A stretch of DNA of 64,000 bases from Methanobrevibacter sp. (GTDB taxonomy: Archaea > Methanobacteriota > Methanobacteria > Methanobacteriales > Methanobacteriaceae), in assembly GCA_017434555.1 (NCBI GenBank), contig JAFRFB010000055.1, positions 1-64,000 of the forward strand, given 5' to 3'. Both the position numbers and the translations under genes were made by a program. The notes below the pieces were generated by a model. The model saw only the letters and a list, made by a program, of their open reading frames with translations, made no database searches and was not told the DNA's origin. Numbering within the stretch: position 1 is the first letter of the stretch; each line of letters begins with the position of its first letter. Shown one piece after another: positions 1 to 64,000 of the stretch.

Positions 1-1725
1 ACTGGTGATGTTATTATTTTAAACACTACTGCTTATAGTGCTGGTGGTGCTACTAACAGAGCTGACGAATTTGAAGTTGATTTAGCTAATGGAACTGTTA
101 ACACTGCTTTATTATATGTTTCATATAATTGGGATAAAGCTATTGACGGTGACTTCAACTCATGGAACACTACATTCAATGGTGAAGCAATCACTCCTTT
201 ATCTTATTACCGTGACCAATCCAATTTAGGAACTACTTATGCTAAGTACGGATACGGTTTAGTTGTTTATGATGTAACCGATTTGGTTGTTGATGGTACA
301 AATACCTTTGAATTAAATAAAACTTCAGGAAATGCTGCTGTTTATCCAAGTAACTTAATTGTTTTAACTGATAAAGAGAATTCAACAGCTTTCAAAACTG
401 TTTATCTTTATGAAGAAGCTGATTTATTATCCAAATCTTACAATAAGAATTTGGATGCTGGTTTCTTCACTGAATTTGGTATAGAAGAAGGTAATGCTAC
501 ATTATATGTATTTGCTGCTAGTGCTCAAGCTGGTGAAGGTAACATAATTGTCAATGATGAAAATTATACTGATGTTTGGAGCGGAACAAGTAATTCACTT
601 GAAACCTTTAGTGCTCCTATCAACGGAACTGATGTTTCTGTTTACTTTGAAGCAACCGGCGCTACCATTTTAGCTTTACACCAAATGATTGTCGTTGAAC
701 ATGGTGATATTTTGGTGGTTGAGGTTTATGATGTTGAAAAATATTATATGGGATCTGAAAGATTTTATGTAAGCGTTACAAACTTCCTAGGTACTCCTGT
801 AGTTAATCAATCCGTAGACATTACTATCAATGGTGTAACTTACACCAGAAGTACTAATGAAAATGGTACAACAAGCATTCCTCTTGGTCTTAACAGTGGA
901 GAATACGATGTAATTACTGTTGTTGGGAATAAGACATTTGTTAGTTTTGTAACTATATTGCCAACTGTAAACGGTGAAGATCTCGTAAAAACGTTCAGAA
1001 ACGCAACCCAGTACTCTGCAACATTTATCGACTCAGAAGGTGAATTATTACCTGAAGGTACTGAAGTAACATTCAATATTAATGGTGTAATGTACAACCG
1101 TAAGACCAATGAAAACGGTACTGCCAAATTAAATATTAACTTAGAACCAGGAAGCTACATAATTACCGCAACTAACCCTGTAACCGGTGAAATGTATTCT
1201 AATAATATTACAGTCTTACCTGTTATTGAAAGTAATGACTTAACAAAATATTATAGAAATGATTCCCAATATGTCGTTACTCTTTTAGGTGATGATGGTA
1301 AACCTGTTGGTGCTGGTGAAAAAGTTACATTTAACATTAACGGTGTATTCTACACACGTACAACTAATGAATCAGGCCAAGCTCAACTAAACATTAACTT
1401 AGAAGCAGGAACATACATAATCACAGCAATGTACAAAAATTGCAGTGTAGCAAATACTATTACTGTATTGCCAATATTGTCTGCAAATGATTTGAATAAG
1501 ACATATGGCGAACCTGATCAATTCGTAGCAACACTTGTTGACGGTCAAGGAAACCCTTATGCAAATCAGAAAGTAGAATTCAACGTTAATGGTGTCTTAT
1601 ATTACCGTACAACCGGTAGTGATGGTCAAGCTAAGTTAAACATTAACTTACAGCCTGGTGAATACATCATAACTTCTAGTTTTGAAGGATGTAACATTGC
1701 AAACAAAATTACTGTAAAAGGATGA
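1..1725 (+). CDS. DUF3344 adhesin-like surface protein, C-terminal part (5' end outside window)
   Basis: The reading frame is open from the first base and lacks a start, so the gene begins upstream. The visible part is the second half of a DUF3344 module (TGDVIILNT, then YNWDKAIDGDFNSWNTTF) followed by four Ig-like repeats of about 80-85 residues, starting near nt 730, 970, 1231 and 1480. Each repeat carries F(N)INGV-Y-RTTN and KLNINL-PGEYIIT signatures. It is a close paralogue of the next gene, which shows what the missing N-terminus should look like. Such proteins are exported and sit on the pseudomurein wall. Ligand binding is not known. Its position ahead of the CobN/ExbB genes suggests a surface receptor or capture role, which is inference. 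Confidence 0.85.
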   Translation, partial: TGDVIILNTTAYSAGGATNRADEFEVDLANGTVNTALLYVSYNWDKAIDGDFNSWNTTFNGEAITPLSYYRDQSNLGTTYAKYGYGLVVYDVTDLVVDGTNTFELNKTSGNAAVYPSNLIVLTDKENSTAFKTVYLYEEADLLSKSYNKNLDAGFFTEFGIEEGNATLYVFAASAQAGEGNIIVNDENYTDVWSGTSNSLETFSAPINGTDVSVYFEATGATILALHQMIVVEHGDILVVEVYDVEKYYMGSERFYVSVTNFLGTPVVNQSVDITINGVTYTRSTNENGTTSIPLGLNSGEYDVITVVGNKTFVSFVTILPTVNGEDLVKTFRNATQYSATFIDSEGELLPEGTEVTFNINGVMYNRKTNENGTAKLNINLEPGSYIITATNPVTGEMYSNNITVLPVIESNDLTKYYRNDSQYVVTLLGDDGKPVGAGEKVTFNINGVFYTRTTNESGQAQLNINLEAGTYIITAMYKNCSVANTITVLPILSANDLNKTYGEPDQFVATLVDGQGNPYANQKVEFNVNGVLYYRTTGSDGQAKLNINLQPGEYIITSSFEGCNIANKITVKG

Positions 1726-1750
1726 TTTTTTCATCCATTTTTCTTTTTTT
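1720..1750 (+). terminator. Hairpin plus U-run terminator containing the stop codon
   Basis: GGATGA (1720-1725) pairs with TCATCC (1731-1736) across a T5 loop, followed by a T-rich run. The TGA stop codon lies inside the 5' stem. The downstream paralogue ends in the same structure. Confidence 0.6.
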
Positions 1751-1791
1751 TAGTAATACTTTTTTTAGGTTTTTTGCCATTTTAGTAATAC
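1751..1791 (+). promoter_or_regulatory. Paired TAGTAATAC boxes upstream of the second adhesin
   Basis: Two identical 9-mers TAGTAATAC lie at 1751-1759 and 1783-1791, with starts 32 bp apart (about three helical turns). The second copy directly precedes an ATTAATTATATT stretch that contains the likely TATA element of the 1858 gene. The same pair, spacing and flank occur upstream of the CobN-like gene. A dimer-of-dimers repressor or activator site is inferred; the regulator is not identified. Confidence 0.6.
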
Positions 1792-1857
1792 ATTAATTAT
1801 ATTTATATATTATTTTTTTGAAAAATTTCTATTGTAAAATAATTGGGGGTTTTACAA

Positions 1858-4800
1858 ATGAATTTTAAATTTTTTATGTCATGTTTTTTTATTTTATTTT
1901 TAATCATGATAACTTCAGGTACTGTTTCTGCTGATGAAGCACCGGCTATGAGTTTAGTTGATTATGGAACGGTATCCGGAGACGTAGTTATTTATTCTTC
2001 AAATCCGTTTACAGAAACTGGAAGTTTGGAATATGCTATTCCCGAGGATGTTAGCCAGATTCAATCAGTTGATGTAATTGTCAGTTCTTATTCAGGTAGC
2101 GGTGCTCCTACTTATGCGTTATATTCTAACATTACATTGGATACGATTAATGGATTGGAAATATTAGGTTATGAGGATTTATATTGTGATAGAAGTATGA
2201 CCAATGATCCTACTGTTTATGTAATCAATAATCATACTACAAAACAGTTCTCTGACTATCAATCCACTTTTGATATTACGGATAAAGTGAAAAATCTGTC
2301 TTCTGGAGATACTATAAAGATATCTGTTAAAAATACACAAAAAGAAGGTTATAATTTCGATGGTAGAATTAAATTAATAGCTTTAGTATTCGCATATGAT
2401 GATGGAGATAATGATAAGATTACCTATTGGCTGAATGTCGGACAGTCCTGGACACAATCTTCTCGTTCTAACTTAATCAGTACAAAGAATTTCAAAGAAG
2501 AATATGATGAAGTAACATTTGAGAATATTGCTTTGTCTTCCTATAATGCAGTAGGTAGAATTAATAATGAATTGTTATATGATCCAATTGTTGAAAAGCA
2601 AGGAAGTTATTTCATATACGATAAATGGGATATTACTGATAGTTTTGAAATAGGTATCGACACGAATTACTCATATAAACCATCATCAAGCGGTTATGGC
2701 TCTTTCAAATCTGTCGTTCAACTATTAAAAGTAGATAAATCATATAATGAAATAATATCCACCATAACTCCGGAATATAAAAATACAATATATGCTGGTG
2801 TTTCAAATAATTTAACCATGGAAATTTTATCCAAAAAGGACATTAATGCAGTTGTAAAATTATATAACAATGAAAATCTTGTCTTTTCAGAAAATGTTAT
2901 TTTAACCGGTGGAAGCAGTGAAAAACTATATTTCGTTGACTTTACAATCAGGCCAGTAACTTCCAACACTGTCTATGGAGAAAACAACAAATATGAAAAT
3001 TATTCTCTTGTTATAGAAGATTTGGAGGGTAATGTTTTAAATTCAACCAACGTTTCATATGTCGTTTTGTATAATGGTAATTTGGGTAAGGATTATGAGT
3101 ATCCTACCGCTAACCCGACTTTAAGGGAATTTAATATTACTGGTGATGTAATTGTTTTAAATACAAGTGAATATAGTGGTAGCGGGGTTACTACAAGAAA
3201 CGATATCTTTAATGTTGATTTGAATGATGGTGATGTTAGTAAAGCATTATTATATGTTCCTTATACCTGGGATAAGGTTGTAAGCGGTGACTTCAACACC
3301 TGGAACACAACATTCAATAATCAGACAATTGTTCCTATCGCATCCTATCGTGACCAATCTAACTTGGGCACTTATGCAAAGTATGCTTATGGTTTAATAG
3401 TTTATGATGTAACTGGATTGCTTTTAAATGGAGCAAATACCTTTGAATTAAATAAAATTGCTGATAATACTGCTGTATATCCAAGCAACTTAATAGTATT
3501 AACAGATAATGAAGAAAGTGTCATCAATAAAACGGTTTATATCTTGGAAGAAGCGGATTTATTGTCAAAAACCAATAATAAGAATTTGCCTGCAGGATTT
3601 AACACTACTTTTAAAATAGTGGACGGCAATGCAACATTATATGTATTTGCTGCAGGTGCCCAAAAGGGTGAAGGAAACTTAATTATCAACGATAAAAGTT
3701 ACAGTGATGTTTGGAGTGGAACCAGCCAGTCATTTGACACATTTACTGCAAGCATTGATTCTGAAAATATTAATGTTTACTTTGAATCAACAGGCTCTAC
3801 AATTTTAGGCCTTCACCAAATGATTGTTGTTGAACATAGCGATTATTTAATAATCAATGCTCCGGATGTTGAAAAATATTATAAAGGACCTGAAAGATTT
3901 GTTGTAACAGTCACTGATTACCAGCAAAATCCAATGGCCAATAAATCTGTAGATATCACAATTAATGGCGTTACATATGCTAAAACAACCAATAATGAGG
4001 GTATTACAAGCATTGCTCTTGGAATTGACAGTGGAATATATAATGTAACAACCACAGTTGATAATACCACAGTTAACTCAGTTGTAACAGTTTTACCGAC
4101 TGTAAATGGAAGCGATGTTGTTAAGGTATTTAGAAACGGAACCCAGTATTATGCAACATTTAAAAATTCGGATGGTAGTTATTTGGATGATGGAAGTGGA
4201 GTCCAATTTAACATTAACGGTGTATTGTATGACCGCAAGGTATCCGGCAATAAAGGTCTTGCAAAATTAAACATCAACCTTCAACAGGGCGAATATATAA
4301 TTACTGCAACAAACCTCAAAACCGGTGAAAGATCTTCCAACATCATTACAGTTATTCCTAGAATTATTGAAAACAATGATTTAACCAAATATTACAGAAA
4401 TGCTTCACAATACACTGTAAAATTAATTGGTGATGACGGTAATGCTGTCGGTGCCGGCGTTGATGTAACCTTTAACATTAATGGTGTATTCTACACACGT
4501 ACAACAAACGCATCAGGAATAGCTAAATTAAACATTAACCTGGGACCTGGACACTACATTATCACAGCTGCATATGCGGACTGTATGGTATCAAATAACA
4601 TTGAAGTATTGCCGGTATTATCTGCAAATGACTTAACCAAGAAATTCGGTACTTCTGATCAATTTGTCGCAACTCTCGTTGACGGTCAAGGTAAAGCTTA
4701 TGCAGACCAGAAAGTAGAGTTCAACATTCATGGTGTATTCTATACCCGTACAACTAATAGTGATGGTCAGGCTAAGTTAAATATTAACTTACAACCTGGT

Positions 4801-4866
4801 GAATACATTATAACCTCTTCTTATAATGGAAGCAATATAGCAAATACAATTAAAGTTACTGGATGA
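1858..4866 (+). CDS. DUF3344 adhesin-like surface protein with four Ig-like repeats
   Basis: 1002 residues from ATG 1858, which follows GGGGGT. An in-frame TTG at 1843 is possible but would place the SD inside the gene. Residues 1-26 are a signal peptide (hydrophobic core, cleavage after VSA). Two DUF3344-type beta modules follow (about 30-400 and 425-665), then four Ig-like repeats near 670, 751, 838 and 922. There is no C-terminal membrane segment or LPxTG motif, so wall attachment must be non-covalent or through the repeats. It is paralogous to the preceding partial gene over the shared length. It lies 150 bp upstream of the CobN-like gene and shares its promoter boxes, so a joint role in substrate capture is inferred. 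Confidence 0.88.
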   Translation: MNFKFFMSCFFILFLIMITSGTVSADEAPAMSLVDYGTVSGDVVIYSSNPFTETGSLEYAIPEDVSQIQSVDVIVSSYSGSGAPTYALYSNITLDTINGLEILGYEDLYCDRSMTNDPTVYVINNHTTKQFSDYQSTFDITDKVKNLSSGDTIKISVKNTQKEGYNFDGRIKLIALVFAYDDGDNDKITYWLNVGQSWTQSSRSNLISTKNFKEEYDEVTFENIALSSYNAVGRINNELLYDPIVEKQGSYFIYDKWDITDSFEIGIDTNYSYKPSSSGYGSFKSVVQLLKVDKSYNEIISTITPEYKNTIYAGVSNNLTMEILSKKDINAVVKLYNNENLVFSENVILTGGSSEKLYFVDFTIRPVTSNTVYGENNKYENYSLVIEDLEGNVLNSTNVSYVVLYNGNLGKDYEYPTANPTLREFNITGDVIVLNTSEYSGSGVTTRNDIFNVDLNDGDVSKALLYVPYTWDKVVSGDFNTWNTTFNNQTIVPIASYRDQSNLGTYAKYAYGLIVYDVTGLLLNGANTFELNKIADNTAVYPSNLIVLTDNEESVINKTVYILEEADLLSKTNNKNLPAGFNTTFKIVDGNATLYVFAAGAQKGEGNLIINDKSYSDVWSGTSQSFDTFTASIDSENINVYFESTGSTILGLHQMIVVEHSDYLIINAPDVEKYYKGPERFVVTVTDYQQNPMANKSVDITINGVTYAKTTNNEGITSIALGIDSGIYNVTTTVDNTTVNSVVTVLPTVNGSDVVKVFRNGTQYYATFKNSDGSYLDDGSGVQFNINGVLYDRKVSGNKGLAKLNINLQQGEYIITATNLKTGERSSNIITVIPRIIENNDLTKYYRNASQYTVKLIGDDGNAVGAGVDVTFNINGVFYTRTTNASGIAKLNINLGPGHYIITAAYADCMVSNNIEVLPVLSANDLTKKFGTSDQFVATLVDGQGKAYADQKVEFNIHGVFYTRTTNSDGQAKLNINLQPGEYIITSSYNGSNIANTIKVTG

Positions 4867-4890
4867 TTTTATCATCCACATTCTTTTTTT
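4861..4890 (+). terminator. Hairpin plus U-run terminator containing the stop codon
   Basis: GGATGAT (4861-4867) pairs with ATCATCC (4871-4877) over a TTT loop, then a T7 run. TGA 4864-4866 is the stop codon, so the stop is part of the stem, as in the upstream paralogue. Confidence 0.6.
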
Positions 4891-4930
4891 AGTAATACTT
4901 TTTACCCTATTTTTACTTAAATAGTAATAC
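4890..4930 (+). promoter_or_regulatory. Paired TAGTAATAC boxes upstream of the CobN-like gene
   Basis: TAGTAATAC at 4890-4898 and again at 4922-4930, starts 32 bp apart exactly as at 1751-1791. ATTAATTATATT follows the second box in both promoters. This implies that the adhesin and the chelatase share one regulator. Confidence 0.6.
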
Positions 4931-5015
4931 TTTGATTAATTATATTAATAATAATTGTTCAATATATTATTTGAAAGGGATATTTTTAAAAATTCTTTTC
5001 AAAGGAGGTTTTAAT

Positions 5016-8000
5016 ATAATTAAGAGTAAACAAAATACTTTTAATTTAAAGAATATAGCAGTTTTAGCTATCGTTTGTGTTTTATTTATGTGTAGTTTAA
5101 ATATTACATTTGCTATGGATAATAATACAAATGTCCAATTGGATGATTCTAATGTGTTAAATCAGGGATATGAAAAATCAATGCTCCTTATTAGTGATAA
5201 TAGTGGGACAAATATTCTTGATTCAGCAGCAAATGAAGTATTAAAAAATTATTCAAATGTGGATATCCAAGTTAGAAGTTCTGCTCAGATTTCTACAATG
5301 AATGAGGATGAATTATATCAATTGGTTAATAGAAGTGATATTGTCATTGCGAATTGGCTAACAACTGATGCGGATGCTGTATTTACAAATCTATTAATTA
5401 AATATCCTGATTTGTCCAATAAGGAAATGTTTTTAATATTGGAAACATCTTCTTCTTCACAACTTAAAACATTCAACTTAGTTAAAAATTCTACTATAAA
5501 CTATCATAAAATCTTCAATGGTGATGAATATACAGTTGACTTTTTAAATAGTTATTTCCAGACTACAAAAAGAGGTCAATCATATACTACAGTAAATGAT
5601 TATCTCACAAATGGAAAAGGTAATAAAGTTGATTCTAAATTTAACCAGGCAGTTTTATATAAAAACTGCAATGATAAAGAAAATCAAATTAATCAAATAT
5701 TATGGGCATTAAGTACCTGCGGTTTCAACTGCCAATACAATGCACCTGTTTTCTACCAGTCCTATCAATATGGATTGTATCGTGACAGGTACATGTCTTT
5801 GGAAGAATACATGAAACAGTATTTCGATTCTTCAAGAAATTACACTGTAGGTTTACTTGAAAGTACAATGTATGTGTCCAGTGCATCATTGGAACCTTAT
5901 TATTCATTAATTAAATCTTTGGAATCTAAAGGAGTTAATGTAATTCCTGTTGTTGCTGCAGGAGGTTCAGATGATCAGTATAAGGTAATGATTGAGTACT
6001 TTACTAATGCTCCAGATTATGAATCATTTTTAAAAGATTCTTCAAAATACCAAAGCAATGTCGATGCTATCATTTCAATGCCTGCATATGGTATTGGAGG
6101 AACATTATTTGACAGTGTAACAGAGTATTTTGAAACAGCAGGCGTACCTGTATTCAGAGCAGTACATTCAGATTACGTAAGTAATGAGGAATGGGAATTA
6201 AGTACTACAGGCCTTCCAGGAAACAGAAGTGACAAATGGTGGCATGTAGCTATTGGTGAAGCGCAAGGTATTATTGAAGCCACTTTTGTAGGTGGAGTTA
6301 CCAATAAGATATCAGAGACTACAGGTGCTAAATTAACCGGATACAAGTCTCATGAAACCAATATTGACTTATTTACCGACAGAATTATTTCATGGATTGA
6401 TTTAAGTTATACTGAAAATGAAGATAAAAAAATTTCATTGATTTATTATAACTATCCTCCTGGAAAACAAAACATTGGTTCAAGTTATCTTGACTCAATA
6501 ACCAGTATCTATAATCTTTTGTTAACTTTAAAATCAGAAGGTTATGATGTTGGTCAATTGCCGGATAATGTAAGTCAATTGGAAGACATGATTATCAAGT
6601 GCGGTATCAATGTAGCTACCTGGGCTCCGGGTGAATTGGAAAAACTGGCAAACAGATCCAATGTGGTTTTACTTCCTGTTAGCGAATACATGGAGTGGTT
6701 CGAAAGCTTAGAACCTATTTCCAAATTGCAGGTAGTTGATGGGCCTGTTGCATATATTGGCGAATTGTCAAGAAATGCAATAGCAATTAACTATACTTCT
6801 CCAATGGATGAAAGGTTATCCGACTGGTATGGTGAAATTGTAGCATTGTTGCCGGACAATTACACCTCTAGAGCTATCCCTATTTTGGACAATATTGTTT
6901 CAGCTCTTAAAAAATATTTAATCACAGGTCTCGAATCTGACTATGATATATTTTTAAAATACAAGCAGGAATGGTCTGATTTGGATGTGCCTGGTTTAAA
7001 TGGTTGGGGAGAAGCTCCAGGTAATATTATGACAGTCTGGAGAAATGGAACCCAATACTTTGTTATTCCGGGTTTAACCTTTGGTAATGTCTTTATTGCT
7101 CCTGAACCTCAAAGGGGATGGGAAGCAGATTCTGATGCGTTATATCACAGTACTGCCGTCAGCCCAACACACCAGTACTTGGCAGCATATTATTATTTCC
7201 AGGAATATTATTCCTCTGCCATGGTATTTGTTGGAAGACACGCAACCCACGAATGGTTACCTGGTAAGGAAGTCTTACTTTCTTCAACAGATTATGGTTC
7301 AATTGTAGTTGGTGACACTCCTCAAATTTATTTCTACATTTCAGACGGTTTAGGTGAAGGTATTCAGGCTAAAAGAAGAGGTTTTGCAGTAATGATTTCT
7401 CATTTGACTTCTCCTTTAGCTTATACTCAACTTTATGGAAATCTGACTGTGCTTGCTAACCTGATTAATGAATATGAAAATGCATTAAATCAAAGTTCAA
7501 AGGATGCACTTATATCTGAAATCAGATATATTGTGGATACCAACAACTATGTTCATTCTATGGGTATCAGCAATGAAACATTCAATAAGTTCACTGCTGA
7601 TGAGTTAATTTCCGCTGCCGACTCTTTCATTAAAACGGTACAAAATGAATTGTACACGTGGGGTCTGCATGCCCTCGGACAGAATTGGACAGATAAGGAT
7701 ATAGGACTTTCCGTATCTACGGCTTTATCACAGCAGTTCACATATAATGGAGTTACAACATCATTGTATGATGAAATAGCTAAGATAAAGTATTCCAAAA
7801 AATATGATGAACTCAATTCCCTTGAAAGGGACGTTGTGATGAATCTATCATCCAATGTTGTAATATCCTTAATCTATTATTCAAGTGAAGAGGTAGCTCA
7901 GGTAATTGGAGTAAACTCAACATCTTTGATTGCGGCATTTGATTATGCAAAATTATTCATTTCATTAATCCAGGCATCTGTTTTAAAAGAAATGGATTCA

Positions 8001-10031
8001 TTTATCGATGCATTGAATGGAAAATATATTGCTCCAGGCCCTGCCGGTGACGTATTGGATATAAATTCACTTCCAACCGGTGGCAATTTCTTCCACGACC
8101 AATCTCAGGAACTTCCAACTAAAGACGCATATGAATATGGAAGAATCCTTACTTTACTTGCTTTAGACGGTCTGACAGATGACACAGAAAAGCTAGTAAT
8201 GGGTATCTGGTGTGTTGAAACAGCAAGGGATGACGGTGCATTAATATCTGTTGTATTGTATTTGCTCGGAATGGAACCAGTTTATTCATCTTCACCAAGT
8301 GCAGGTGGATATGTCCAGGTAGGCAATGATGAAGACCATGATGATCATGAACATGATGAAGAGGTTAGTGTTGGTACTAAAACAAATCTCATGCCAAGTT
8401 ATATCAAATTAGATGATTTGGTCCGTCCCGACGGATGGGATAAAAAAAGAATTGACGTTACTGTCATAACCAGCGGTAACTTTAGGGATTTATATTCAAC
8501 ACAAGCTATTTTGATGGATAATGCATTCAGAGTAGCATTGGCCAGATCATATTTATTTATATTAAACAACAATGATTTAAAAGAAAATCCATGGTTTAAT
8601 GATATTAAAGAGGGTTTAGAACATGTTGTGGCCAGTGTAGATTATTATGGTGTTGGTAAAGAAACTTTCGAAGAGAATAATGTTGCAAAGCATTGGGTTA
8701 GTGATTTCATTTACTACAAGGAGTTAGGTTATAATACCACTTATGCAGCTGAATGTGCAATAACCCGTATCTTTGCACCGCCTAATGGTGATTATGGTGC
8801 AGGAATAGCTAAATCAGTATCTTTAAGTTGGACTTGGAATGACACTGACGAACTGTCCGATTTCTATTTGGGCAGAATGGGTAACATGTACTCCAAATAT
8901 TATTGGGGTGAAACCAATCCGTTAGTATTTGCAAGAGCTTTAAACAATACCAACGATTTGATTGTCAGCCGTAATACCAATGTTTATGGTGTTCTGGACA
9001 ATGATGATTTCTTTGATTACTGGGGTGGACTTTCAATGACAATGGCTTATGTAAATGGAAATACTCCAAAAATGAATGTATTAATGTATGGAAATAAAAA
9101 CACTCCATATACTACATCCATTGAACAGGCTATTGCAAAAGAAATCCTTACCCGTTATTCAAACCCTGAATGGATTAGCGGAATGATGCAGGAAGGTTAT
9201 AGTGGTGCTAGATATATTTCCAATAAGTTTTTAACAGATCTGCTTGGATGGTCTGTAACAAGACCTGAAGCGGTTTCAAATTATATGTGGGATGATGCAT
9301 ATAACGTTTACTTCAATGATAAGTATGGAGTTGGAGTGACTGACTGGTTAAAAACAGGAAATAATAACTATGCATTCATATCCTCTGCAGGTACATTACT
9401 GACTGCTGCCTATGAAGGATATTGGCAAACGGATTCTGCAACTTTATCCAATGTTGCTAATCAGTGGGCACAGGCTGTAATCACTAATGGTGTTGCTTGC
9501 TGTGACTGTAGCTGTGGTAATATAGCTATGATGCAATGGGCAGTTGATTTCATCAATCCAGATTTGCTTGCTAAGTTTGCAGATCAGGTTTTCCAGGCAA
9601 CGAATCATAATTTCTTTAATCCGGCTAATTTCCAAAATAATCCTAATGCAGATTCTGCAGACAGTGAAATGGATGAAAATGCAGGTTTAAACTCAACTGA
9701 TGCTGTTTTAACCAATTCCTCTTCTTCAACTTTACAGTCTGACAGCGCTACATCAGGTTCAAACAATGGAAATGCTGCAAGAGGTGTTGGTGAAACTTCA
9801 TCTGAGTCAGCTACCGCTTCCAGTTCATCTGAAATTAATGATTTGGATAATGCTGGAGATAGTGGTGCCGATTCATCATCAAGGAGTTATGAAGTTGAAA
9901 AATCTGTTTCAAGCAGCAGTACAACCACAGAAAAATCAATGTCTATACAGTTGATTATTTGTATAATCGTAATAGTAGGAATTTTTGCTATAGGTTACTT
10001 TAGAAATAAGAATAAAGAAGATGAATTTTAA
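5016..10031 (+). CDS. Secreted, membrane-anchored CobN/BchH-like chelatase (HmuS-type)
   Basis: About 1671 residues. The family covers cobaltochelatase CobN, Mg-chelatase H and HmuS proteins acting on tetrapyrroles. Unlike cytosolic CobN it has an N-terminal signal segment (about 10-34), a Ser/Thr-rich wall-spanning linker (about 1545-1640) and a C-terminal membrane helix (about 1643-1663) with a charged tail, so the catalytic body faces outward. A His/Asp insert (DHDDHEHDEE, about 1105-1115) and a Cys cluster (ACCDCSCGN, about 1494-1502) could bind metal or tetrapyrrole. The start is set by AAAGGAGG at 5001-5008: seven bases later comes ATA (5016). ATT 5019 is the next option, and a TTG at 4932 would bury the SD. 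DUF2162, ExbB-like and DUF2149 genes follow, the partners of hmuS in Bacteroidetes. The chelated metal and reaction direction are not readable from sequence. Confidence 0.82.
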   Translation: MIKSKQNTFNLKNIAVLAIVCVLFMCSLNITFAMDNNTNVQLDDSNVLNQGYEKSMLLISDNSGTNILDSAANEVLKNYSNVDIQVRSSAQISTMNEDELYQLVNRSDIVIANWLTTDADAVFTNLLIKYPDLSNKEMFLILETSSSSQLKTFNLVKNSTINYHKIFNGDEYTVDFLNSYFQTTKRGQSYTTVNDYLTNGKGNKVDSKFNQAVLYKNCNDKENQINQILWALSTCGFNCQYNAPVFYQSYQYGLYRDRYMSLEEYMKQYFDSSRNYTVGLLESTMYVSSASLEPYYSLIKSLESKGVNVIPVVAAGGSDDQYKVMIEYFTNAPDYESFLKDSSKYQSNVDAIISMPAYGIGGTLFDSVTEYFETAGVPVFRAVHSDYVSNEEWELSTTGLPGNRSDKWWHVAIGEAQGIIEATFVGGVTNKISETTGAKLTGYKSHETNIDLFTDRIISWIDLSYTENEDKKISLIYYNYPPGKQNIGSSYLDSITSIYNLLLTLKSEGYDVGQLPDNVSQLEDMIIKCGINVATWAPGELEKLANRSNVVLLPVSEYMEWFESLEPISKLQVVDGPVAYIGELSRNAIAINYTSPMDERLSDWYGEIVALLPDNYTSRAIPILDNIVSALKKYLITGLESDYDIFLKYKQEWSDLDVPGLNGWGEAPGNIMTVWRNGTQYFVIPGLTFGNVFIAPEPQRGWEADSDALYHSTAVSPTHQYLAAYYYFQEYYSSAMVFVGRHATHEWLPGKEVLLSSTDYGSIVVGDTPQIYFYISDGLGEGIQAKRRGFAVMISHLTSPLAYTQLYGNLTVLANLINEYENALNQSSKDALISEIRYIVDTNNYVHSMGISNETFNKFTADELISAADSFIKTVQNELYTWGLHALGQNWTDKDIGLSVSTALSQQFTYNGVTTSLYDEIAKIKYSKKYDELNSLERDVVMNLSSNVVISLIYYSSEEVAQVIGVNSTSLIAAFDYAKLFISLIQASVLKEMDSFIDALNGKYIAPGPAGDVLDINSLPTGGNFFHDQSQELPTKDAYEYGRILTLLALDGLTDDTEKLVMGIWCVETARDDGALISVVLYLLGMEPVYSSSPSAGGYVQVGNDEDHDDHEHDEEVSVGTKTNLMPSYIKLDDLVRPDGWDKKRIDVTVITSGNFRDLYSTQAILMDNAFRVALARSYLFILNNNDLKENPWFNDIKEGLEHVVASVDYYGVGKETFEENNVAKHWVSDFIYYKELGYNTTYAAECAITRIFAPPNGDYGAGIAKSVSLSWTWNDTDELSDFYLGRMGNMYSKYYWGETNPLVFARALNNTNDLIVSRNTNVYGVLDNDDFFDYWGGLSMTMAYVNGNTPKMNVLMYGNKNTPYTTSIEQAIAKEILTRYSNPEWISGMMQEGYSGARYISNKFLTDLLGWSVTRPEAVSNYMWDDAYNVYFNDKYGVGVTDWLKTGNNNYAFISSAGTLLTAAYEGYWQTDSATLSNVANQWAQAVITNGVACCDCSCGNIAMMQWAVDFINPDLLAKFADQVFQATNHNFFNPANFQNNPNADSADSEMDENAGLNSTDAVLTNSSSSTLQSDSATSGSNNGNAARGVGETSSESATASSSSEINDLDNAGDSGADSSSRSYEVEKSVSSSSTTTEKSMSIQLIICIIVIVGIFAIGYFRNKNKEDEF

Positions 10032-10036
10032 TTTTT

Positions 10037-10071
10037 GAATAACTTTTATAAGTTATTCATTTATTTTTTTT
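10037..10071 (+). terminator. Terminator after CobN-like gene
   Basis: GAATAACTT (10037-10045) pairs with AAGTTATTC (10050-10058), followed by a T-rich stretch. It separates the chelatase gene from the DUF2162 operon, which has its own TATA-like sequence around 10085-10110. Confidence 0.6.
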
Positions 10072-10155
10072 AGTCAATGTGAATTAATTTATATATTTAA
10101 AAGAATATAATATAAAATGTAATTGATTTTAAATTAATTATGGAGAGATTTTATT

Positions 10156-10866
10156 ATGGATATGATGAGTGTTTTATGGCAATTCGGTATTCTTGCGGCT
10201 ATACTTGTTTTTGGAATAAAAGTAGGTTTAGCATCAGGTTTGGCTAATTTGTCCAAAAAATTATTGGCATTTATCTGTATTGGATATGGTGGTGGAGTTT
10301 TATTGATTTCTGCTGTCGCATCTTTATATGCAGAGCAACTCACTCAAGCCATTTACAGTTACAATTCAATATTCTACATAATCATGGCTTTAATAATGAT
10401 TATAGCTGGTTTAATTACAATTAGGGAATATAAAGTACATGATCACAATACAAGTACCGCAACATCTCTGGCGGTCATTGCTCCATGTCCGTGCTGTTTC
10501 GGTTCAATTGTTGCAAGTATTTTAATTGTTGCTCCAACCATTGGAGTAGGTGCTTTTTATTTAAGCTGGTTTGCAGCGGCTGCATTGGTAGCGGTAATTA
10601 TCATCACATATTTCGCATCCAATATTGTAGTTAAATACACAAGTAAGCCTTATCCTATCATTTTAGGAAACTTCATGTTACTTTTAGGTGCTTACTTTTT
10701 GCTTTCAGCAATTGTAATCCCAAATATCGCAGGTTCTTTAAGTAAAGATTTCAGTAGTCTTACAATGAGTTCTCCTGAATCAGTTATTGCAATTGTTGTG
10801 ATGTTAATTGTTTTGGTAGCTCTTGGAATATTTTTAAATAAGAAAAGTAAAAGTCTATTAGATTAA
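10156..10866 (+). CDS. DUF2162 family putative transporter (HmuT-like position)
   Basis: 236 residues with about six or seven membrane helices and a short charged C-terminus. The family is annotated as predicted transporters (DUF2162). A central APCPCCFGS motif (around residues 112-120) puts three cysteines at the mouth of a membrane helix, a possible metal or haem contact. It is the first gene of a three-gene operon: the ExbB-like gene starts 15 bp downstream, with DUF2149 after it. The start is ATG 10156 behind GGAGAGAT. The same partners occur with CobN-like proteins in bacterial haem/cobamide loci, so membrane passage of a metal or tetrapyrrole product is the likely job (inference). Confidence 0.8.
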   Translation: MDMMSVLWQFGILAAILVFGIKVGLASGLANLSKKLLAFICIGYGGGVLLISAVASLYAEQLTQAIYSYNSIFYIIMALIMIIAGLITIREYKVHDHNTSTATSLAVIAPCPCCFGSIVASILIVAPTIGVGAFYLSWFAAAALVAVIIITYFASNIVVKYTSKPYPIILGNFMLLLGAYFLLSAIVIPNIAGSLSKDFSSLTMSSPESVIAIVVMLIVLVALGIFLNKKSKSLLD

Positions 10867-10881
10867 TAAAGGTGATATATA

Positions 10882-11529
10882 ATGAGTGTAAGTATACCTG
10901 GTGGAGAATATTTAACAGGTTCTTTAGATGTTATTTCACAAAGTTTAACCATTCCTGTATTGGTTATTCTTTTAATCATTGTTATAATTTCCATTGTAAC
11001 ATTGGGTGGATTAATATCTGAATATACTTCAAGAAAAAAAGTTCCGGTTGGAACAGTCAGAGATTTGATTTATGATATTAATTCAGCTGCTTCCGTTGAT
11101 GCTTTAAAAGGTATCATTGAAGGTGCGGCTATTCCTAAGTCTCAGAAAAAAGTATTAAGTGAAATCGCTAGTTCTTCCAGTTTAGACGAAAATACTAGAG
11201 AAGCTTTAGCTCGTAAACTCGTAGAACATGAAGAAGAAAAAATTGATAAGTCATTACAGAAAACTGATATTATTACACGTATCGGTCCTACATTAGGGTT
11301 AATGGGTACTTTAATTCCTATGGGTCCGGGTCTTGCAGCTTTAGGTGCAGGTGACGTTAATACTCTTGCAGAATCATTAACAGTTGCATTTAACACAACA
11401 ATTGTCGGTATCGGTTCAGGTGCTTTATGTTATGTTATAGGTAAAATCAGATCCGGTTGGTATGACCGTTATTTATCAGATTTGGATGCTTTATCAGATG
11501 CAGTTTTAGATTATATGAATAATCAGTGA
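10882..11529 (+). CDS. MotA/TolQ/ExbB-family proton channel protein
   Basis: 215 residues. A first membrane helix lies at about 22-46, a cytoplasmic helical region at about 50-130, and the signature RIGPTLGLMGTLIPMGPG near 132-150 leads into a second helix. A third helix follows at about 165-190 with the conserved AFNTTIVGIGSG segment. In ExbB/TolQ these helices form a pentameric channel that uses the ion gradient to drive ExbD-like partners. The ATG follows AAAGGTGATATATA. The DUF2149 gene begins 5 bp after the stop. There is no flagellar or TonB context here, so the motor most likely powers the outward-facing CobN-like chelatase or its substrate transfer. Confidence 0.9.
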   Translation: MSVSIPGGEYLTGSLDVISQSLTIPVLVILLIIVIISIVTLGGLISEYTSRKKVPVGTVRDLIYDINSAASVDALKGIIEGAAIPKSQKKVLSEIASSSSLDENTREALARKLVEHEEEKIDKSLQKTDIITRIGPTLGLMGTLIPMGPGLAALGAGDVNTLAESLTVAFNTTIVGIGSGALCYVIGKIRSGWYDRYLSDLDALSDAVLDYMNNQ

Positions 11530-11534
11530 TTTAA

Positions 11535-11873
11535 ATGGTTCGTAAAAAACAGAGAAGACGATCAAATCGTGTTGAAGAAGACCCAATGGCGGGTACATCT
11601 AACCTTGTTGATGCTATGCTTGTTATTGCTGTAGGTTTTCTTGTTTTTGTAATCATTAGCTGGAATATGCAGGCTATTGTTTTCAATGATGACATGACTC
11701 CAGAACAAAAACAACAAGTTATGCAGACTATTAAGAGTGTTTCAGAGGTTAATCAAGGTCAGGAATTGAATGAAACTCCAGACACTTCAAATAGTTCCGG
11801 TCAAGGTTATACTGAAATGGGTAAAGTCTATAAGGACCCATCGACAGGTAAGCTGATTATGGTAGAGGGTTGA
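11535..11873 (+). CDS. DUF2149 protein, ExbD-like partner of the proton channel
   Basis: 112 residues: a basic cytoplasmic N-terminus, one membrane helix (about 24-46), an extracytoplasmic segment and the DUF2149-type ending GKVYKDPSTGKLIMVEG. The helix begins NLVDAMLVIAVGF, strongly resembling the ExbD/TolR helix with its essential membrane aspartate; here that residue is Asp26. The topology (N-in, single pass) is the same. I infer that it is the ExbD equivalent that couples proton flow through the adjacent ExbB-like channel to an extracytoplasmic load. It lacks the full ExbD periplasmic domain, so the coupling mode must differ. Confidence 0.85.
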   Translation: MVRKKQRRRSNRVEEDPMAGTSNLVDAMLVIAVGFLVFVIISWNMQAIVFNDDMTPEQKQQVMQTIKSVSEVNQGQELNETPDTSNSSGQGYTEMGKVYKDPSTGKLIMVEG

Positions 11874-11900
11874 GCCTCTACTTCAAACATTTTTTTAACT
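11862..11900 (+). terminator. Terminator of the DUF2162-ExbB-DUF2149 operon
   Basis: GTAGAGG (11862-11868) pairs with CCTCTAC (11875-11881). The TGA stop (11871-11873) lies in the loop. T-runs follow. Confidence 0.6.
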
Positions 11901-11990
11901 TTTTTTCAATACTTTTTTTTAGAATCGATTATTTTATATAGGACAATTAATTAAATTATTACTTACGAATTTTTTAGGTGTGATAAGTTA

Positions 11991-12308
11991 ATGGAATTCT
12001 GTCCTGAGTGTGGTTCAATGTTAATGCCGAAAGACGGTGTAATCAAATGCATATGCGGTTATGAAAAATCACTTACAAAAGATGATTTAGACGAGCAGTA
12101 TAAATTTGAAGGTGAAAAAAACAAGGACCTGGAGGTAATTGTCACCGACAACAATAATGTGGCTCTGCCTACAACAAGAATAACCTGCTATAAATGCGGA
12201 GGAACAAAAGGCTACTGGTGGACAGTCCAAACAAGATCTGCCGATGAGGCTCCAACTAATTTTATTAGATGTGCAAAGTGTGGAAACACCTGGAGAAGTT
12301 CCAATTAA
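11991..12308 (+). CDS. tfs: Transcription factor S (TFIIS-like RNA polymerase cleavage factor)
   Basis: 105 residues, the usual length of archaeal TFS. The N-terminal zinc ribbon is CPECGSM...CICGY (residues 4-24). The C-terminal ribbon has CYKCGG...CAKCGNTW and contains TRSADEAPT, with the acidic DE pair that enters the polymerase active site to stimulate RNA cleavage during backtracking. The ATG follows TAGGTGTGATAAGTTA. It is a single gene, separate from the upstream operon, which terminates before it; housekeeping expression is expected. Confidence 0.95.
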   Translation: MEFCPECGSMLMPKDGVIKCICGYEKSLTKDDLDEQYKFEGEKNKDLEVIVTDNNNVALPTTRITCYKCGGTKGYWWTVQTRSADEAPTNFIRCAKCGNTWRSSN

Positions 12309-12319
12309 GGCTAAATTAA

Positions 12320-12595
12320 TTATTTTTTCATTTTTTCCATTTCTTTTTCAATCATCCTGTCTCTTGTACCTTCATCAAGCTTTCTTGAAAAGACGAATGT
12401 TCTTAGAAAATGAAATATCAATCCGATTCCCCATAAGGCTGTTATCCAGTAAAACCACCATTCACCTGGAGAAAAAACAAGATTCATTACAAAAAATATT
12501 ATATTAACGCTTATAAAACTGTAGAGATGGCGGTAAAAGCCAATCTTATCATCAACTCTTTTTTCAGCTTTTCGATACAATTCATCTTCAGACAT
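12320..12595 (-). CDS. 2TM domain-containing small membrane protein
   Basis: 91 residues: a short charged N-terminus (EDELYRKAEKRVDDK), two membrane helices (about 22-42 and 47-68) joined by a PGEWWFYW turn, and a basic or amphipathic C-terminus. This is the layout of the 2TM domain family, often fused to histidine kinases in bacteria but free-standing here. Function is unknown. It converges with tfs, leaving 11 bp between stops. The ATG follows GGAGTGATT on the minus strand. Confidence 0.75.
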   Translation of the reverse strand: MSEDELYRKAEKRVDDKIGFYRHLYSFISVNIIFFVMNLVFSPGEWWFYWITALWGIGLIFHFLRTFVFSRKLDEGTRDRMIEKEMEKMKK

Positions 12596-12834
12596 ATAAT
12601 CACTCCATTTAATTAATTATTTGAAGTGATTGTTATTTATGTTTTTTCAAAATCCTTTAAAAATAGACTTATTGTAACAAAACGCTATAATTATCATAAA
12701 AGTAGCTTAATTAAGCATAGTTCATCTTTACAGTTTAATATATTTTTGATATAATATTGAATATTTCAAGAAAACAAAAAGTTAATAAGCTATTAATTCA
12801 AAAGTGATATTCAAACATATTGGAGGTTGTAAAA

Positions 12835-13380
12835 ATGGCAGATTTAAAAGGTACAAAAACCGAAGAAAATTTGAAAACTGCACTTGCAGGAGAATCTCAA
12901 GCTCGTGTAAAATACGAATTTTACGCATCCCAGGCAAAAAAAGATGGTTATGTTGAAATTAAAGAAATTTTCCAAGAATCATCCGACAATGAAAAAGAAC
13001 ATGCAAAAGTATGGTTTAAATTATTGAATGGTGGAAAAGTACCACCTACCACAGATAACCTTGCAGATGCAGCAGCCGGTGAACATGAAGAATGGACAGT
13101 AATGTATAAGGAATTTGCTGAAACCGCTCGTGAAGAAGGCTTAGACGACATTGCAGAGTTGTTTGATGCAGCTGCAGCTACTGAAAAAGCTCACGAAGAA
13201 AGATATAATGCATTGTCTGATAAGATTGCTGCTGGAAAAGTCTTTAAAAAAGATGAAGAGATTGCATGGAAATGTAACAACTGTGGATACATCCATTATG
13301 GAAAAGAAGCTCCTGAAGTTTGTCCATTATGTGACCACCCACAGGCACACTTTAGAAAAAAAGATGAAAGTTATATCTAG
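12835..13380 (+). CDS. rbr: Rubrerythrin (first of two)
   Basis: 181 residues from ATG 12835 behind TTGGAGGTTG. An earlier in-frame start at 12820 would include the SD. Residues 1-140 form the ferritin-like four-helix bundle with the diiron ligands spread over E-x-x-H pairs (NEKEHAK, EKAHEER). Residues 147-175 form the rubredoxin-type FeS4 domain, CNNCGY and CPLCDHP. In anaerobes this protein reduces hydrogen peroxide with electrons from rubredoxin or other donors. A paralogue lies at 43330. The promoter region upstream (12596-12834) includes a perfect GCTTAATTAAGC palindrome at 12705-12716. Confidence 0.95.
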   Translation: MADLKGTKTEENLKTALAGESQARVKYEFYASQAKKDGYVEIKEIFQESSDNEKEHAKVWFKLLNGGKVPPTTDNLADAAAGEHEEWTVMYKEFAETAREEGLDDIAELFDAAAATEKAHEERYNALSDKIAAGKVFKKDEEIAWKCNNCGYIHYGKEAPEVCPLCDHPQAHFRKKDESYI

Positions 13381-14249
13381 AAACTTTTTTTCTTTTCTTT
13401 TTTTACATTAAAAACAATATAAAATACTTAATTATTAATTATATTTCTTTTGATTGATTGGTTATTAATTTGAAAAAATCTGATTAAAAAGACTATATGA
13501 CCAATTAGGAATCTCACCAAAATCAAATAAGTTAATTGAATATCCTTTTTTTTAATTCTAAAGTGATGTACATCTATCGCAGAAGCATTAAACGTCTAAG
13601 TGATATATTCTACTCATTGACATTAAATTTAAATAGTGGCCCGTCCTATTTTCAATTTTTTTCTCTAGCGAATAATTGAATTTAGGCATAATATTTTTAA
13701 TAGTTTTTACAAAAAACTTATTTTTATAAGCAGATTATTTTTAAATTATACATGAACATATTATGAAGATTATTTTTTAACATACTAATCTACATGTATT
13801 ATTTAAATAATTGAGTTTTTAGAAAAAATTATCATTTCAGTTAAAGTAAATATTATAATTAGAAAGTAAATATGCCTTCTTAAAGTTAAGTTCTTTTTTT
13901 TCTTTCTCTGCTTTCAGTTTGTTAACTTGGATTTTTCTTCTATAGAAAATATTATCTTTTTTTTTAAAAATTCACATAATTACTTTTTATTTTCTATTTG
14001 CTGGGTTAATATTTGGTTATTTTATATATCGCTATTTGATTTTAACTTTTTTAAAGATTGTTTTCTAATGGAATTTAATTCTCATTTTATTAAAATATTG
14101 CTTTAATAAGGTTATTTTTTAATATGGGGGTTATATTATCTGATTTATTACAAATAACTTAAATATATCTTTTTTCATATCCATTATTCACGTGGTCGCG
14201 TATTTTTTTAAAATTTCCCTGGGAAATAAAAATTTTTAGGGGGACTGAT
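13381..14249 (+). other. 869-bp AT-rich intergenic region, no supported gene
   Basis: I see no ORF with an acceptable start and RBS, and no RNA gene. A T-rich terminator for rubrerythrin follows the stop at once. A short open stretch near 13494-13555 reads like protein (DQLGISPKSNKLIEYPFF), which may be a decayed gene remnant. The 3' part holds the promoter of the following Rpn-like gene. Confidence 0.5.
14213..14227 (+). promoter_or_regulatory. Perfect inverted repeat in the leader of the Rpn-like gene
   Basis: ATTTCCC, one base, GGGAAAT: a 7-bp perfect dyad 22 bp upstream of the ATG at 14250 and just before the SD-like GGGGGACTGAT. It could be an operator or a leader hairpin. Confidence 0.35.
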
Positions 14250-15197
14250 ATGTCTAAAATTAAACGGATGAACAATCCGGAAGATACATTCATGAAGCGG
14301 CAATTCACCTATTTGGGTGACATAGCTCATGAATTCTATAATCTTCCTGGAAAATACATTGGAAGTGAATGTAATGAATATCCGAATGTAGACGGTGGAA
14401 TACCAAGAGCAGATATAGTATATGAAGTTAGGATGAAAGACGGAAGTATATTCATGATTAACATAGAGGATGAAACAAGTTATGTAAACGTGAATACTCT
14501 AAAAAAGTCATACAACTATAAAATCAACATATACTATAAGACCAAAAATCCGGTAATTAGCGTTATCACAACAACGCTTCCGGAAGACAAATGCCTAAAT
14601 GAATTATGGATTTCACCAACAGACCTTTTCAAACCATTTGTTATTTCTCTGCATGACGAAAACGCTTGGAAAAAATTAAATACTTTAATTGATAAAGCTA
14701 AAAAGCAAGAAGAATTTAGTGATATAGAAGGATTGGAGCTAATAAATTTACCCCGCTTCTGTTCTGAAAACCACCAAAAAGCCATCGAAATGATTTGCAG
14801 TGTACTTTATGATTTGAAAATTGATGATGACTATGTGAAAAATGAATTAATATATTCTATGCAATGTATGATTCACAAATACGCAAAAACAGATGAAAAA
14901 ATAAAAGATTTGGAGGAGATGATTGGATTGAGACAGGTAATGAAAAAAAGAAGCCCCGTACTTGATGCAATGGAACGCCAAGGAGTTCTAAAAGGACGAA
15001 AACAAGGAATAAAAATGGGTGAAGAAAAAGGAATAAAAATGGGTGAAGAAAAAGGAATAGAAATAGGTGAAGAAAAAGGAATTTTGAAGGTTTTAAAGGA
15101 TTTGGCTAATGAGTCATCTAACGAAAAGACTGTTGAAGAGTTGGCTGAAAAATATGGATACACCGTAGATGAAATATTAAATGCAAATATTGATTAG
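14250..15197 (+). CDS. Rpn-like / PD-(D/E)XK nuclease-family protein
   Basis: 315 residues. The N-terminal half has the nuclease-like core: ADIVYEV (about residues 50-56) and the strand SIFMINIEDET (about 68-78), matching the D...(D/E)xK-type pattern of the recombination-promoting nuclease/putative transposase superfamily, although the lysine is replaced. A helical region follows, then a glycine-rich repeat tract (G-I-K-M-G-E-E-K units, about 250-280) typical of these proteins, and a final segment EELAEKYGYTVDEILN. No function is established for the archaeal members. Three relatives occur in this window, and a duplicated 3' end follows at 15300-15373. The ATG follows AGGGGGACTGAT. Confidence 0.65.
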   Translation: MSKIKRMNNPEDTFMKRQFTYLGDIAHEFYNLPGKYIGSECNEYPNVDGGIPRADIVYEVRMKDGSIFMINIEDETSYVNVNTLKKSYNYKINIYYKTKNPVISVITTTLPEDKCLNELWISPTDLFKPFVISLHDENAWKKLNTLIDKAKKQEEFSDIEGLELINLPRFCSENHQKAIEMICSVLYDLKIDDDYVKNELIYSMQCMIHKYAKTDEKIKDLEEMIGLRQVMKKRSPVLDAMERQGVLKGRKQGIKMGEEKGIKMGEEKGIEIGEEKGILKVLKDLANESSNEKTVEELAEKYGYTVDEILNANID

Positions 15198-15299
15198 ACC
15201 TGTGGTATTTGCTTAATTAGCCATCACTAATACATTTTTTAAGTATTTAATTATTTTTTTCAAAAAAGAGGATATGATTTTGGCATGACCTTTTTAATA

Positions 15300-15373
15300 A
15301 TTTGGCTGTCGTATATTTCACTGAAAAATATGGATATACTGTGGATGAAATATTGAATGAGAAAATTGATTAA
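15300..15373 (+). pseudogene. Duplicated 3'-end remnant of the Rpn-like gene
   Basis: The translated stretch (F)TEKYGYTVDEILNEKID-stop repeats the last 20 residues of the 14250 gene (AEKYGYTVDEILNANID-stop) with silent and missense changes. Weaker similarity extends upstream to about 15263. There is no start codon, so this is a decayed partial duplicate. Confidence 0.7.
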
Positions 15374-15424
15374 CAGTTGTAATTTTCTAAAATTATTTAA
15401 TTTATTAAAGCCAATAGTTTAGTA

Positions 15425-16987
15425 ATGAAAGAAGTACAGAATACCTTAAAATCGATTGTGGAAAATCCAAGACATATCTTTAAACTGACCGTACAGGGAG
15501 TTCTAGTCGGTATTTTCTCCGGTTTGATGGTATGTTTATACAGATTTCTTTTAAACGGATCTGAAGATATCCTGAGAGGATATCTGAAAATAATTAATGG
15601 CAATATATTTTATATTGCACTGTTTTTCATATTTTTGATTATTTTAGGTCTTTTGACAGCTTATCTAATGCGCTGGGAAAAGGATGCAATGGGAAGCGGT
15701 ATACCTCAGGTAAATGCCGAGACCAAAGGATTTATGGATGTCAACTGGTACAAGACACTCTTTGCTAAAATTGTCGGTGGAGTCTTTACTGCTTTGGGCG
15801 GTTTATCCTTAGGTCCTGAAGGCCCTTCAGTTCAGATTGGTGCAATGGCAGGTAAAGGAGTTTCCAAATTATTTAAGGAATCAAAAACCGATGAATTAAG
15901 ACTGATTCTTGTAGGTTCGGCTGTAGGTATTACTGCAGCTTTCAATGCGCCTCTTGCTGGGGTAGTGTTTATTCTTGAGGAAATCAATCACGGATTTGAC
16001 AAGACTCTGGTATTCATTGCATTGGTATCTGCAATCGTATCTGACTTTATATCAAAAATAATCTTCGGTCAGTCTACAGTACTATCATTTCCGATTTCAA
16101 ACATTCCCCTTTCATCATACTGGCTTTTGATTGTGCTTGGTTTGGTTTTAGGACTCTTGGGATATGCATATAATGTCGGAATGATTAAGGCAGAGGACTT
16201 ATGGGCAAAAATACCTAAATTAAGCCTTGAAGTAAAGTTCGTTTCCGTATTTCTGGTATCAGGAGTAATTGCACTGATTATACCTGAGATAAGCTGCGGC
16301 GGACATTATATGATGGGAATGCTGGATGTTGCTGTTCCCTCTTTAGGTTTGCTTTTACTTTATTTTGCTTTAAAATACATCTTTTCAATATTTTCATTTT
16401 CATCAGGTGCTCCCGGAGGAATATTTTTACCTATTCTGGTTTTAGGAGCATATATTGGAGCTATTTTCGCATCATTTTTCATTCCAATCTGCGGACTTGA
16501 AAATGTGCTGATTTATAAATTCATTATCATTTCAATGGCAGGATTTTTTACTGCAACTGTCAGATCTCCGATTACCGGAATCGTGCTTTTATCTGAAATG
16601 AGCGGTTCAACAGAATCATTGGTTGCAATGCTTATTGTATGTTTAATAGCTTATGTTGTACCGACTTTACTTGGAAATGAACCGATTTATGAAGCCCTTC
16701 TTGACAGACTGCTTAAAAGACGCCAGGAAGAGTTCACTCCTGAGCCTTCACGCCACGTTTTGTCTGAATATATAGTTCCTTTGGAGTGCAAATACATCGG
16801 TGTTGAAATTGAAAACATTCCATTTCCAAAAAACTCAATAGTTGTAAGTGTTATTAGGAATGGAAGTTATGTTATTGCGCAAAGTGATTTCAAGATTAAT
16901 TATGGTGATCAAATTCATATACTGACTGATGTCAATGATTTTCCATATGCAAACCGTGAAATTGAAGAGATTATTAACGGACGATAA
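15425..16987 (+). CDS. ClC-family chloride transporter with C-terminal TrkA_C domain
   Basis: 520 residues: about ten to twelve membrane helices, then a cytoplasmic TrkA_C/RCK-C-type domain (about 435-520). The three ClC selectivity motifs are present: GSGIPQ (about 89-94), LGPEGPSVQ (about 128-136, Pro where GREGP has Arg, with the gating Glu kept) and GAPGGIFLP (about 328-336). The pair EE in FILEEINHGF matches the internal proton glutamate of exchanger-type ClCs, so H+/Cl- antiport is more likely than a channel. The TrkA_C domain may bind a nucleotide or ion and gate transport. No clear SD precedes ATG 15425; an A/T-rich TATA-like stretch about 30 bp upstream would give a leaderless mRNA. 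Confidence 0.9.
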   Translation: MKEVQNTLKSIVENPRHIFKLTVQGVLVGIFSGLMVCLYRFLLNGSEDILRGYLKIINGNIFYIALFFIFLIILGLLTAYLMRWEKDAMGSGIPQVNAETKGFMDVNWYKTLFAKIVGGVFTALGGLSLGPEGPSVQIGAMAGKGVSKLFKESKTDELRLILVGSAVGITAAFNAPLAGVVFILEEINHGFDKTLVFIALVSAIVSDFISKIIFGQSTVLSFPISNIPLSSYWLLIVLGLVLGLLGYAYNVGMIKAEDLWAKIPKLSLEVKFVSVFLVSGVIALIIPEISCGGHYMMGMLDVAVPSLGLLLLYFALKYIFSIFSFSSGAPGGIFLPILVLGAYIGAIFASFFIPICGLENVLIYKFIIISMAGFFTATVRSPITGIVLLSEMSGSTESLVAMLIVCLIAYVVPTLLGNEPIYEALLDRLLKRRQEEFTPEPSRHVLSEYIVPLECKYIGVEIENIPFPKNSIVVSVIRNGSYVIAQSDFKINYGDQIHILTDVNDFPYANREIEEIINGR

Positions 16988-17159
16988 TTTTTCTATGTTA
17001 AGGCAATTTTTTTAACTTGCTAAAATTTAACCTTTTCAAGTAAATATTGATAAAACAAGGTAATTTTATTTATAACATTTATATAATTCTTTTTTTAAAA
17101 AATTATAAATATTATGAAATTAATAATATAATTTAAAGATTTAAGGAGATTTTTTTAAA

Positions 17160-17762
17160 ATGAAAAATAAATCTAATAAAGATGATTCTGAAGTTAGTTT
17201 CTATGGACTAAGGAATACTCAAGATTTGATTTTTAATTTTCTTTTTAGTAAGGTTAAAGAATTTCCTGCTCATTTAACGGGTTATAAAGATATTGAAAGT
17301 AATCAGCCAAGAAATCTAATAAATAATTTGTTAAAAAAATCAGAATTGGATTCCTTATTCATGAGAAAAAATGGGGTATTTTTGAACATAGAGCATCAGA
17401 CAGTGATAAATCAAAGAAAAATATTAAAAAATGCAAGCTATATTCTACAATTAATGGAAGATAATTATGAAATTGAACAAATTATTGTTTACACGGGTCA
17501 TTCGGATATAACGAAATATATTGCAAGTAATGATATTTTTGTTAAAACAGGTTGGATTGAAACAAGAAAAATAGATGCATCCATAAGGTTAAATAATATT
17601 TACTATAAAATAAATAATAACCAAGAATTGAATGCATATGACATATGTGATGCATGTATATTGCCTGTATACAACCATGGAAAATCTAATGAAGAATTAA
17701 TAGATAGTTTAGTCTACATCACCAAAATTGTAAAACGACAGCTTTTCTATTTGAAATTTTGA
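17160..17762 (+). CDS. Rpn-like / PD-(D/E)XK protein, N-terminal part (frame broken)
   Basis: 200 residues starting at ATG behind AAGGAGATTTTTTAAA. It has the family core: TQDLIFNFLF at the N-terminus, then FMRKNGVFLNIEHQTVINQR with the E-x-Q form of the (D/E)xK strand, and IIVYTGH in the next strand. The reading frame stops at 17762, but homologous-looking C-terminal helical sequence continues at once in another frame (17759-18073). I read this as one gene of about 305 codons split by a frameshift near 17750, although a 4-bp TTGA overlap would also allow two coupled genes. Confidence 0.6.
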   Translation: MKNKSNKDDSEVSFYGLRNTQDLIFNFLFSKVKEFPAHLTGYKDIESNQPRNLINNLLKKSELDSLFMRKNGVFLNIEHQTVINQRKILKNASYILQLMEDNYEIEQIIVYTGHSDITKYIASNDIFVKTGWIETRKIDASIRLNNIYYKINNNQELNAYDICDACILPVYNHGKSNEELIDSLVYITKIVKRQLFYLKF

Positions 17763-18073
17763 TAACTTGTGTTTGTGCTTGGATTAATTATTTATTGACC
17801 GATAAAAAGAAAATTGATAAAATGATTGGAGATTTAAAAATGATGAGTGAAATTGGATTTAAAGAAATGTGGGATCACATTCAATATAAAAGATATATGG
17901 GGCTCATTGAGCTCAAAGATGAGGAGTTACATCAAAGGGAAGAAACTATTTCCCAACTAGCCGATGCATTAAGTCAAAAGGATGTGGAGTTAAGTCAAAG
18001 GGATGAAACTATTGAAAAATTACTTCAATATGCTCCAGATGGTGTAAAAAATGATTTAAAAAATATTAAATAG
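17759..18073 (+). CDS. C-terminal part of the frame-broken Rpn-like protein
   Basis: 104 residues, opening at a TTG that overlaps the TGA of the preceding frame by 4 bp. It starts in the middle of what looks like a hydrophobic/aromatic helix (CVCAWINYLL), then TDKKKIDKMIGDLKMMSEIGF, a typical Rpn-family C-terminal region. It ends in coiled coil with repeated SQ(K/R)D units (ALSQKDVELSQRDETIEKLL). It has no SD of its own. It is most likely the tail of the upstream gene after a frameshift rather than an independent protein. Confidence 0.5.
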   Translation: MITCVCAWINYLLTDKKKIDKMIGDLKMMSEIGFKEMWDHIQYKRYMGLIELKDEELHQREETISQLADALSQKDVELSQRDETIEKLLQYAPDGVKNDLKNIK

Positions 18074-18163
18074 TTTTTTTGAGTTAATATAAATTCAACT
18101 CTTTAATTTTTGTAAAAAAGAAATGTATGGTATAATTTATTATATAATTAAAAAGTGATTAAT

Positions 18164-18664
18164 ATGAATCCGATTATGTATCGACAAAGCGTTAGAAAAT
18201 TTACTGATGAGGATGTTTCACCACAACTTATAGAAAATCTCCTTAGAGCCGCAATGCAGGCACCGTCTGCATGCAATCAGCAGGCATGGGAGTTCATTGT
18301 CATTGGTGATGAAGAAGATAAATTAGCGATTTCAAAGATGCATAAGTTTGCCAAACCTGCAGCTGAAGCATCAAAACTGATAGTTGTTTTGGGTAATCTT
18401 AAGAGAGCCAAAATCGAATCGATGATTGAACAGGATTTGGCAGCGTGCTGTGAAAACATCCTGCTTCAGGCAACCTATTATTCCGCAGGTGCAGTGTGGT
18501 TAGGTTTTCATCCAATAGAGGATCGCTGTAATAAGATTAGGGAATATCTTAATATTCCGGATTATTGTATTCCGTTTGCGGTAATCTGTGTAGGATATTC
18601 TGAAGTTGACCGTGAGATTCAAATAAGGTATGATGTGTCAAAAATTCATTATGACAGGTATTAG
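18164..18664 (+). CDS. Nitroreductase-family FMN oxidoreductase
   Basis: 166 residues from ATG 18164, preceded by AAAGTGATTAAT as ribosome site. The start YRQSVRKFTDEDV and LLRAAMQAPSACNQQAWEF are the canonical FMN-phosphate binding motifs (R-x-S-x-R and APSxxNxQPW-type). The C-terminal half has AVWLGFHP and IPDYCIPFAVICVGY. Members reduce nitro compounds, quinones or flavins with NAD(P)H. It converges with the HTH regulator, sharing a 4-bp stop overlap (TTAG). Substrate is unknown. Confidence 0.9.
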   Translation: MNPIMYRQSVRKFTDEDVSPQLIENLLRAAMQAPSACNQQAWEFIVIGDEEDKLAISKMHKFAKPAAEASKLIVVLGNLKRAKIESMIEQDLAACCENILLQATYYSAGAVWLGFHPIEDRCNKIREYLNIPDYCIPFAVICVGYSEVDREIQIRYDVSKIHYDRY

Positions 18665-18921
18665 ATATATTTTTGCACTTCCAATCCCTTTTCGGTACAT
18701 TTGTATAAACGTCCTTTCCTGACTTCTTCGTTTACACAAATTACTAATTTTTCTTTTTTTAAATCGGAAAGTGATGCTGATACCTGGCTTGTTTTGATTC
18801 CTATTTCTTTAGCTATTTCTGAAGGCATTTTGACTTCTGAACCGATGCTTTTTAATGTTTTGCTTCTGTATGGTGAAATTTTTACATAACCCAATTTCCG
18901 GTACAGCTCTTTTTCTTCCAT
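18661..18921 (-). CDS. Small winged-helix transcriptional regulator
   Basis: 86 residues consisting of little more than a winged helix: SKTLKSIGSEVKMPSEIAKEIGIKTSQVSASLSDLKKEKLVICVNEEVRKGRLYKCTEKG, i.e. helix, recognition helix (TSQVSASLSDLKKEKL) and the wing with the R-x-x-LYxxTxxG ending. This is MarR/ArsR-like, or the archaeal single-domain wHTH type. No effector domain or cysteine sensor is visible. It is convergent with the nitroreductase, so it need not control it. Confidence 0.7.
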   Translation of the reverse strand: MEEKELYRKLGYVKISPYRSKTLKSIGSEVKMPSEIAKEIGIKTSQVSASLSDLKKEKLVICVNEEVRKGRLYKCTEKGLEVQKYI

Positions 18922-19141
18922 AATATATAGTTTTATAATTAAATTAAAATTCTTATATACTAATTATCTGTTAATTATACTTTTTTGTATCTATTTTAAC
19001 ACAAATTATTTGTCATCTTCAATTTTGACAATTTTTGTTTGGAATATGCTAATTTCTTGTAATGTAATCCTTGAAGTTTGCCATTTTTAAAAAATAATTT
19101 AGGCAAGTATAAATAAGAATAAAACAATAATTTTAAATAAT

Positions 19142-19162
19142 AACTTACATTATTCGTAAGTT
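19142..19162 (+). promoter_or_regulatory. Perfect inverted repeat in the mch leader
   Basis: AACTTAC (19142-19148), 7-bp spacer, GTAAGTT (19156-19162). A TATAAATA box lies at 19108-19115, so transcription should start near 19135-19140 and the dyad would be at the very 5' end of the mRNA or at the initiator, about 24 bp before the start codon. Confidence 0.5.
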
Positions 19163-19185
19163 TAATATTTATTCGAGGTTAAATG

Positions 19186-20157
19186 ATGGTAAGTGTAAAC
19201 TTAGAAGCTAAAAAAACCGTAGATGTAATGATAGAAAAAGCAGATGCATTAAACATCGCAGTATCAACCTTAGAAAACGGTGCTACTGTTTTAGATTGTG
19301 GTGTAAATGTAGATGGAAGTTTTAAAGCAGGTGAACTTTATACTAAAGTTTGTCTCGGTGGTCTTGCAGACGTTGGAATTTCAATTCCTGGTGACTTGTC
19401 TGAAAAATTCGCTCTTCCTTCTGTAAAAATCAAAACTGACTCTCCTTCCATTTCAACTTTAGGTTCTCAAAAAGCAGGTTGGTCTGTTAGTGTTGGAGAT
19501 TTCTTTGCTTTAGGTTCAGGTCCTGCTCGTGCAATCGCATTAAAACCGGCTGAAACTTATGAAGAAATTGATTACGAAGACAAAGATGCTGATTTAGCTA
19601 TTTTAACTTTAGAAGCTGATGTATTACCTGGTGAAGATGTTGCACAATACATTGCTGATGAATGTGATGTAGACGTTAAAAACGTTTATTTACTTGTAGC
19701 TCCTACTTCTTCCTTAGTAGGTTCAATCCAAATCTCAGGAAGAGTTGTTGAAAACGGTACCTACAAAATGTTGGAAGCAATTAAGTTTGATGTAACCAAA
19801 GTAAAACACGCTGCAGGTATTGCTCCAATCGCACCTATTGATCCTGACGGATTAAAAGCTATGGGTAAAACCAACGACGCTGTTTTATTCGGTGGAAGAA
19901 CCTATTACTATGTTGAATCTGATGAAGATGATGATATTGCTGATGTTGCTGCAAAATTACCATCATCCGCAGCTGATGGATATGGAAAACCATTCTTCGA
20001 CGTATTCAAAGAAGCTGAATTTGACTTCTATAAAATCGATAAAGGAATGTTTGCTCCAGCAGAAGTTGTTATCAATGATTTAACTACTGGAAAAATCTAT
20101 AAAGAAGGATTTGTAAACGCTGATTTACTCAAAAAATCCTTTGGTGTAGACGAATAG
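19186..20157 (+). CDS. mch: Methenyltetrahydromethanopterin cyclohydrolase
   Basis: 323 residues. It interconverts formyl-H4MPT and methenyl-H4MPT in the CO2-reducing pathway of methanogenesis, in the cytoplasm. Sequence hallmarks are MVSVNLEAKKTVD at the N-terminus, SISTLGSQKAGWSV (about 86-99), FFALGSGPARA (about 104-114) and HAAGIAPIAPIDPDGLKAMGKTNDAV. The acidic surface is usual for this enzyme in methanogens. Two tandem ATGs occur (19183, 19186); GAGG at 19175-19178 favours the second, which also matches the family start. It is monocistronic, with its own TATA box and strong terminator. Confidence 0.97.
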   Translation: MVSVNLEAKKTVDVMIEKADALNIAVSTLENGATVLDCGVNVDGSFKAGELYTKVCLGGLADVGISIPGDLSEKFALPSVKIKTDSPSISTLGSQKAGWSVSVGDFFALGSGPARAIALKPAETYEEIDYEDKDADLAILTLEADVLPGEDVAQYIADECDVDVKNVYLLVAPTSSLVGSIQISGRVVENGTYKMLEAIKFDVTKVKHAAGIAPIAPIDPDGLKAMGKTNDAVLFGGRTYYYVESDEDDDIADVAAKLPSSAADGYGKPFFDVFKEAEFDFYKIDKGMFAPAEVVINDLTTGKIYKEGFVNADLLKKSFGVDE

Positions 20158-20166
20158 ATTAAATTG

Positions 20167-20200
20167 GCTATCTTTTGATAGCTCTTTTTTTTTACTTTTT
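20167..20200 (+). terminator. mch terminator
   Basis: GCTATC (20167-20172), TTTT loop, GATAGC (20177-20182), then T-runs. It is the clearest bacterial-looking hairpin terminator in the window. Confidence 0.75.
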
Positions 20201-20311
20201 TTTTAAAGATTTTAGATTAAATCATATATTTTTTCACTTAATTTTATATACTATTAATTTTAAATTATTAATTGCTCATTTGAGAGTATATAATTAAAAA
20301 AGGTGTATATT

Positions 20312-21121
20312 ATGCAATTAGGAGAAATTATTTCAGATGCTTTAAAATATCCATTTAATGATTACGGTAAATGGTTAGTTTTAGGCGTATTATTTATAGT
20401 TTGTAGTTTGGGTTCTATACTTGCTCAATTTAAAGTTTATAATAACATATTAAGTCTTATATTGATTGTTGTATCAGTTTTTGTTAGTATTATTGTATTA
20501 GGATACGCTCTTAGCGTTTTAAGAAATGGAATTGAATTATCCGATGAAATTCCTGATTTTGATTGGACAAATAACTTTGTGGATGGTATTAAATATGTTG
20601 TAGTAACTTTTGTTTACTTCCTTATTCCTACTATTATCGTAAGTATCATCTCATTTATAACTGGTTACGGTCCTCTTTCAAAAATCTTAACTCAGCAAAA
20701 CATGCAAAAATTCGCAGCTTTAAATGGAACTGTAACTGCTAATGATATTTTCAATATCGTTCCTAAAGAAGTATGGGCTTCATTATTTACCTCTATTGCA
20801 ATTACCGCAATTATTGCATTGATTTTATTCATCATATTTGCTATCTTTGATTACGTTGCACTTTGTAGATTAGCTAAATATGACAGTTTAGGTGAAGCAT
20901 TTGCTTTTAAAGAGGTTTTTTCCGATATTAAAGAAATTGGCTTTTTAAAAATCTTAGCATATTTAATTATTGCACTCGTTATTTCATCAATTGTTGGAAT
21001 AATATTAGCATTTGTATCTGCAGTTCCATTCATTGGAATTATCGTTGCAGCTTTATTTGGAAATTCATTCCTTATTTTATTTAACAACAGAGCATTAGGT
21101 TTATTATACTCAGACGTATAA
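20312..21121 (+). CDS. DUF4013 multi-pass membrane protein
   Basis: 269 residues from ATG 20312 behind AAAAAGGTGTATATT. About six membrane helices in pairs, with polar stretches including DFDWTNNFVDGIKYVVVTFVYF and a final GNSFLILFNNRALGLLYSDV. This layout, with the N-terminal LGEIISDALKYPFNDYGKWLVLGVL, matches DUF4013 proteins, which are multiplied in Methanobrevibacter. Function is unknown. No operon partner is seen: mch terminates before it, and the next gene starts 184 bp later with its own SD. Confidence 0.8.
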   Translation: MQLGEIISDALKYPFNDYGKWLVLGVLFIVCSLGSILAQFKVYNNILSLILIVVSVFVSIIVLGYALSVLRNGIELSDEIPDFDWTNNFVDGIKYVVVTFVYFLIPTIIVSIISFITGYGPLSKILTQQNMQKFAALNGTVTANDIFNIVPKEVWASLFTSIAITAIIALILFIIFAIFDYVALCRLAKYDSLGEAFAFKEVFSDIKEIGFLKILAYLIIALVISSIVGIILAFVSAVPFIGIIVAALFGNSFLILFNNRALGLLYSDV

Positions 21122-21305
21122 ACCTAACCTTTTTTCTTTTTTTACATTCGATTACTATGCTACCTGTTTTCATGAATTGATTGAAATAGCGCTGTCACTT
21201 CTACAAATATCTTCACTATTTTTGTTAATAGGATGCTTTAAATATTATTAATTTTATAAATTTTTACTAGTGAAAGCATTTTCATATTGCTTTTGGAGGA
21301 AAATC

Positions 21306-23609
21306 ATGATTAATAATAAAAAGTTTCTTCTGTTTTTCATATGTGTTTTTACACTATGTATGCTGTTGCCCGTTGTGAGTGCAAACAATACTACAATTTA
21401 CGTTTCACCGGATGCGGGCGATGATGGGGACGGAAGTATTTCAAATCCCTACAACAGTATTTCAAAGGCATTGGATGATGTCAGCGAAGATAAAAATACA
21501 ATTCTTTTGGAAAATGGAACATATTTTGAGAATAATATCAATATAGTTAAATCTGTAAATATAATCGGTGAAGATGATGCAGTTGTGGATGGGGGCAATA
21601 AGGAAATCTTATTTAAAATCAGCAATGCTTCAACAGTTATAATGGCTAATCTGACATTTAAAAATGCATTTTCAAACTCCGTCGGGGCTGCTGTAATAAA
21701 TAATGGAAATCTCTGTGTTGATAGGGTAAGTTTTATAAACAATATGGCACGTTCATCAGCCGCTATAGATAATAACGGAAATTTGCTTGTCATGAACTCT
21801 TATTTTGAAGGAAATAGGGCGATTGGTCGTGATGGCGGTGCAATATCCAATATGAAAAATGCGGTTGTTATCAACTCCACATTTATCAATAATACTGCAT
21901 CAAGAAATGGGGGAGCCATAAAACATCAGGGAAACAGATTCAGCGTTACAAACTCAACATTCATTGGAAATGATGCCTTTGGACTGGACAATTATGGTGG
22001 CGCTATCTATATCTGGGCTTCCAAAGCACAAATAACAAACTCGATCTTTAAAAGCAATGTTGGAGGTTACGGAGGTGCAATATTTATCAGCGGAGGAAAT
22101 CTTGAAAGCACTGCATTAAACCTAACTCGATGTGTATTTGAAGACAACTACGCAAGAAGCGGCAGTGATTTGGAAATTGATGACGGAGTCGTAAATGTCA
22201 CTTATTCAAAGATATTGGATGGGGTGGCAGTTTTAAAAACCTCACAGGTCTACCTTGATTATAACTGGTGGGGTGAAAATGACCCTGACTTCAGTGAAAT
22301 AGTAACCTCACCAAAACCTGACATTTATGGGACTTTAAAAGTGACAAATAATAACAATACTGTTAAAACAGGAGTCTACTGGGTCAACAGCTCTCAGATT
22401 GTTAGTGAAATACCTCAAATGATTGGTAACATCACCATAAACTCTACACTAATTGATGACGTTGATTTTTCAATGGAATATGAATTCAATCTTAGTGAAA
22501 ACTCAACTGTCAGTGTCTCTCTTGACCGTGAAGTTCAAAATCTCACTGTAATCTCTCAAATCAAAACGCTTTTAACGGCTGAAGACGTTGAGATGTATTA
22601 TCATGACGGTACACGTTATAAAGTTGTCTTAACTGATATTGATGGTAATCCTTTATCCAATCAGTCATTGGTGATAAAAATCAACGGTGTTGAATACAAA
22701 AGAACAACAGACATTAACGGAAGCGCTTCAATAGGGCTTAATCTGGATTCTGCCAATTATACTGTGGACGTGGTTTATCTTTCACCGCTTGAAAAATATT
22801 TAAGCTGCAACACGACTTCAAATGTTAATATATTATCTACAATTAATGGAAATGATGTGGTTAAAGTATTTAGAAACGATACTCAGTATTACGCAACGTT
22901 CAGAAATTCTAATGGAGATTATCTTCCTAACGGAGTAATCATATGGTTTAATATCAATGGTGTTTTATATGGGCGTACCGTCAGGGAAAACGGTGTTGCA
23001 AAGCTCAACATTAATCTGGAGGCAGGAGAGTATATTCTGACTGCAATGAACAGTGTAAACGGTGAGCAATCTTCCAATATCATTACAGTACTGTCCAAAT
23101 TCAGTGAAAACAATGACCTGGTCAAATACTATAAAAATGACTCCCAGTACACTGTAAAGCTTATTGGTGATGATGGAAAAGCTGTAGGTGCCGGTGAAAA
23201 AGTCACATTCAATATCAACGGAGTATTCTACACCCGTACAACAAACGCTTCAGGAATTGCTAAATTAAACATTAATCTGGGGCCTGGCAGTTATATAATC
23301 ACTGCAGAATATGCCGGATGCAGGGTAGCAAACACTATCACAGTTTTACCGGTATTATCTGCAAGCGATATTTCAATGTCATATCGTGACGGAACACAGT
23401 TTAAGGCAAAGCTTTTAAATGGTCAGGGAAATCCCCTCAGCGGTCAAAACATAACATTCAATATTAACGGTGTATTTTATAATCGTTCAACCGATGTAAA
23501 CGGTACTGCAAGGCTAAACATTAACTTACAGCCTGGTGAATATATCATTACTTCTACTTATAATGGAGGTAACATTGCCAATAATGTAAAAGTAAAAGAG
23601 GTTAATTAA
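21306..23609 (+). CDS. Adhesin-like protein: parallel beta-helix plus four Ig-like repeats
   Basis: 767 residues from ATG 21306 with GGAGGAAAATC just upstream. Signal peptide at 1-27 (cleavage after VSA). A right-handed beta-helix domain occupies about 30-340 (YVSPDAGDDGDGSISNPYNSI entry, repeated GGAI and NSTF coils), and a linker follows. Four Ig-like repeats start near 424, 514, 601 and 685, with the same FNINGVFY-RTTN and LNINL-PG-YIIT blocks as the genes at 1-4866. Exported and cell-surface. The beta-helix suggests carbohydrate binding or scaffold function. Near-identical repeats shared with other genes suggest recombination among paralogues. Confidence 0.88.
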   Translation: MINNKKFLLFFICVFTLCMLLPVVSANNTTIYVSPDAGDDGDGSISNPYNSISKALDDVSEDKNTILLENGTYFENNINIVKSVNIIGEDDAVVDGGNKEILFKISNASTVIMANLTFKNAFSNSVGAAVINNGNLCVDRVSFINNMARSSAAIDNNGNLLVMNSYFEGNRAIGRDGGAISNMKNAVVINSTFINNTASRNGGAIKHQGNRFSVTNSTFIGNDAFGLDNYGGAIYIWASKAQITNSIFKSNVGGYGGAIFISGGNLESTALNLTRCVFEDNYARSGSDLEIDDGVVNVTYSKILDGVAVLKTSQVYLDYNWWGENDPDFSEIVTSPKPDIYGTLKVTNNNNTVKTGVYWVNSSQIVSEIPQMIGNITINSTLIDDVDFSMEYEFNLSENSTVSVSLDREVQNLTVISQIKTLLTAEDVEMYYHDGTRYKVVLTDIDGNPLSNQSLVIKINGVEYKRTTDINGSASIGLNLDSANYTVDVVYLSPLEKYLSCNTTSNVNILSTINGNDVVKVFRNDTQYYATFRNSNGDYLPNGVIIWFNINGVLYGRTVRENGVAKLNINLEAGEYILTAMNSVNGEQSSNIITVLSKFSENNDLVKYYKNDSQYTVKLIGDDGKAVGAGEKVTFNINGVFYTRTTNASGIAKLNINLGPGSYIITAEYAGCRVANTITVLPVLSASDISMSYRDGTQFKAKLLNGQGNPLSGQNITFNINGVFYNRSTDVNGTARLNINLQPGEYIITSTYNGGNIANNVKVKEVN

Positions 23610-23632
23610 ACCTCTATTTTTTCTATTTTTTT
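23597..23632 (+). terminator. Terminator overlapping the adhesin stop codon
   Basis: AGAGGTT (23597-23603) and AACCTCT (23609-23615) form a stem. The TAA stop (23607-23609) spans the loop and 3' arm. T-runs follow. Confidence 0.6.
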
Positions 23633-23684
23633 AGATATAATTTCTTAGAAATATTTATAAACACTTTTTTTAAAATATTTACAT

Positions 23685-24233
23685 ATGAAGGGAATTAGTA
23701 AGCTCATGGCAGATATTGATGTGGAGGAGTTTGTTGAAAATTATGTTGATGTGGAACATTTTCAGGGACTCTGTAAGGAATGTGAGGATTATGGAAAGAA
23801 TTGGAGCTGTCCTCCATTTGATTTTGATGTAATGGAAATATGGAACACTTTTGAAAAGTTAAAAATAATTGCTTTTAAAATAGATTTTGATGAAGAAGAA
23901 CTTTCAAGAGAATATGATGTGCGGGAACTTGATTTCATTTTAAAAAGATTAGAGAGGATGAAAATCAAGTTAATGAATGAAATTTATGCTTTGGAGGATG
24001 AAAATTCCTATGGATTATTTTTGGGAAAATGTAATCTGTGCATGAAATGTACACGTGAGTTTGGAATGCCATGTAAGATGCCATTTAAGATGAGACACTC
24101 AATAGAATCTCTTGGCGGTAATGTAGATAAATGTATTGAGGATATATTTGGCTTTAAAATTCTTTATGCTCAAAATAATCATCTTCCGGAATATATTATT
24201 TATGTCGGCGGTTTATTGTACGAAAAAAAATAA
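23685..24233 (+). CDS. DUF2284 predicted metal-binding protein
   Basis: 182 residues. Conserved cysteines lie in two groups: C..C with NWSCPPF near 29-46, and CNLCMKC...PCKMP near 111-129, the expected DUF2284 pattern for an Fe-S or zinc centre. The C-terminus (LPEYIIYVGGLLY) is also family-like. Role unknown; soluble and cytoplasmic. No SD precedes ATG 23685. A TATTTATAA-like box about 30-35 bp upstream suggests a leaderless or very short-leader mRNA. Confidence 0.85.
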   Translation: MKGISKLMADIDVEEFVENYVDVEHFQGLCKECEDYGKNWSCPPFDFDVMEIWNTFEKLKIIAFKIDFDEEELSREYDVRELDFILKRLERMKIKLMNEIYALEDENSYGLFLGKCNLCMKCTREFGMPCKMPFKMRHSIESLGGNVDKCIEDIFGFKILYAQNNHLPEYIIYVGGLLYEKK

Positions 24234-24509
24234 ATCTGGTTAAAAAGTATTTTCAATAGCTGGCGAAAATTCCATAATTTTGATTGTATATCTTATTGAA
24301 TATCAAATATCATTACATCAACTTATAGCGGGGCAAACATACAAAATACAATAAGCATTAATTAGGGGATTAATTCTTCTAACTTCTTTTTTTACATCAA
24401 ATATCATTTTTTTATAAAAAATTTATAGAATAACCTTTTTACAATAGCATATATTCAATTTATATATGTTTTTATAAGATAAAGTTCATATTATAATATA
24501 GGTGATAAA

Positions 24510-25190
24510 ATGATTGTTAGTATTATCGGTGGAACCGGTCCTCAAGGACTAGGAATTGGTGAAAGATTAGCAATTGAAGGCGTTGATGTTATCATCGGTT
24601 CTAGAAAAGAAGAAAAGGCATTGGAAGTTGTTGAACAAGCTAAAAAAGATTTAGCAGACTATGATTTATCAACAATGAAAGGAATGGCAAATGAAGATGC
24701 GGCAAAAGAAGGGGATGTTTTAATCATTACAGTACCTTTAGCTGCTCAAAAACCAACAGTTGAAGGAATTAAGGAATTCTGTAAAGATAAAATCGTCATG
24801 GATGCAACAGTACCTTTAGAAACAGCTATTGGTGGAAAACCATTCAGATTCATTGACCTTATGGAAGGATCTGCTGCTGAAAGAACAGCTTCAATTCTTG
24901 AAGGAACCGGTGCAAAAGTAATCTGTGCATTCTGTAATATCTCAAACTCTCACTTGGCAAACATTCCGGAAGAAATTGACTGTGACTGTTTAATTGCAGG
25001 TGACGATAAGGAATCCAAAGAGATTGCAGCTGAAATCATTGATAAAATCCCTGGAGTAAAAACAATTGACACAGGTATTTTGGAAAAAGCACGTATAATT
25101 GAAAAAATCACACCATTATTGATTGGATTAAACATCAAATACAAATCCCATTATGGCGGATTAAGAATTACAGGAATTAATTTCGATTAA
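24510..25190 (+). CDS. npdG: F420H2:NADP+ oxidoreductase
   Basis: 226 residues. It transfers hydride between reduced coenzyme F420 and NADP+, supplying NADPH for biosynthesis. The N-terminal Rossmann motif SIIGGTGPQGLGIGERLA and GSRKEEKA supply the NADP 2'-phosphate contact (S-R-K). ITVPLAAQ follows, and the C-terminal domain has RIIEKITPLLIGLN and KSHYGGLRITGI. Length is typical. The ATG sits behind ATAGGTGATAAA, and a TTTATATATG TATA element lies near 24459. A T-rich stretch right after the stop ends the transcript. Confidence 0.95.
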   Translation: MIVSIIGGTGPQGLGIGERLAIEGVDVIIGSRKEEKALEVVEQAKKDLADYDLSTMKGMANEDAAKEGDVLIITVPLAAQKPTVEGIKEFCKDKIVMDATVPLETAIGGKPFRFIDLMEGSAAERTASILEGTGAKVICAFCNISNSHLANIPEEIDCDCLIAGDDKESKEIAAEIIDKIPGVKTIDTGILEKARIIEKITPLLIGLNIKYKSHYGGLRITGINFD

Positions 25191-25219
25191 TTCTACTCTT
25201 TTTTTCTTTTTTTGATAAA

Positions 25220-25705
25220 ATGGATGAACTGGAAGATTTGATTGGAAAATCAATTGATGTAATTGATAAAGATATCACAGATGCTTTAGACAGCATCAAC
25301 ATCAAAGCAGCTATTTTGGAATATAAGTATAAAAACTGTGGTGTCAGATATCCGTCCACTTCATTGAAATTAATGGATATAGATTACAATAATGTTATTT
25401 CTTTTAAAGATTTGTTTAATTTTGATAGGATTTTCATTTTTTGGCATTATAAAGGGACAATAACAGATTTGGAAGTGTTTGATATAAGTTCTGATAAGAA
25501 TCTGCTTAAAAAAGACTATGAAGTTATAGTTTCAAAAATCAATAACGGCGAAGCTCACAACATTAGGGCGGGCGATACCAAATTGCTTGCAGCTGAAAGA
25601 CTAAATGATGAAGTATTTCTAAATGGAAAGAAGGTTAATAGGAGAGCTTTCGTTTTAAAAAAATATTACCTTCAAAAGATTCTAAATGAACTTAAATTAT
25701 ATTAA
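25220..25705 (+). CDS. MutH/Sau3AI-like domain protein, catalytic motif apparently lost
   Basis: 161 residues. The C-terminal part, NNGEAHNIRAGDTKLLAAE and then RAFVLKKYYLQKIL, resembles the DNA-contacting end of MutH/Sau3AI-type nucleases (GEYLQIRPKAANAKAL and FYLKKNFTSALL in E. coli MutH). Where the family has GVELK this protein has TSLKLMDID, so the E-x-K metal-binding glutamate seems missing, and the N-terminal lobe is shorter. Sau3AI itself has a second, non-catalytic MutH-like domain, so this could be a stand-alone pseudo-nuclease DNA-binding domain. No methyltransferase is adjacent. It starts 29 bp after npdG with a poor SD. The assignment is by motif recall only. Confidence 0.5.
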   Translation: MDELEDLIGKSIDVIDKDITDALDSINIKAAILEYKYKNCGVRYPSTSLKLMDIDYNNVISFKDLFNFDRIFIFWHYKGTITDLEVFDISSDKNLLKKDYEVIVSKINNGEAHNIRAGDTKLLAAERLNDEVFLNGKKVNRRAFVLKKYYLQKILNELKLY

Positions 25706-25737
25706 CCATATATGCACAATATATCATTAGTGGTAAT

Positions 25738-26325
25738 ATGGAGTATACTAAAATTATAATATTTTTGCTTATTGTAATTGTTATAATGCTTGTTTTAAGT
25801 ATCGCTTTTTTGAATCCCTTTTCAAAAGAAACATGCAATATTGAAATCATTTCTATGGATTCATTATATGTTGGGGGACAATTTAGCCTATATTTAAGTG
25901 ATGGTCAGGGAAATCCTATTTCAAATGAGGATGTAGCTATTGCCTTTGTGGGTTCAAATAATGAAATCGTCAACAAAAAAGCAACCACGGATGCTTCAGG
26001 CAATGCCGTAATACCTTTGGAGGATTTGCCTGCAGGAACGTATAGTGTTTCTTGCAGTCTTCTTGAAAATAGTAGATATCAGGCAAATTCCACATCCAAA
26101 CAGATTACAATTAAGGATGTTACTGAAAAATCCACACAATCCAGTGGCTTGAGTGAGGACGGATACTCATATTATCCCCAATATGGTCCTGCTGTTGACC
26201 GTGCAGGCATAACAAGGGAATATGCCATTGCAAATAACTGGCATTATATTTCTATGAGAATTGACGGTAAAGATGTAGGTGGATATGTTCCATATGATGC
26301 TAAAGCCGGCTGCTATCATACTTAA
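25738..26325 (+). CDS. Membrane-anchored Ig-like domain protein
   Basis: 195 residues. The N-terminal membrane segment (about 5-27) has no obvious cleavage site, so it is probably an anchor. Residues 36-125 are an Ig-like beta-sandwich (GQFSLYLSDGQGNPISNEDV...TTDASGNAVIPLEDLPAGTYSVSCSL) of the same general class as the adhesin repeats but divergent. The C-terminal 60 residues (YYPQYGPAVDRAGITREYAIANNWHYISMRIDG) form a separate, aromatic-rich small domain I do not recognise. Starts at ATG after GTGGTAAT. Outer-face location is inferred. Confidence 0.65.
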   Translation: MEYTKIIIFLLIVIVIMLVLSIAFLNPFSKETCNIEIISMDSLYVGGQFSLYLSDGQGNPISNEDVAIAFVGSNNEIVNKKATTDASGNAVIPLEDLPAGTYSVSCSLLENSRYQANSTSKQITIKDVTEKSTQSSGLSEDGYSYYPQYGPAVDRAGITREYAIANNWHYISMRIDGKDVGGYVPYDAKAGCYHT

Positions 26326-26368
26326 TTAATTAGTATTGTCTGTATTTCAAATATAATATGGTGAAAAT

Positions 26369-26446
26369 ATGAAAGAATGTCCAAATTGTGGAAAAGTTTC
26401 TCATGACAATTCAATATTTTGCTATATTATTGCGGTAATGCTTTAA
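26369..26446 (+). pseudogene. Frameshifted small zinc-ribbon gene
   Basis: ATG after ATGGTGAAAAT opens a 25-codon frame, KECPNCGKVSHDNSIFCY, that then leaves the family pattern. Removing two bases near 26424-26428 restores FCYYCGNALIE, the second CxxC knuckle of a zinc-ribbon protein. The N-terminal zinc_ribbon is recognisable, but the gene is broken. Confidence 0.6.
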
Positions 26447-26556
26447 TTGAATCTTTATTTTCTTTTTTTACACTTTTTTTCAAATTTATTCACTTTATTT
26501 TTTTCATCATGAGGCAATTTTACTCACTTGTTAAATAATTCTAAACTCTTTAGAAT

Positions 26557-26575
26557 ATTGATTAAAGGAAGTTAT
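26557..26575 (+). promoter_or_regulatory. Leader motif shared by two Rpn-like genes
   Basis: ATTGATTAAAGGAAGTTAT occurs here, about 104 bp upstream of the TTG start at 26679, and identically at 50043-50061 upstream of the Rpn-like gene at 50174. A TTTAGA(A/T) flank is also shared. Confidence 0.5.
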
Positions 26576-26678
26576 GATGTTATATATTAAAACAAAGAGT
26601 TTATAAACTATTAAATACAAAATAGTACTTAATTAACATTATTTAATGATAATGGATAAAAATTAAGGAGGTTATATT

Positions 26679-27566
26679 TTGACTGAAATGTTTGAAGATA
26701 GGAGCTTCAAGAGACTAACGAGCAAATTTCCGATTCCTATGCTAAAATATTTGAGGGTTCAACATTTAATGGCTAAACCATATCCAACTAAAATTGAAGC
26801 AGGGGATGATACAAGGCAGTTTTTGGATTATGTTATTGAAATAGCAGAGAATAAATTGTTTGATTTGGAATTTCATAGTTCATTCTTGACAATTAATCAT
26901 TTAGGAAGATATGGTACGTATAAGATTAACTTAAGAATTGATTCCAAGAAATGTGTCTATCAATGTATACTTTGCACTGGAGATCCGGAAAAATCCAAAC
27001 GGAATCTCAAAATCAACGAAAATGAGGAAGTAAAATTAAATATAATTTTCACCCTTGAAGATGATGCGGATGAAAAAATAGAAATACTCGAAGAGATAAT
27101 AGATAATAATAAGAAATTAACCGATACCGATATTGAACTTATTTATTTAACTGTGGCACTATATATGAAAAGTAAATTAACCAAATCCGAATTGCTCTTG
27201 AAGATTGCAGATTTAACAAATAAAGTTGAAGGGTTAACAGAAGAGGAAATTCGTGAAATTAAGATTTTTCAGAAAGCTTTTATGAAAAAGTTCATTTCTG
27301 ATGATGATGAATTAAAAGGAGAAATAGATAAAATGATATCAATAAGCGAATTAGAATTGTTAAAAGAATTGTTCCCAGAAGAAACACGTATTTTGGTTGC
27401 AGGTGAGAAAGAAAAAGGAATAGAAGAAGGAATAGAAGCAGGAATAGAAGAAGGAATGGAAATCCGATCTGTTGAAATCGCTAAAAACATGAAGAACTTT
27501 GGCAATGATTATGAGTATATTTCAACAATAACTGGCCTTAGTTTGGAAGATATAGAAAAGTTATGA
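26679..27566 (+). CDS. Rpn-like / PD-(D/E)XK-related protein
   Basis: 295 residues with a TTG start. AAGGAGGT ends 7 bp upstream and no ATG is better placed. The N-terminal nuclease-like core is divergent (SFKRLTSKFPIPMLKYLR; KLFDLEFHSSFLTIN with an L-E-F-H strand; YQCILCTGD). Then come the helical middle typical of the family (LEEIIDNNKKLTDTDIELIYL) and a Gly/Glu repeat tract (GIEEGIEAGIEEGMEI). Family relatives are the genes at 14250, 17160 and 50174. The catalytic residues are not clearly conserved, so nuclease activity is doubtful. Confidence 0.55.
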   Translation: MTEMFEDRSFKRLTSKFPIPMLKYLRVQHLMAKPYPTKIEAGDDTRQFLDYVIEIAENKLFDLEFHSSFLTINHLGRYGTYKINLRIDSKKCVYQCILCTGDPEKSKRNLKINENEEVKLNIIFTLEDDADEKIEILEEIIDNNKKLTDTDIELIYLTVALYMKSKLTKSELLLKIADLTNKVEGLTEEEIREIKIFQKAFMKKFISDDDELKGEIDKMISISELELLKELFPEETRILVAGEKEKGIEEGIEAGIEEGMEIRSVEIAKNMKNFGNDYEYISTITGLSLEDIEKL

Positions 27567-27709
27567 TTATTTATAACTTTTCTTTTCATTAAATCCCTAA
27601 AACTACTAATTAATCATATAAAGCAATTTGCCTCTACTTTGAAAAGTAAATTTCTAGCTAGTTTTCTTGATTATACTATTAATCTGGATTAAAAAAGAGA
27701 ATAAGAAAA

Positions 27710-28222
27710 TTATACGAAAATAAATCGTATATTTCCTAATAAAATTTGAATAGGGACTTGAAATACGTTCATTCCATTTTTAGTCATTGCAGCATCCATT
27801 GCATCGCCCCTAGACATTGTTCCGGGAACGTTTTGATTGCCCGCATATCCATTGTATGCGTCGTTTGATCGGATTACGTCAATAATATCATCGCCGAATA
27901 TCGCCGCAGCGGCAGCATTGTTTACGCTCACAATAATATGGGGCGTATAATGGTATGTATATGTTATGATATCACGAACGGCACCATAAGGATCATCCGG
28001 ACTGTCTGCATGGACATTATGTAATGTTTGACCTTGTGCATTAAATGAACTTCCTGGATAAACCCATTCAAAGCCTGTAATTGAAAATTTTGCAGCCATA
28101 TCAACACCGCCAGCTTCTTCAGTATCTTCTGCGATTACTAAAACAGGACTAACGATTGTTGAAACAAGAAAGACAACAATAATTAATAAAATTGCTATAA
28201 ATACAATACCTATTTTTCTCAT
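27710..28222 (-). CDS. Hypothetical exported or membrane-anchored protein
   Basis: 170 residues. The N-terminal hydrophobic segment (about 4-30) ends VSTIVSPVLVIAED and may be an anchor or signal. The outer part has no family I recognise. It contains FEWVYPGSSFNAQGQTLHNVHAD, a beta-rich YTYHYTPHIIVSVN strand pair, and an Ala-rich AAAAAIFGDD turn. It is divergent from the adhesin at 28343, with 120 bp between starts that must hold both promoters. Confidence 0.6.
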   Translation of the reverse strand: MRKIGIVFIAILLIIVVFLVSTIVSPVLVIAEDTEEAGGVDMAAKFSITGFEWVYPGSSFNAQGQTLHNVHADSPDDPYGAVRDIITYTYHYTPHIIVSVNNAAAAAIFGDDIIDVIRSNDAYNGYAGNQNVPGTMSRGDAMDAAMTKNGMNVFQVPIQILLGNIRFIFV

Positions 28223-28342
28223 GATTTACTTTTATAATATTTTTAGATATTAATACTTTCACTTTTTTAATTATATTTATATATTATTCAATTCAAATTT
28301 TAATTATATGAAGAATTTTTAATAAGTTGTATCGGTGTTGAA

Positions 28343-30619
28343 ATGTTTTCAAAGAAATTTTTAATGGCCTTATCTGTTTTAGTAATATTTTTTTATGTAT
28401 TTGGTGCGGTAAGCGCATCCGATGATTTAAATGCAACTCAAATATCAACTTATGGGGATATTGTATATGAAACTCCTTTTGAAGAGGCAGAATTTAATCT
28501 TTCAGCTTCAGAATGTGCTTCATTTATTATTCAGGAGAATGATGAAACCATTTATGGATTCAGACAGGATTCTCCCATTAATGGTCATGGAGTAGAAATC
28601 AATGCCGTTGACTGGTATGGATACCATGTTTTAAAACAGGAAATTGACGACAATGATAATTATTTCTGCCATTGTATTGTCACTGAACATGGATGGGTCT
28701 TTGGTCAGGGCGGAAGCCAATACAATGACTCTAACAGGGCTATTGATCAGATTGCAGCTACAATGATTCAGACCAATAACATTGAAGCAAGTTATCTTGC
28801 ACAAATTAGCAAAATCCTTTCCAGGTATGGATATGGCCATTTTGTAATAAAGGCTCCTGACGGACGCTATGGAATTTCATTTGTTAACACCTATTGGACA
28901 GGTATTCTCGAGCAGGGACAATATCTGCTTGTTCCAAATTATTATTCCTATTATAATCGTGGAAACTATAAGAATTATAACTCAAATCCTGTTGAAGCGA
29001 TAATTTCATTATGTTCCCATGATTATTCAGGTTTAAACAGAAGAAATCTTTACATTTATGATTACAAGGCTAAGGAAACAGCTGATGGCGTCTTTTATGG
29101 TGCCGATGTTTATGTAACTAATGATAATGGCCGAAATGTCGGTTTAAATACTGCAGGAATTGTAACTCACTTTTTTTTTAAGGGACAGTATTTTCCTGCA
29201 TCATCAGTTCCTCAGATGCCGGGTAAAATATATGCAGGAACCCATATCTTTGATAGCCAGTTCTTTGGAGATTCTATAGAACTTCTTGTAGGCAAAAGTA
29301 GCGTTTTATTTGGTGATGAGTCTACATTATATTACAGAATTAAATATCTTTCCACTGCAAAAAGAATAGTATTCAGTTTAGGAGAAAATGTGGACTTTGT
29401 CAGTGGAATCAAATCTCACGGAAGCTTTTCTTATGATTCAGCTCAGCACAAATTGTACTGGGATACTCCTGCTGCAAGCGATAACAGGGATATTTTATTT
29501 ACAATAAAAGCAAATGCTAAAGGAAACTTTAATGTTTTAACATCCATTGAGGGAATGACCAAAACCCATAATTTCAATTATTATGTAACCGATTATGGAG
29601 CCCATTTATATGCCTCAGATGTAGAAAAATACGTTGGCGGTACACAAAGACTGACAGTATCCCTAAAGGATAACTACGGTGTTCCTTTGATTGGTGAGAC
29701 TGTAGGTATTTCAATCAACGGACAATACTATTACAGAACGATAGGTGATAACGGATATACGTCACTTGCCATTAATCTGGTTCCCGGTGAATATGATGCT
29801 GTAGTTGATTATGATGGCACTTTGGGGAAAAATCAGACTAATGTAAAGATTAAAGTCCTCGGAACAGTATTCGGTGAGGATATTGTAAAATATTATAAAA
29901 ACGGCACTCAATTTTCAGCATCATTTTTAGACGGCAACGGAAATGTATTGAAAAATTCAGATATTGAATTCAATATTAACGGAGTATTTTACACACGTAA
30001 AACCAATGAATACGGTGTGGCCAAGTTAAATATTAATTTGGAACCTGGAAAATATATTATAACTTCAATTAATAAATTAACCAATGATTTCTTTGCTAAT
30101 TCAATTGTTGTCAAGCCGGTTCTTGTTGAAAACACAGACCTTGTCAAGTATTACAGAAACAACAGTCAATACATGGTTAAAGTCCTTGACGGTGAAGGCA
30201 ATCCCTCAGCGGGCCAAAAGGTTACATTCAATATTAATGGAGTATTTTATACCCGTACCACTAATGAAAACGGCACAGCAAAGCTCAACATTAATCTGGA
30301 ACCTGGACAATATATCATAACCTCAACTTACAATGGAGCAAGCGTTTCAAATAAGATTAATGTTTTAACCCGGCTTGTTTCAAATGATTTGGAGATGAAT
30401 TATAAGGACGGAAGCGTATTTGAGGCTGTTGTTTTGGATGAGATTGGCAATCCTGCATCAGGTGAGAATTTAACGTTCAATATAAATGGCATATTTTACA
30501 ATCGTATAACCAAAAGCGATGGTATGGCCAGATTAAACATTAATTTAATGCCGGGAGAATACATTATCACTTCATATTGGAATAATTACGTCAAATCAAA
30601 TACTATAAAAATTAATTGA
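28343..30619 (+). CDS. Adhesin-like protein: unusual N-terminal domain (Ntn-hydrolase-like?) plus four Ig-like repeats
   Basis: 758 residues. Signal peptide 1-26. Residues about 50-320 form a globular domain beginning ECASFIIQENDETIYGFRQDSP, with GHFVIKAPDGRYGISF further on. The Cys followed by a strand and G-(F/R)-x-x-D recalls Ntn hydrolases of the acyltransferase/choloylglycine-hydrolase type (peptidase C45-like), but this is motif resemblance only. A beta-sandwich (about 325-415) follows, then four Ig-like repeats near 422, 510, 596 and 680. Exported to the cell surface. If the Cys is a nucleophile, this would be a surface amidase on an adhesin stalk. ATG follows GGTGTTGAA. Confidence 0.75.
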   Translation: MFSKKFLMALSVLVIFFYVFGAVSASDDLNATQISTYGDIVYETPFEEAEFNLSASECASFIIQENDETIYGFRQDSPINGHGVEINAVDWYGYHVLKQEIDDNDNYFCHCIVTEHGWVFGQGGSQYNDSNRAIDQIAATMIQTNNIEASYLAQISKILSRYGYGHFVIKAPDGRYGISFVNTYWTGILEQGQYLLVPNYYSYYNRGNYKNYNSNPVEAIISLCSHDYSGLNRRNLYIYDYKAKETADGVFYGADVYVTNDNGRNVGLNTAGIVTHFFFKGQYFPASSVPQMPGKIYAGTHIFDSQFFGDSIELLVGKSSVLFGDESTLYYRIKYLSTAKRIVFSLGENVDFVSGIKSHGSFSYDSAQHKLYWDTPAASDNRDILFTIKANAKGNFNVLTSIEGMTKTHNFNYYVTDYGAHLYASDVEKYVGGTQRLTVSLKDNYGVPLIGETVGISINGQYYYRTIGDNGYTSLAINLVPGEYDAVVDYDGTLGKNQTNVKIKVLGTVFGEDIVKYYKNGTQFSASFLDGNGNVLKNSDIEFNINGVFYTRKTNEYGVAKLNINLEPGKYIITSINKLTNDFFANSIVVKPVLVENTDLVKYYRNNSQYMVKVLDGEGNPSAGQKVTFNINGVFYTRTTNENGTAKLNINLEPGQYIITSTYNGASVSNKINVLTRLVSNDLEMNYKDGSVFEAVVLDEIGNPASGENLTFNINGIFYNRITKSDGMARLNINLMPGEYIITSYWNNYVKSNTIKIN

Positions 30620-30685
30620 AAAAGTATTTGAATTTGATTATCATATATTCTAAATCAGGAAAAAGGTAAAAATAACTGTTCTTAA

Positions 30686-30981
30686 AACCACGCTGCAGAA
30701 GATCTTGCAGCAGAAATGGTGTTGAAGGATTATCAACCTGTCCTCTGATGTGTGAGGGAGAAGTCTATCATGCTGATTACGCCAAACCTGAAGATTCTGT
30801 GATGATGCAAAAAGGAATATATCAATATGTTTTTGCTCTGGCTCATGGAGTTAGCGATATCTGGTATTATGAAGACTGGATTAAGACTCCGGGAGTTGCA
30901 ATTGTATCCTGCAATGACGGTTTAAGACCAGTTATAATGAAGCTTGAGGCAACCGATATGGACTCTCTTGGTGATGATTGA
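30686..30981 (+). pseudogene. Truncated, frameshifted gene remnant of unknown family
   Basis: A protein-like stretch NHAAEDLAAEMVLKDYQPVL runs into a stop at 30746. One base out of phase it continues from 30748 as MCEGEVYHADYAKPED...GVAIVSCNDGLRPVIMKLEATD to the stop at 30981. The 77-codon ATG frame has no SD and starts mid-domain. I do not recognise the family. A full gene is likely elsewhere in the genome. Confidence 0.5.
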
Positions 30982-31201
30982 ACTTAATTTTTCTTATTTT
31001 TTTAATTTAAAGCTTAAATTCACTTATTTTTAATGTAAGTAAGTACTTGCATTCGAAAAGCTTTAAATATAATTTATTATATAATATTATTTAAATTAAA
31101 AGGATATAAATCTTTTAATTCTTTACTCATCATGTGTGAGGCTTTTAATATTTTCACTTTGAAAATATTTATTTCCACACATTATAAAAAGGGGGATAAT
31201 T

Positions 31202-31474
31202 ATGAATATTAAAACAATTTTAGTCTTAATCGTTTTGGCAAGTATATTGTCATTTTCTATAGTTTCCGCATATGAAAATGTTGAAAATAATTCAAATGGT
31301 ATCAATGACGGAGGAATTTCTTCTGTTTCTTCTTCTTCTCATGAAATTCTTCATAAACTCCATAATACATATAGTCATGGACCAAACTCCAATGAAAATA
31401 ATGAAACTCATGATATCAATTCTCCACAAGATCTTATTGTTATGGGATACTTATTTGAATTTGATTTAATCTAA
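31202..31474 (+). CDS. Small secreted Ser/His/Asn-rich protein
   Basis: 90 residues. Signal peptide 1-23 (IKTILVLIVLASILSFSIVSA), then a low-complexity mature part with SSVSSSSHEILHKLHNTYSHG and repeated Asn/Glu, with several His. ATG follows AAAAGGGGGATAATT, a good ribosome site. Family not recognised; possibly a small wall-associated or metal-binding peptide. Convergent with the CAT-like gene, 7 bp between stops. Confidence 0.65.
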   Translation: MNIKTILVLIVLASILSFSIVSAYENVENNSNGINDGGISSVSSSSHEILHKLHNTYSHGPNSNENNETHDINSPQDLIVMGYLFEFDLI

Positions 31475-31481
31475 ATTATTT

Positions 31482-32105
31482 TTAAAAGTTATTAAACTCC
31501 TTTTGGATGTTTTCAAAAAAGTAAGATAAATCTCGGCCATGAACAAAAATGTGACTGACGGTTATGGAAACGCTCATTTCATAATCGTCACTTACTTTTC
31601 CCCAAGTTATTAAGGGCTGGATTTGGCGTCCGTTCAATGTGCATGAAGTAATGGAGTCAAAATCAAACCATGGGATGCAGGAAAAGTTTGCTATATTAGT
31701 AAAGTCTCTTTTTTCCATTTCCAATTCAAAACCCTTATTTTCACCGTCAAGTATTTCACCGGATAACTCCCGAACATAATCGTGCCATTCAAAAATGTCT
31801 TCAAATTCCTGTGGTGTTTTAACTCTCATTTCACGATATAAATTTAATTCATCATTCATAATTGGACTTACACCTTCAAGATAGTCGTATTCTACAGCTT
31901 CATCATTAATTATTCTTTTTTTTAAATTAGGCACAGAATTTACGCCGTTCATTAAACAGCCAAGGCTCATTATAAAGAAAGAGTAGTCATTTTTTTTACA
32001 GAATTTCCATAGCTTTTCAACATTGATTCTGGCTGACATCATGTATCTTGATGATTGAAAATCAATAAATGGGTTATTTTTCAAGTCAAAATCTATTTTT
32101 TTCAT
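31482..32105 (-). CDS. Chloramphenicol acetyltransferase-like acyltransferase
   Basis: 207 residues, the normal CAT monomer length. NNPFIDFQSSRYMMSARINVEKLWKF at the N-terminus and the middle NIANFSCIPWFDFDSITSC match CatA-type proteins. The active-site motif HHxVCDGxH appears as VSHIFVHGRDL: the catalytic His is kept but the structural Asp (D199 in CAT) is His and the second His is replaced. It probably acts as an acetyl-CoA-dependent acyltransferase on another substrate; drug resistance should not be assumed. Its own promoter lies in 32106-32182, shared with the divergent oxidoreductase. Confidence 0.8.
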   Translation of the reverse strand: MKKIDFDLKNNPFIDFQSSRYMMSARINVEKLWKFCKKNDYSFFIMSLGCLMNGVNSVPNLKKRIINDEAVEYDYLEGVSPIMNDELNLYREMRVKTPQEFEDIFEWHDYVRELSGEILDGENKGFELEMEKRDFTNIANFSCIPWFDFDSITSCTLNGRQIQPLITWGKVSDDYEMSVSITVSHIFVHGRDLSYFFENIQKEFNNF

Positions 32106-32182
32106 ATTAAAACCTTAGTTATTTATAGTATTTATTAATATATTAAATATTGTTAAATAATTATATTATAGGTTTTGTTAAA

Positions 32183-33514
32183 ATGAAAGTCGTGATTGTT
32201 GGCGGAGGAGCTGGAGGAATATCCACAGCTTCTAATCTCCGTAAAATAGACAAAGATTGTGAAATTATAGTTCTTACCAGAGACGAAAAGGTCGCATACT
32301 CTCCATGTGCGATTCCTTATGTTTTGTCTGGAACAATCAAATCCTTTGATGACATTGTAATGAGAACTACTGAAGACTACAAGAAAAAAGGCATTGATGT
32401 AATAACTGAAGTTGAAGTAACGGCTGTTGACAGTGAGAAAAAAACAGTTACATATGAATCCAAATCCAAAGAGAAAACTATAAAATATGATAAACTTGTT
32501 TTGGCTACCGGAGGAAAACCGTTTGTACCTCCAATGGATGGTGTGGATTTGGATGGTGTTTATCAGATTAGAACTATCGAAGACGGTATTAAAGTTCAGG
32601 AAGCAATGAAAGATGCCAAAAGCGCAATCGTTACCGGTGCAGGTTTGATTGGTATTGAAATTGCATTTGCATTAAAGAAACAGGGTTTGAATGTTACCTT
32701 AAGTGAAATGATGCCTCAAATCGTACCAAGATCTCTTGATAAGGACATGTCAGACATTTTAGTTGAATATCTTGAAAGTGAAGGAATCAACGTTGTTTTA
32801 GGTAAACCAATCACTAAATTAATCGGTGATAAAAAAGTTGAAAAGGCATGTTTTGATGATGAAGAGCTTGTTGATGCAGACATGGTTATTTTAGCTACAG
32901 GTGTTAGAGCAGAATTGGATTTAGCTAGAATGGCAGGCTGTGAAATAGGAAGATGGGCTATCATTACCAACAGACACATGGAAACTTCTGTTGAAGATGT
33001 TTATGCTGTCGGTGACTGTGTTGAATCCAAAGACTTAATTTTAGGATCAAACACTATCAGTCAATTGGGTACTACTGCTGTGCGCCAGTCCAAAGCTGTA
33101 GCACGTACAATCTGCGGATGGAGATCAAACTTCAATCCGGTTCTTAATTCAATGGTATCAAAAGTTGGAAATCTTGAATTTGGAGCAGTTGGATACACAT
33201 CAAGTTTTGCACAGCAAAACAGAATCAGGCCAATCGTTCAAAAAATAGAAGCGCTTACAAGAGCACGTTATTATCCGAATGCAAAACCTATGGATATCAA
33301 AGTTATTTGTGACAGTGAAGGAAGAATTATAGGATGTCAAATAATAGCTGAAGAAAGAGTGGCAGAAAGAATAGATACAATGACACTGGCTATTACTGAA
33401 GGTTTAACCTGTTTTGAGTTAAGTAATATGGAATTTGCATATGCACCTCCAGTATCAATGGTAACAGATCCTTTAATTCTTGCAGTTGAAGAAGTAAGTA
33501 AAAAATTCAGTTAG
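32183..33514 (+). CDS. FAD-dependent pyridine nucleotide-disulfide oxidoreductase (NADH oxidase / CoA-disulfide reductase type)
   Basis: 443 residues from ATG 32183. Dinucleotide folds lie at 3-30 (VVIVGGGAGGISTA) and about 153-180 (AIVTGAGLIGIEIAFALKK). The single redox cysteine of this subfamily is in YSPCAIPYVLSG (about Cys45). The FAD motif VYAVGDCVESKD and a C-terminal dimerisation domain are present. Members reduce CoA disulfide, polysulfide or O2. It is followed after 14 bp by an Mrp/NBP35 gene, so the two are co-transcribed and may serve redox or Fe-S homeostasis in an oxygen-sensitive cell. Confidence 0.9.
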   Translation: MKVVIVGGGAGGISTASNLRKIDKDCEIIVLTRDEKVAYSPCAIPYVLSGTIKSFDDIVMRTTEDYKKKGIDVITEVEVTAVDSEKKTVTYESKSKEKTIKYDKLVLATGGKPFVPPMDGVDLDGVYQIRTIEDGIKVQEAMKDAKSAIVTGAGLIGIEIAFALKKQGLNVTLSEMMPQIVPRSLDKDMSDILVEYLESEGINVVLGKPITKLIGDKKVEKACFDDEELVDADMVILATGVRAELDLARMAGCEIGRWAIITNRHMETSVEDVYAVGDCVESKDLILGSNTISQLGTTAVRQSKAVARTICGWRSNFNPVLNSMVSKVGNLEFGAVGYTSSFAQQNRIRPIVQKIEALTRARYYPNAKPMDIKVICDSEGRIIGCQIIAEERVAERIDTMTLAITEGLTCFELSNMEFAYAPPVSMVTDPLILAVEEVSKKFS

Positions 33515-33528
33515 ATAGGAGGTATAAT

Positions 33529-34416
33529 ATGGCAGATAATCAACATCAAGGTCATGGCCACGGTCATGGTCACGGGGGTCAAATGACTCCTGAACAACAG
33601 AAGCAAATGATTGAACAGGAAATAAAATTAGCAAGAAATTTAGGTCAAATCAAATATAAAATAGCTGTTATGAGTGGAAAAGGAGGAGTTGGAAAATCTA
33701 CAGTGGCTGCTAACCTTGCAGAAACTTTCCAGAAATTGGGATTCTCCACAGGTATTTTAGATGCTGATATTCACGGACCGAACATTCCAAAAATGTTAGG
33801 TCTTGAAGGTGCAGATTTATTCATTAACGAAAACCGCAATATGGTTCCAGTTGAAGCACCAAGCGGTTTAAAAGTAATGTCAATGGCATTCATGCTTGAA
33901 AGTATAGACACTCCGATTATTTGGAGAGGACCTCAAAAATCAGGTTCCATTAAACAGCTTATTGCAGAAGTGGAATGGGGACCATTGGATGTTTTAATTA
34001 TTGATAACCCGCCTGGAACCGGAGATGAACCGTTAACAGTTTTACAGACTATTCCTAATACCGATGCAGTAATCATGGTAACAACACCTAATGTAGTGTC
34101 ACAGGAAGACGTTTTAAAATGTGTAAAAATGGTTAACATGTTGAATGTGGAAAATATAGGCCTTATTGAGAATATGGCATATTACATTTGTCCGCATTGT
34201 GGTGAAAAATTAGCTATTTTCGGTGAAGGCGATGGTGAAGCATTCTCTGAAGAGATGGAAATCGAATATCTCGGAGATTTACCGTTAACCGAAAAAGTAA
34301 GTGACTCACCGAATCAGGATGGTGTTGTATCAACAATTGACCCTGATGGTGAAGTTTCAAAAAGATTTGAAGATATCGTCGGTAAAATTAAAGAAGAATT
34401 TCTTAAAGAAGAGTAA
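33529..34416 (+). CDS. Mrp/NBP35-family iron-sulfur cluster carrier ATPase
   Basis: 295 residues. The deviant Walker A MSGKGGVGKSTVAANLA (about 43-59) classes it with MRP/ApbC/NBP35 P-loop ATPases. CPHCGEKLAIFG (about 222-233) provides the CxxC pair that holds a bridging [4Fe-4S] cluster at the dimer interface for transfer to apoproteins. The N-terminus is unusual: QHQGHGHGHGHGGQ (residues 4-17), a His/Gly tail with metal-binding potential. TAGGAGGTATAAT directly precedes the ATG. It is the second gene of the operon with the FAD oxidoreductase. Its last 14 bp overlap the convergent SseB-like gene. Confidence 0.93.
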   Translation: MADNQHQGHGHGHGHGGQMTPEQQKQMIEQEIKLARNLGQIKYKIAVMSGKGGVGKSTVAANLAETFQKLGFSTGILDADIHGPNIPKMLGLEGADLFINENRNMVPVEAPSGLKVMSMAFMLESIDTPIIWRGPQKSGSIKQLIAEVEWGPLDVLIIDNPPGTGDEPLTVLQTIPNTDAVIMVTTPNVVSQEDVLKCVKMVNMLNVENIGLIENMAYYICPHCGEKLAIFGEGDGEAFSEEMEIEYLGDLPLTEKVSDSPNQDGVVSTIDPDGEVSKRFEDIVGKIKEEFLKEE

Positions 34417-34777
34417 TATAGCTGACGCTGGCTATATTGATTAGATATCCTAAGCAGTTAGGATCATCTATTTTTTCTATTTTTTTAATCATATAATCCT
34501 TGTTTTCACTCATATCATTTAAATCATAGTATTCCATTCCACGTTCATACTCGAGTAAATCAGTAAATATTGGAATAACGTATTCTCCGTCATTTCCGTA
34601 TGGAATTGTAAAAAATTCATCATTTTCACTTGATATGATAAAGATATTTTCATTTAAATAATCCTTAATCTCTTCATCTGTTTTTTCAATCATTTTCTGG
34701 TTATTGTTTTCCCCGTGAAGGTAAATCATATTGATTAATTGCTTTAATTCAGGGTGTTTTAGCTCTTCAATTTTCAT
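34403..34777 (-). CDS. SseB-like protein
   Basis: 124 residues. The middle part IIKDYLNENIFIISSENDEFFTIPYGNDGEYVIPIFTDLLEYERGMEYYDL has the SseB-fold signature: a strand read as 'VIPIFTD', then a helix beginning E-x-x-x-G. Three relatives lie at 36738-37938. SseB-type domains are known from bacteria without a clear enzymatic role; in Methanobrevibacter the family is expanded. Cytoplasmic, acidic. The gene overlaps the end of the Mrp gene by 14 bp on the opposite strand. Confidence 0.65.
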   Translation of the reverse strand: MKIEELKHPELKQLINMIYLHGENNNQKMIEKTDEEIKDYLNENIFIISSENDEFFTIPYGNDGEYVIPIFTDLLEYERGMEYYDLNDMSENKDYMIKKIEKIDDPNCLGYLINIASVSYITLL

Positions 34778-35032
34778 TGTTAATATTTTTGATTTAATAT
34801 TATTTAGTTATATCTAAAAGCATACTTATGAGTGGGAACAATTTTTACTTCTTGGGACAATTTTTACCACCTAAAGCAATTTTTATCACTTGCTTCAACA
34901 AAGTATTTAATCTATGATGTTTATTAATTCCATTAATGGAACAATTGTGGGTTTAAGATTTGATAGAAATTATAATTTTAAAATTTATATCAAATTATTA
35001 AAAACAGATATGATGTAAATATGGGTGGTTTA

Positions 35033-35299
35033 ATGATAATTAATCTAAAAGAAGAAATAGGTCCTAATTTATTTGTTCGATTAGATGCAGAAAAGTTATT
35101 TAAACGATTAAAAGAATATTCTACTGATATAACAATGGATTTTTCAGGTATTGAGTTTATTAATCGCAGTTTCGCTCAAGAGTATCTAAACCGTAAATTC
35201 AGTGTTGATTATGAGATTGAAGAGATAAATCTTCCTGATGTTGTTAAAAATATGTTTATTGTTATTCTTGAATGGAATGGCTATGATATGAGATATTAG
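35033..35299 (+). CDS. STAS-like DUF4325 protein
   Basis: 88 residues from ATG 35033 (GGTGGTTTA precedes it; an in-frame ATG at 35021 is weaker). The core [24 protein letters not shown] is the diagnostic strand-helix of STAS-like DUF4325 domains (D-F-x-G-V-x-x-(I/V)-x-x-S-F). Such proteins often pair with a GHKL ATPase, but none is adjacent here. A regulatory or protein-interaction role is inferred. Convergent with msrAB with a 4-bp TTAG stop overlap. Confidence 0.75.
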
Positions 35300-36198
35300 T
35301 CAAATAGACTAAGATATTCTTCATATCCTTCTTTTTTTAAATCTTTTTTGGCAATAAACCTTAATGCGGCTGAATTGATGCAGTATCTTTTTCCGTCGGG
35401 TCCGTCATTGAATTCATGACCAAGGTGTGAGTTTGCGGATTTGCTTCTCACTTCGGTTCTTACCATCCCGTGGCTGAAGTCTCTGTGCTTTATTATTGCA
35501 TCGTCACTTGCAGGTTTTGAAAATGCCGGCCATCCGCATCCTGAGTCAAACTTGTCTTTTGAAGTGAAGAGAACTTCGCCATCTACAACGTCTACATATA
35601 TTCCATCTTCAAAAAAGTCATCATATTTTCCACTATATGGTGCTTCTGTTAAAGCAAGCTGTGTTATTTGATACTCTTCAGGGGTCAAGTGGTCGAATTC
35701 TTCATCATCTATTTGATTTAAATCAACATGACAATAACCCTGCGGATTCTTTTCAAGGTATTTCTGATGATAGTTTTCTGCATGGTAGAATCCATGGATT
35801 TCATGAGCTTCAACGACAATTTTTCTATCTGCTTCTTTTTGCTTTTTGTTTAGAAATTTTACAACAGTACTTCGCTGTGACGGCTCCTGCCAGTAGATTC
35901 CGGTTTTGTATTGAGTTCCAATGTCATTTCCCTGTCTGTTCAGACTGAAGGGGTCAATTATTTTAAAATATTCTTCCAGAATTTCTTCAAGGGAAATGAT
36001 TTCTGGATTGTAGGTTAATTTAACGCATTCGCTGTGGCCGGTTCTGCCTGTACAAACACTTTCATATGTAGGATCATGTGTACGGCCGTTGGCATAGCCC
36101 ACTTCTGTTTGATTAACTCCTTTAAGCCTTGAAAGGTAAGCTTCAACGCCCCAAAAGCAACCGCCAGATAAATAAATAACTTGTTGAGTTTTATACAT
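35296..36198 (-). CDS. msrAB: Bifunctional peptide methionine sulfoxide reductase MsrA/MsrB
   Basis: 300 residues. The MsrA domain (1-160) has the catalytic Cys14 in [11 protein letters not shown] and reduces Met-S-sulfoxide. The MsrB domain (about 165-290) has [28 protein letters not shown] and the catalytic Cys273 in [12 protein letters not shown], reducing the R form. The structural CxxC zinc pairs of many MsrB proteins are not evident. The fusion order A-B is common in bacteria, and this looks like an inherited bacterial-type gene. No signal peptide, so cytoplasmic. It repairs oxidised methionines, in keeping with the rubrerythrins here. Confidence 0.95.
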
Positions 36199-36297
36199 AT
36201 TTTTAAATGTATTATATTGTTGTATAAATAATTTTGTAATTAAAAAAGTATATATGATTTAATTAACTAAATTTAATATAAGTATTGGAGGAATTTA

Positions 36298-36480
36298 ATG
36301 TTTTACTCAACAATAATGAAAATCGATTCAATTGATAGATTAAGAGATATCAGAGATGCATTACTTGTAGAACAAGGTATTAATCCAACTCGTCAAGGAG
36401 AACAAGCTATTAAAGTTGTAGTTGAAAGAATTGATGAAATTCAGGCTACATTAGATAAATCTGCTTCTAGAAACAAGTGA
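36298..36480 (+). CDS. Small conserved hypothetical protein
   Basis: 60 residues, all helical by eye: KIDSIDRLRDIRDALLVEQGINPTRQGEQAIKVVVERIDEIQATLDKSA. It starts at ATG behind TTGGAGGAATTTA, an excellent ribosome site, so expression should be high. No catalytic motif. Translationally coupled to the next gene by a GTGA overlap. Family not recognised. Confidence 0.7.
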   Translation: MFYSTIMKIDSIDRLRDIRDALLVEQGINPTRQGEQAIKVVVERIDEIQATLDKSASRNK

Positions 36481-36743
36481 TTTTTGTGATAAGATTATTA
36501 AGTGGTCGCAGACGTTTGATTAGAAAACGGATCTATAGGGCTCCTCATGAAAGGAAAAAGAGAAATACATATTTTCGTGAAAATAAAAAGTTAAATAAAT
36601 CTTTTCAAAAGGAATATACAAATAATGAAAAGATTTTTACTAAACGCAGACCAAAAAGAGAAGCCATATCCGGCTTTAAAATGTCCTACAGATATAAGTA
36701 TTACAATCAGGAAGAACCAGAAGAAGAGGATGAAGAGTTATAG
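36477..36743 (+). CDS. Small Arg/Lys-rich hypothetical protein
   Basis: 88 residues from a GTG that overlaps the previous stop (GTGA). Strongly basic over residues 5-70 (SGRRRLIRKRIYRAPHERKKRN; FTKRRPKREA) with an acidic tail (EEPEEEDEEL). Such charge patterning suggests nucleic-acid binding, perhaps to RNA or ribosomes, but no domain is identified. The stop overlaps the end of the convergent SseB-like gene by 6 bp. Confidence 0.5.
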   Translation: MIFVIRLLSGRRRLIRKRIYRAPHERKKRNTYFRENKKLNKSFQKEYTNNEKIFTKRRPKREAISGFKMSYRYKYYNQEEPEEEDEEL

Positions 36744-37010
36744 CTTCAAAATTTCTTCTTTACTAATTATTTTGTTTTCAGAGTGTATATTTAAAATGAG
36801 ACCTGAAAACTCATCATCATTTTTTGAAAGTTCCTTGAATAAGTCAAGTGAGACTTCACATGGTTTATAATCTTCGATTTCCAGGTATTTGAAACCTTCA
36901 TTGTAGTTTTCAATGTCTGAAAAAACGATTATTTTAAAATCATCTATTTTTCCCATTACAAGGAAATCCTTTTCGTGGTCCTCACCTAATGTGGGACAGA
37001 TAAAATTCAT
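36738..37010 (-). CDS. Short SseB-like protein
   Basis: 90 residues, the last gene of a three-gene minus-strand SseB-like operon. FLVMGKIDDFKIIVFSDIENYNEGFKYLEIEDYKPCEVSLDLFKELSKNDDEFSGLILNIHSENK corresponds to the C-terminal half of the family: strand, the E-x-x-x-G helix, and a final GLILNIHS strand shared with the upstream paralogue (GVVINPHSQN). It overlaps that gene by 4 bp (ATGA), implying translational coupling. The N-terminal part of the fold is reduced. Role unknown. Confidence 0.6.
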   Translation of the reverse strand: MNFICPTLGEDHEKDFLVMGKIDDFKIIVFSDIENYNEGFKYLEIEDYKPCEVSLDLFKELSKNDDEFSGLILNIHSENKIISKEEILKL

Positions 37011-37450
37011 ATATTTCCCTCCGGATCCATTCTGAAGTTCTGTGAATGAGGATTTATGACTACTCCCTTGAAATTTTCATCATTTTCGCCTAATTTCCTA
37101 ATGTCTTCAGGACTTATGACCTTCTGGGTAAAATTGTCAAGAAATAGTTTCACCAGTTTTTCGCTGCCTTCATCGTATTCACAGACATCGGTAAAAATCG
37201 GAATAATGTAGTCTTTGCTTTTTTCGGTTAATGTAAGCTTTATGGCTTCTTCTTTTTCATCAACCAATGTAAGATAGATTTCCTGAGGGTATGTTCTTTT
37301 GATGTTGATTTTAACACCATCAAGCTCTGAAGCGGATTCCTTTTTAACTCTTTTCAGGATTTTAGCATATAAACTAATGAAATCTTTTAGCTGGCTTTTG
37401 CAACCGCCTTCAGAGGTTTTTTGATAGTATTCATAATCTTTAAGTTTCAT
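37007..37450 (-). CDS. SseB-like protein
   Basis: 147 residues starting at the ATG 37448-37450, 2 bp after the stop of the upstream gene. A longer frame opening at 37501 lies inside that gene and is unlikely. It contains YIIPIFTDVCEYDEGSEKL, the SseB signature, and ends GVVINPHSQNFRMDPE. The N-terminal half is helical (QLKDFISLYAKILKRVKK). It is the middle gene of the SseB-like operon and coupled to both neighbours. Confidence 0.65.
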   Translation of the reverse strand: MKLKDYEYYQKTSEGGCKSQLKDFISLYAKILKRVKKESASELDGVKINIKRTYPQEIYLTLVDEKEEAIKLTLTEKSKDYIIPIFTDVCEYDEGSEKLVKLFLDNFTQKVISPEDIRKLGENDENFKGVVINPHSQNFRMDPEGNI

Positions 37451-37452
37451 AT

Positions 37453-37938
37453 TTAACAGCTGCAGTCGTGAACATCTTCGGTTGCTATTACAAAGTCCCA
37501 TTGTGGAGCGTTTACTGCAAGACCTACGAAATCATCATCTTCATGGTGGTCTGCAACAATTTCATTTCCTGTTTTTTTATCGCAGGTAAATTCAATATCG
37601 CCGAACTGTTCTTTGAACTCTTCAATAGCTATGTTTGCTTCTTCTTCATCAGTGAATACTGGAATAACAAATTCTTCTGCTTCTTCATCTTCTTCGCTGA
37701 TGATTAATGCAACAACTTCTTTTTCATCTTCAGTCTGGTTGGAAACAATCAGGAATTCTTCGTGGAATACCATGTGTTCGATTTCATGGTAAATTTCATT
37801 TAATTCGTTGATCTCGTCAGCATGATCTTCTTCGAATTGTTCATAGACTTCTTCGGATTCTTCCAAGGATTCTAATTGTTCGTTTAAACTGTCATCAAGT
37901 TCCATAAATTTTTTTATTAAATCTTTAAGTTCACTCAT
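37453..37938 (-). CDS. SseB-like acidic protein
   Basis: 161 residues from ATG 37936-37938, behind GTGATATT on the minus strand. The N-terminal third is a very acidic coiled coil (KFMELDDSLNEQLESLEESEEVYEQFEEDH). Then comes the SseB core with FVIPVFTDEEEANIAIEEFKEQFG. It ends DDDFVGLAVNAPQWDFVIATEDVHDCSC with a terminal CxC-like pair. It is the first gene of the three-gene SseB-like operon. Near 37450 the coding sequences abut, so the set is co-translated. Confidence 0.65.
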   Translation of the reverse strand: MSELKDLIKKFMELDDSLNEQLESLEESEEVYEQFEEDHADEINELNEIYHEIEHMVFHEEFLIVSNQTEDEKEVVALIISEEDEEAEEFVIPVFTDEEEANIAIEEFKEQFGDIEFTCDKKTGNEIVADHHEDDDFVGLAVNAPQWDFVIATEDVHDCSC

Positions 37939-38160
37939 AATATCACATAAAAATAAGTATTTTTTAAACAAATAAGCATTCTCTTCCTAAACACCACTAA
38001 AGGAATACAAACGAATGCTTATCATTAACCATCACCATTGTTCATATTATAAAAAAAAGTATGTAAAATATGAACAATACTATTTTATTACTTCAAAGTA
38101 TATAAGTCTTTAGTTTTTTCCACTCATTATATATACATCTTAATAATATACTATTAAACA

Positions 38161-38748
38161 ATGAAAAGAATTATTTTATTTATATTGGTATTCCTTTTGA
38201 TAGGATGTGTTTATGCAAGTGATTTTTCAAAAGTCACCGTCAATAGGGTTGATTTTGAAATTCCAAGTGAATACTCTTCAGGTGACACTATGAGAGGAAA
38301 ATATGTTTATAAGGACATTAGAACCTTTGCGATTCTATGCGAAGATGACTATCTTGTTAATGGTTATGGCGGATATTATGATATTGTAGACGATTCCCAG
38401 GATTTGTCCATTGACGGTCGTCCGGCCAGGTTATTGACAATGTTTAATACGTATATTGATAAAAATGTATCTTATCTTTATTTTCCGGTTAACAGGTCAG
38501 TTTACTGCATATGCTATCAGGGAAACGACGTTAATGAAAGCATATCCCATATAGTTGAGTCCGCAACAGGATCCAGCATGTCATCCGATACTTTCTATGG
38601 CCTTTTGGATGAGGCATACAAGGCTCATGAGGACAGACAGTATTTGGATAGAGTAAATACGGACTATTCAGATTATGTCAGTAAAACCAATCAGCATAAG
38701 GACACTTCATCCGACCGTCTAGTTAAATGGTATCTTCTCTCACACTGA
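38161..38748 (+). CDS. Hypothetical secreted protein
   Basis: 195 residues with a signal peptide (1-19, KRIILFILVFLLIGCVYAS; a Cys at 16 is followed by VYAS, so a lipoprotein reading is not supported). The mature part begins VTVNRVDFEIPSEYSSGD and has a mixed alpha/beta pattern with no known motif. No SD; a TTATATATA box about 32 bp upstream implies a leaderless transcript. The zinc-ribbon gene starts 10 bp downstream, probably in the same operon. Confidence 0.65.
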   Translation: MKRIILFILVFLLIGCVYASDFSKVTVNRVDFEIPSEYSSGDTMRGKYVYKDIRTFAILCEDDYLVNGYGGYYDIVDDSQDLSIDGRPARLLTMFNTYIDKNVSYLYFPVNRSVYCICYQGNDVNESISHIVESATGSSMSSDTFYGLLDEAYKAHEDRQYLDRVNTDYSDYVSKTNQHKDTSSDRLVKWYLLSH

Positions 38749-38758
38749 GGTGAAAAAA

Positions 38759-39046
38759 ATGTATTGCCCGAAATGTCATAAGAGTTATGATGATGGAAAC
38801 GTCTTTTGCGTAGACTGCGGCACCAGGCTTATTGAAGGTAATGGTAATGTTAGAAAGTCAAATCCTATTGAAAGACACTCTTCACGCTTTAAAACATCCA
38901 ATAATAAAAGTGACGTTAAAGTCAATTCACAGATCCGTAAGGTTCCACCATCAAATGATAAGATGGATATTCTGATTTTGCAGAATAAGGAATTGATTAG
39001 ACAGAACAATAGGATAATAGAGCTTTTGGAAAAGCTTGCCCGCTAA
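38759..39046 (+). CDS. Zinc-ribbon protein with C-terminal coiled coil
   Basis: 95 residues from ATG 38759 behind GAGGTGAAAAAA. N-terminal zinc ribbon CPKCHKSYDDGNVFCVDCGTRL (residues 3-24), a polar linker, and a C-terminal helix DILILQNKELIRQNNRIIELLEKLA that should form a coiled coil. Free-standing zinc_ribbon proteins of this kind are common in Methanobrevibacter; partners are unknown. It ends with a 4-bp convergent stop overlap with the reductase gene. Confidence 0.7.
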   Translation: MYCPKCHKSYDDGNVFCVDCGTRLIEGNGNVRKSNPIERHSSRFKTSNNKSDVKVNSQIRKVPPSNDKMDILILQNKELIRQNNRIIELLEKLAR

Positions 39047-39993
39047 AAATCACTTTCGATGGCCTTGATTAAGTTATAGATTAGCTTGTTTGTACTTACA
39101 TCAACGACGTAATTTTCTCCAAGCTCAATTACCTTTCCGTTTAAGGTGTCAATTTCCGTTTTTATTTTTCTTTTAATGTCCTGATGTGTTGATGAGTAGT
39201 GGTTGTAGGTGTCGGGAACAAGCTTTGTGTAGAAAATTTCCCTGTATTCATCTGAGGTTTTCCAGAGTGTTTCATATGGGGATGCATCAATGACTTCAAA
39301 GATTTCATCAATGATTTTATTCATTATTTCTTTTGTATATTCGTTTTCTGTAAGTTTTCCGTAGGTGACATCAAGAATTGCGCCTAATGCGTTCAGACTG
39401 CAGTTGTAAAGCATTTTTGCCCAGAGGTACTTGTCCAGTTCGTATGATAATTCACATTTGATTCCGGAAGCCGTAATCTTATCTGCTATCTCCTGCATGT
39501 GGGTGATGTCTTCGCCCTGAAGAGATCCAAGAAGAATCGGTTCTGTATAGACTGTAATTTCACTGATATTTTTTTCAGGTCTTGTAAAACCTGTGATTAT
39601 GCGTGCGCAGAATACTTCGTCTGAGCTGAAGTATTTCAGGAAGGGTTCATCGTTTCCAAATCCGTTCTGAATTATTAGGATTTTGAAATTCTCTTTTAGG
39701 ATGTCTCTTGCATCATTTAACCTTCTGCTTATATCATCATTTACTGTAGTTTTACTTGTTATGCATACATAGTCGAAAGTATCTTTTGGAATTTCCTCAT
39801 AGCTTTCATATACGTTGAATTCATCTGGATTAAAAGAGTAGTTTGTAAATAGACCTGTCCTTTTAACGCCTGTGGCTTTCATTTTTGCTGCAGTTTCTTT
39901 TCTTGCAAGAAATGATACATTTGCATTTTGTGAAAGCAGTGATGTTCCTATACCTATTCCGACCGCTCCGGAGCCAATTATCAAAATATTCAT
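39043..39993 (-). CDS. Ketopantoate reductase-family protein (PanE/ApbA)
   Basis: 316 residues. NADP-binding Rossmann motif ILIIGSGAVGIGIGTSLL (residues 3-20), RKETAAKMKATGV, and the family helix LDKYLWAKMLYNCSLNALGAIL with the catalytic-type Lys and Asn. It probably reduces 2-dehydropantoate or a related 2-keto acid for CoA synthesis, but this family also contains other 2-keto-acid reductases. Length is typical. The promoter lies in 39994-40186 with T-rich sequence. Confidence 0.85.
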   Translation of the reverse strand: MNILIIGSGAVGIGIGTSLLSQNANVSFLARKETAAKMKATGVKRTGLFTNYSFNPDEFNVYESYEEIPKDTFDYVCITSKTTVNDDISRRLNDARDILKENFKILIIQNGFGNDEPFLKYFSSDEVFCARIITGFTRPEKNISEITVYTEPILLGSLQGEDITHMQEIADKITASGIKCELSYELDKYLWAKMLYNCSLNALGAILDVTYGKLTENEYTKEIMNKIIDEIFEVIDASPYETLWKTSDEYREIFYTKLVPDTYNHYSSTHQDIKRKIKTEIDTLNGKVIELGENYVVDVSTNKLIYNLIKAIESDF

Positions 39994-40186
39994 GATAATA
40001 TATTTATTGTGTGTAGAGAATATTTTTTTCTATTATATTTTTACACTTGAAATGCATCTGCGATATTTGGTTAAAATTCTTTTTTTTATAAAACAAGGAT
40101 TTTAATCAGGTATTTTGATATTATTTGTATATTGATTTAAACGTATATTTCTATTGTAAAAATTTTTTTGGTGATGGTATAATTTT

Positions 40187-41311
40187 TTAGTCGCTTATGT
40201 CATAGTCATCAACTATCATGAATTCAAAATCAGGATATTTCTCTTTGATTTTATCATAAACTTCAGCTTTTACATTTTCCCTGTCGGCATCAAAGTCAAC
40301 GATAATATCAAAGCTTGCGTTTTTGGTGCCTTTATATACATAAAATCCGTGAATCTGCAAAATATCATCATTTTGTGAAACTATTTCCTCAAGGTCTTTT
40401 CTTATATACTCATACTCGCCGTTGATTGCATAGATTCCAATGGTAAGGCCTATATGAAATTCCCTATAGATTTTTTCCGTTATTGTACGTGTTAGGCCAT
40501 GGATATCGCTTGCAGTCAAATTGTCGTCAACTTCAATGTGCACTGATCCGACCATTTTTTCAGGTCCGTAGTTGTGAAGAAGCAAATCGTATGCGCCGTA
40601 AACGCCATCGACTTCACAGATTGATTCCTTGATTTTGACTGATAGGTCATGGTCCAGCCTGTCTCCAAGCATGCTGTTAATGGTTTCTCTAATCATGTCA
40701 ATACTTGCCTTGATGATTACAATGGATATAATTACCCCTAGAATTCCTTCAAGACTTATATGGAAAAATATTGAAATGATAGCTGCAACAAGAGTGGAAA
40801 ATGAGAGTATTGCATCGAAAAATGCATCACTTCCTGAAGCTACAAGAGCCTGGGAGTTGATTTTTTCTCCAACACCTTTTACATAGCGTCCCAATACGAA
40901 TTTAACTGCAACAGCCACTGCAATTATTATTAATGATACTGTGGTGTATGATGTTACGTCCGGATTGAATATTTTAGGCCAGGATTCCATGAATGCAGTT
41001 ATACCTGCCCATAAAACGATTGCCGCAATGATTATTGATGAGAAATATTCGATTCTTCCATAACCATAGGGGTGTTCTTTATCAGGTGCTTTTCCGGCCA
41101 GTTTTGTCCCGATAATCGTGATTATGGATGACAGTGCATCTGTGAGGTTGTTTACCGCATCCAAAGTGATAGCTATTGAGTTTACCATAATTCCTATGAC
41201 TGCCTTAAATGCGACAAGTATCAGGTTTACAACGATTCCTATGACACTTGTTTTAATTATTGTTTTTTCCCTTGATTTATTTTTCATAAATGAACTTTGT
41301 TTTTTATACAA
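40187..41311 (-). CDS. Cation diffusion facilitator (CDF) metal transporter
   Basis: 374 residues; the true start may be the internal Met at 41287 (KNKSREKTIIKTS), since neither has a strong SD. Six membrane helices. The metal site pairs are in ITLDAVNNLTDALSS (helix II) and ALVASGSDAFFDAILS (helix V), plus HPYGYGRIEYFSS. The cytoplasmic CTD (about 220-295) is followed by an extra ferredoxin-like segment of about 70 residues. It exports divalent metals (Zn, Mn, Fe or Co) by proton antiport. Specificity cannot be told; DxxxxxxD in helix II differs from the Zn-type HxxxD. Confidence 0.9.
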   Translation of the reverse strand: MYKKQSSFMKNKSREKTIIKTSVIGIVVNLILVAFKAVIGIMVNSIAITLDAVNNLTDALSSIITIIGTKLAGKAPDKEHPYGYGRIEYFSSIIIAAIVLWAGITAFMESWPKIFNPDVTSYTTVSLIIIAVAVAVKFVLGRYVKGVGEKINSQALVASGSDAFFDAILSFSTLVAAIISIFFHISLEGILGVIISIVIIKASIDMIRETINSMLGDRLDHDLSVKIKESICEVDGVYGAYDLLLHNYGPEKMVGSVHIEVDDNLTASDIHGLTRTITEKIYREFHIGLTIGIYAINGEYEYIRKDLEEIVSQNDDILQIHGFYVYKGTKNASFDIIVDFDADRENVKAEVYDKIKEKYPDFEFMIVDDYDISD

Positions 41312-41508
41312 TTTAAAGTTAAATTATTATGTGTACATTCAATGAATAATCTGAAAATATTGCATTGAACAGGTGCGAAAAAAGACTGCAGTTGAAGGTC
41401 AAGATTGTTTTAGCCAATTAGACTCCAGGTTTTAAATTCAAGTTTTACATCATTACCATAAAATTAATTTACTTTACTGTTTAAATATTATAACAGGTTG
41501 TGTTAATT

Positions 41509-43254
41509 TTGTCAGTAAAATGGAAAATCTGTTATAATTGTCACCATAAGGTAGATATTTCAGCTAAAGTATGCCCATATTGTAATGAGGATTATTTTAA
41601 AGAAATTGATATTTCTTTTGATGAAATGGCTGAATATGAACCAATAAAATCTGAAATTAAAGAATTGTTTGAATACTGTGATTTGATAGATAATCGCGGT
41701 GATTATGATGAAAAATTAACACCGATTCTTGCTGATTTTAAATCAAAAAATAATTCTGTTAGGGATTTGGTTCAAACCAATATTGCTGACTTTTTAACAT
41801 TCATAGCCGTTAAGGGAGATTCCTTTTCTGATTTTAAATTGCTTTTCATTGATGATGTTCTGCAATTGGAGTCCAATCTGGATGAGCTGTATTTGGTTTT
41901 GATAAAGGGACTTGACGGAAATTACATGAATTATCTTCCCCTTTCATTTAAACTCTTTTATGAAAATGATTTATTTCATAAGGATTTCCTTGAAAGCAAA
42001 AATCTGAAAGGTTATATGGATAAGCTATTTGAAATCTATCGCCATATTGCAAATGCCTTATTTAAATGTGATAATTACACTGAACCTAAGGCATATGCAG
42101 TTCTAGACAGGTATATGGACTCATTGGCAAAGCATATCATCCGCTTTAAGCGTGATTATCCAACAGGAAACTTTAAAGAACCTTTTATAAATGACCATGT
42201 AGATAAGGTATTGGAATTACTTAGCAACTGCGAAAACATAGATGATTTTCATGAAGACTTCATAGCCAATACCAAGGACTGGATTAACCGTTCAATTGAC
42301 GGTGATGAAGACTATGATGATTTCTATAAGGAATTGACCAGAAGAAGACCTGATGTCGTAGCAGACATTATGATGTCTAAAGATGATGTCGTTAAAATTG
42401 ATGACCACACTTTTCAAAAAAACACCGAAGAGGAAAGTGAGGAGTCTTTGGATGATTTGCTTGAAGAGCTCAACAGCCTTGTAGGTCTTGAAGCTGTTAA
42501 AAAGGAAGTTAACTCACTTGTCAATTTAATCCAAATCAGAAAAATCCGTGAGGAACGTGGAATGAAACAGCCTTCAATGTCACTTCACCTTGTCTTTTCA
42601 GGTAATCCAGGAACAGGAAAGACCACTGTAGCAAGGCTTCTTTCAAAAATCTATAAAAAGTTAGGGGTTTTATCCAAGGGACACCTTATAGAAACAGACA
42701 GAAGCGGACTTGTCGGAGGCTATCTTGGCCAGACTGCAATAAAAACCCAGGAAGTAATTCAAAGCGCAATGGGCGGAATACTATTTATTGATGAGGCATA
42801 TACATTAGCTCCAAAAAACAAGGATGATGCATATGGCCAGGAAGCTATTGACACTATCCTTAAAGCCATGGAAGATTACCGTGATGATTTGATTGTAATT
42901 GTTGCAGGCTATCCCGGACTTATGGATAACTTCATTCATTCAAATCCCGGTTTAGAGTCCAGATTCAACAAGTACATTTTCTTTGAGGACTATAATCCTG
43001 ATGAACTTTATGGAATATTTTTAAGCATGTGTGAAAATTCAAGCCTTAAACTTGATTCAAAAGCCGATGAGTATATTAAAGGCTTGTGTGAGGATTTATA
43101 CAATACCCGTGGAGATAACTTTGCAAACGGACGACAAATCAGAAATCTCTTTGAAAATGTTTTGACTCAACAGGCCAACAGGCTTTCAAGTGATTTGGAC
43201 ATTACAGACGATGAGCTGATGACCATTATTTTGGATGACTTTGAGTTTGAATAA
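41509..43254 (+). CDS. CbbX/SpoVK-like AAA+ ATPase with N-terminal zinc ribbon
   Basis: About 581 residues. The start is TTG 41509 (or GTG 41500) near AGGTTGTG; no ATG fits. N-terminal zinc ribbon CYNCHHKVDISAKVCPYCN (about 6-24), a helical middle region of about 300 residues, then an AAA domain: LHLVFSGNPGTGKTTVARLL (Walker A), GGILFIDEAYTL (Walker B), a sensor region and ESRFNKYIFFEDY, ending with a helical lid. This is the CbbX/EccA/SpoVK clade, which remodels protein complexes. The substrate is unknown. Monocistronic. Confidence 0.88.
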   Translation: MSVKWKICYNCHHKVDISAKVCPYCNEDYFKEIDISFDEMAEYEPIKSEIKELFEYCDLIDNRGDYDEKLTPILADFKSKNNSVRDLVQTNIADFLTFIAVKGDSFSDFKLLFIDDVLQLESNLDELYLVLIKGLDGNYMNYLPLSFKLFYENDLFHKDFLESKNLKGYMDKLFEIYRHIANALFKCDNYTEPKAYAVLDRYMDSLAKHIIRFKRDYPTGNFKEPFINDHVDKVLELLSNCENIDDFHEDFIANTKDWINRSIDGDEDYDDFYKELTRRRPDVVADIMMSKDDVVKIDDHTFQKNTEEESEESLDDLLEELNSLVGLEAVKKEVNSLVNLIQIRKIREERGMKQPSMSLHLVFSGNPGTGKTTVARLLSKIYKKLGVLSKGHLIETDRSGLVGGYLGQTAIKTQEVIQSAMGGILFIDEAYTLAPKNKDDAYGQEAIDTILKAMEDYRDDLIVIVAGYPGLMDNFIHSNPGLESRFNKYIFFEDYNPDELYGIFLSMCENSSLKLDSKADEYIKGLCEDLYNTRGDNFANGRQIRNLFENVLTQQANRLSSDLDITDDELMTIILDDFEFE

Positions 43255-43329
43255 TTTTATTTTTGCTTAACAAAAAATCACTATTTTTTTAAATAATAAA
43301 GATAAATATAATATTTGGAGATGTATATT

Positions 43330-43875
43330 ATGACTGATTTAAAAGGTTCAAAAACTGAAGAAAATTTACAAGCTGCATTTGCAGGTGAGTCCCAGGCTCA
43401 CACCAAATACCAATACTTTGCTTTAAAAGCTAAAGAAGAAGGATATGTTCAAATCCATGATATTTTCATGGAAACTTCCAAAAATGAAAGAGAACATGCT
43501 AAAATCTGGTATAAACTTTTACATGATGAAGAAATTCCAGATACCATTGCTAACTTAAACGCTGCAGCTGACGGTGAAAACGAAGAATGGACTTCAATGT
43601 ATAAAGAATTTGCTGAAACCGCTCGTGAAGAAGGTTTTGCTAAAATCGCATTTTTATTTGAAAAAGTCGGTGAAATCGAAAAAGAACACGAAGAAAGATA
43701 CAGAGCTTTACTTTCAACTGTTGAAAACGAGACTGTTTTTGCAAAAGAGGAAGATGTTGAATGGAAATGTGAAAACTGTGGATTTATCATGAAAGGTCCT
43801 AATGCACCTGAAAAATGTCCTGTTTGCGGATATCCTAAAGCACATTTCGAACAAAGAGCTCAAAACTATAAATAA
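43330..43875 (+). CDS. rbr: Rubrerythrin (second of two)
   Basis: 181 residues from ATG 43330 after ATTTGGAGATGTATATT. Ferritin-like diiron domain (EREHAKIW and [12 protein letters not shown] ligand helices) and a C-terminal rubredoxin-like domain [23 protein letters not shown]. It is clearly similar along its full length to the gene at 12835 (shared start [22 protein letters not shown]). It detoxifies peroxide. It ends at a strong hairpin terminator followed directly by the duplicated upstream element of the next gene. Confidence 0.95.
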
Positions 43876-43905
43876 TTTAGTTTTTAGTAAAATAAGAGAT
43901 AATAA

Positions 43906-43950
43906 TAGGTGTTTATGGTTGTTAAACACCTACTTTGACTTTTTTTTGGG
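43906..43950 (+). terminator. Terminator of the second rubrerythrin
   Basis: TAGGTGTTT (43906-43914) pairs with AAACACCTA (43924-43932), nine perfect pairs, then ACTTTGAC and a T8 run. Confidence 0.7.
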
Positions 43951-43954
43951 AATA

Positions 43955-44090
43955 TTTGGCAGATATTTTTCCCGTTTTTTTGAATTAGAAAATTGTGGAA
44001 AACTAATTCAAATAATTTAATTTTGGAGATTGTATTAGTTTACGACTAATAATGTTTGAAAGCAATGTGTTTTCGCGTTTCACATCACTA
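43955..44090 (+). repeat. Duplicated intergenic element, copy 1
   Basis: About 136 bp that recurs at 44961-45088. It starts TTTGGCAGATA, contains the dyad TTTGAATTAG/CTAATTCAAA (43979-43988 with 44003-44012), TTTTGGAGATTGT, the dyad ATTAGT-N5-ACTAAT (44034-44050), AAAGCAATGTGTTTT and ends ACATCACTA. It lies after the rubrerythrin terminator and upstream of the TATA box of the 4Fe-4S gene. It is a regulatory element or a small RNA gene; the strand is undetermined. Confidence 0.65.
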
Positions 44091-44134
44091 TTTAATAATG
44101 TTGTAAGAACTAGTATATAAATGTTTCGTTATTT

Positions 44135-44150
44135 TTTAGGTTTACCTAAA
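44135..44150 (+). promoter_or_regulatory. DtxR/IdeR-type box upstream of the 4Fe-4S protein gene
   Basis: TTTAGG-TTTA-CCTAAA, a perfect 6-bp dyad with 4-bp spacer that matches the half-sites of the DtxR/IdeR iron box (TTAGG...CCTAA). It lies about 60 bp upstream of the TATA box (about 44209-44222). Iron- or manganese-dependent control is inferred. Confidence 0.6.
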
Positions 44151-44244
44151 CTTTTTGGTGATGTTTTCAAGAAAAAATAACTATTGTTATATAATGATAG
44201 TGTCCCATCATATATAAATATAACTATTTAAATAAGATTAAATA

Positions 44245-44919
44245 ATGTTTGATGGAGATGTCTTAAAGCAATATTTAATTTCTCAGGGTATTTCTAAGGT
44301 CGGCTATACTCAGGTAAATGTGGATGAGTTTTCCAGTCTTAACTATGGAATAGCGCTTGTTTTAAAACTTCCCCGTGAAGCTATTCAGGCATTGATTGAT
44401 GATGAATTCAAAAAATACTGGAAAATCTTTCACGGCCAGATTGACACTCTAACAGATATTGCATTTAAAGGTGAAAAGCTCATTAAGGACAATGGCTATG
44501 ATGCCTTTGCCCTGACCATGAAGAGAAATGAATGCGATATGGAAAAGTTGCTTTCAAAGCTTCCGTATAAAACTCTTGCAACTACCTCAGGTTTGGGATG
44601 GGTTGGAAGATCTGCTCTTTTTGTATGTGAGGAATACGGTTCTGCCGTTGCACTTTCAGGAATTTTGACTGACATGCCTCTTGAGGTGGGTCGTGCCATT
44701 ACTGATTCCTTTTGCGATGACTGCGAGGAGTGCCAGAAGGCATGTCCCGTTGATGCGATTAATCCTACAAAGTGGAATTCAAGACTTGAAAGAAGTGACA
44801 TCATTGACATAGAAACCTGCAGTGAATACGTTATTGATCAGTTTAAGTCAGGTTTGGGATGCAGCAAATGCCTGAGCAATTGTAGGTTAACACAGGAATA
44901 CTTTAAAAATAAGAGATAA
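44245..44919 (+). CDS. Double-cluster 4Fe-4S protein related to epoxyqueuosine reductase QueG
   Basis: 224 residues, shorter than QueG (about 310-380). The C-terminus carries FCDDCEECQKACPVDAI (first cluster) and LGCSKCLSNCRLTQ (second cluster), with TTSGLGWVGRSALFV, the segment that in QueG contacts cobalamin and substrate. The N-terminal part is reduced. Archaea use other queuosine-type pathways, so a role in electron transfer or corrinoid reduction is more likely than tRNA modification. The TATA box sits about 29 bp before the ATG and no SD exists: probably leaderless. A DtxR-type box lies upstream, so it is probably iron-regulated. Confidence 0.8.
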   Translation: MFDGDVLKQYLISQGISKVGYTQVNVDEFSSLNYGIALVLKLPREAIQALIDDEFKKYWKIFHGQIDTLTDIAFKGEKLIKDNGYDAFALTMKRNECDMEKLLSKLPYKTLATTSGLGWVGRSALFVCEEYGSAVALSGILTDMPLEVGRAITDSFCDDCEECQKACPVDAINPTKWNSRLERSDIIDIETCSEYVIDQFKSGLGCSKCLSNCRLTQEYFKNKR

Positions 44920-44922
44920 TAA

Positions 44923-44950
44923 GGCGTTTTGGCTAAACGCCCTTTTTTTT
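44923..44950 (+). terminator. Terminator of the 4Fe-4S protein gene
   Basis: GGCGTTT (44923-44929), 5-base loop, AAACGCC (44935-44941), C, then T8. Confidence 0.75.
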
Positions 44951-44960
44951 GAAAAAATTG

Positions 44961-45088
44961 TTTGGCAGATAATTTTTTCTTATGAATTAGCAGTTGAAAC
45001 TAATTCATTGATTTTTGGAGATTGTATTAGTTACGACTAATAATGTAAAAGCAATGTGTTTTAGGTATCCCTAAACTTTACATCACTA
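44961..45088 (+). repeat. Duplicated intergenic element, copy 2
   Basis: Same order of blocks as copy 1: TTTGGCAGATA, dyad ATGAATTAG/CTAATTCAT (44982-44990 with 45000-45008), TTTTTGGAGATTGT, dyad ATTAGT-N4-ACTAAT (45026-45041), AAAGCAATGTGTTTT, ACATCACTA. The outer pair of the first dyad changes from T-A in copy 1 to A-T here, i.e. complementarity is kept. A DtxR-type box (45060-45075) is inserted near its end. Confidence 0.65.
45060..45075 (+). promoter_or_regulatory. DtxR/IdeR-type box 1 upstream of the VWA gene
   Basis: TTTAGG-TATC-CCTAAA, perfect dyad, same half-sites as at 44135. About 90 bp upstream of the TATA box. Confidence 0.55.
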
Positions 45089-45129
45089 TAATTACATAGT
45101 CACTTATCCTATATAAAACTTTCTAATTT

Positions 45130-45145
45130 TTTAGGCTAACCTAAA
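45130..45145 (+). promoter_or_regulatory. DtxR/IdeR-type box 2 upstream of the VWA gene
   Basis: TTTAGG-CTAA-CCTAAA, closest of the three to the IdeR consensus (AGGCTAACCT). It lies about 15 bp upstream of TTTATATATA (about 45161-45170), where a bound repressor would block TBP/TFB. Confidence 0.65.
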
Positions 45146-45219
45146 CTTTTACACCAAAACTTTATATATATCAACTTATAAATAATTTAAACACAAGATT
45201 AATACCAAGAGGCGATGAC

Positions 45220-45810
45220 ATGGAAAGCGAAAAAATTGACATAATATTTTTGATTGACAGAAGCGGTTCAATGTATGGATCTGAAAACGATACCATCGGC
45301 GGATTCAATTCTTTCATTGCAAAACAGAAAGAGAATGAAACCGATGCAAGGGTAACCACAATACTTTTTGACCATGGCTATGAAGTGCTCTACAAAAGAA
45401 AAAACATTTATGAGATTGATGATTTAACCAGAAACGAGTATTATGTAAGGGGCTCAACCGCACTTTTGGATGCAATCGGAAGAACAATCACTTCAATGGA
45501 CAGGGAAATTGACAATAAGGTCCTTTTTGTAATAACCACTGACGGCTATGAAAATTCATCCAAGGAATTCACACGCCAGCAAATCAAGAACATGATCAAT
45601 AATCACAACTGGGAATTCATCTACCTGGGTGCCGATATAGATTCATATGCCGAAGCGTCAAGTATAGGAATCAGAAGCAGCAGAGTATCCAACTACAGGA
45701 AAACCTCCGATGGAATCAATAGAATGTATGAATGTTTAAGTGATGCAACGATAAACTATTCAAAATTTGAAACTCTTGATGATTCGTGGAAGGAAAAACT
45801 TGAGGAATAG
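45220..45810 (+). CDS. VWA-domain protein
   Basis: 196 residues, almost entirely one von Willebrand A domain. The MIDAS metal site is intact: IIFLIDRSGSMYG (Asp13, Ser15, Ser17), GSTALLDAIG (Thr) and FVITTDGYENSS (Asp). No signal peptide, so cytoplasmic, similar to the small VWA proteins of the TerY or MoxR-partner kind. No AAA or Ter genes are adjacent. GAGGCGATGAC precedes the ATG. Two DtxR-type boxes suggest iron control together with the 4Fe-4S gene. Confidence 0.85.
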   Translation: MESEKIDIIFLIDRSGSMYGSENDTIGGFNSFIAKQKENETDARVTTILFDHGYEVLYKRKNIYEIDDLTRNEYYVRGSTALLDAIGRTITSMDREIDNKVLFVITTDGYENSSKEFTRQQIKNMINNHNWEFIYLGADIDSYAEASSIGIRSSRVSNYRKTSDGINRMYECLSDATINYSKFETLDDSWKEKLEE

Positions 45811-46160
45811 TAAAATTTTTTAAACATTTTAATTCTACAATAGATTTTTCCATTAATTTTTTCCACTTATTTTTTTAAATTTTTTAATTTTTTATACTAA
45901 AAATGTACACATCTTATTAATATTCCATTAAATTTCTTATTTTTGATTAATGTATAGTTTATCTGACATATTTTAAACAATATATTTTCAAATAGATTAC
46001 TTTTTAGATATTTTTTAGAAAACTTATGAATAATATTTAAACTTTATATATGTGTATTTTTATAACATTATATGATCAATTTAAATATTGATTGATTAAT
46101 TTATGCATAATTTTTGAAATCGATTTAAAAAATTGATTACAAATTTGAAGACGTGATACA
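45811..46160 (+). other. 350-bp AT-rich leader/promoter region of the LPETG protein
   Basis: No gene. Contains ATTCTACAATAGATTTTT (45832-45849), AAATTTCTTATTTTTGATT (45930-45948) and CAAATAGATTA (45989-45999), blocks that recur in the same order upstream of the surface protein at 54539. A TTTATATATG TATA element lies near 46042. Confidence 0.5.
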
Positions 46161-46757
46161 ATGAAAAAATCTATATTATATATCTTTGTAGTGTTAATGG
46201 CTTTATCATTAACATTAGGCGCTGTCAGCGCTGAAGATGTCGCAGAAGAAGGCAATGCTGCCGGTGGCGATATCGTAGTTACAGACATTGAAGATGTTTC
46301 CGTAGCTGATGTTGAAGTGGATGTTGAACCTCTGACAGAAAATGAGTATGAAATATATTGGGGCGTTGGCGTAGCTAACAACGGTCCTGATACAGCTTAC
46401 AATACTGTCGTACGTGTTGACGGATCCGACAACTTATTATTATGGGATATTCCTGTAATAAGCCAAGGTACTTACTATCCTGAATATGGTGTATGGGATG
46501 TCGGTGACTTAGCTGCTGGTGACGTTGCTGTAATGATACTCGATACCCTCAAAATGGATGAAGGTCCATACTGGGTAGATGCTATTGCTGTAAGTGATTC
46601 TGCAGACCCTGACTTATCAAACAATTACGACATTGCTTGGGTAGGTCTTGACGCAGCTGCAGCAGAAGAAACTCTTCCAGAAACCGGTAACCCATTAGCT
46701 ATGGCTTTACTCGCTTTATTAGCAATCGGTGTTGGCGGAATTAAAAGAAGATTCTAA
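46161..46757 (+). CDS. Surface protein with C-terminal LPETG sorting signal
   Basis: 198 residues. Signal peptide 1-24 (cleavage after VSA), an acidic N-terminal stretch, and one DUF11/CARDB-like beta-sandwich (YEIYWGVGVANNGPDTAYNTVVRV...PDLSNNYDIAWV). Then comes a textbook sortase tail: LPETG at 172-176, hydrophobic helix LAMALLALLAIGVGG and a KRRF end. Sortase substrates of this form are typical of Gram-positive bacteria; sortase homologues are known in some pseudomurein methanogens. ATG follows GACGTGATACA. Covalent attachment to pseudomurein or anchoring to another protein is inferred. No sortase gene is in this window. Confidence 0.8.
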   Translation: MKKSILYIFVVLMALSLTLGAVSAEDVAEEGNAAGGDIVVTDIEDVSVADVEVDVEPLTENEYEIYWGVGVANNGPDTAYNTVVRVDGSDNLLLWDIPVISQGTYYPEYGVWDVGDLAAGDVAVMILDTLKMDEGPYWVDAIAVSDSADPDLSNNYDIAWVGLDAAAAEETLPETGNPLAMALLALLAIGVGGIKRRF

Positions 46758-46901
46758 ATCAACGAATTAAACAAAATAAATTGGTCAATTAAGTTTTAAC
46801 TTGATATATGTATATGGATTAAGGGTATAATCTCCACCACCCTTATCTTTATATATAATTAATGTAAATAGTATTTTCTAACTGAATTTTTGTGTGATAA
46901 T

Positions 46902-47246
46902 ATGGCTGATAAAAAATTATTGAAAGATTATACTAAAGAAGAAATTGCCGAGTTCAGCGCTCTTGAAAAAGAAGCTTACGACAGGGCAAACAAATTAAAC
47001 AAAGAATTTATCCATATTGAAAGCCTTTTAAATGATTTGACTGAACATTGGAAAGAGTATTTCATATTCCTCGAAGATCAAAAAATATCCAAAATCTGTG
47101 AATTTTACGGGGATAAGACCGCTCCTTTTGATGATGAATTACGTGAAGTAATCGCAGGCAACTTAAAGTCTTCCCTAAACAGCGTTCATAAGGCTGTTAA
47201 CTACAACACCAAAAAAATTGATTCCGGAAGAATATTGGATAGATAA
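46902..47246 (+). CDS. Hypothetical helical protein
   Basis: 114 residues from ATG 46902 behind TTGTGTGATAAT. It looks all-helical: KLLKDYTKEEIAEFSALEKEAYDRANKLNKEFIHIESLLNDLTEHWKEYFIFLEDQK, then VIAGNLKSSLNSVHKAVNYNTKKID. Soluble, no motif recognised. Monocistronic with its own terminator hairpin, which starts at the stop codon. Confidence 0.65.
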   Translation: MADKKLLKDYTKEEIAEFSALEKEAYDRANKLNKEFIHIESLLNDLTEHWKEYFIFLEDQKISKICEFYGDKTAPFDDELREVIAGNLKSSLNSVHKAVNYNTKKIDSGRILDR

Positions 47247-47280
47247 GTGTTTAAAAACACTTAAAACCCACTTTTTTTTA
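47245..47280 (+). terminator. Terminator touching the stop codon
   Basis: AAGTGTTT (47245-47252) pairs with AAACACTT (47255-47262); a T-run at 47272-47279 follows. The TAA stop is 47244-47246. The T-run also borders the convergent PAP2 gene. Confidence 0.55.
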
Positions 47281-48138
47281 AAATATAATATTATACCATC
47301 TGAACTTTAGACCTGCATAATAGCTGATTAATATTGATGCAATTGAAGTAAGTACATAGATAATGACCACATCAATAGGCGTCACTGCCAAAAAGAAGCA
47401 TAATCCAATAATCTCTACCAGGTAAAATATCAGTGAATTGTTATTGTTGATGTATGTGAAAATCCCCAAAACCACAGGCGTAAATACGATGGCCAGAATA
47501 AATCCTAAGACATGGAAAAAGGGATAGATATTTCCCACATCAAGGTTAAAGATGAAAATGAACAGAAACATCTCAAAAGCAGTCATAATGAATCCGAAAA
47601 CTCCTCCGGTAATTGCCTGAGCCATGGTATGCTTTTTTAAGGTTACACGGGACCAGATTAAAAGCGGATATATCAGGCCGAATATTGCACCGACAGGACC
47701 TAAAAGAATAATGAGTGCACATACAGGACCGCTCAAACCTGTGGTATGAACGCTGATTTTCCATTGGGTTGTAATTAACATCACGATAAATGTATTAATA
47801 CAGTAGCATAACAGCAGAAATGTCAAAAAGTCATTCAATCCTAAAAATCTTGAAATCATAAATCCTATAAAGTAAGACACCGTTCCGATAATAAGAGGAA
47901 TCTTTCTGTCCTTTCTGTTTGAAATGTCATTGTCGTTTCCGGTTCTTTTAGCCCAATAGAGAATAATGACCATCGGCAATATTGAAGCAAATACTATTGA
48001 AATCAATTCAAGAGTCGGAAATTCCCACAGATTGCTCCATGAGAGTGTTAGGCATATTATTAAAAACAGAGGTATACATATAATCGGAGGATTTGTAAAA
48101 GCCGAAATCGTTTTCGCTAATCTAAATTTGGAATTCAT
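47278..48138 (-). CDS. PAP2-family integral membrane phosphatase-like protein
   Basis: 286 residues, about nine membrane helices. Phosphatase motifs of PAP2 type: KRTGNDNDISNRKDRKIP (motif 1 region), KISVHTTGLSGP (motif 2, the S-x-H replacing P-S-G-H) and WSRVTLKKHTMAQAITGG (motif 3, SRxxxxxH with Gln where Asp is usual). It probably acts on polyprenyl or lipid phosphates in cell-envelope synthesis. The next genes downstream on the other strand are a hydrolase and a glycosyltransferase, also envelope-like. Confidence 0.7.
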   Translation of the reverse strand: MNSKFRLAKTISAFTNPPIICIPLFLIICLTLSWSNLWEFPTLELISIVFASILPMVIILYWAKRTGNDNDISNRKDRKIPLIIGTVSYFIGFMISRFLGLNDFLTFLLLCYCINTFIVMLITTQWKISVHTTGLSGPVCALIILLGPVGAIFGLIYPLLIWSRVTLKKHTMAQAITGGVFGFIMTAFEMFLFIFIFNLDVGNIYPFFHVLGFILAIVFTPVVLGIFTYINNNNSLIFYLVEIIGLCFFLAVTPIDVVIIYVLTSIASILISYYAGLKFRWYNIIF

Positions 48139-48273
48139 AAGTATAGTATAAAATTACATGCTTTTAAATATATCCTTCTGTCAAAAATTATTTTCAACTA
48201 ACGCTTCGCGATAACAGGCGGTCGTTAATTGTCTGCTTAACTATATTAATCAAATCACCAAATAATTAATATT

Positions 48274-49026
48274 ATGGAAATAAATTATCTTCTTGAAGGC
48301 AGCGGGGAAAATACTATTGTTTTTATTCATGGACTGTCCGATAACCTCTATTATTGGCAAAGACTGTCTTTTGAATTAAGTAAAAATTATAAAGTACTTT
48401 CATATGACCTCAGGGGACATGGAAGTTCACCATACGCTCCATTTACCATGGATGAGCTTGCAGATGATTTGCATGATCTTCTTTTAAGTCTGGATATCGC
48501 TAAGACCAGTCTTGTAGGACTTTCCCTTGGAGGAAATGTTGCTCTTTTATTTGCACTGAAATATCCTCAAATGGTTGAAAAGCTTGTTATAATGTCAAGT
48601 TTCAGCCAAGTCGATGATAACTTAAGGTTAAAGTTTGAAGAGTTTAAGACAGCTATTGGAAATTCCTATGAGGATTTTTACGATGTAATAATTAAATATG
48701 TACTTCCTGAAGATATTTTAAATGAAAACCGTGAAGCCCTTGAACTCTATAAAAAGGAAGCGGCAAAGTCTGCAAACATCAAAGCCATTGAAAACGGAAT
48801 AGATATAGGCGTTGACTTTTACATTACAGACAAACTGAAATGTCTGAATCATCCAGCACTGATTCTAGCAGGAAGAGACGATGAAATAACTCATATTGAT
48901 TTATCCGAGATTTTAAATGAAAACATTGAAAACTCACAGTTGATAATATTTGAAAATACAAAGCACAATCTGCTTATTAAAAGAAACATGGCCGAAATAA
49001 TAAAAATATTAAGGGAATTTCTATGA
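48274..49026 (+). CDS. Alpha/beta-fold hydrolase
   Basis: 250 residues. Oxyanion region FIHGLSDN, nucleophile elbow LVGLSLGGNVALL (Ser84), acid in LILAGRDDEITH (Asp about 209) and His in NTKHNLLIKR (about 231): a complete catalytic triad. YDLRGHGSSPYAP is typical of the epoxide-hydrolase/MhpC-like branch. Substrate unknown. It overlaps the following glycosyltransferase by 4 bp (ATGA), so the two are translated together. No SD before ATG 48274; possibly leaderless. Confidence 0.9.
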   Translation: MEINYLLEGSGENTIVFIHGLSDNLYYWQRLSFELSKNYKVLSYDLRGHGSSPYAPFTMDELADDLHDLLLSLDIAKTSLVGLSLGGNVALLFALKYPQMVEKLVIMSSFSQVDDNLRLKFEEFKTAIGNSYEDFYDVIIKYVLPEDILNENREALELYKKEAAKSANIKAIENGIDIGVDFYITDKLKCLNHPALILAGRDDEITHIDLSEILNENIENSQLIIFENTKHNLLIKRNMAEIIKILREFL

Positions 49027-50003
49027 AAGTATCAGTAATATTATGCGTTTACAATGAAGAGAGATTCATAAGAAAAGCTATTGAAAGCATTTTAAAGCAA
49101 AGCCTCACTGATTTTGAATTCATCATCGTCAATGACGGGTCAAGTGATGATACATTGGATATTATAAACTCTTATGATGATGAACGAATCAGACTAATTA
49201 ATCAGCAAAACATGGGTCTTGGAGCATCAAGAAACAGGGCCATTGACTTGGCTCAGGGTGAATACGTGACTTTTCTTGATGGAGATGACTGGTTCAGCGA
49301 AGATGCTTTAGAAATTGCCTACGCTGAAGCAAAATCCAGGGATACGGATATTTCAATATTCCAGATTAAATACTTTGATGACGGCACTGGCGAATATTCA
49401 GATAACGACTGGTTCAATCTGAATTCTTTTGATGAAACATTTGACGGACGTGTATTTTCACCTGATGAGTGCAAAGACTTTTTATTTGATTTATCCGTCA
49501 ATGCATGTCAAAAAATCTATAAAAATGATTTTCTTCACTCATCCGGCGCCAGATTCGTAGAAGGCATATACTTTGAAGACATGCCCTTTTTCTTTGAAAT
49601 ATTTTTAAAGGCTTCAAGAGTCTCCATTATCCGAAAGCATCTTTACTATCACCGCAAACACTCAAAATCAATCACAGATATCATTGACTGTGATTACCTC
49701 GATACCGTGCCTGCAGGCCAGGAACTTATGAAAAGGTTTATTGAAAACGGCTTTTACGAGGATTACAAGTTTGATTTGTTGGCTTATAAGATTAACGGAC
49801 CAAGATTTGCACTATCACAGATTGTGGACAAGTGTAAATCTCCATTGTTTGACCTGATACATGAGGATTATCTTGAAATCAGGGATTCTATATATTATGA
49901 AGACTATTTGAATGAATTGGGTCCTGTAAAGAAAAAATTCTTTTTGGATGTCATTGAAGCCGGCACTTACGAAGAATTTCTGGCCTTAGATAATCATAAG
50001 TAA
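49023..50003 (+). CDS. Glycosyltransferase family 2 protein
   Basis: 326 residues. GT-A core SVILCVYNEERFIRKAIESIL, IIVNDGSSDDTLDII, QNMGLGASRNRAIDLAQGEYVTFLDGDDWF, with the Mn-binding D-x-D in LDGDD (about 85-89). The acceptor half is FEDMPFFFEIFLKASRVSII...LYYHRKHSKSIT. No membrane helices. It probably adds a sugar to a surface polymer or glycoprotein. Coupled to the upstream hydrolase by a 4-bp overlap. Confidence 0.93.
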   Translation: MKVSVILCVYNEERFIRKAIESILKQSLTDFEFIIVNDGSSDDTLDIINSYDDERIRLINQQNMGLGASRNRAIDLAQGEYVTFLDGDDWFSEDALEIAYAEAKSRDTDISIFQIKYFDDGTGEYSDNDWFNLNSFDETFDGRVFSPDECKDFLFDLSVNACQKIYKNDFLHSSGARFVEGIYFEDMPFFFEIFLKASRVSIIRKHLYYHRKHSKSITDIIDCDYLDTVPAGQELMKRFIENGFYEDYKFDLLAYKINGPRFALSQIVDKCKSPLFDLIHEDYLEIRDSIYYEDYLNELGPVKKKFFLDVIEAGTYEEFLALDNHK

Positions 50004-50042
50004 TTTTTACCTTTCCAGAAAATATTCCTTTCCTTTTAGATT

Positions 50043-50061
50043 ATTGATTAAAGGAAGTTAT
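50043..50061 (+). promoter_or_regulatory. Leader motif shared by two Rpn-like genes, second copy
   Basis: ATTGATTAAAGGAAGTTAT, identical over 19 bp to 26557-26575. It sits about 113 bp upstream of the start at 50174, a similar distance as for the 26679 gene. Confidence 0.5.
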
Positions 50062-50173
50062 ATTGTCTAAAATGAAAATAAATAATTTATATACTATATT
50101 TGCCAATATAAATATTGTTCAACTACATATTTTAAAAAATAAAAAATTTTAAATGATTAATGCTGTGGTGAAT

Positions 50174-51148
50174 ATGGAAAAAAATAAATTTGTGAACTAT
50201 AATCCGACTCTTGAAGGATTAGTCGACCAATTAATTAAGGAACCTAATCATAATCCTCGTGATACAGCATTTCGATTAATAGTAAGTCACCATTCAAAGG
50301 CTGCACATACTTCATTCAATTTTCCCGGAAAATTTGTGAAAAAACTGGATTTGGATGTTCATACTGAAAATGGAAGAAATTTAAGGATGGACCATGGTGA
50401 ATTGGTACTTCCGGATGGGATAATTACTCGTAAATCAACTATTAATGTTGAACATCAATCTACAAAGCTTTATCGGGAAAAAATAGACAGAATATATGAT
50501 TATAAGTTATATTTAATCCACAAACATAATATTCCCTCCCGTTCTATTGTAATAACAAATATAGATCCTGGTGAGAAAAAAATATGTTATGAGGCTTTTG
50601 GTGAAACATATCAGGTTGATTACATCCTGTGTGATATTGGGGAAATTAAAAAAAGATTAAATATTTTAAGAAATATAATCAATAATAACAAACCATTATC
50701 AGATGTAGTATTATTAAATTTCGCTTATATTGCAATTTTTGTTGAAGATGATGTTGGAAAAGAGATAATTGAAGAAATTGCTCAGTTATTTGGCCAACTG
50801 GAATTCTTAAATAATACCCTTTATTTGGATTTGTACCAAACTCTTAAAAAGATGATTAAGTATCATTTTTTAGATGATTTGGAAAAAACAAAGGAGTTGC
50901 TAACTATGATTACTAAATCAGTACCTAAAGAAATATATGGAGAATTATCTGTATTTGAATTGTTTTTAAATGAAATTGATGAATATCGTGAATTAGTCAA
51001 ACAAAATGAAGCTTCTTTGCTAAAAAAAGATAAAGAGATGTCAGCTATGGGTGATGAGATGTCTACTATGCGTAATGAGCTTTCTGCTAAGGATCAACTA
51101 ATTGAAGATTTAAAAAAGCAGTTGGAGCAAAAAAATCATAAACTTTAA
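50174..51148 (+). CDS. Rpn-like / PD-(D/E)XK nuclease-family protein
   Basis: 324 residues from ATG 50174 behind GTGGTGAAT. The core reads FPGKFVKKLDLDVHTENGRNLRMD, GELVLPDGIITRKSTINVEHQST (Asp, then E-x-Q in place of ExK), and SIVITNIDPG. The middle LRNIINNNKPLSDVVLLNFAYIAIF resembles the 26679 gene. The C-terminus is coiled coil, DEYRELVKQNEASLLKKDKE and repeated S-A-M-x-x-E units. The Rpn family includes DNA cleavage and recombination-promoting proteins, but catalysis here is unproven. A shortened tandem copy follows. Confidence 0.65.
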   Translation: MEKNKFVNYNPTLEGLVDQLIKEPNHNPRDTAFRLIVSHHSKAAHTSFNFPGKFVKKLDLDVHTENGRNLRMDHGELVLPDGIITRKSTINVEHQSTKLYREKIDRIYDYKLYLIHKHNIPSRSIVITNIDPGEKKICYEAFGETYQVDYILCDIGEIKKRLNILRNIINNNKPLSDVVLLNFAYIAIFVEDDVGKEIIEEIAQLFGQLEFLNNTLYLDLYQTLKKMIKYHFLDDLEKTKELLTMITKSVPKEIYGELSVFELFLNEIDEYRELVKQNEASLLKKDKEMSAMGDEMSTMRNELSAKDQLIEDLKKQLEQKNHKL

Positions 51149-51168
51149 ATTAATTTCATGATTAATTA

Positions 51169-51454
51169 CGATTATATTGTAATTTTTTGAAGATGATGTT
51201 CTAAAAGAGATAATTGAAGAGATTGCTCAGTATTGGTTAAAACAAAGGAATTACTAACTATGATTAATCAAACAGTACCTGAAGAAAGAAATGATGAATT
51301 ACATGTATTTGAATTGTTTTTAGCTGAAATTGATGAATATCGTGAATTAGTCAAACAAAATGAAGCTTCTTTGCTAAAAAAAGATAAAGAGCTTTCTGCT
51401 AAGGATAAACTAATTGAAGATTTAAAAAAGCAGTTGGAGCAACAAAAATCATAA
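51169..51454 (+). pseudogene. Tandem partial duplicate of the Rpn-like gene 3' half
   Basis: The stretch repeats codons of the upstream gene from the AYIAIFVEDDV region, drops about 110 bp (the FGQLEF...LDDLE segment), then continues TKELLTMINQTVPEERNDELHVFELFLAEIDEYRELVKQ to the same coiled-coil end. The 3' flank (AAATTAATTTCATGATTAATTA) is repeated as well. A 73-codon frame could be translated from TTG 51233, but there is no SD. Confidence 0.75.
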
Positions 51455-51654
51455 ACCTTTAAATTAATTTCATGATTAATTAAATTATAATTATTTCATT
51501 TTTAATCATTTTAATTATGGTTAATTTTAATTTAATTAATATTATCGCGAAATTATTATTTTTTTTAACACTTCATCTATATCCTCATTAACAATTAATA
51601 AAAATTTTTAATTGTTGTCTGTGCAATTGTTGTCAATGCAACAGTTTATATAGT

Positions 51655-51666
51655 AGTAATTACTAA
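51655..51666 (+). promoter_or_regulatory. Palindrome next to the TATA box of the marR-MATE operon
   Basis: TAGTAATTACTA is a perfect 12-bp palindrome directly after TTTATATAG (51646-51654) and about 52 bp upstream of ATG 51718. It is a good site for autoregulation by the MarR protein. A looser TGTTG-N6-CAACA dyad lies just upstream. Confidence 0.5.
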
Positions 51667-51717
51667 TGTTGTACTGTCGATTAATTTTTATATAATTGAT
51701 TTAAATGAAGGTTAATT

Positions 51718-52179
51718 ATGTCATGTTGTGATTTAGAAGATATTGATTCTAAAGACTTGCCTATCTCTAAATTGGTTGCTCTTATCTATAAATCGCAGAA
51801 AATCTTTTTCAATAATATGCTTAGTGAGTTGAATATCAACAATACTCAATTTCACATATTATTTGAAATAAGTAACGACTCCAATATTAATCAGGAAAAG
51901 ATTGCATCAAGATGCAATGTAAATAAGGGTGCAGTTGCAAGATCCATTAAAAAATTGGAGGACAGCGATTTTATTTCAAGAACAATCGATGAAAATAATA
52001 GAAGGCAAAACATTATTTCATTAACGCCTAAAGGTAAGGAAACTATAAATCAGGCAACTAATCTTTTGAATGATATAGAAGATTATCTTTTTGACGATAA
52101 TGATGAAAAAGAATTGTTACAAAAAATATTGAAAGATTTAGCTATTAAAGCAATATTATTAAATGAAAAAAGGGTTTGA
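51718..52179 (+). CDS. MarR-family transcriptional regulator
   Basis: 153 residues. Helical dimer ends plus the winged helix: FHILFEISNDSNINQEKIASRCNVNKGAVARSIKKLEDSDFISRTIDENNRRQNIISLTPKG, with the recognition helix NKGAVARSIKKLED and the D-x-N-x-R-R wing. Cysteines near the N-terminus (SCCDLED) may matter for sensing. Next to a MATE exporter in the same operon, so it most likely represses its own operon until a ligand binds. Confidence 0.9.
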   Translation: MSCCDLEDIDSKDLPISKLVALIYKSQKIFFNNMLSELNINNTQFHILFEISNDSNINQEKIASRCNVNKGAVARSIKKLEDSDFISRTIDENNRRQNIISLTPKGKETINQATNLLNDIEDYLFDDNDEKELLQKILKDLAIKAILLNEKRV

Positions 52180-52184
52180 TAAGA

Positions 52185-53552
52185 TTGAGTGAAAGAAATG
52201 ATAATATTGAAATGATTACAGGTGACCCTAAAAAGGCTATTATTAAATTGAGTATTCCAATGATGCTTTCCATGCTTCTTATTATGTTATATAACATTGC
52301 CGACAGTATCTGGGTGGCAGGAATCGGTGCTGAAGCTCTTGCGGCTTTAGGATTCATTACTCCATTGTTTATGGTTCTCGTCGGTTTAGGTGGAGGTATC
52401 GGAGCAGGTGCAAATTCATTGATTGCCCGTAATATCGGTGCAAAGAATTTCGACCAGGCAAACAATGCAGGTTTGCACGCAATAGTGTTGTGTATTATAA
52501 TTTCAGTGATTTTTACTGTATTGATGCTTCTCTTCCTACCTATGTTATTGGAGTTGATGGGAGCAGGAGATTCAATTGGCTATGCCCTTGACTATGGTTA
52601 TGTTATATTTGCAGCTTTGTTTATCTTTGTATACTCAGGTGTTGCTTCAGCTATATTCAGATCTGAAGGAGACATGAAAAGGGCAACAATAGCTATTGCA
52701 GTAACTGCCGTAATGAACATTGTCCTTGACCCGATTTTTATTTATGTTTTGAACATGGGAATCGTTGGAGCTGCCTGGGCAACAGTATTGTCAGCAACAT
52801 TGTCATGTCTTGTAATGTCCTATTGGATTTGGGGTAAAAAGGATTTGTTTTTGGATTTGTCTCCTAAAAACTTCAGTTTTCAGGGTAAAATGATGATTGA
52901 TGAACTGCAGGTTGCCATTCCGTCAACACTTGAAAACATTATCTTTTCCGCTTTGGCGATTATAATTAACGGAATGCTTGTAGCCGCATCCGGAACTACT
53001 GCAGTGGCGGTTTATACTGCATCAATGAGGATTGTTCAGATGGCTATGATTCCTTTAATAGGTATGGGAACTGCAGTTTTAACAGTGGCTGGTGTTGCTT
53101 ACGGTGCACGTAACTATGAAAACCTTAAAACATCCCACAGCTATTCAATCAAGCTGGGTTTTGCACTCTCAATTGCTCTTGGGGCACTAATGTATATATT
53201 TTCTCATCAGATTGCTGCTGTGTTTTCATATACTTCAGCCAGTGCGTCATTGGCTCCTGAAATTGCAAATGCAATATCTATTCTTAGTCTTTTTGTTCTT
53301 GCAGTTCCACACGGTATGATGTCAGCCATGGTTTTCCAGGGTGTAGGTAAGGGTATTTATTCTCTTATCATTACTTTGCTTAGATCATTGATTTTGGAAG
53401 GAGTATTTGCATATGTCTTCTGCTTTGTCTTCGGATGGGGTGTGATTGGAGTATATTCAGGTGTTCTTTTGGGCTGTTTTGTTGGAGGAACAGTCGGTTA
53501 TATCTGGGCTAAGATATTTATTAAAAGATTCGGTGAAAACTTACATCATTAA
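52185..53552 (+). CDS. MATE-family multidrug/metabolite exporter
   Basis: About 455 residues, twelve membrane helices in two halves. Start TTG 52185 with AGGGTTTGAT as ribosome site; TTG 52176 overlapping the marR stop is the alternative. MATE signatures: PMMLSMLLIMLYNIADSIWVAGIG (helix 1), GGGIGAGANSLIARNIGAKN and the second-half PLIGMGTAVLTVAGVAYGARN. Na+- or H+-driven efflux of drugs or metabolites. Co-transcribed with marR. Confidence 0.93.
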   Translation: MSERNDNIEMITGDPKKAIIKLSIPMMLSMLLIMLYNIADSIWVAGIGAEALAALGFITPLFMVLVGLGGGIGAGANSLIARNIGAKNFDQANNAGLHAIVLCIIISVIFTVLMLLFLPMLLELMGAGDSIGYALDYGYVIFAALFIFVYSGVASAIFRSEGDMKRATIAIAVTAVMNIVLDPIFIYVLNMGIVGAAWATVLSATLSCLVMSYWIWGKKDLFLDLSPKNFSFQGKMMIDELQVAIPSTLENIIFSALAIIINGMLVAASGTTAVAVYTASMRIVQMAMIPLIGMGTAVLTVAGVAYGARNYENLKTSHSYSIKLGFALSIALGALMYIFSHQIAAVFSYTSASASLAPEIANAISILSLFVLAVPHGMMSAMVFQGVGKGIYSLIITLLRSLILEGVFAYVFCFVFGWGVIGVYSGVLLGCFVGGTVGYIWAKIFIKRFGENLHH

Positions 53553-53569
53553 GTTTTCATTTATTTTTT

Positions 53570-54121
53570 TTAAAGTCCCAAAAGGATTTTAATACCTATT
53601 AAAATTAAAATAACACCACCAAGGATTTGGAAGCGTCCGCCAAAGTAATCTCCTATTTTTTTACCTAAAAGTATTCCGATTATTGAAAATATGAATGCCA
53701 CGATTCCGATTATGATTGAAGGAATGATAATTGATTCGTTTAAAAGAGCGTATGTCAGTCCTACCGCCAATGCGTCAATACTTGTTGCAATTGCAAGTAA
53801 AATGACTTCGCTGAAGCTGAAACTGTCAGCTGATTCGTCTTCATCTTCAAGGCTTTCCCTAATCATATTTAATCCTATAGCTAAAAGAAGTATAAAACCT
53901 ATAATTGATGCGATTGAAGCTAAAAACTGGCTTATTATTCCTCCGATGTAATATCCGATAATCGGCATCATGAACTGGAAAAATCCGAAAAAGAGTCCGT
54001 AGTATAATATCTGATTTGTTTTTAAGTTTTTTTGGGTGAATCCTTTTGTAAGTGATACGCTGAAGGCATCCATTGCAAGTGCCACCGCAATCAGTAGTGT
54101 TGATATTATCTCAAAAGCCAT
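53570..54121 (-). CDS. mntP: Putative manganese efflux pump MntP
   Basis: 183 residues from the Met at 54119-54121 (AFEIISTLLIAVALAMDAFSVSL), the usual family start; an upstream ATG at 54172 adds a polar stretch not seen in the family. Six membrane helices with the repeated acidic motifs AMDAFSVS (helix 1) and SIDALAVG (helix 4) that form the Mn2+ path. An acidic loop (EDEDESADS) sits between the halves. It exports Mn2+. The minus-strand promoter is in 54122-54250. No riboswitch-like leader is recognised. Confidence 0.88.
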   Translation of the reverse strand: MAFEIISTLLIAVALAMDAFSVSLTKGFTQKNLKTNQILYYGLFFGFFQFMMPIIGYYIGGIISQFLASIASIIGFILLLAIGLNMIRESLEDEDESADSFSFSEVILLAIATSIDALAVGLTYALLNESIIIPSIIIGIVAFIFSIIGILLGKKIGDYFGGRFQILGGVILILIGIKILLGL

Positions 54122-54538
54122 TACAAATATTGTGTAGTTTATTTTATATATATTGATGTACTTTTTTGTCATGTTTTATGAATTTTTAATATATTATTCA
54201 CTAAATTAAAAATTTATTTATTTAACATACTTATTATTAATTATTTTAATTATTTATTAAATTATGTTCATTCTACAATAGATTTTTTTACTTTCAAATC
54301 TTTTTAAAAATCCTTTAAATTTCTTGTTTTTTATTTTTAAGTGATATTTTACTTTAATATTTATTCAATATCTGATTTTTGAGCTTAATTTTGAATTTAG
54401 ATAAAAATTTTTTTGAATAATTTTTGTATCAAATAGATTTTTTTTGAAAATTTTTCTTTTCCGGAGTGGTAAAATGATGTAATTTAAATATGATAAAAGT
54501 ATTAAATACTATACATATAACTATGATGAACGGATATT
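54122..54538 (+). other. 417-bp AT-rich region between divergent mntP and the surface protein
   Basis: No gene seen. Shares with the leader at 45811-46160 the blocks ATTCTACAATAGATTTTT (54270-54287), AAATTTCTTGTTTTTTATT (54317-54335) and CAAATAGATT (54430-54439) in the same order but with different spacing. A TTTTCCGGAGTGG stretch and a TATA-like AATACTATACATATAAC lie near the start of the 54539 gene. Confidence 0.5.
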
Positions 54539-55156
54539 ATGAGGTCTAGAAACATTATTTTTTCATTTCTGATGGTTATTTTGGCGCTAGTGCTAGTCAG
54601 TAGTGTAAGTGCCTTAGATAATGATACTGTTTTAGACGATAATACTCAACAAAGTGTCTCAGATTTTCCTGATCTTGTATTTGAACAGAGCTATGACCCG
54701 AAAGTGGTCTATAAGGATAACCTGTTTGAAATATTTCTGTCAGTTAGAAATACAGGTCAAAACACATATCACAATATATCAATCCTTTATCCATTGCCTG
54801 ACGGGCTGGAATTGGTAGTATGGCCTTCTGAATATGACAGTTCGGTCTGGTTAATTGATACTCTATATCCCGGAGAACTGAATACTTTGACACTGGTCTG
54901 CATTCCAAAGATTGCAAATACCACATATGAATTCCCTGCAATAGTTGACGGCCAGACAGTTTCTGACATGGAAATCTATTGTGAAGAGGCTCCCGAACCT
55001 GAACCTCCTGTTGAGCCTGATCATCATGGAAGAGGAGCAGTTGATGCTGTTAAGTCAGCTGCAGCAAACGGAATAGATTTAAAAGATACTGGTAATCCAA
55101 TCTTTTTATTGCTCTTCATGATAATATTCATTCCTTACATACGTCTAAAATACTGA
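54539..55156 (+). CDS. Surface protein with LPxTG-like tail (LKDTGNP)
   Basis: 205 residues. Signal peptide 1-24 (VSSVSA), a DUF11/CARDB-like domain (KDNLFEIFLSVRNTGQNTYHNISILYPLP...), and a proline/glutamate-rich spacer (EEAPEPEPPVEPDHHGRG). The tail is LKDTGNP (181-187), then the hydrophobic helix IFLLLFMIIFIPYI and RLKY. The tail matches the LPETGNP protein at 46161 in order and in the TGNP core, with Lys in place of Pro. Likely a divergent sortase or archaeosortase-type substrate. The next gene starts 5 bp later (operon). Confidence 0.7.
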   Translation: MRSRNIIFSFLMVILALVLVSSVSALDNDTVLDDNTQQSVSDFPDLVFEQSYDPKVVYKDNLFEIFLSVRNTGQNTYHNISILYPLPDGLELVVWPSEYDSSVWLIDTLYPGELNTLTLVCIPKIANTTYEFPAIVDGQTVSDMEIYCEEAPEPEPPVEPDHHGRGAVDAVKSAAANGIDLKDTGNPIFLLLFMIIFIPYIRLKY

Positions 55157-55161
55157 TTATT

Positions 55162-55527
55162 ATGAAAAAAATTCTTTTTTTACTTTTAATTCTTTTTTTA
55201 AGCCTTCAAGTCAGCTTTGCATTTTCATTAAGTGACTTTCAAGGTGATGGTCATGGACATTTAAAAAAAAACCGATATGATTTCAACTCCACTGACCTGA
55301 TAAAGGAGTATGGAAATGCCAGTCACTACAGCGTTCAAATCCTTCATGATGGAAAAGCTGTAGGATCAGGTGAAATGGTGACATTTTTCATAAACGGCGT
55401 TTACTACACCCGATTCACGGATTCCAATGGTGTTGCAACTTTAGACATTAACCTTGAGCCTGGAAAATACATTGTATCACTTGAGTGCAATGCCTTTAAA
55501 GGTTATAACAACATTCTGGTCATGTGA
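55162..55527 (+). CDS. Secreted single-repeat Ig-like protein
   Basis: 121 residues: signal peptide (1-20, LQVSFA), a short linker, and exactly one adhesin-type Ig-like repeat (STDLIKEYGNASHYSVQIL...MVTFFINGVYYTRFTDSNGVATLDINLEPGKYIVSLE). The same repeat occurs in fours in the large adhesins, but here it is a free unit. It may bind the repeats of other surface proteins or be a reservoir for recombination. Starts 5 bp after the LKDTG gene; no independent promoter seen. Confidence 0.75.
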   Translation: MKKILFLLLILFLSLQVSFAFSLSDFQGDGHGHLKKNRYDFNSTDLIKEYGNASHYSVQILHDGKAVGSGEMVTFFINGVYYTRFTDSNGVATLDINLEPGKYIVSLECNAFKGYNNILVM

Positions 55528-55531
55528 TAAT

Positions 55532-55867
55532 ATGAAAAGCAGTGAAATTAATCCGATTAAATCAGACACAATGGAAATAGACTGTCAGGAAATATATGAC
55601 CATATCATAGCTTGTCAGAGGGAGTTTGATGGAAATCCTAGTTTTGAAAAAAACATTTTACCTACTTTAAATGAAATCGAGGAGTTATTGTTTGTTGTAA
55701 ATGATATTGAGCTATTTGGAGAAATGATTGACATTATATACCGCTTCCGCTTCCGGTTAAGGGAACTGGAAAGCCAGATTAAATTTTTGGATGATGAAAA
55801 TATTACAAACTCACAGAATTTTTCATACATTTTGAATGAAATGTCAAAGTTCAAGGAAATAATATAA
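55532..55867 (+). CDS. Hypothetical helical protein
   Basis: 111 residues from ATG 55532, 4 bp after the previous stop, with GTGATAAT before it. Helical throughout: QEIYDHIIACQREFDGNPSFEKNILPTLNEIEELLFVVNDIELFGEMIDIIYRFRFRLRELESQIKFLDDE. No motif recognised. It is probably the third gene of the operon beginning at 54539, although it lacks a signal peptide. A frame opening earlier (55454) is within the previous gene. Confidence 0.55.
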   Translation: MKSSEINPIKSDTMEIDCQEIYDHIIACQREFDGNPSFEKNILPTLNEIEELLFVVNDIELFGEMIDIIYRFRFRLRELESQIKFLDDENITNSQNFSYILNEMSKFKEII

Positions 55868-55909
55868 ATGTTAGTAAAGATAATATAATATTAACAAGGA
55901 GTTTTTGCA

Positions 55910-56335
55910 ATGTTTGATAAAATACTATTACCTACTGACGGGTCCGAGTTTTCCGAACATGAAGTTGAAAGAGCAATCAAGGCACTTTCCGATGATGGTG
56001 AAATCATAATATTGTCTGTTGCAAGTAAATTGGAGCCTACAACACCATTTCAAAAAAGAAAAAATATTGAAAATTTAAATAAAGGCTTTTTAGAAGAGGC
56101 ACATGAAAACGTTGACCGTATGGCAAAACGATTCGATGACCGTGTAAACGTAAGAAAAATGGTTGTTACAGGTTTGCCTTCAGATACAATTGTCGATGTT
56201 GCCGAAAAGGAAGATGTTGATTTGATTATCATTGCAGCATCAGGCAAATCCGGTTTGCATAAATTCTTTATCGGAAGTGTTGCTGAAAAAGTACTTAAAA
56301 GTACAGAAAGAGACGTTTTATTGATTCATAATTAA
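55910..56335 (+). CDS. Universal stress protein (UspA family)
   Basis: 141 residues, one Usp domain. N-terminal strand FDKILLPTDGSEFSEHEVERA (ATP-binding Asp) and the C-terminal nucleotide-binding signature AASGKSGLHKFFIGSVAEKVL (G-2x-G-9x-G-S). Probably an ATP-binding dimer acting in stress physiology. AAGGAGTTTTTGCA precedes the ATG. Followed within 35 bp by a small gene. Confidence 0.93.
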   Translation: MFDKILLPTDGSEFSEHEVERAIKALSDDGEIIILSVASKLEPTTPFQKRKNIENLNKGFLEEAHENVDRMAKRFDDRVNVRKMVVTGLPSDTIVDVAEKEDVDLIIIAASGKSGLHKFFIGSVAEKVLKSTERDVLLIHN

Positions 56336-56366
56336 TTTGAATCAAAATTTACTTTTTTTAGATAAT

Positions 56367-56657
56367 ATGAAAGATGTATACTATGTTGATTTTGATGTTG
56401 ATGAGGTAACATCAAAGATTAACGGCTTCATGAGCAGATGGTTCGTACATCTGATTCATATTAAAGGACAGGAATGGAAGATTTATGACCATTCCGATAT
56501 TCTTGTTTACGAATTCGATTTTTTAATTGACTTTAAGGATATTGAGGGTAGAATCAAGCTGGAAGATTTGAAACTTAACGTGATTCACCATATTGAATCT
56601 TTAAGGGACGATACAACATACATTGATGAGCTGGTACAGGAAAACCTGCTTTATTAA
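56367..56657 (+). CDS. Small hypothetical protein
   Basis: 96 residues from ATG 56367 (a TTG at 56337 would add ten residues). Alpha/beta pattern KDVYYVDFDVDEVTSKINGFMSRWFVHLIHIKGQEWKIYDHSDILVYEFDFLIDFKDIEGRIKLEDL; not recognised. Directly downstream of the universal stress gene, perhaps in its operon. Ends in a 4-bp convergent overlap (TTAA) with ung. Confidence 0.5.
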   Translation: MKDVYYVDFDVDEVTSKINGFMSRWFVHLIHIKGQEWKIYDHSDILVYEFDFLIDFKDIEGRIKLEDLKLNVIHHIESLRDDTTYIDELVQENLLY

Positions 56658-57313
56658 AGTTTCCAGCATATTTCTTTTATATTGTTTTTGCTTAAAAACT
56701 CATTTGCCAGCTTAAAGTGATTTGAACCGAAAAATCCTCTTCTTGCAGAAAATGGGGAAGGGTGTGATGTTACTAAAACCAGATGATCGGGATTGTCAAG
56801 AAATTCCTTTTTCTTTTCGGCCTGCTTTCCCCATAAGAGAAATACTATAGGCTGTGGCTGGCTGTTTAAAATTTTAATGACATTATCCGTGAATATCTGC
56901 CATCCGCAGTCGCTGTGTGAGTTGGCCTCTCCTTCACGAACGGTTAAAACTGTGTTCAATAGGAAAACTCCCTGCTTTGCCCAGGATTCAAGACATCCGG
57001 ATTCAGGAATTGGGTATGAATATTCGTTCTCGATTTCCTTGAAGATGTTTTTAAGTGATCTTGGTATTGGCCTTCCTTCAGGTGTTGAAAATGCAAGGCC
57101 GTGTGCCTGACCCTCTTCATGGTATGGATCCTGGCCTAGAATGACGACCTTAACGTTTTTTAATGGTGTAAACTTGAATGCGTTGAATATTTCATCCTTT
57201 GGAGGATAAACTGTTCTTGTAGCATATTCTTCATTTGTAAATTCTTCTATTTTTTTGAAATAATCACTTTCAAATTCCTTTTTTAAGACTTGGTCCCAAT
57301 CATTTCCTATCAT
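56654..57313 (-). CDS. ung: Uracil-DNA glycosylase, family 1
   Basis: 219 residues. Catalytic water-activating motif ILGQDPYHEEGQAHGLAFS (Asp62, His65), FLLNTVLTVREGEANSH, VFLLWGKQAEKK and the Leu-loop motif TSHPSPFSARRGFFGSNHF with the catalytic His. It removes uracil from DNA in base-excision repair. Family 1 Ung is bacterial in distribution and not the usual archaeal type (families 4/5), so a bacterial origin is likely. Length typical. Confidence 0.95.
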   Translation of the reverse strand: MIGNDWDQVLKKEFESDYFKKIEEFTNEEYATRTVYPPKDEIFNAFKFTPLKNVKVVILGQDPYHEEGQAHGLAFSTPEGRPIPRSLKNIFKEIENEYSYPIPESGCLESWAKQGVFLLNTVLTVREGEANSHSDCGWQIFTDNVIKILNSQPQPIVFLLWGKQAEKKKEFLDNPDHLVLVTSHPSPFSARRGFFGSNHFKLANEFLSKNNIKEICWKL

Positions 57314-57512
57314 GATTTTTAATTTGTTTTTTGACTGTTTAATATTTTTTGATATTGTGTTTTTTAAGAGTTATATTATTCGCAGCTCAGCTATTTGCAA
57401 AATTTGTTCTGCATCGCCTTAATTCAAGAAAGTACAATCGCAATATCACTGATGGGTATGAGATAGACATTACTAGATAAATAAAAAAATCCAATTTTTT
57501 TTGAACAAATTA

Positions 57513-57574
57513 ATTATATATATCTTCAAAACTATAACATTATATATATCTTCAAAACTATAACATTATATATA
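57513..57574 (+). repeat. Tandem 26-bp promoter duplication
   Basis: Two perfect adjacent 26-bp copies (57513-57538 and 57539-57564), each with ATTATATATAT followed by CTTCAAAACTATAAC, and a third partial ATTATATATA (57565-57574). Each copy brings a TATA box, so the large adhesin downstream may have two or three stacked promoters. The SD follows at 57575. Confidence 0.75.
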
Positions 57575-57589
57575 AAAGGAGGGTTGAAT

Positions 57590-60500
57590 ATTAAATTTTA
57601 TAATTTGATTCCAATTTTATTAATATTAACAATTCTTTGTTCATTAACAGCAGTAAATGCAGCAGATTTTCTGAATGAAACTGCTGTTTCGGATAATGAT
57701 GTTGGTATATTAACTATTGAAAATGAAGTACTGCAAAGCGGTACCGGTGAGCTGAATGTAATCAACGCCGATGATGTTGAAGGCATTTCCATGGAATATG
57801 GCGACAGTGATGATATCATAACAAGTAGTGAAACAGGAAATTCCGTTCTTGGCGATATTAGTATAACTAAATTGATAAATGATGCTAAGGCAGGTTCAAC
57901 AATTGTATTGGAGAAAGATTATATCTTAAATGATTTGTTATTTAGAAAAAATAACATAACTATTGATGGAAATGGACATACACTATCAGGCGCTAAGTTA
58001 AATAGAATTTTAACAATTGAAGCTGATTATGTTACACTTAAGAATATAAATTTTGTTGACGCATTTAATAAACGAGATAAATATGGGGGAGCTATATACT
58101 GGAACGGGCAATATGGTGAAATTATAAATTGTACCTTTAAAGACAACGAAATTAATATCAGTACTAAAGCCATCAATGTTTATGGTGGAGCAATCTATTT
58201 CAATAAAGCTAATAATAAGGTAATAAACAGTACTTTTACTAACAATGCCGCTCTATACGGTAATGCAATATATTTTGATTATTGGGGCAATGTAGTTGAT
58301 AATTGTAAATTTATTGACAATAAGCAAATCACATATGATAAAGATACTTCAGAAATCCCGTCTGATTCGAAACTAGTTTATGATTGGTATCGTTGTATAG
58401 CTGGTGGAGCAATTTATGTCAATGGAAATGGAAATACTATTCAAAATTCAGTCTTCCAATCCAATTGGGCTTCAGAGGGTTCAGCAATATACATTAACAA
58501 GGCAAGAAACACAATAACTAACTGTACTTTTGTAAGTAACCGTGAAGAAACTAATGGTGCAGTATATGTTGATTCAAGTGACTGTAACATATTAAACAGT
58601 TATTTCCTTGATAATAAGAATAACTATTACGGCACTGCACTTTCACACATACATTCCACCAGTTCAGTGAATGTTAAAGATTGCTGGTTTGGAAGTGACA
58701 GATTTACTAGTCCTGATGGTCTTTCCGGTAAGGTTAATCTGGTTAACTGGTACAGTTTGGATCTTGTTGATTATACAAATGGCGGTGATTTGAATGCTAT
58801 GGAAAACCTTTCCGCTGCTTTCGGAAGTGAAAAAACTTTTGATTTGGTATTTGTATCCAATGAAGGAAAAATAATGTCCAACGTAAGCAATCATTTAAAA
58901 TTCAAAGCCTTATCCTATGATGAAGACGATGAATATGTTGAATATGGTTTAAGTACTCTAAAATATGATGGACAATCTATTAAAGTTATTTACGCACCTA
59001 AAAAACAAACAAAAGGTGTTATTGAACTTGAACTTTATGGAATATGTTTTAAATACACTGTTAAACACATTGGTGGTGACACCTTTTCAGATTTGAGTAG
59101 GCTATGTAAGGGCTCTGGGAGTAACAATGTAACATTAACACATGATTACAAATATAATTCAGTTTCTGATAGCTCTTCAGGCATTAGTATTAGTGATAAG
59201 AATTTAATCATTAATGCTGATGGATATACAATTAACGGAACAGGTGTATCTGCATTATTCCATGTAGGAATTGGGGTAAATCTTACAATTATGAATGCTA
59301 ACATTGTTGAGTGCAAAAAAACTTTCACAAATTTCGGTCAAATTACATTAATAAATACAACAATAGAAAACAGCAAAAATTCATTTGTAAACTATGGAAA
59401 TATTACATTAATCAACTCAACCGTAATAAATGATCCCGGTACACTTTTCAATTCCAAAAGTGTTGCTTCCTTAAAAGCGGGAAATATAAACTTAATAAAT
59501 TCCACATTTATTGATATAAAAAGAGCAATCTATGAAGAGATCTCCTCACGTAATAAAGAAAAAGGAAAAGTAGTACTGGATATTGAAAACTGTACTTTCC
59601 AGAATATAAAAGAACTTATTTTCAGAGCCAAAAGTGCAAGTATTCATAATTCAGCATTCGACAGCATAACATCCAAAGTAAAGGTTTATTATGGATTAGA
59701 TGTGACAAACAATATTTTCTCAAACACTGATATTGACAATAGTTTCTTTGAATCACAATATGGTCAGATAAACCTAAACAATAACTGGTATGGAAATACT
59801 ATAAACAACTACGGTGAAAAACTTGTTAAATCAAGTGATGTAAACAATTGGATTATACTTAACGCAGAATACAGTGATGATGAAACTGGCATAATAGTAA
59901 AACTTAATGAAATATATGACGCTGCAGATAAGAAAATCAAATCCTCAGATGGTCTTAATACCATACTTAATGTCACAGTAAACAATCAGCCAAAACAGGA
60001 GATAACTCTCAAAAATGGTGAGGCAACAATTAAATTGGAAGATACTAGTCAAAATAAGCATGTTTTATCAATCCAGTATTTATCTAATAATTACACAATA
60101 GAACTGAGCAAGAAAACAGGTTCTCTAAGTGACCTTAAAAAGCTCATCGATAATGCAGCTGATTCAGTAACCCTTTCAAAAAATTACGCCTACAATGAAT
60201 CATCAGATTCCCTCTTGGCTGAAGGGATAGTAATAGACAAATCCGTTACTGTTGACGGTAATGGTTTTACTATAGACTGTGCTGGAAAAACAAGGGCGTT
60301 TTTAATTAATGCAGATAATGTAACATTACAAAATCTTAAAATTATAAACGGATACCATGAGGACAGAGGCGGTGCAATATACTGGGGTACATCAAATGGA
60401 AGTATAATCAATTCAATATTTGAAAACAACACTGCATTAAAAGGTGGAGCAATATTTCAGGAGGAAGTATTGAGAATCAGTAATTCACAGTTCAATAACA

Positions 60501-60985
60501 ACAAAGCAAATGACGCCGGAGCGGTTTATAGAAATGCAGAATTAATACTTGATAATGTAACATTTAATAATAACACTCCGCAGGACTTTGAATACCTTGG
60601 TGGTGACGACGATGATGGTGATTCCTCCAATGATGGCCAGGACACAAATAAAATTATAAAACTCAAAAAACCAGTAAAAAGCATACTGTATAGCGAAAGT
60701 TCAGTACAAAAAATAATCACAAAAAACAATGAAATAACAGTTTACAAATACCAGCTGTTATTGGATACACTAAACAAAATATTCAATATGGATTTCACTA
60801 ACGGACATATTTTAGTATATATCGATGGAAAACTTGTCTTTAACGGAACAACAACCGACGATTTATCATTATTAATTTATGATCTGATACAGCTTATAAG
60901 CGGAGACCATCAAATCAAAGTGGAATTCACAGACAATAAAGGAAACTCAAAAACCTATGAAGAAAACATAACTTTTGTGGAATAA
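57590..60985 (+). CDS. Large adhesin-like protein with parallel beta-helix domains
   Basis: About 1131 residues. Signal peptide at the N-terminus (KFYNLIPILLILTILCSLTAVNAAD), an acidic region, then a first beta-helix (about 95-390: ITIDGNGHTLSG, GGAIYWNGQYGEIINCTF, GGAIYFN coils), an Ig-like linker, a second helix (about 510-750) and a third (about 850-1000), a Ser/Asp linker (GGDDDDGDSSNDG) and a C-terminal Ig-like domain. Exported surface adhesin. Start: AAAGGAGG at 57575-57582 and seven bases later ATT 57590. TTG 57584 is only one base from the SD. So either AUU initiation or TTG with an abnormal spacing. Confidence 0.85.
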   Translation: MKFYNLIPILLILTILCSLTAVNAADFLNETAVSDNDVGILTIENEVLQSGTGELNVINADDVEGISMEYGDSDDIITSSETGNSVLGDISITKLINDAKAGSTIVLEKDYILNDLLFRKNNITIDGNGHTLSGAKLNRILTIEADYVTLKNINFVDAFNKRDKYGGAIYWNGQYGEIINCTFKDNEINISTKAINVYGGAIYFNKANNKVINSTFTNNAALYGNAIYFDYWGNVVDNCKFIDNKQITYDKDTSEIPSDSKLVYDWYRCIAGGAIYVNGNGNTIQNSVFQSNWASEGSAIYINKARNTITNCTFVSNREETNGAVYVDSSDCNILNSYFLDNKNNYYGTALSHIHSTSSVNVKDCWFGSDRFTSPDGLSGKVNLVNWYSLDLVDYTNGGDLNAMENLSAAFGSEKTFDLVFVSNEGKIMSNVSNHLKFKALSYDEDDEYVEYGLSTLKYDGQSIKVIYAPKKQTKGVIELELYGICFKYTVKHIGGDTFSDLSRLCKGSGSNNVTLTHDYKYNSVSDSSSGISISDKNLIINADGYTINGTGVSALFHVGIGVNLTIMNANIVECKKTFTNFGQITLINTTIENSKNSFVNYGNITLINSTVINDPGTLFNSKSVASLKAGNINLINSTFIDIKRAIYEEISSRNKEKGKVVLDIENCTFQNIKELIFRAKSASIHNSAFDSITSKVKVYYGLDVTNNIFSNTDIDNSFFESQYGQINLNNNWYGNTINNYGEKLVKSSDVNNWIILNAEYSDDETGIIVKLNEIYDAADKKIKSSDGLNTILNVTVNNQPKQEITLKNGEATIKLEDTSQNKHVLSIQYLSNNYTIELSKKTGSLSDLKKLIDNAADSVTLSKNYAYNESSDSLLAEGIVIDKSVTVDGNGFTIDCAGKTRAFLINADNVTLQNLKIINGYHEDRGGAIYWGTSNGSIINSIFENNTALKGGAIFQEEVLRISNSQFNNNKANDAGAVYRNAELILDNVTFNNNTPQDFEYLGGDDDDGDSSNDGQDTNKIIKLKKPVKSILYSESSVQKIITKNNEITVYKYQLLLDTLNKIFNMDFTNGHILVYIDGKLVFNGTTTDDLSLLIYDLIQLISGDHQIKVEFTDNKGNSKTYEENITFVE

Positions 60986-61210
60986 GTTTTTAAATAAACT
61001 TTTCCTATTCTTTTTTTTAATACGATTTTTTCTAATCTGAATTTTTTAAAAATTTTTGCCAAAATCAAATATAGTTTTTCAACCCCAAAAACCGATATAT
61101 TTATATAGTATTAAGAATATAATATTAAATATTAACTTGAAAAAATGACCGCACCATTTGAATACAGACTATATACGAATTTATCATAAGATTTTGGGGA
61201 GATGATAATT
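60986..61210 (+). promoter_or_regulatory. Intergenic region with TATA box
   Basis: T-rich terminator sequence follows the adhesin stop. ATATATTTATATAGTA near 61095-61110 is a clear TATA region for the genes that follow. Nothing else is recognised. Confidence 0.4.
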
Positions 61211-61252
61211 ATGATAGCATTTGTAAAAGTCACTGGGTACACAGTGTTCTAA
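61211..61252 (+). CDS. Possible 13-residue leader peptide
   Basis: TTTTGGGGAGATGATAATT precedes ATG 61211, a strong SD. The frame MIAFVKVTGYTVF stops at TAA 61250-61252. Its 3' half contains the dyad CACTG-N6-CAGTG (61231-61246). It is 113 bp ahead of the 61366 gene and could be an upstream ORF that regulates it, or the scrap of an older gene. Confidence 0.3.
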   Translation: MIAFVKVTGYTVF

Positions 61253-61365
61253 ACCAAAATATTTTTCCTGACTGTAAACTCTATTTGGGAGTTTTACCAT
61301 TTGCATTTACTCTAAAGAGTAATAGCGTTGTTGAAAATAACCATTATCATAATTATAGGAGAAAT

Positions 61366-61830
61366 ATGAAAATTAATTTAAGAAAAACCATTGAAAATAC
61401 CGTAACTTTGGCTGATGAATTTCCATTCTACGTTGAAGAGCTCAATCCATCTGGGGAAATGCCAACCCTTTTGGGAATGGCTGATGAAAAATACTTATTC
61501 AGCGAAATGGATGATGAATTTTTCGATTTTGTTTCAAGAAAAGTTCATGAAAACGGCATCTACATCAGGCTTATTCATATTATTGAAAAAGAATCTGATA
61601 AGTCACACATTACCTTTGAAATAGAAACCGGCCTTGAAAAAACCACCATCAAAACTCAATTCACTGATCTTGATGAAGTCACAGACATTGGAATCAAAAT
61701 CCAGGGAAACGACATTACTGTAGGAACTACAAAATTTTCAAAAAAACCCCATTTTGAAAGAATCGATGAAAATGAGTTTTTATCAATGATTGCCAATGAA
61801 TGGATTGATGATTTAATCTTTTATGATTAA
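61366..61830 (+). CDS. Hypothetical soluble protein
   Basis: 154 residues from ATG 61366 behind ATAGGAGAAAT; a frame opening at 61285 lacks an SD. It contains ADEFPFYVEELNPSGEMPTLLGMADEKYLFSEMDDEFFDFVSRKVHENGIYIRLIHII, beta strands THIETFEIETGLEKTT-like, and FLSMIANEWIDDLIFYD at the end. Acidic. No family recognised. It is the first in a row of small genes (61861, 61948, 62317) on the same strand. Confidence 0.6.
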   Translation: MKINLRKTIENTVTLADEFPFYVEELNPSGEMPTLLGMADEKYLFSEMDDEFFDFVSRKVHENGIYIRLIHIIEKESDKSHITFEIETGLEKTTIKTQFTDLDEVTDIGIKIQGNDITVGTTKFSKKPHFERIDENEFLSMIANEWIDDLIFYD

Positions 61831-61860
61831 ATCTCTTAATTTTTTTAAGGAGTGATAGCT

Positions 61861-61932
61861 ATTAAAAATGTATTATTCATGATTTGCTATTTAGTAAGCT
61901 GTATCTTGTTTGTAAACGTGTTTTTATTATAA
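61861..61932 (+). CDS. Possible 23-residue hydrophobic peptide with ATT start
   Basis: AAGGAG at 61847-61852 followed by TGATAGCT and then ATT AAA AAT, giving IKNVLFMICYLVSCILFVNVFLL and TAA (61930-61932). One membrane-spanning helix. An internal ATG (61879) has no SD at a proper distance. The spacing of SD to ATT resembles the larger ATT/ATA candidates. It could be a small membrane peptide or toxin-like, or chance. Confidence 0.3.
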   Translation: MKNVLFMICYLVSCILFVNVFLL

Positions 61933-61947
61933 CTGGAGGTGTATTCA

Positions 61948-62307
61948 ATGGAAAATTGTCCAAATTGCCAAAACCACATATGCGTAAATGCTTCATTTAC
62001 ACAAATTTTGAACTTTTTAGAATTAGTCACTGAGTCTAATTCCTTTGAAATGGAGAATAATGAGGAATTCATGCTGATGGAGTTCATCCTAAGTGAGGAT
62101 TTCATCAACAGGCACAAAAAGCCAAAAAGAATTCCTTCAAAAATTCCCCGCAAATTGCCGAGGGAAATCTCCAACAATCTCTTTGAAAGGTTAACTGAAG
62201 ATAATTTCCAGGAATACTGTGGAGTTATCTCTGTAACCTGCAAGAATACGCCTCTGGTGTTTGAATACACTTCTTCAGGTGTTGATCTTGAATACATTGA
62301 TAACTAG
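61948..62307 (+). CDS. Hypothetical protein with N-terminal cysteine motif
   Basis: 119 residues from ATG 61948, with CTGGAGGTGTATTCA as ribosome site. Starts ENCPNCQNHICVNASF, a C-x2-C...C group that could bind zinc, then helices and a very basic Pro/Lys segment NRHKKPKRIPSKIPRKLPREIS. Unknown family. The HNH gene follows 9 bp later, so the pair may act together on nucleic acid. Confidence 0.55.
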   Translation: MENCPNCQNHICVNASFTQILNFLELVTESNSFEMENNEEFMLMEFILSEDFINRHKKPKRIPSKIPRKLPREISNNLFERLTEDNFQEYCGVISVTCKNTPLVFEYTSSGVDLEYIDN

Positions 62308-62316
62308 GGTGATTCT

Positions 62317-62568
62317 ATGATTTCATATGAGAAAGTCCATCCGGCTCAGGCCTACTGGAAACTTAAGGCCTGGGCAAGAGACCTTTTGTGTGAGCACGAC
62401 CGGTGCGTAATCTGTGGAAGCGAAAATAACCTTGAAGTCCACCATATAATCAAATGTGACAGGAAAAATCCCCTGTATTTCAGTCCCGACAACGGAGTGG
62501 TGATATGTCACAGCTGCCACAGCATGTATCACAGAAAATACTCTCAAATCAATCCCACACCTTTGTGA
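62317..62568 (+). CDS. HNH endonuclease domain protein
   Basis: 83 residues: AYWKLKAWARDLLCEHDRCVICGSENNLEVHHIIKCDRKNPLYFSPDNGVVICHSCHSMYHRKYSQ. The HNH pattern is complete: first zinc pair CVIC, catalytic HH in EVHHI, Asn in SPDNGVVIC, second pair CHSC and the final H (MYHRK). A minimal free-standing HNH nuclease of phage/mobile-element style. ATG follows AGGGTGATTCT. Substrate unknown; the neighbour with the basic segment may be a partner. Confidence 0.88.
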   Translation: MISYEKVHPAQAYWKLKAWARDLLCEHDRCVICGSENNLEVHHIIKCDRKNPLYFSPDNGVVICHSCHSMYHRKYSQINPTPL

Positions 62569-62712
62569 GGTTTTCACAGAACTATTCGCTAAAGCTTAAA
62601 AGAAAATCAGGATTGAAAAAGTGAATTGACAATTTTTAATTGAAGGAAAATAATTCCTTCACCAAAACTATTTTTATGTAAATTGACTAAATAGTATTTA
62701 GGAGTGTTTTTG

Positions 62713-64000
62713 ATGAAAAGTATTATTGTTGTAGATTGTTTATCAACAGGAATTAATTTTATAGGAGATATTGTTAACAGAGGATATAAACCGGTTGTAC
62801 TTGAGCTTAAATCAGGATTTGATGATGTTGAAGTGTATAAAGCTCAGGTTAATTCATTTTATGATAAAATTGATGAAAAATTTGACATGATTTTTGAAAA
62901 GGATTCCTATGAAGAAACTTTGGATGAGGCAAGGAAATTCAATCCCGAAATCATCGTGCCGGGCTCTGAAAGGGGAGTGATTCTCGCAACAAAGCTCGCT
63001 AATGATTTGAACTTGCTGTGTAATCCTATAGAAAACATTGATGCAATGACTTTAAAGGATGAAATGCACAACAGACTTGCTGAAAAAGGTCTCAGATATA
63101 TAAGGGGTCGTACGGTAACAACGGTTGAGGAGGCCTGTGAATTCTATGATGCAGAATCATTGACCGAGGTTGTTGTAAAGCCGGTATACAGTGCAGCGTC
63201 CGTTGGCGTTAAGATATGTGAAAACAGGGATGAAATGATTGATGCACTAAATGAAAATTTTTCACAAAAAAATTTTTACGGCGAGGATATAACTAAACTA
63301 ATTGTCCAGGAGCGTATAAAAGGTGAAGAATACTTCGTTAATACGGTTTCCAATGAAGGAATCCATCGTGTAACTACAATCTGGAAATACAACAAGGTAC
63401 ATACTGCTGATGGAGACATGATATACGATACCATTGAAACAGTAAATGAAATTGGTATTGGTGAGGCTGAAATGGTTGAATATGCATACAAGGTTGCTGA
63501 TGCCATAGGAATTCAATTTGGTGCTGTTCACGGTGAATATATGATTGATTCTAAGGGTCCTGTACTGATTGAAGTCAACTGCAGACCTAATGGATGCACT
63601 ATGCCTGCCGAGTTTATTGATAGGATTTCAGGCCAGCATGAAACCGACAGTATACTTGATTCATATTTGAAGCCTTCACGTTTTCATGCAAAAAGAAAGG
63701 AAAGGTATCGCTTAAATGCATATGCTGCCTTAAAGCTATTCATCGTTCCCGAAGACATCATGGCCCGCTCATCTCCGATGTCTGCGATTTCACCTAGACT
63801 TAAAAGTTTCTATCAGACTACTCTTGATTATATTGAAGAGGATACATTTTTCATGAAAACAAAGGATTTGGAAACTTCAGGCGGTCTTGTTTATATGGTC
63901 CATGAGGATAAGGGTGTATTGCAGGGAGATATAGATTATTTAAGAAGTGTTGAAAGAAATGTATTCAGTCTGGTATTGAGTGACGAAAAGGATATGAATT
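62713..64000 (+). CDS. ATP-grasp ligase, 3' end outside window
   Basis: 429 codons visible from ATG 62713 (GGAGTGTTTTTG before it), still open at the last base. N-terminal domain IIVVDCLSTGINFIGDIVNRGYKPVVLELKSG and IIVPGSERGVILATKLANDLNL; the ATP-grasp fold has EVVVKPVYSAASVGVKICEN, LIVQERIKGEEYFVNT, and the Mg-site strand FGAVHGEYMIDSKGPVLIEVNCRPNG. This resembles the L-amino-acid ligase/BacD-like branch: carboxylate activation by ATP and amide formation. A free amino-acid or peptide ligase in cofactor or wall biosynthesis is possible; the substrate is unknown. Confidence 0.85.
   Translation, partial: MKSIIVVDCLSTGINFIGDIVNRGYKPVVLELKSGFDDVEVYKAQVNSFYDKIDEKFDMIFEKDSYEETLDEARKFNPEIIVPGSERGVILATKLANDLNLLCNPIENIDAMTLKDEMHNRLAEKGLRYIRGRTVTTVEEACEFYDAESLTEVVVKPVYSAASVGVKICENRDEMIDALNENFSQKNFYGEDITKLIVQERIKGEEYFVNTVSNEGIHRVTTIWKYNKVHTADGDMIYDTIETVNEIGIGEAEMVEYAYKVADAIGIQFGAVHGEYMIDSKGPVLIEVNCRPNGCTMPAEFIDRISGQHETDSILDSYLKPSRFHAKRKERYRLNAYAALKLFIVPEDIMARSSPMSAISPRLKSFYQTTLDYIEEDTFFMKTKDLETSGGLVYMVHEDKGVLQGDIDYLRSVERNVFSLVLSDEKDMN

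Follow-up and report, generated by a model that had tools for sequence, protein, structure and literature searches.

The beginning of the stretch of Methanobrevibacter sp. DNA analysed here (64,000 nucleotides, hereafter the window) carries two genes for DUF3344 surface proteins, called adhesins, followed by S (CobN-like), T (DUF2162), U (ExbB-type) and V (DUF2149). These six genes form a real unit, which is probably a system for the acquisition of nickel, or of nickel and cobalt, in a methanogen with a pseudomurein wall; this would be an hmuSTUV-type variant for a cell that lacks an outer membrane, with U and V converting the proton gradient into chelatase work.

In the mechanism that we propose, a metal carrier outside the cell would be captured by the DUF3344 surface proteins, which some relatives carry fused to the chelatase in one polypeptide; the anchored S protein would remove the metal from the captured chelate, or hold it, and pass it to T, a putative membrane permease with a CPCC motif. 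Passage of the metal through DUF2162 is plausible. U and V would turn the proton gradient into mechanical work, taking the role of the ATPase (ChlI/ChlD or CobS/CobT) in cytosolic class I chelatases; extracellular ATP is not known to be available. Nickel shortage would switch the genes on via a nickel-responsive regulator, most likely NikR.

Organization of the locus

The gene order given in a preliminary description of this DNA was confirmed by Pfam (Table 1). Because the window begins at the first base of contig C81, adhesin 1 is truncated there and lacks its 5' part; these 852 aa, with an operator pair of their own, are encoded on contig C58, which has an exact 135-bp overlap with the start of the window. 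No Rfam riboswitches were found in the window.

Table 1. Features of the adhesin-S-T-U-V locus (positions in the window; Pfam scores in brackets)
Feature	Position	Strand	Basis
Adhesin 1, 3' part: DUF3344 domain (1-699) and Ig-like repeats	1..1725	+	Pfam (DUF3344, 2e-32), contig overlap
Operator pair AGTAATACT ... AGTAATACA, 32 bp start to start, 5' of adhesin 2	1752..1792	+	pattern scan of genome
Adhesin 2, 1007 aa: signal peptide, two DUF3344 domains (1948-2733, 3118-3834), Ig-like repeats	1843..4866	+	Pfam (DUF3344, 2e-49)
Operator pair AGTAATACT-N23-AGTAATACT, 0 mismatches, 5' of CobN gene	4891..4931	+	pattern scan
S: exported CobN-like chelatase, ORF of 1699 aa	4932..10031	+	Pfam (CobN-Mg_chel, 6e-215), alignment with HmuS
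T: DUF2162 polytopic membrane protein with APCPCC motif, predicted metal permease	10156..10866	+	Pfam (DUF2162, 1e-67)
U: ExbB/TolQ-type, LGLMGTLIPMGP subfamily in common with HmuU	10882..11529	+	Pfam (MotA_ExbB, 2e-11), hhalign
V: DUF2149, HmuV homologue, ExbD-like by motif alone	11535..11873	+	Pfam (DUF2149, 1e-22), hhalign

S had been described as exported rather than cytosolic, and its sequence agrees with this: the N-terminal part has a hydrophobic stretch at about residue 42, residues 1560-1668 form a linker rich in Ser (28 Ser in 108 residues), and the C-terminal part has a transmembrane anchor at about 1672-1690. TTG 4932 merely marks where the ORF begins mechanically; the GGAGG at 5004-5008 suggests that the true start probably lies near 5016-5021, at a codon other than ATG, GTG or TTG. 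The protein falls short of the curated CobN equivalog cut-offs (419.6 against 822 bits for TIGR02257 and 677.6 against 1619 bits for NF004645). It has the large-subunit fold of CobNST and ChlHID in common with them, but these are cytosolic, ATPase-driven and metal-inserting, whereas S is extracytoplasmic, stands beside a proton-motor pair and has no adjacent ATPase gene. A ChlI/ChlD-like gene stands only next to the cytosolic CobN of L071. The profile PF01078 also matches unrelated ATPases, and as a test for ChlI/ChlD it was rejected as too unspecific.

An operator in common with nickel and cobalt importers

The pair AGTAWTACT-N23-AGTAWTACT precedes adhesin 1, adhesin 2 and S alike. As an exact double box it has just two occurrences in the 3.15-Mb genome, each at this locus, and the reversed-pattern control gave 0; at up to 2 mismatches, 13 genomes yielded 121 matches, against 16 for the reversed control. 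Among 29 operator regions, taken mainly from the best matches listed, 18 border NikA-like (SBP_bac_5), nik-type ATPase or CbiM/CbiQ/CbiO genes, two border DUF3344 genes, one a nikR operon and one the FmdE exoprotein of a T-U-V cassette. Box pairs are found 5' of 5/8 DUF3344 genes and 5/8 FmdE genes, with a background of 0.7% for pairs; they precede only two of the 15 CobN genes linked to T-U-V, both from the genus of the window, with single boxes at five more, and none of the 8 NosD/Fec-type genes or of the 4 unlinked CobN genes. By sequence, the locus shares its operator with known Ni/Co importers (NikA-like and CbiM/CbiQ) elsewhere in the family.

The regulator acting at these boxes is most likely NikR, the predicted binder: its gene is present in 18/18 genomes tested, and boxes lie about 640 bp 5' of nikR in two of them (G032 and G037). 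Against NikR, the E. coli NikR site has a spacing other than the 32 bp of the boxes described here.

Nickel limitation in a related methanogen

In Methanothermobacter marburgensis, which belongs to the same order, high levels of a CobN and a NikR were seen under nickel limitation alone, and the 'transporter' MTBMA_c10530 rises in the same condition (PMC12350162). The CobN-like genes of this species are MTBMA_c10550-10570 (PMC3087415), to which MTBMA_c10530 is adjacent by number; by locus numbering it is a putative T, and the nickel-induced CobN1 is a candidate protein of the S type.

The 2025 study of nickel-starved methanogens left the induced CobN without explanation (PMC12350162), and in the same year the roles of archaeal CobN/HmuS homologues were called unclear in a study of HmuS (PMC12583661). 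The proposed system, in which a Ni/Co-type operator governs an extracytoplasmic chelatase, a transporter, a proton motor and surface receptors, joins the two papers and could explain the puzzling group of archaeal 'CobN' proteins. If true, it would be an extra route of nickel acquisition in organisms whose methane production needs nickel; it would also give DUF2149, DUF2162, DUF3344 and the anchored FmdE proteins a proposed task and suggest that HmuUV powers the chelatase.

Metal removal, metal holding and the role of U-V

As the preliminary description had supposed, the chelatase is found together with T-U-V in further genomes, both archaeal and bacterial. Many T-U-V cassettes nevertheless lack CobN and are paired with FmdE-domain, NosD-like or other anchored proteins that have no chelatase, and the partner types change along the U tree; so the motor is not specific for chelatases. 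These pairings favour a reading that deserves some weight as a minority possibility, namely that S merely holds or inserts metal, as an outside Ni/Co binder with a chelatase fold, while U-V drives T or moves the surface proteins, with no de-chelation. Against it, S retains chelatase residues: the His aligned with HmuS His538 is kept in VGRHATHEW, where the rest of the HFG(T/A)HG motif is altered, and the position of Glu577 is kept too. Moreover, CobN is present in almost all bacterial DUF2149 loci, and the APCPCC motif is found in every complete CobN-linked T and absent from NosD/Fec-type and FmdE-linked T. The predicted structure of T was too poor to use (pLDDT 52).

U and V resemble the ExbB-ExbD-TonB system in combining an ExbB-type protein (ExbB against archaeal U, hhalign E 2.8e-05) with a small partner that has one transmembrane segment with an invariant Asp (NLVDAMLV), followed in V by a small outer domain. 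V is not detectably ExbD (hhalign P=1.9), the two having in common only the membrane-Asp motif, so that V as a proven ExbD was rejected; TonB and a receptor are also missing here. In favour of a motor that acts on the chelatase, archaea lack an outer membrane, and Trichlorobacter has, next to ExbB/DUF2149, a canonical ExbB-ExbD-TonB set as a distinct unit. We tentatively extend this to a general proposal, which we consider less likely than not: ExbB/DUF2149 may be a proton motor dedicated to class I (de)chelatases outside the cytoplasm, their equivalent of ChlI/ChlD and CobS/CobT in a compartment without ATP; in methanogens it would serve to strip nickel from chelates outside the cell (e.g. 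F430 or another Ni-tetrapyrrole) that DUF3344 surface domains have bound, and HmuUV of Bacteroidota would drive HmuS rather than a TonB receptor.

Nickel or cobalt

Loci combining CobN with T-U-V or with U-V occur in bacteria in both nickel and cobamide contexts, and CbiM adjoins FmdE-T-U-V cassettes; both speak for a Ni/Co role. In Trichlorobacter lovleyi pSZ77, DUF2162-ExbB-DUF2149-CobN stands amid cobamide genes (cobT/bzaF/cobyric acid synthase); this locus has the same four families as ours, and its exported CobN is similar to S in the DNDD motif and in a CCxxxC near the C-terminus (CCDCSC in S). It differs in that CobN comes after V, in its TonB receptors and in the lack of DUF3344. Together with the fact that CbiM carries Co or Ni, this likeness suggests salvage of cobamides or cobalt, in which corrinoids or cobalt complexes would be caught by DUF3344 and S, followed by import of the corrinoid or the metal, with no role for nickel. 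We judge this unlikely, since nikR, the hyp operon, the NikA-like genes and the nickel-limitation proteome favour nickel; the locus may have a mixed Ni/Co role.

The hyp context, an operon for nickel hydrogenase, is that of Runella slithyformis, a bacterium in which the order is hypABF - TonB receptor - NicO/UreH-like permease - ExbB - DUF2149 - CobN - hypCDE. Its exported CobN has an LDNDDFF motif and a permease occupies the slot of T, but this is a NicO/UreH-like nickel permease, which gave no alignment with DUF2162, and a TonB receptor is present. In Azospirillum, CobN-ExbB-DUF2149 is close to nikR.

Relationship with the haem system of Bacteroidota

The locus had been described as an hmu-like system. 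The architecture stands: as in the haem de-chelatase operon HmuS/HmuTUV (PMC12583661), an exported, anchored protein of the CobN/ChlH fold is followed by a polytopic membrane protein, an ExbB-type protein and DUF2149, and U and V are true relatives of HmuU (hhalign P=100, E 5e-41) and HmuV (P=98, E 3.5e-14). HmuS is also the best PDB match of S (9d26, 1.4e-89). With the retained positions of His538 and Glu577, these data would suit an archaeal hmu system capturing haem or another iron tetrapyrrole, from which S would remove iron as HmuS does.

That ligand is probably wrong, and we consider the haem reading quite improbable, because T is not HmuT-like and S lacks the HmuS haem ligands and one catalytic His. 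In the alignment, Leu and Ala-Tyr-Gly replace the site-1 ligands Met79 and His254-Gly-Arg, and LSLDHxxEFMGG of HmuS (His1209, Glu1212) becomes VLDNDDFFDYWGGL, with Asp at both positions, DNDD standing where HmuS has the His1209 motif. Asp for His at this position is also seen in ordinary CobN. The nikR-linked Azospirillum CobN keeps the His, so that the residue does not cleanly tell the metal, and prediction of the metal from this switch was rejected as unreliable. The claim that hmu loci hold DUF2162-type proteins is not supported by profile comparison, in which T and HmuT had no detectable relation (hhalign P=5.6) and their identity was rejected, although DUF2162 does occur in the Trichlorobacter CobN locus. 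In addition, the operator here is of the Ni/Co type, as are its neighbours and contexts (PMC12350162; PMC9674854), in contrast to iron regulation in Bacteroidota, and DUF3344 proteins are found in place of HmuY and the TonB-dependent HmuR, neither of which was present in the ORFs of the locus or of either flank; the preliminary description had likewise noted no outer-membrane receptor.

DUF3344 surface proteins

The DUF3344 adhesins, proposed earlier to be part of the system, belong to it because of their neighbourhood with CobN and their fusions with it: CobN adjoins DUF3344 in 9/11 resolvable loci of relatives (0.47 expected, P about 8e-13), and DUF3344-CobN fusions occur in three genomes. 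That ordinary adhesins and a metal gene cluster lie together by chance and do not act jointly, which the many adhesins of Methanobrevibacter-like genomes could suggest, is contradicted by these data, by the confinement of DUF3344 to this locus within the genome and by the operator in common with CobN, and is extremely improbable.

The DUF3344 model is all-beta (pLDDT 70, pTM 0.74). It had no match with TM above 0.33 among the PDB matches listed, and DUF3344 had no PDB match by sequence, so that no hint of the ligand was obtained and identity with a NEAT-like haem domain was rejected. With archaeal queries, DUF3344 and DUF2162 were not found on sequenced plasmids; a Methanoperedens plasmid has been reported in which NikR and CbiMNQO adjoin DUF3344 (PMC9674854).

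Organization of the locus

The window starts at base 1 of contig C81 (82.6 kb) of a 3.15-Mb genome that is 99% complete. Pfam bears out the gene content claimed in the preliminary description: all on the + strand, two DUF3344 proteins (adhesins 1 and 2), a CobN/Mg-chelatase protein (S), DUF2162 (T), a MotA/ExbB protein (U) and DUF2149 (V). Adhesin 1 is incomplete here because it runs off the contig; the preceding 852 residues are encoded on contig C58, which has an exact 135-bp overlap with the window start. S is predicted to be exported: its N-terminus carries a hydrophobic segment, and towards the C-terminus a Ser-rich linker precedes a membrane anchor.

Coordinates of features discussed in the text (G000, genome of the window, except for the Trichlorobacter entry)
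Feature	Location	Strand	Remarks
Start region of S	window 5004-5021	+	GGAGG ribosome-binding-like site upstream of signal peptide; in-frame codons thereafter ATA ATT, no ATG/GTG/TTG; possibly either an unusual start codon or a sequence error
24-bp tandem repeat	window 14990-15082		encodes repeated KGI(K)MGEE units near C-terminus of ORF 14250-15197
Second T-U-V cassette	G000:C65, locus L009 9433-12944	-	NosD-like beta-helix surface protein in CobN slot
Second exported, anchored CobN-like protein	G000:C111:162000-181000 (L008 8705-13426)		without T-U-V, DUF3344 or operator
Two ExbB motors in one cluster (Trichlorobacter)	L157 (NC_010815.1) 4844-16252		ExbB/DUF2149 beside CobN and DUF2162; canonical ExbB-ExbD-TonB beside TonB receptor

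The T-U-V cassette and its partners

Across the phylum, 121 of 132 genomes encode DUF2149, and the T-U-V cassette recurs among the roughly 60 DUF2149 neighbourhoods fetched, the archaeal survey being of Methanobacteria. T is immediately preceded by a co-directional CobN gene in 14 of them; elsewhere the CobN slot is occupied by an anchored FmdE-domain protein, by a NosD-like protein or by an ABC transporter of the FecBCD type, and in three neighbourhoods CbiM, a Co/Ni ECF component, sits between the FmdE-domain protein and T. A quick tree of U, with moderate support, shows several switches of partner type, CobN and FmdE partners being interleaved and NosD/Fec partners forming a separate group. 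The link with CobN is confirmed by plasmid records from bacteria, where CobN adjoins ExbB/DUF2149 in Prevotella, Aureibacter, Bacteroides, Trichlorobacter, Runella, Azospirillum, Comamonadaceae, Diaphorobacter and Pseudoalteromonas; the chelatase and the cassette do co-occur in other genomes, as the preliminary description requires.

FmdE-domain anchored exoproteins fill the CobN slot at L050 (U-V only), L059, L061, L067, L069, L095, L098 and L208, with CbiM alongside in several and a paired operator upstream in 5/8. The second cassette of the window's genome, which has no nickel-type box, is followed by genes for the formate transporter FdhC and formate dehydrogenase, and in relatives (L060, L068) FecBCD and a cytosolic FmdE stand at that place; the cassette perhaps serves another metal (Mo/W?). 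The gene order PaaK, T-U-V, TFIIS-like is kept across the genus (L057, L066, L090 and L094 versus the window and L205), and the adhesins and CobN, present between PaaK and T in some species only, represent gain or loss at a single site.

DUF3344 adhesins

In the window's genome DUF3344 occurs only at this locus and its C58 continuation. Across nine other genomes, 9 of 11 DUF3344 loci lie less than 8 kb from a CobN gene, where 0.47 are expected (P about 8e-13, relatives being counted as independent with no correction for relatedness), and DUF3344, CARDB and CobN are fused into a single polypeptide in three genomes, which represent two families. DUF3344 is absent from all FmdE-, NosD- and ABC-type T-U-V loci looked at. 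The adhesins therefore belong to the chelatase/T-U-V system, as first suggested.

The operator and the metal

The first clue to the metal came from repeats upstream of adhesin 2 and S, a 9-bp palindrome, AGTAWTACT, present in pairs with 32 bp from start to start. Nowhere else in the window's genome does the exact pair occur, and a reversed-pattern control gave no match there; with two mismatches allowed, 13 genomes hold 121 sites, whereas the control yields 16. In 29 site regions, fetched mainly around the best-listed sites, the nearest genes encode NikA-like binding proteins and nik-type ATPases (10), CbiM, CbiQ or CbiO (8), DUF3344 (2), a nikR operon, an FmdE exoprotein and a P-type ATPase (1 each) and others (6). 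Pairs or single boxes stand upstream of DUF3344, CobN-TUV and FmdE genes; all the NosD/Fec-type genes and unlinked CobN genes examined lack them. At S itself, pairs were observed for just two species, members of one genus. NikR is present in every genome tested. The paired operator also precedes genes for a P-type ATPase and an EamA transporter, both with His-rich tails, a GNAT acetyltransferase, a 4Fe-4S protein and an unknown protein of 179 aa (L185-L213, sites of the 13 genomes); these genes are further candidates for a Ni/Co regulon.

Gene contexts from other organisms match this apparent nickel/cobalt signal: in Runella the CobN locus lies inside a hyp operon, the T slot being taken by a NicO/UreH-like permease; in Azospirillum nikR lies nearby; and a Methanoperedens plasmid carries NikR, CbiMNQO and DUF3344 (PMC9674854). 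In Methanothermobacter marburgensis, one CobN and one NikR are abundant only when nickel is limiting, and the 'transporter' MTBMA_c10530 rises (PMC12350162); an earlier paper lists MTBMA_c10550-10570 as CobN-like and as possible nickel chelatases (PMC3087415). From the gene numbering, MTBMA_c10530 would be T, because in genome G124, which belongs to the same taxonomic order, split CobN pieces precede T-U-V (L088). Cobalt is also possible, since the Trichlorobacter T-U-V/CobN locus lies among cobamide genes.

Comparison with the hmu system

The proposed likeness to the Bacteroidota haem operon holds for the motor pair: U aligns with HmuU across 202 columns, the two sharing a LGLMGTLIPMGP signature, and V aligns with HmuV along its full length. 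It fails for the other two proteins, as T has no match to HmuT and S keeps His538 and Glu577 of HmuS but lacks Met79, His254-Gly-Arg and His1209 (B. thetaiotaomicron numbering, verified on the L100 ORF, with the THG histidine at 538 and HGR at 254); S is therefore not HmuS under the definition of PMC12583661. Nor does S reach the CobN equivalog cut-offs.

Proposed mechanism

Metal-inserting class I chelatases are driven by an ATPase motor, and an archaeal cytosolic CobN (L071) adjoins a gene for such a motor. ATP is absent outside the cell; S, predicted to be extracytoplasmic, is followed by the proton-motor pair U-V. In Bacteroidota such a pair is taken to work for the TonB receptor (PMC12583661). 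The archaea studied here, however, lack an outer membrane, and in Trichlorobacter the same cluster holds an ExbB-ExbD-TonB set of its own, so that the common partner of the ExbB/DUF2149 pair would be the extracytoplasmic metal protein. Towards its end S carries conserved cysteines (CCDCSC; more generally CCxxxC), and every complete T directly after CobN has APCPCC, which NosD/Fec-type and FmdE-linked T lack; these motifs suggest that the metal may be passed from S to T.

Other CobN homologues

The second CobN-like protein of the window's genome belongs to a different clade (TWRFIDSDD motif, CCHHTC), and another adhesin comes after it. Tandem CobN pairs precede T-U-V in several genera (L054, L077, L079, L092), and the 1.24-Mb genome G001 encodes about nine CobN homologues.

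Follow-up and report, generated by a model that had tools for sequence, protein, structure and literature searches.

What would an exported protein of the CobN chelatase family, encoded beside an ExbB-type motor and two DUF3344 surface proteins, do for an archaeal cell that has no outer membrane? The haem de-chelatase HmuS frees iron from haem with NADH. The use that archaea make of their many HmuS and CobN homologues is unclear, and complete hmu operons are lacking in archaea (PMC12583661). In M. ruminantium, mru2047 (annotated as BchH, with membrane helices at both termini) was chosen for vaccine peptides without a known role, and is numbered beside the adhesins mru2048/2049 (PMC2812497). 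The locus analyzed here opens a 64,000-nucleotide stretch of a Methanobrevibacter sp. contig (the window), as a run of genes at 1-11873, on the + strand throughout and separated by short gaps:

1..1725, + strand: DUF3344/Ig-like surface protein no. 1 (Pfam DUF3344 E 2e-32, Big_1 E 3e-14); the 5' end of the gene is missing, the window start being the contig start
1843..4866, + strand: DUF3344/Ig-like surface protein no. 2 (Pfam DUF3344 E 2e-49; hydropathy)
5004..10031, + strand: CobN-family protein, predicted to be exported and membrane-anchored, the client at this locus (Pfam CobN-Mg_chel E 6e-215)
5055..5111, + strand: predicted signal or N-terminal membrane helix of the CobN protein (hydropathy 2.56)
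7233..7256, + strand: GRHATHEW motif, containing the residue that corresponds to catalytic His538 of HmuS (aligned against HmuS and cytosolic CobN)
8985..9029, + strand: YGVLDNDDFFDYWGG motif, with Asp in place of HmuS His1209 and Glu1212 (alignment with HmuS and cytosolic CobN)
9879..9902, + strand: SRSYEVEK box of the client tail (tail profile)
9939..10001, + strand: predicted C-terminal membrane helix ending GYF(R), common to FmdE-type and beta-helix clients (tail profile)
10156..10866, + strand: DUF2162, seven-helix membrane protein (Pfam E 1e-67; alignment; hydropathy)
10882..11529, + strand: ExbB/TolQ-like motor subunit, HmuU homologue (Pfam MotA_ExbB E 2e-11; hhalign; conservation)
11535..11873, + strand: DUF2149, HmuV homologue (Pfam E 1e-22; hhalign; invariant residues)

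Pfam bears out the gene content and order given by a first-pass annotation (two DUF3344 proteins, exported CobN, DUF2162, ExbB, DUF2149), and hydropathy upholds its view of the CobN protein as outward-facing and anchored, predicting one N-terminal signal/anchor helix, a Ser-rich linker of ~95 residues, one C-terminal membrane helix and a short charged tail. The CobN ORF is listed at 4932-10031 from a TTG codon; a GGAGGT ribosome site at 5004-5009 precedes an ATT at 5019, which is probably the true start, giving a predicted protein of 1670 amino acids.

DUF2162, ExbB and DUF2149 form a real cassette: at 126 of 150 DUF2149 genes in Methanobacteriota, DUF2162 is found on the same strand no more than 2.5 kb away (0.3 expected). 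About a dozen fetched neighbourhoods have CobN 5' of the motor, and at least 38 genomes have it no more than 9 kb from DUF2149; the presence of the two genes across genomes is correlated (83/6/1/6, Fisher p 7e-6), so that the co-occurrence on which the first-pass annotation had staked its reading is found across genomes. Because the run is conserved in many genomes, a chance association of its genes is excluded; some motors have neither a CobN gene nor a tail-bearing client adjoining.

The motor itself, with ExbB and DUF2149 homologous to HmuU and HmuV, resembles TonB-ExbB-ExbD in having an ExbB-family channel with conserved threonine segments in helices 2 and 3 (Thr143, 98%, at 11284-11331; Thr172/173, 93%, at 11386-11427), as in ExbB/TolQ channels, and a small one-helix partner. 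DUF2149 is ExbD-like in layout, with a basic N-tail and an invariant Asp26 at the start of its single helix (11601-11642) that is present in all 40 archaeal sequences compared and is also kept in HmuV; a hairpin-like C-terminal motif, MGKVYKDPSTGKLIMV, follows at 11817-11864. Unlike in the TonB system, however, homology to ExbD falls below profile significance (hhalign probability 4%), and identification of DUF2149 as ExbD by profile homology was dropped. DUF2162 carries a CPCC motif at 10480-10503.

What marks the CobN protein as a candidate client is its C-terminus, ‘KSYEVSK - Ser linker - membrane helix - GYxR’, which recurs on unrelated surface proteins of FmdE and beta-helix type. A profile built from the tails of CobN clients alone recovers the FmdE-type clients (E 1e-12 to 6e-5), and beta-helix clients with an identical tail type were found; one motor copy adjoins a NosD-like beta-helix protein. 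The tail, recognized by these profile matches as common to otherwise unrelated surface proteins, is new here, and both it and the possibility that one motor serves many clients had been overlooked when a motor was first suggested. It was found in 56 of 60 genomes, at 1-12 copies per genome, and almost every genome with a motor has it. Among the seven genomes that have no motor, the tail is absent from five and one has a marginal match on a 100-residue ORF; the exception with a tail is an assembly of 490 contigs. Genome G008 has the motor and no tail. The HmuS tail resembles the archaeal tail weakly (probability 59), and the comparison is used as an analogy only.

F430 and hydrogenase levels in methanogens are set by nickel supply. 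Nickel and cobalt come into view through sister loci, in which FmdE-type clients adjoin CbiM. A 28-bp dyad, GTAATA-N16-TATTAC, stands upstream of 9 of 18 FmdE-type clients (chance mean 0.2, max 2), and in all four of the Methanobrevibacter-group genomes with exactly one exact copy the site is at an FmdE-type client in every case (4/4); near-matches precede 3 of 17 CobN genes. NikR operators are inverted repeats of 27-28 bp (PMC545781), a geometry that makes these dyads candidate NikR sites, on geometry only. Only the position of an operator is telling, since exact genome-wide counts (10 sites) do not exceed those in a reversed control (13). The four exact sites in the window's own genome and the two in G088 are not at client genes. 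Within the window, matches with two mismatches number 10 (8 expected) and matches with one mismatch or fewer number 0, so that the nickel link is borrowed from the sister loci and from another genus. The promoter that serves this operon may sit upstream of the contig start, outside the window.

That other genus supplies expression data: in M. marburgensis under nickel limitation, CobN1 and ‘Transporter MTBMA_c10530’ rise (PMC12350162). The M. marburgensis genes c10550-10570 are a CobN split over three genes (PMC3087415), matched among the fetched neighbourhoods by a three-ORF CobN adjoining DUF2162 and ExbB; from the order of the locus tags we infer that MTBMA_c10530 is the ExbB of this locus type. 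Like the CbiMNQO/NikMNQO ECF transporters, the sister loci have CbiM and small accessory proteins under NikR-like operators; unlike them, they have no CbiQO ATPase parts adjoining, and DUF2162-ExbB-DUF2149 and an FmdE-type surface protein adjoin CbiM instead.

Taken as a reading of sequence, the locus would be one instance of a motor-and-client system that extends across the Methanobacteriota and serves surface metal acquisition in cells without an outer membrane, to which we give a probability of roughly 0.55. ExbB and DUF2149 would form a proton (or sodium) motor of ExbB/ExbD type in the HmuU/HmuV family, with DUF2162 as its usual membrane partner. Clients would be large exported proteins ending in ‘YEV box - Ser linker - membrane helix - GYxR’, a tail whose most likely role is to dock on the motor in the way that the TonB helix docks on ExbB/ExbD. 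Here the client would be a chelatase-fold protein of the CobN/HmuS family on the outer face, partnered by the DUF3344 proteins; it may capture a metal complex of nickel or cobalt, perhaps a tetrapyrrole (F430 or a corrinoid, for example), whereupon motor force could open the client or drive metal release, and the freed metal could enter by way of DUF2162 or of a different carrier, CbiM for instance. In the methanogens of the Methanobrevibacter group, which have a relative of the operon that strips haem in gut bacteria, several tagged surface proteins apparently served by a proton motor in the membrane probably scavenge metals that are scarce, nickel or cobalt among them.

As in TonB-ExbB-ExbD, a single motor apparently serves many clients, whereas these archaea lack both TonB and an outer membrane, and the membrane helix and box are on the client itself. 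Tentatively, and with less confidence than in the system as a whole, we suggest a TonB-like logic in which one ExbB/DUF2149 motor would energize changeable surface receptors (chelatase-fold, FmdE-fold, beta-helix), each docking by the YEV tail that they have in common at the C-terminus, and nickel or cobalt would be extracted from external tetrapyrroles or chelates by the chelatase-fold client. The archaeal HmuS/CobN homologues are thus linked with a conserved motor of HmuU/HmuV type and with a shared tail, and via the sister loci with nickel and cobalt. Their use becomes testable in Methanothermobacter, and a candidate function emerges for unassigned nickel-limitation proteins (PMC12350162).

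The cargo might instead be the whole ring: CobN would bind corrinoid or F430 that lysed neighbours release intact, and motor-driven uptake would be of the ring rather than of free metal. Methanogens require F430 and corrinoids, some body residues lining the ring site are retained, and chelatase-fold proteins bind tetrapyrroles (PMC12583661); against this, sister clients are accompanied by CbiM, a carrier of metal ions, and no cobamide riboswitch or other Rfam RNA matched within the window. We regard such salvage as unlikely, although it fares best among the alternatives.

Slightly less likely still is a true archaeal hmu system, in which the exported CobN, like HmuS, would strip haem of its iron and the motor would power haem delivery. 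HmuS (9d26) is the best solved relative of the CobN protein (E 1e-89), and in a CobN tree it falls beside the motor-linked clade, a weak placement on long branches. As in hmuYRSTUV of Bacteroidota, a CobN-family protein with a membrane helix at each end is followed in one operon by a membrane protein (the HmuT slot), ExbB (33% identity to HmuU, hhalign E 4e-36) and DUF2149 (hhalign probability 97 to HmuV), in identical order. In alignments, HmuS His538 (HFG(T/A)HG) is kept as GRHATHEW and the His506 equivalent is likewise kept, but LSLDHxxEFMGG, with active-site His1209 and Glu1212, is replaced by DNDDFFDYWGG, and the haem ligands Met79 and His254 by Leu and Ala. Motor-linked CobN proteins have a signature of their own, GRHAT[H/Y]EW plus DNDDFFDYWGG. 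Since the ligands are replaced, haem is not the best guess, and it was rejected as default substrate.

DUF2162, which the first-pass annotation had counted among hmu components, has no profile similarity to HmuT (hhalign probability 2%; HmuT has no Pfam family assigned) and occurs in 0 of 40 Bacteroidia genomes; its equation with HmuT was rejected. AlphaFold models of both are helical bundles of moderate confidence, for which a PDB search gave weak generic transporter matches. No TonB receptor HmuR or haemophore HmuY is found among the locus genes scanned by Pfam, their place being taken by the DUF3344 proteins, and on the archaeal side many client types per motor apparently occur. Of the hmu parallel first drawn, then, chelatase and motor are supported, while DUF2162 and haem are not: with no relation between DUF2162 and HmuT detected and the ligands of HmuS not conserved, ‘archaeal hmu’ is valid for the motor and not for haem.

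It is also improbable, marginally more so, that surface adhesins and cell wall are what the motor moves or tensions, in the manner of TolQR, metals being incidental. The tail on beta-helix surface proteins, the NosD-like neighbour and the DUF3344 proteins would suit such a role. The second DUF3344 protein has a predicted signal peptide and no C-terminal membrane helix by hydropathy, and in two other genera (L042 and L135) DUF3344-CARDB-CobN is a single polypeptide, a fusion that supports the adhesin-chelatase link more firmly than the guess made initially. Metals are nevertheless indicated by the CobN and FmdE-type clients, the CbiM neighbours, the NikR-like operators and the nickel-limitation response (PMC12350162).

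Biosynthetic metal insertion, as in aerobic B12 synthesis, was already disfavoured and is very improbable: the protein belongs to the CobN family and shares the fold of cytosolic CobN/ChlH chelatases, but these need ATP-dependent partners encoded alongside (PMC12583661), whereas the locus protein is predicted to be exported and anchored, differs in its second active-site motif and has no ATPase partner gene in its operon, and a CobN lacking export signals is found elsewhere in L041.

The run of genes at the start of the window lies on a single strand and encodes the following products:

1–1725, same strand as the rest of the run: DUF3344 surface protein, cut by the contig start
1843–4866, same strand: second DUF3344 surface protein
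4932–10031, same strand: CobN-family protein (ORF)
10156–10866, same strand: DUF2162
10882–11529, same strand: ExbB/TolQ-like protein
11535–11873, same strand: DUF2149

Genes for a TFIIS-type zinc ribbon, a 2TM protein and a rubrerythrin follow 3′ of DUF2149 and, as far as can be told, are outside the cassette. The CobN-family protein begins with a signal helix and ends in a Ser-rich linker followed by a membrane helix, so its chelatase body should face outward.

DUF2149, DUF2162 and CobN occur in 89/96, 88/96 and 84/96 genomes of the phylum, respectively, and the presence of CobN correlates with that of DUF2149 (Fisher p 7e-6, weakened by shared ancestry and incomplete assemblies). A same-strand DUF2162 gene lies ≤2.5 kb from at least 126 of the 150 DUF2149 genes listed (0.3 expected), and CobN lies within 9 kb of at least 38 of them. 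Across 39 motor neighbourhoods from several genera, DUF2162, ExbB and DUF2149 follow one another in this order with few exceptions, and the slot upstream is variable, occupied by CobN, by a different large exported protein or by no related gene.

The closest solved structure to the window CobN is the haem de-chelatase HmuS (E 1e-89), with ChlH and CobN ranking behind. Gene names of the HmuY-R-S-T-U-V operon follow PMC10434189; in complete loci among 20 from Bacteroidota, fetched with an HmuS fragment, the order is a TonB-receptor-sized gene, HmuS, a ∼230 aa membrane protein, an ExbB-like gene and a DUF2149-like gene. In profile comparisons, archaeal ExbB matches HmuU with 33% identity (E 4e-36), and HmuV is the counterpart of DUF2149 (probability 97), the latter pair sharing a basic tail, ‘DP’, an Asp-bearing helix, ‘NM’ and a C-terminal hairpin-like motif. 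The proposed parallel with hmu thus covers three inner parts out of four (chelatase, ExbB/HmuU and DUF2149/HmuV), but not the receptor, nor DUF2162, since HmuT has no detectable relation to it and a search of 40 Bacteroidia genomes found no DUF2162.

The active site of the window CobN, as aligned, differs from that of HmuS: counterparts of His538 and His506 are present (GRHATHEW, LYHST), whereas the His1209 and Glu1212 positions are Asp (DNDDFFDYWGG), and the haem-holding Met79 and His254 of the HmuS head-neck site (PMC12583661) are not conserved. Ten CobN proteins, 8/10 of them motor-adjacent, form a well supported clade with its own signature motifs, including a Cys at the aligned HmuS Ser1014 place; HmuS is placed near this clade with weak support only.

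Motor-linked CobN proteins share a C-terminal tail in which a KSYEVSK box is followed by a Ser linker, a membrane helix and GYxR; three of the proteins have a variant box. Trained solely on 14 CobN tails, a profile picks up the tails of a second protein type of ∼950–1000 aa with FmdE domains (E 1e-12 to 6e-5); a third tail-bearing type has a beta-helix ectodomain. The tail is found in 56/60 genomes, in up to 12 copies (one genome, G093, has a single motor and 11 tails), and is absent from 5/7 genomes without a detected motor; the sixth has a marginal match (E 1e-3) in a 100-residue ORF, and the seventh, a 490-contig assembly, has three tails. From this distribution we read the shared tail as a candidate docking part for the motor. 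HmuS has an analogous box, KGVVMKKEEL, ahead of its last helix, with a weak profile match to the archaeal tail. Some 14/33 tail-client genes seemingly start at ATT after a strong ribosome site (window 5019; loci L062, L063, L071, L073, L132, L120, L127 and L136), where orthologues or paralogues have ATG at the same place; if these starts are real, database N-termini of these clients lack the signal peptide, and rare-start control is possible.

The suggested link between adhesin and chelatase is supported: in several genera CobN is preceded by DUF3344 genes, and in two others a single polypeptide carries DUF3344, CARDB and CobN domains, the fusion being better evidence of joint work than neighbourhood. 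The best supported reading is that ExbB and DUF2149 form a proton or sodium motor to which exchangeable surface receptors are coupled. In the window copy, a chelatase-fold receptor with DUF3344 partners would bind a metal complex, then release the metal or pass it on; as there is no outer membrane, the motor may open the receptor or drive release, rather than pull a plug from a porin. Metal insertion is an unlikely role, given that CobN/ChlH enzymes insert metal with ATP-dependent partners (PMC12583661) and that the window CobN is exported.

FmdE-type clients, also in the window's own genome, adjoin CbiM (E 1e-42) and a pair of small proteins whose HPGHG and HGVDVT motifs lie close to the N-terminus. 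At L120:4570-9575 (own genome, contig C77), such a client is divergent from CbiM and the HGVDVT protein, with a NikR-like site (one mismatch) between client and CbiM; no CbiQO ATPase was recognised beside them. A 28-bp dyad, GTAATA-N16-TATTAC, lies upstream of FmdE-type clients in 9/18 cases, 6 exact (controls: mean 0.2, maximum 2); in 4/4 genomes of the Methanobrevibacter group that have exactly one exact site, it is at this position. NikR operators are inverted repeats spanning 27–28 bp (PMC545781), and by this geometry the dyad is a candidate operator. One-mismatch sites occur in 3/17 CobN upstream regions. CobN ahead of the motor is split into exactly three ORFs in genome G088, which we take to be M. 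marburgensis. By locus-tag order, MTBMA_c10530, a ‘Transporter’ upregulated with CobN1 under nickel limitation (PMC12350162), should therefore be ExbB or DUF2162; for the chelatase MTBMA_c10550-10570, nickel insertion was formerly suggested (PMC3087415). Nothing in the window itself names the metal, and the preference for nickel or cobalt over iron comes from the replaced HmuS active-site residues and haem ligands, the CbiM and NikR-like operators of the sister loci, and the nickel-limitation data.

No description of the archaeal system was found in the open-access papers searched, where the families appear only in papers on hmu, in tables of annotations and in isolated mentions. The archaeal role of HmuS/CobN homologues is called unclear (PMC12583661), the rest of the operon is said to be lacking in M. 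barkeri (PMC10846266), and ExbB/D of M. thermautotrophicus was taken for secretion in a proteome paper (PMC6528648). We regard the system as a variant of the hmu/Ton kind, its new part being the tail-tagged multi-client arrangement.

Motor-linked CobN is in three ORFs at L039:5898-10826 (the genome taken for M. marburgensis) and has nine stops within its frame in genome G095; it may be decaying or recoded there. The window's own genome has another, divergent motor set (L155:4433-7944, contig C65) of DUF2162-like, ExbB and DUF2149 genes; together with a NosD-like beta-helix protein, it lies beside apparent formate dehydrogenase and formate carrier genes (named by eye). The ORF at window 14250–15197, which we take to be reminiscent of Rpn/PD-(D/E)XK transposase-like proteins, has repeated KxGEEKGI(E)xGEEKG units close to its C-terminus.
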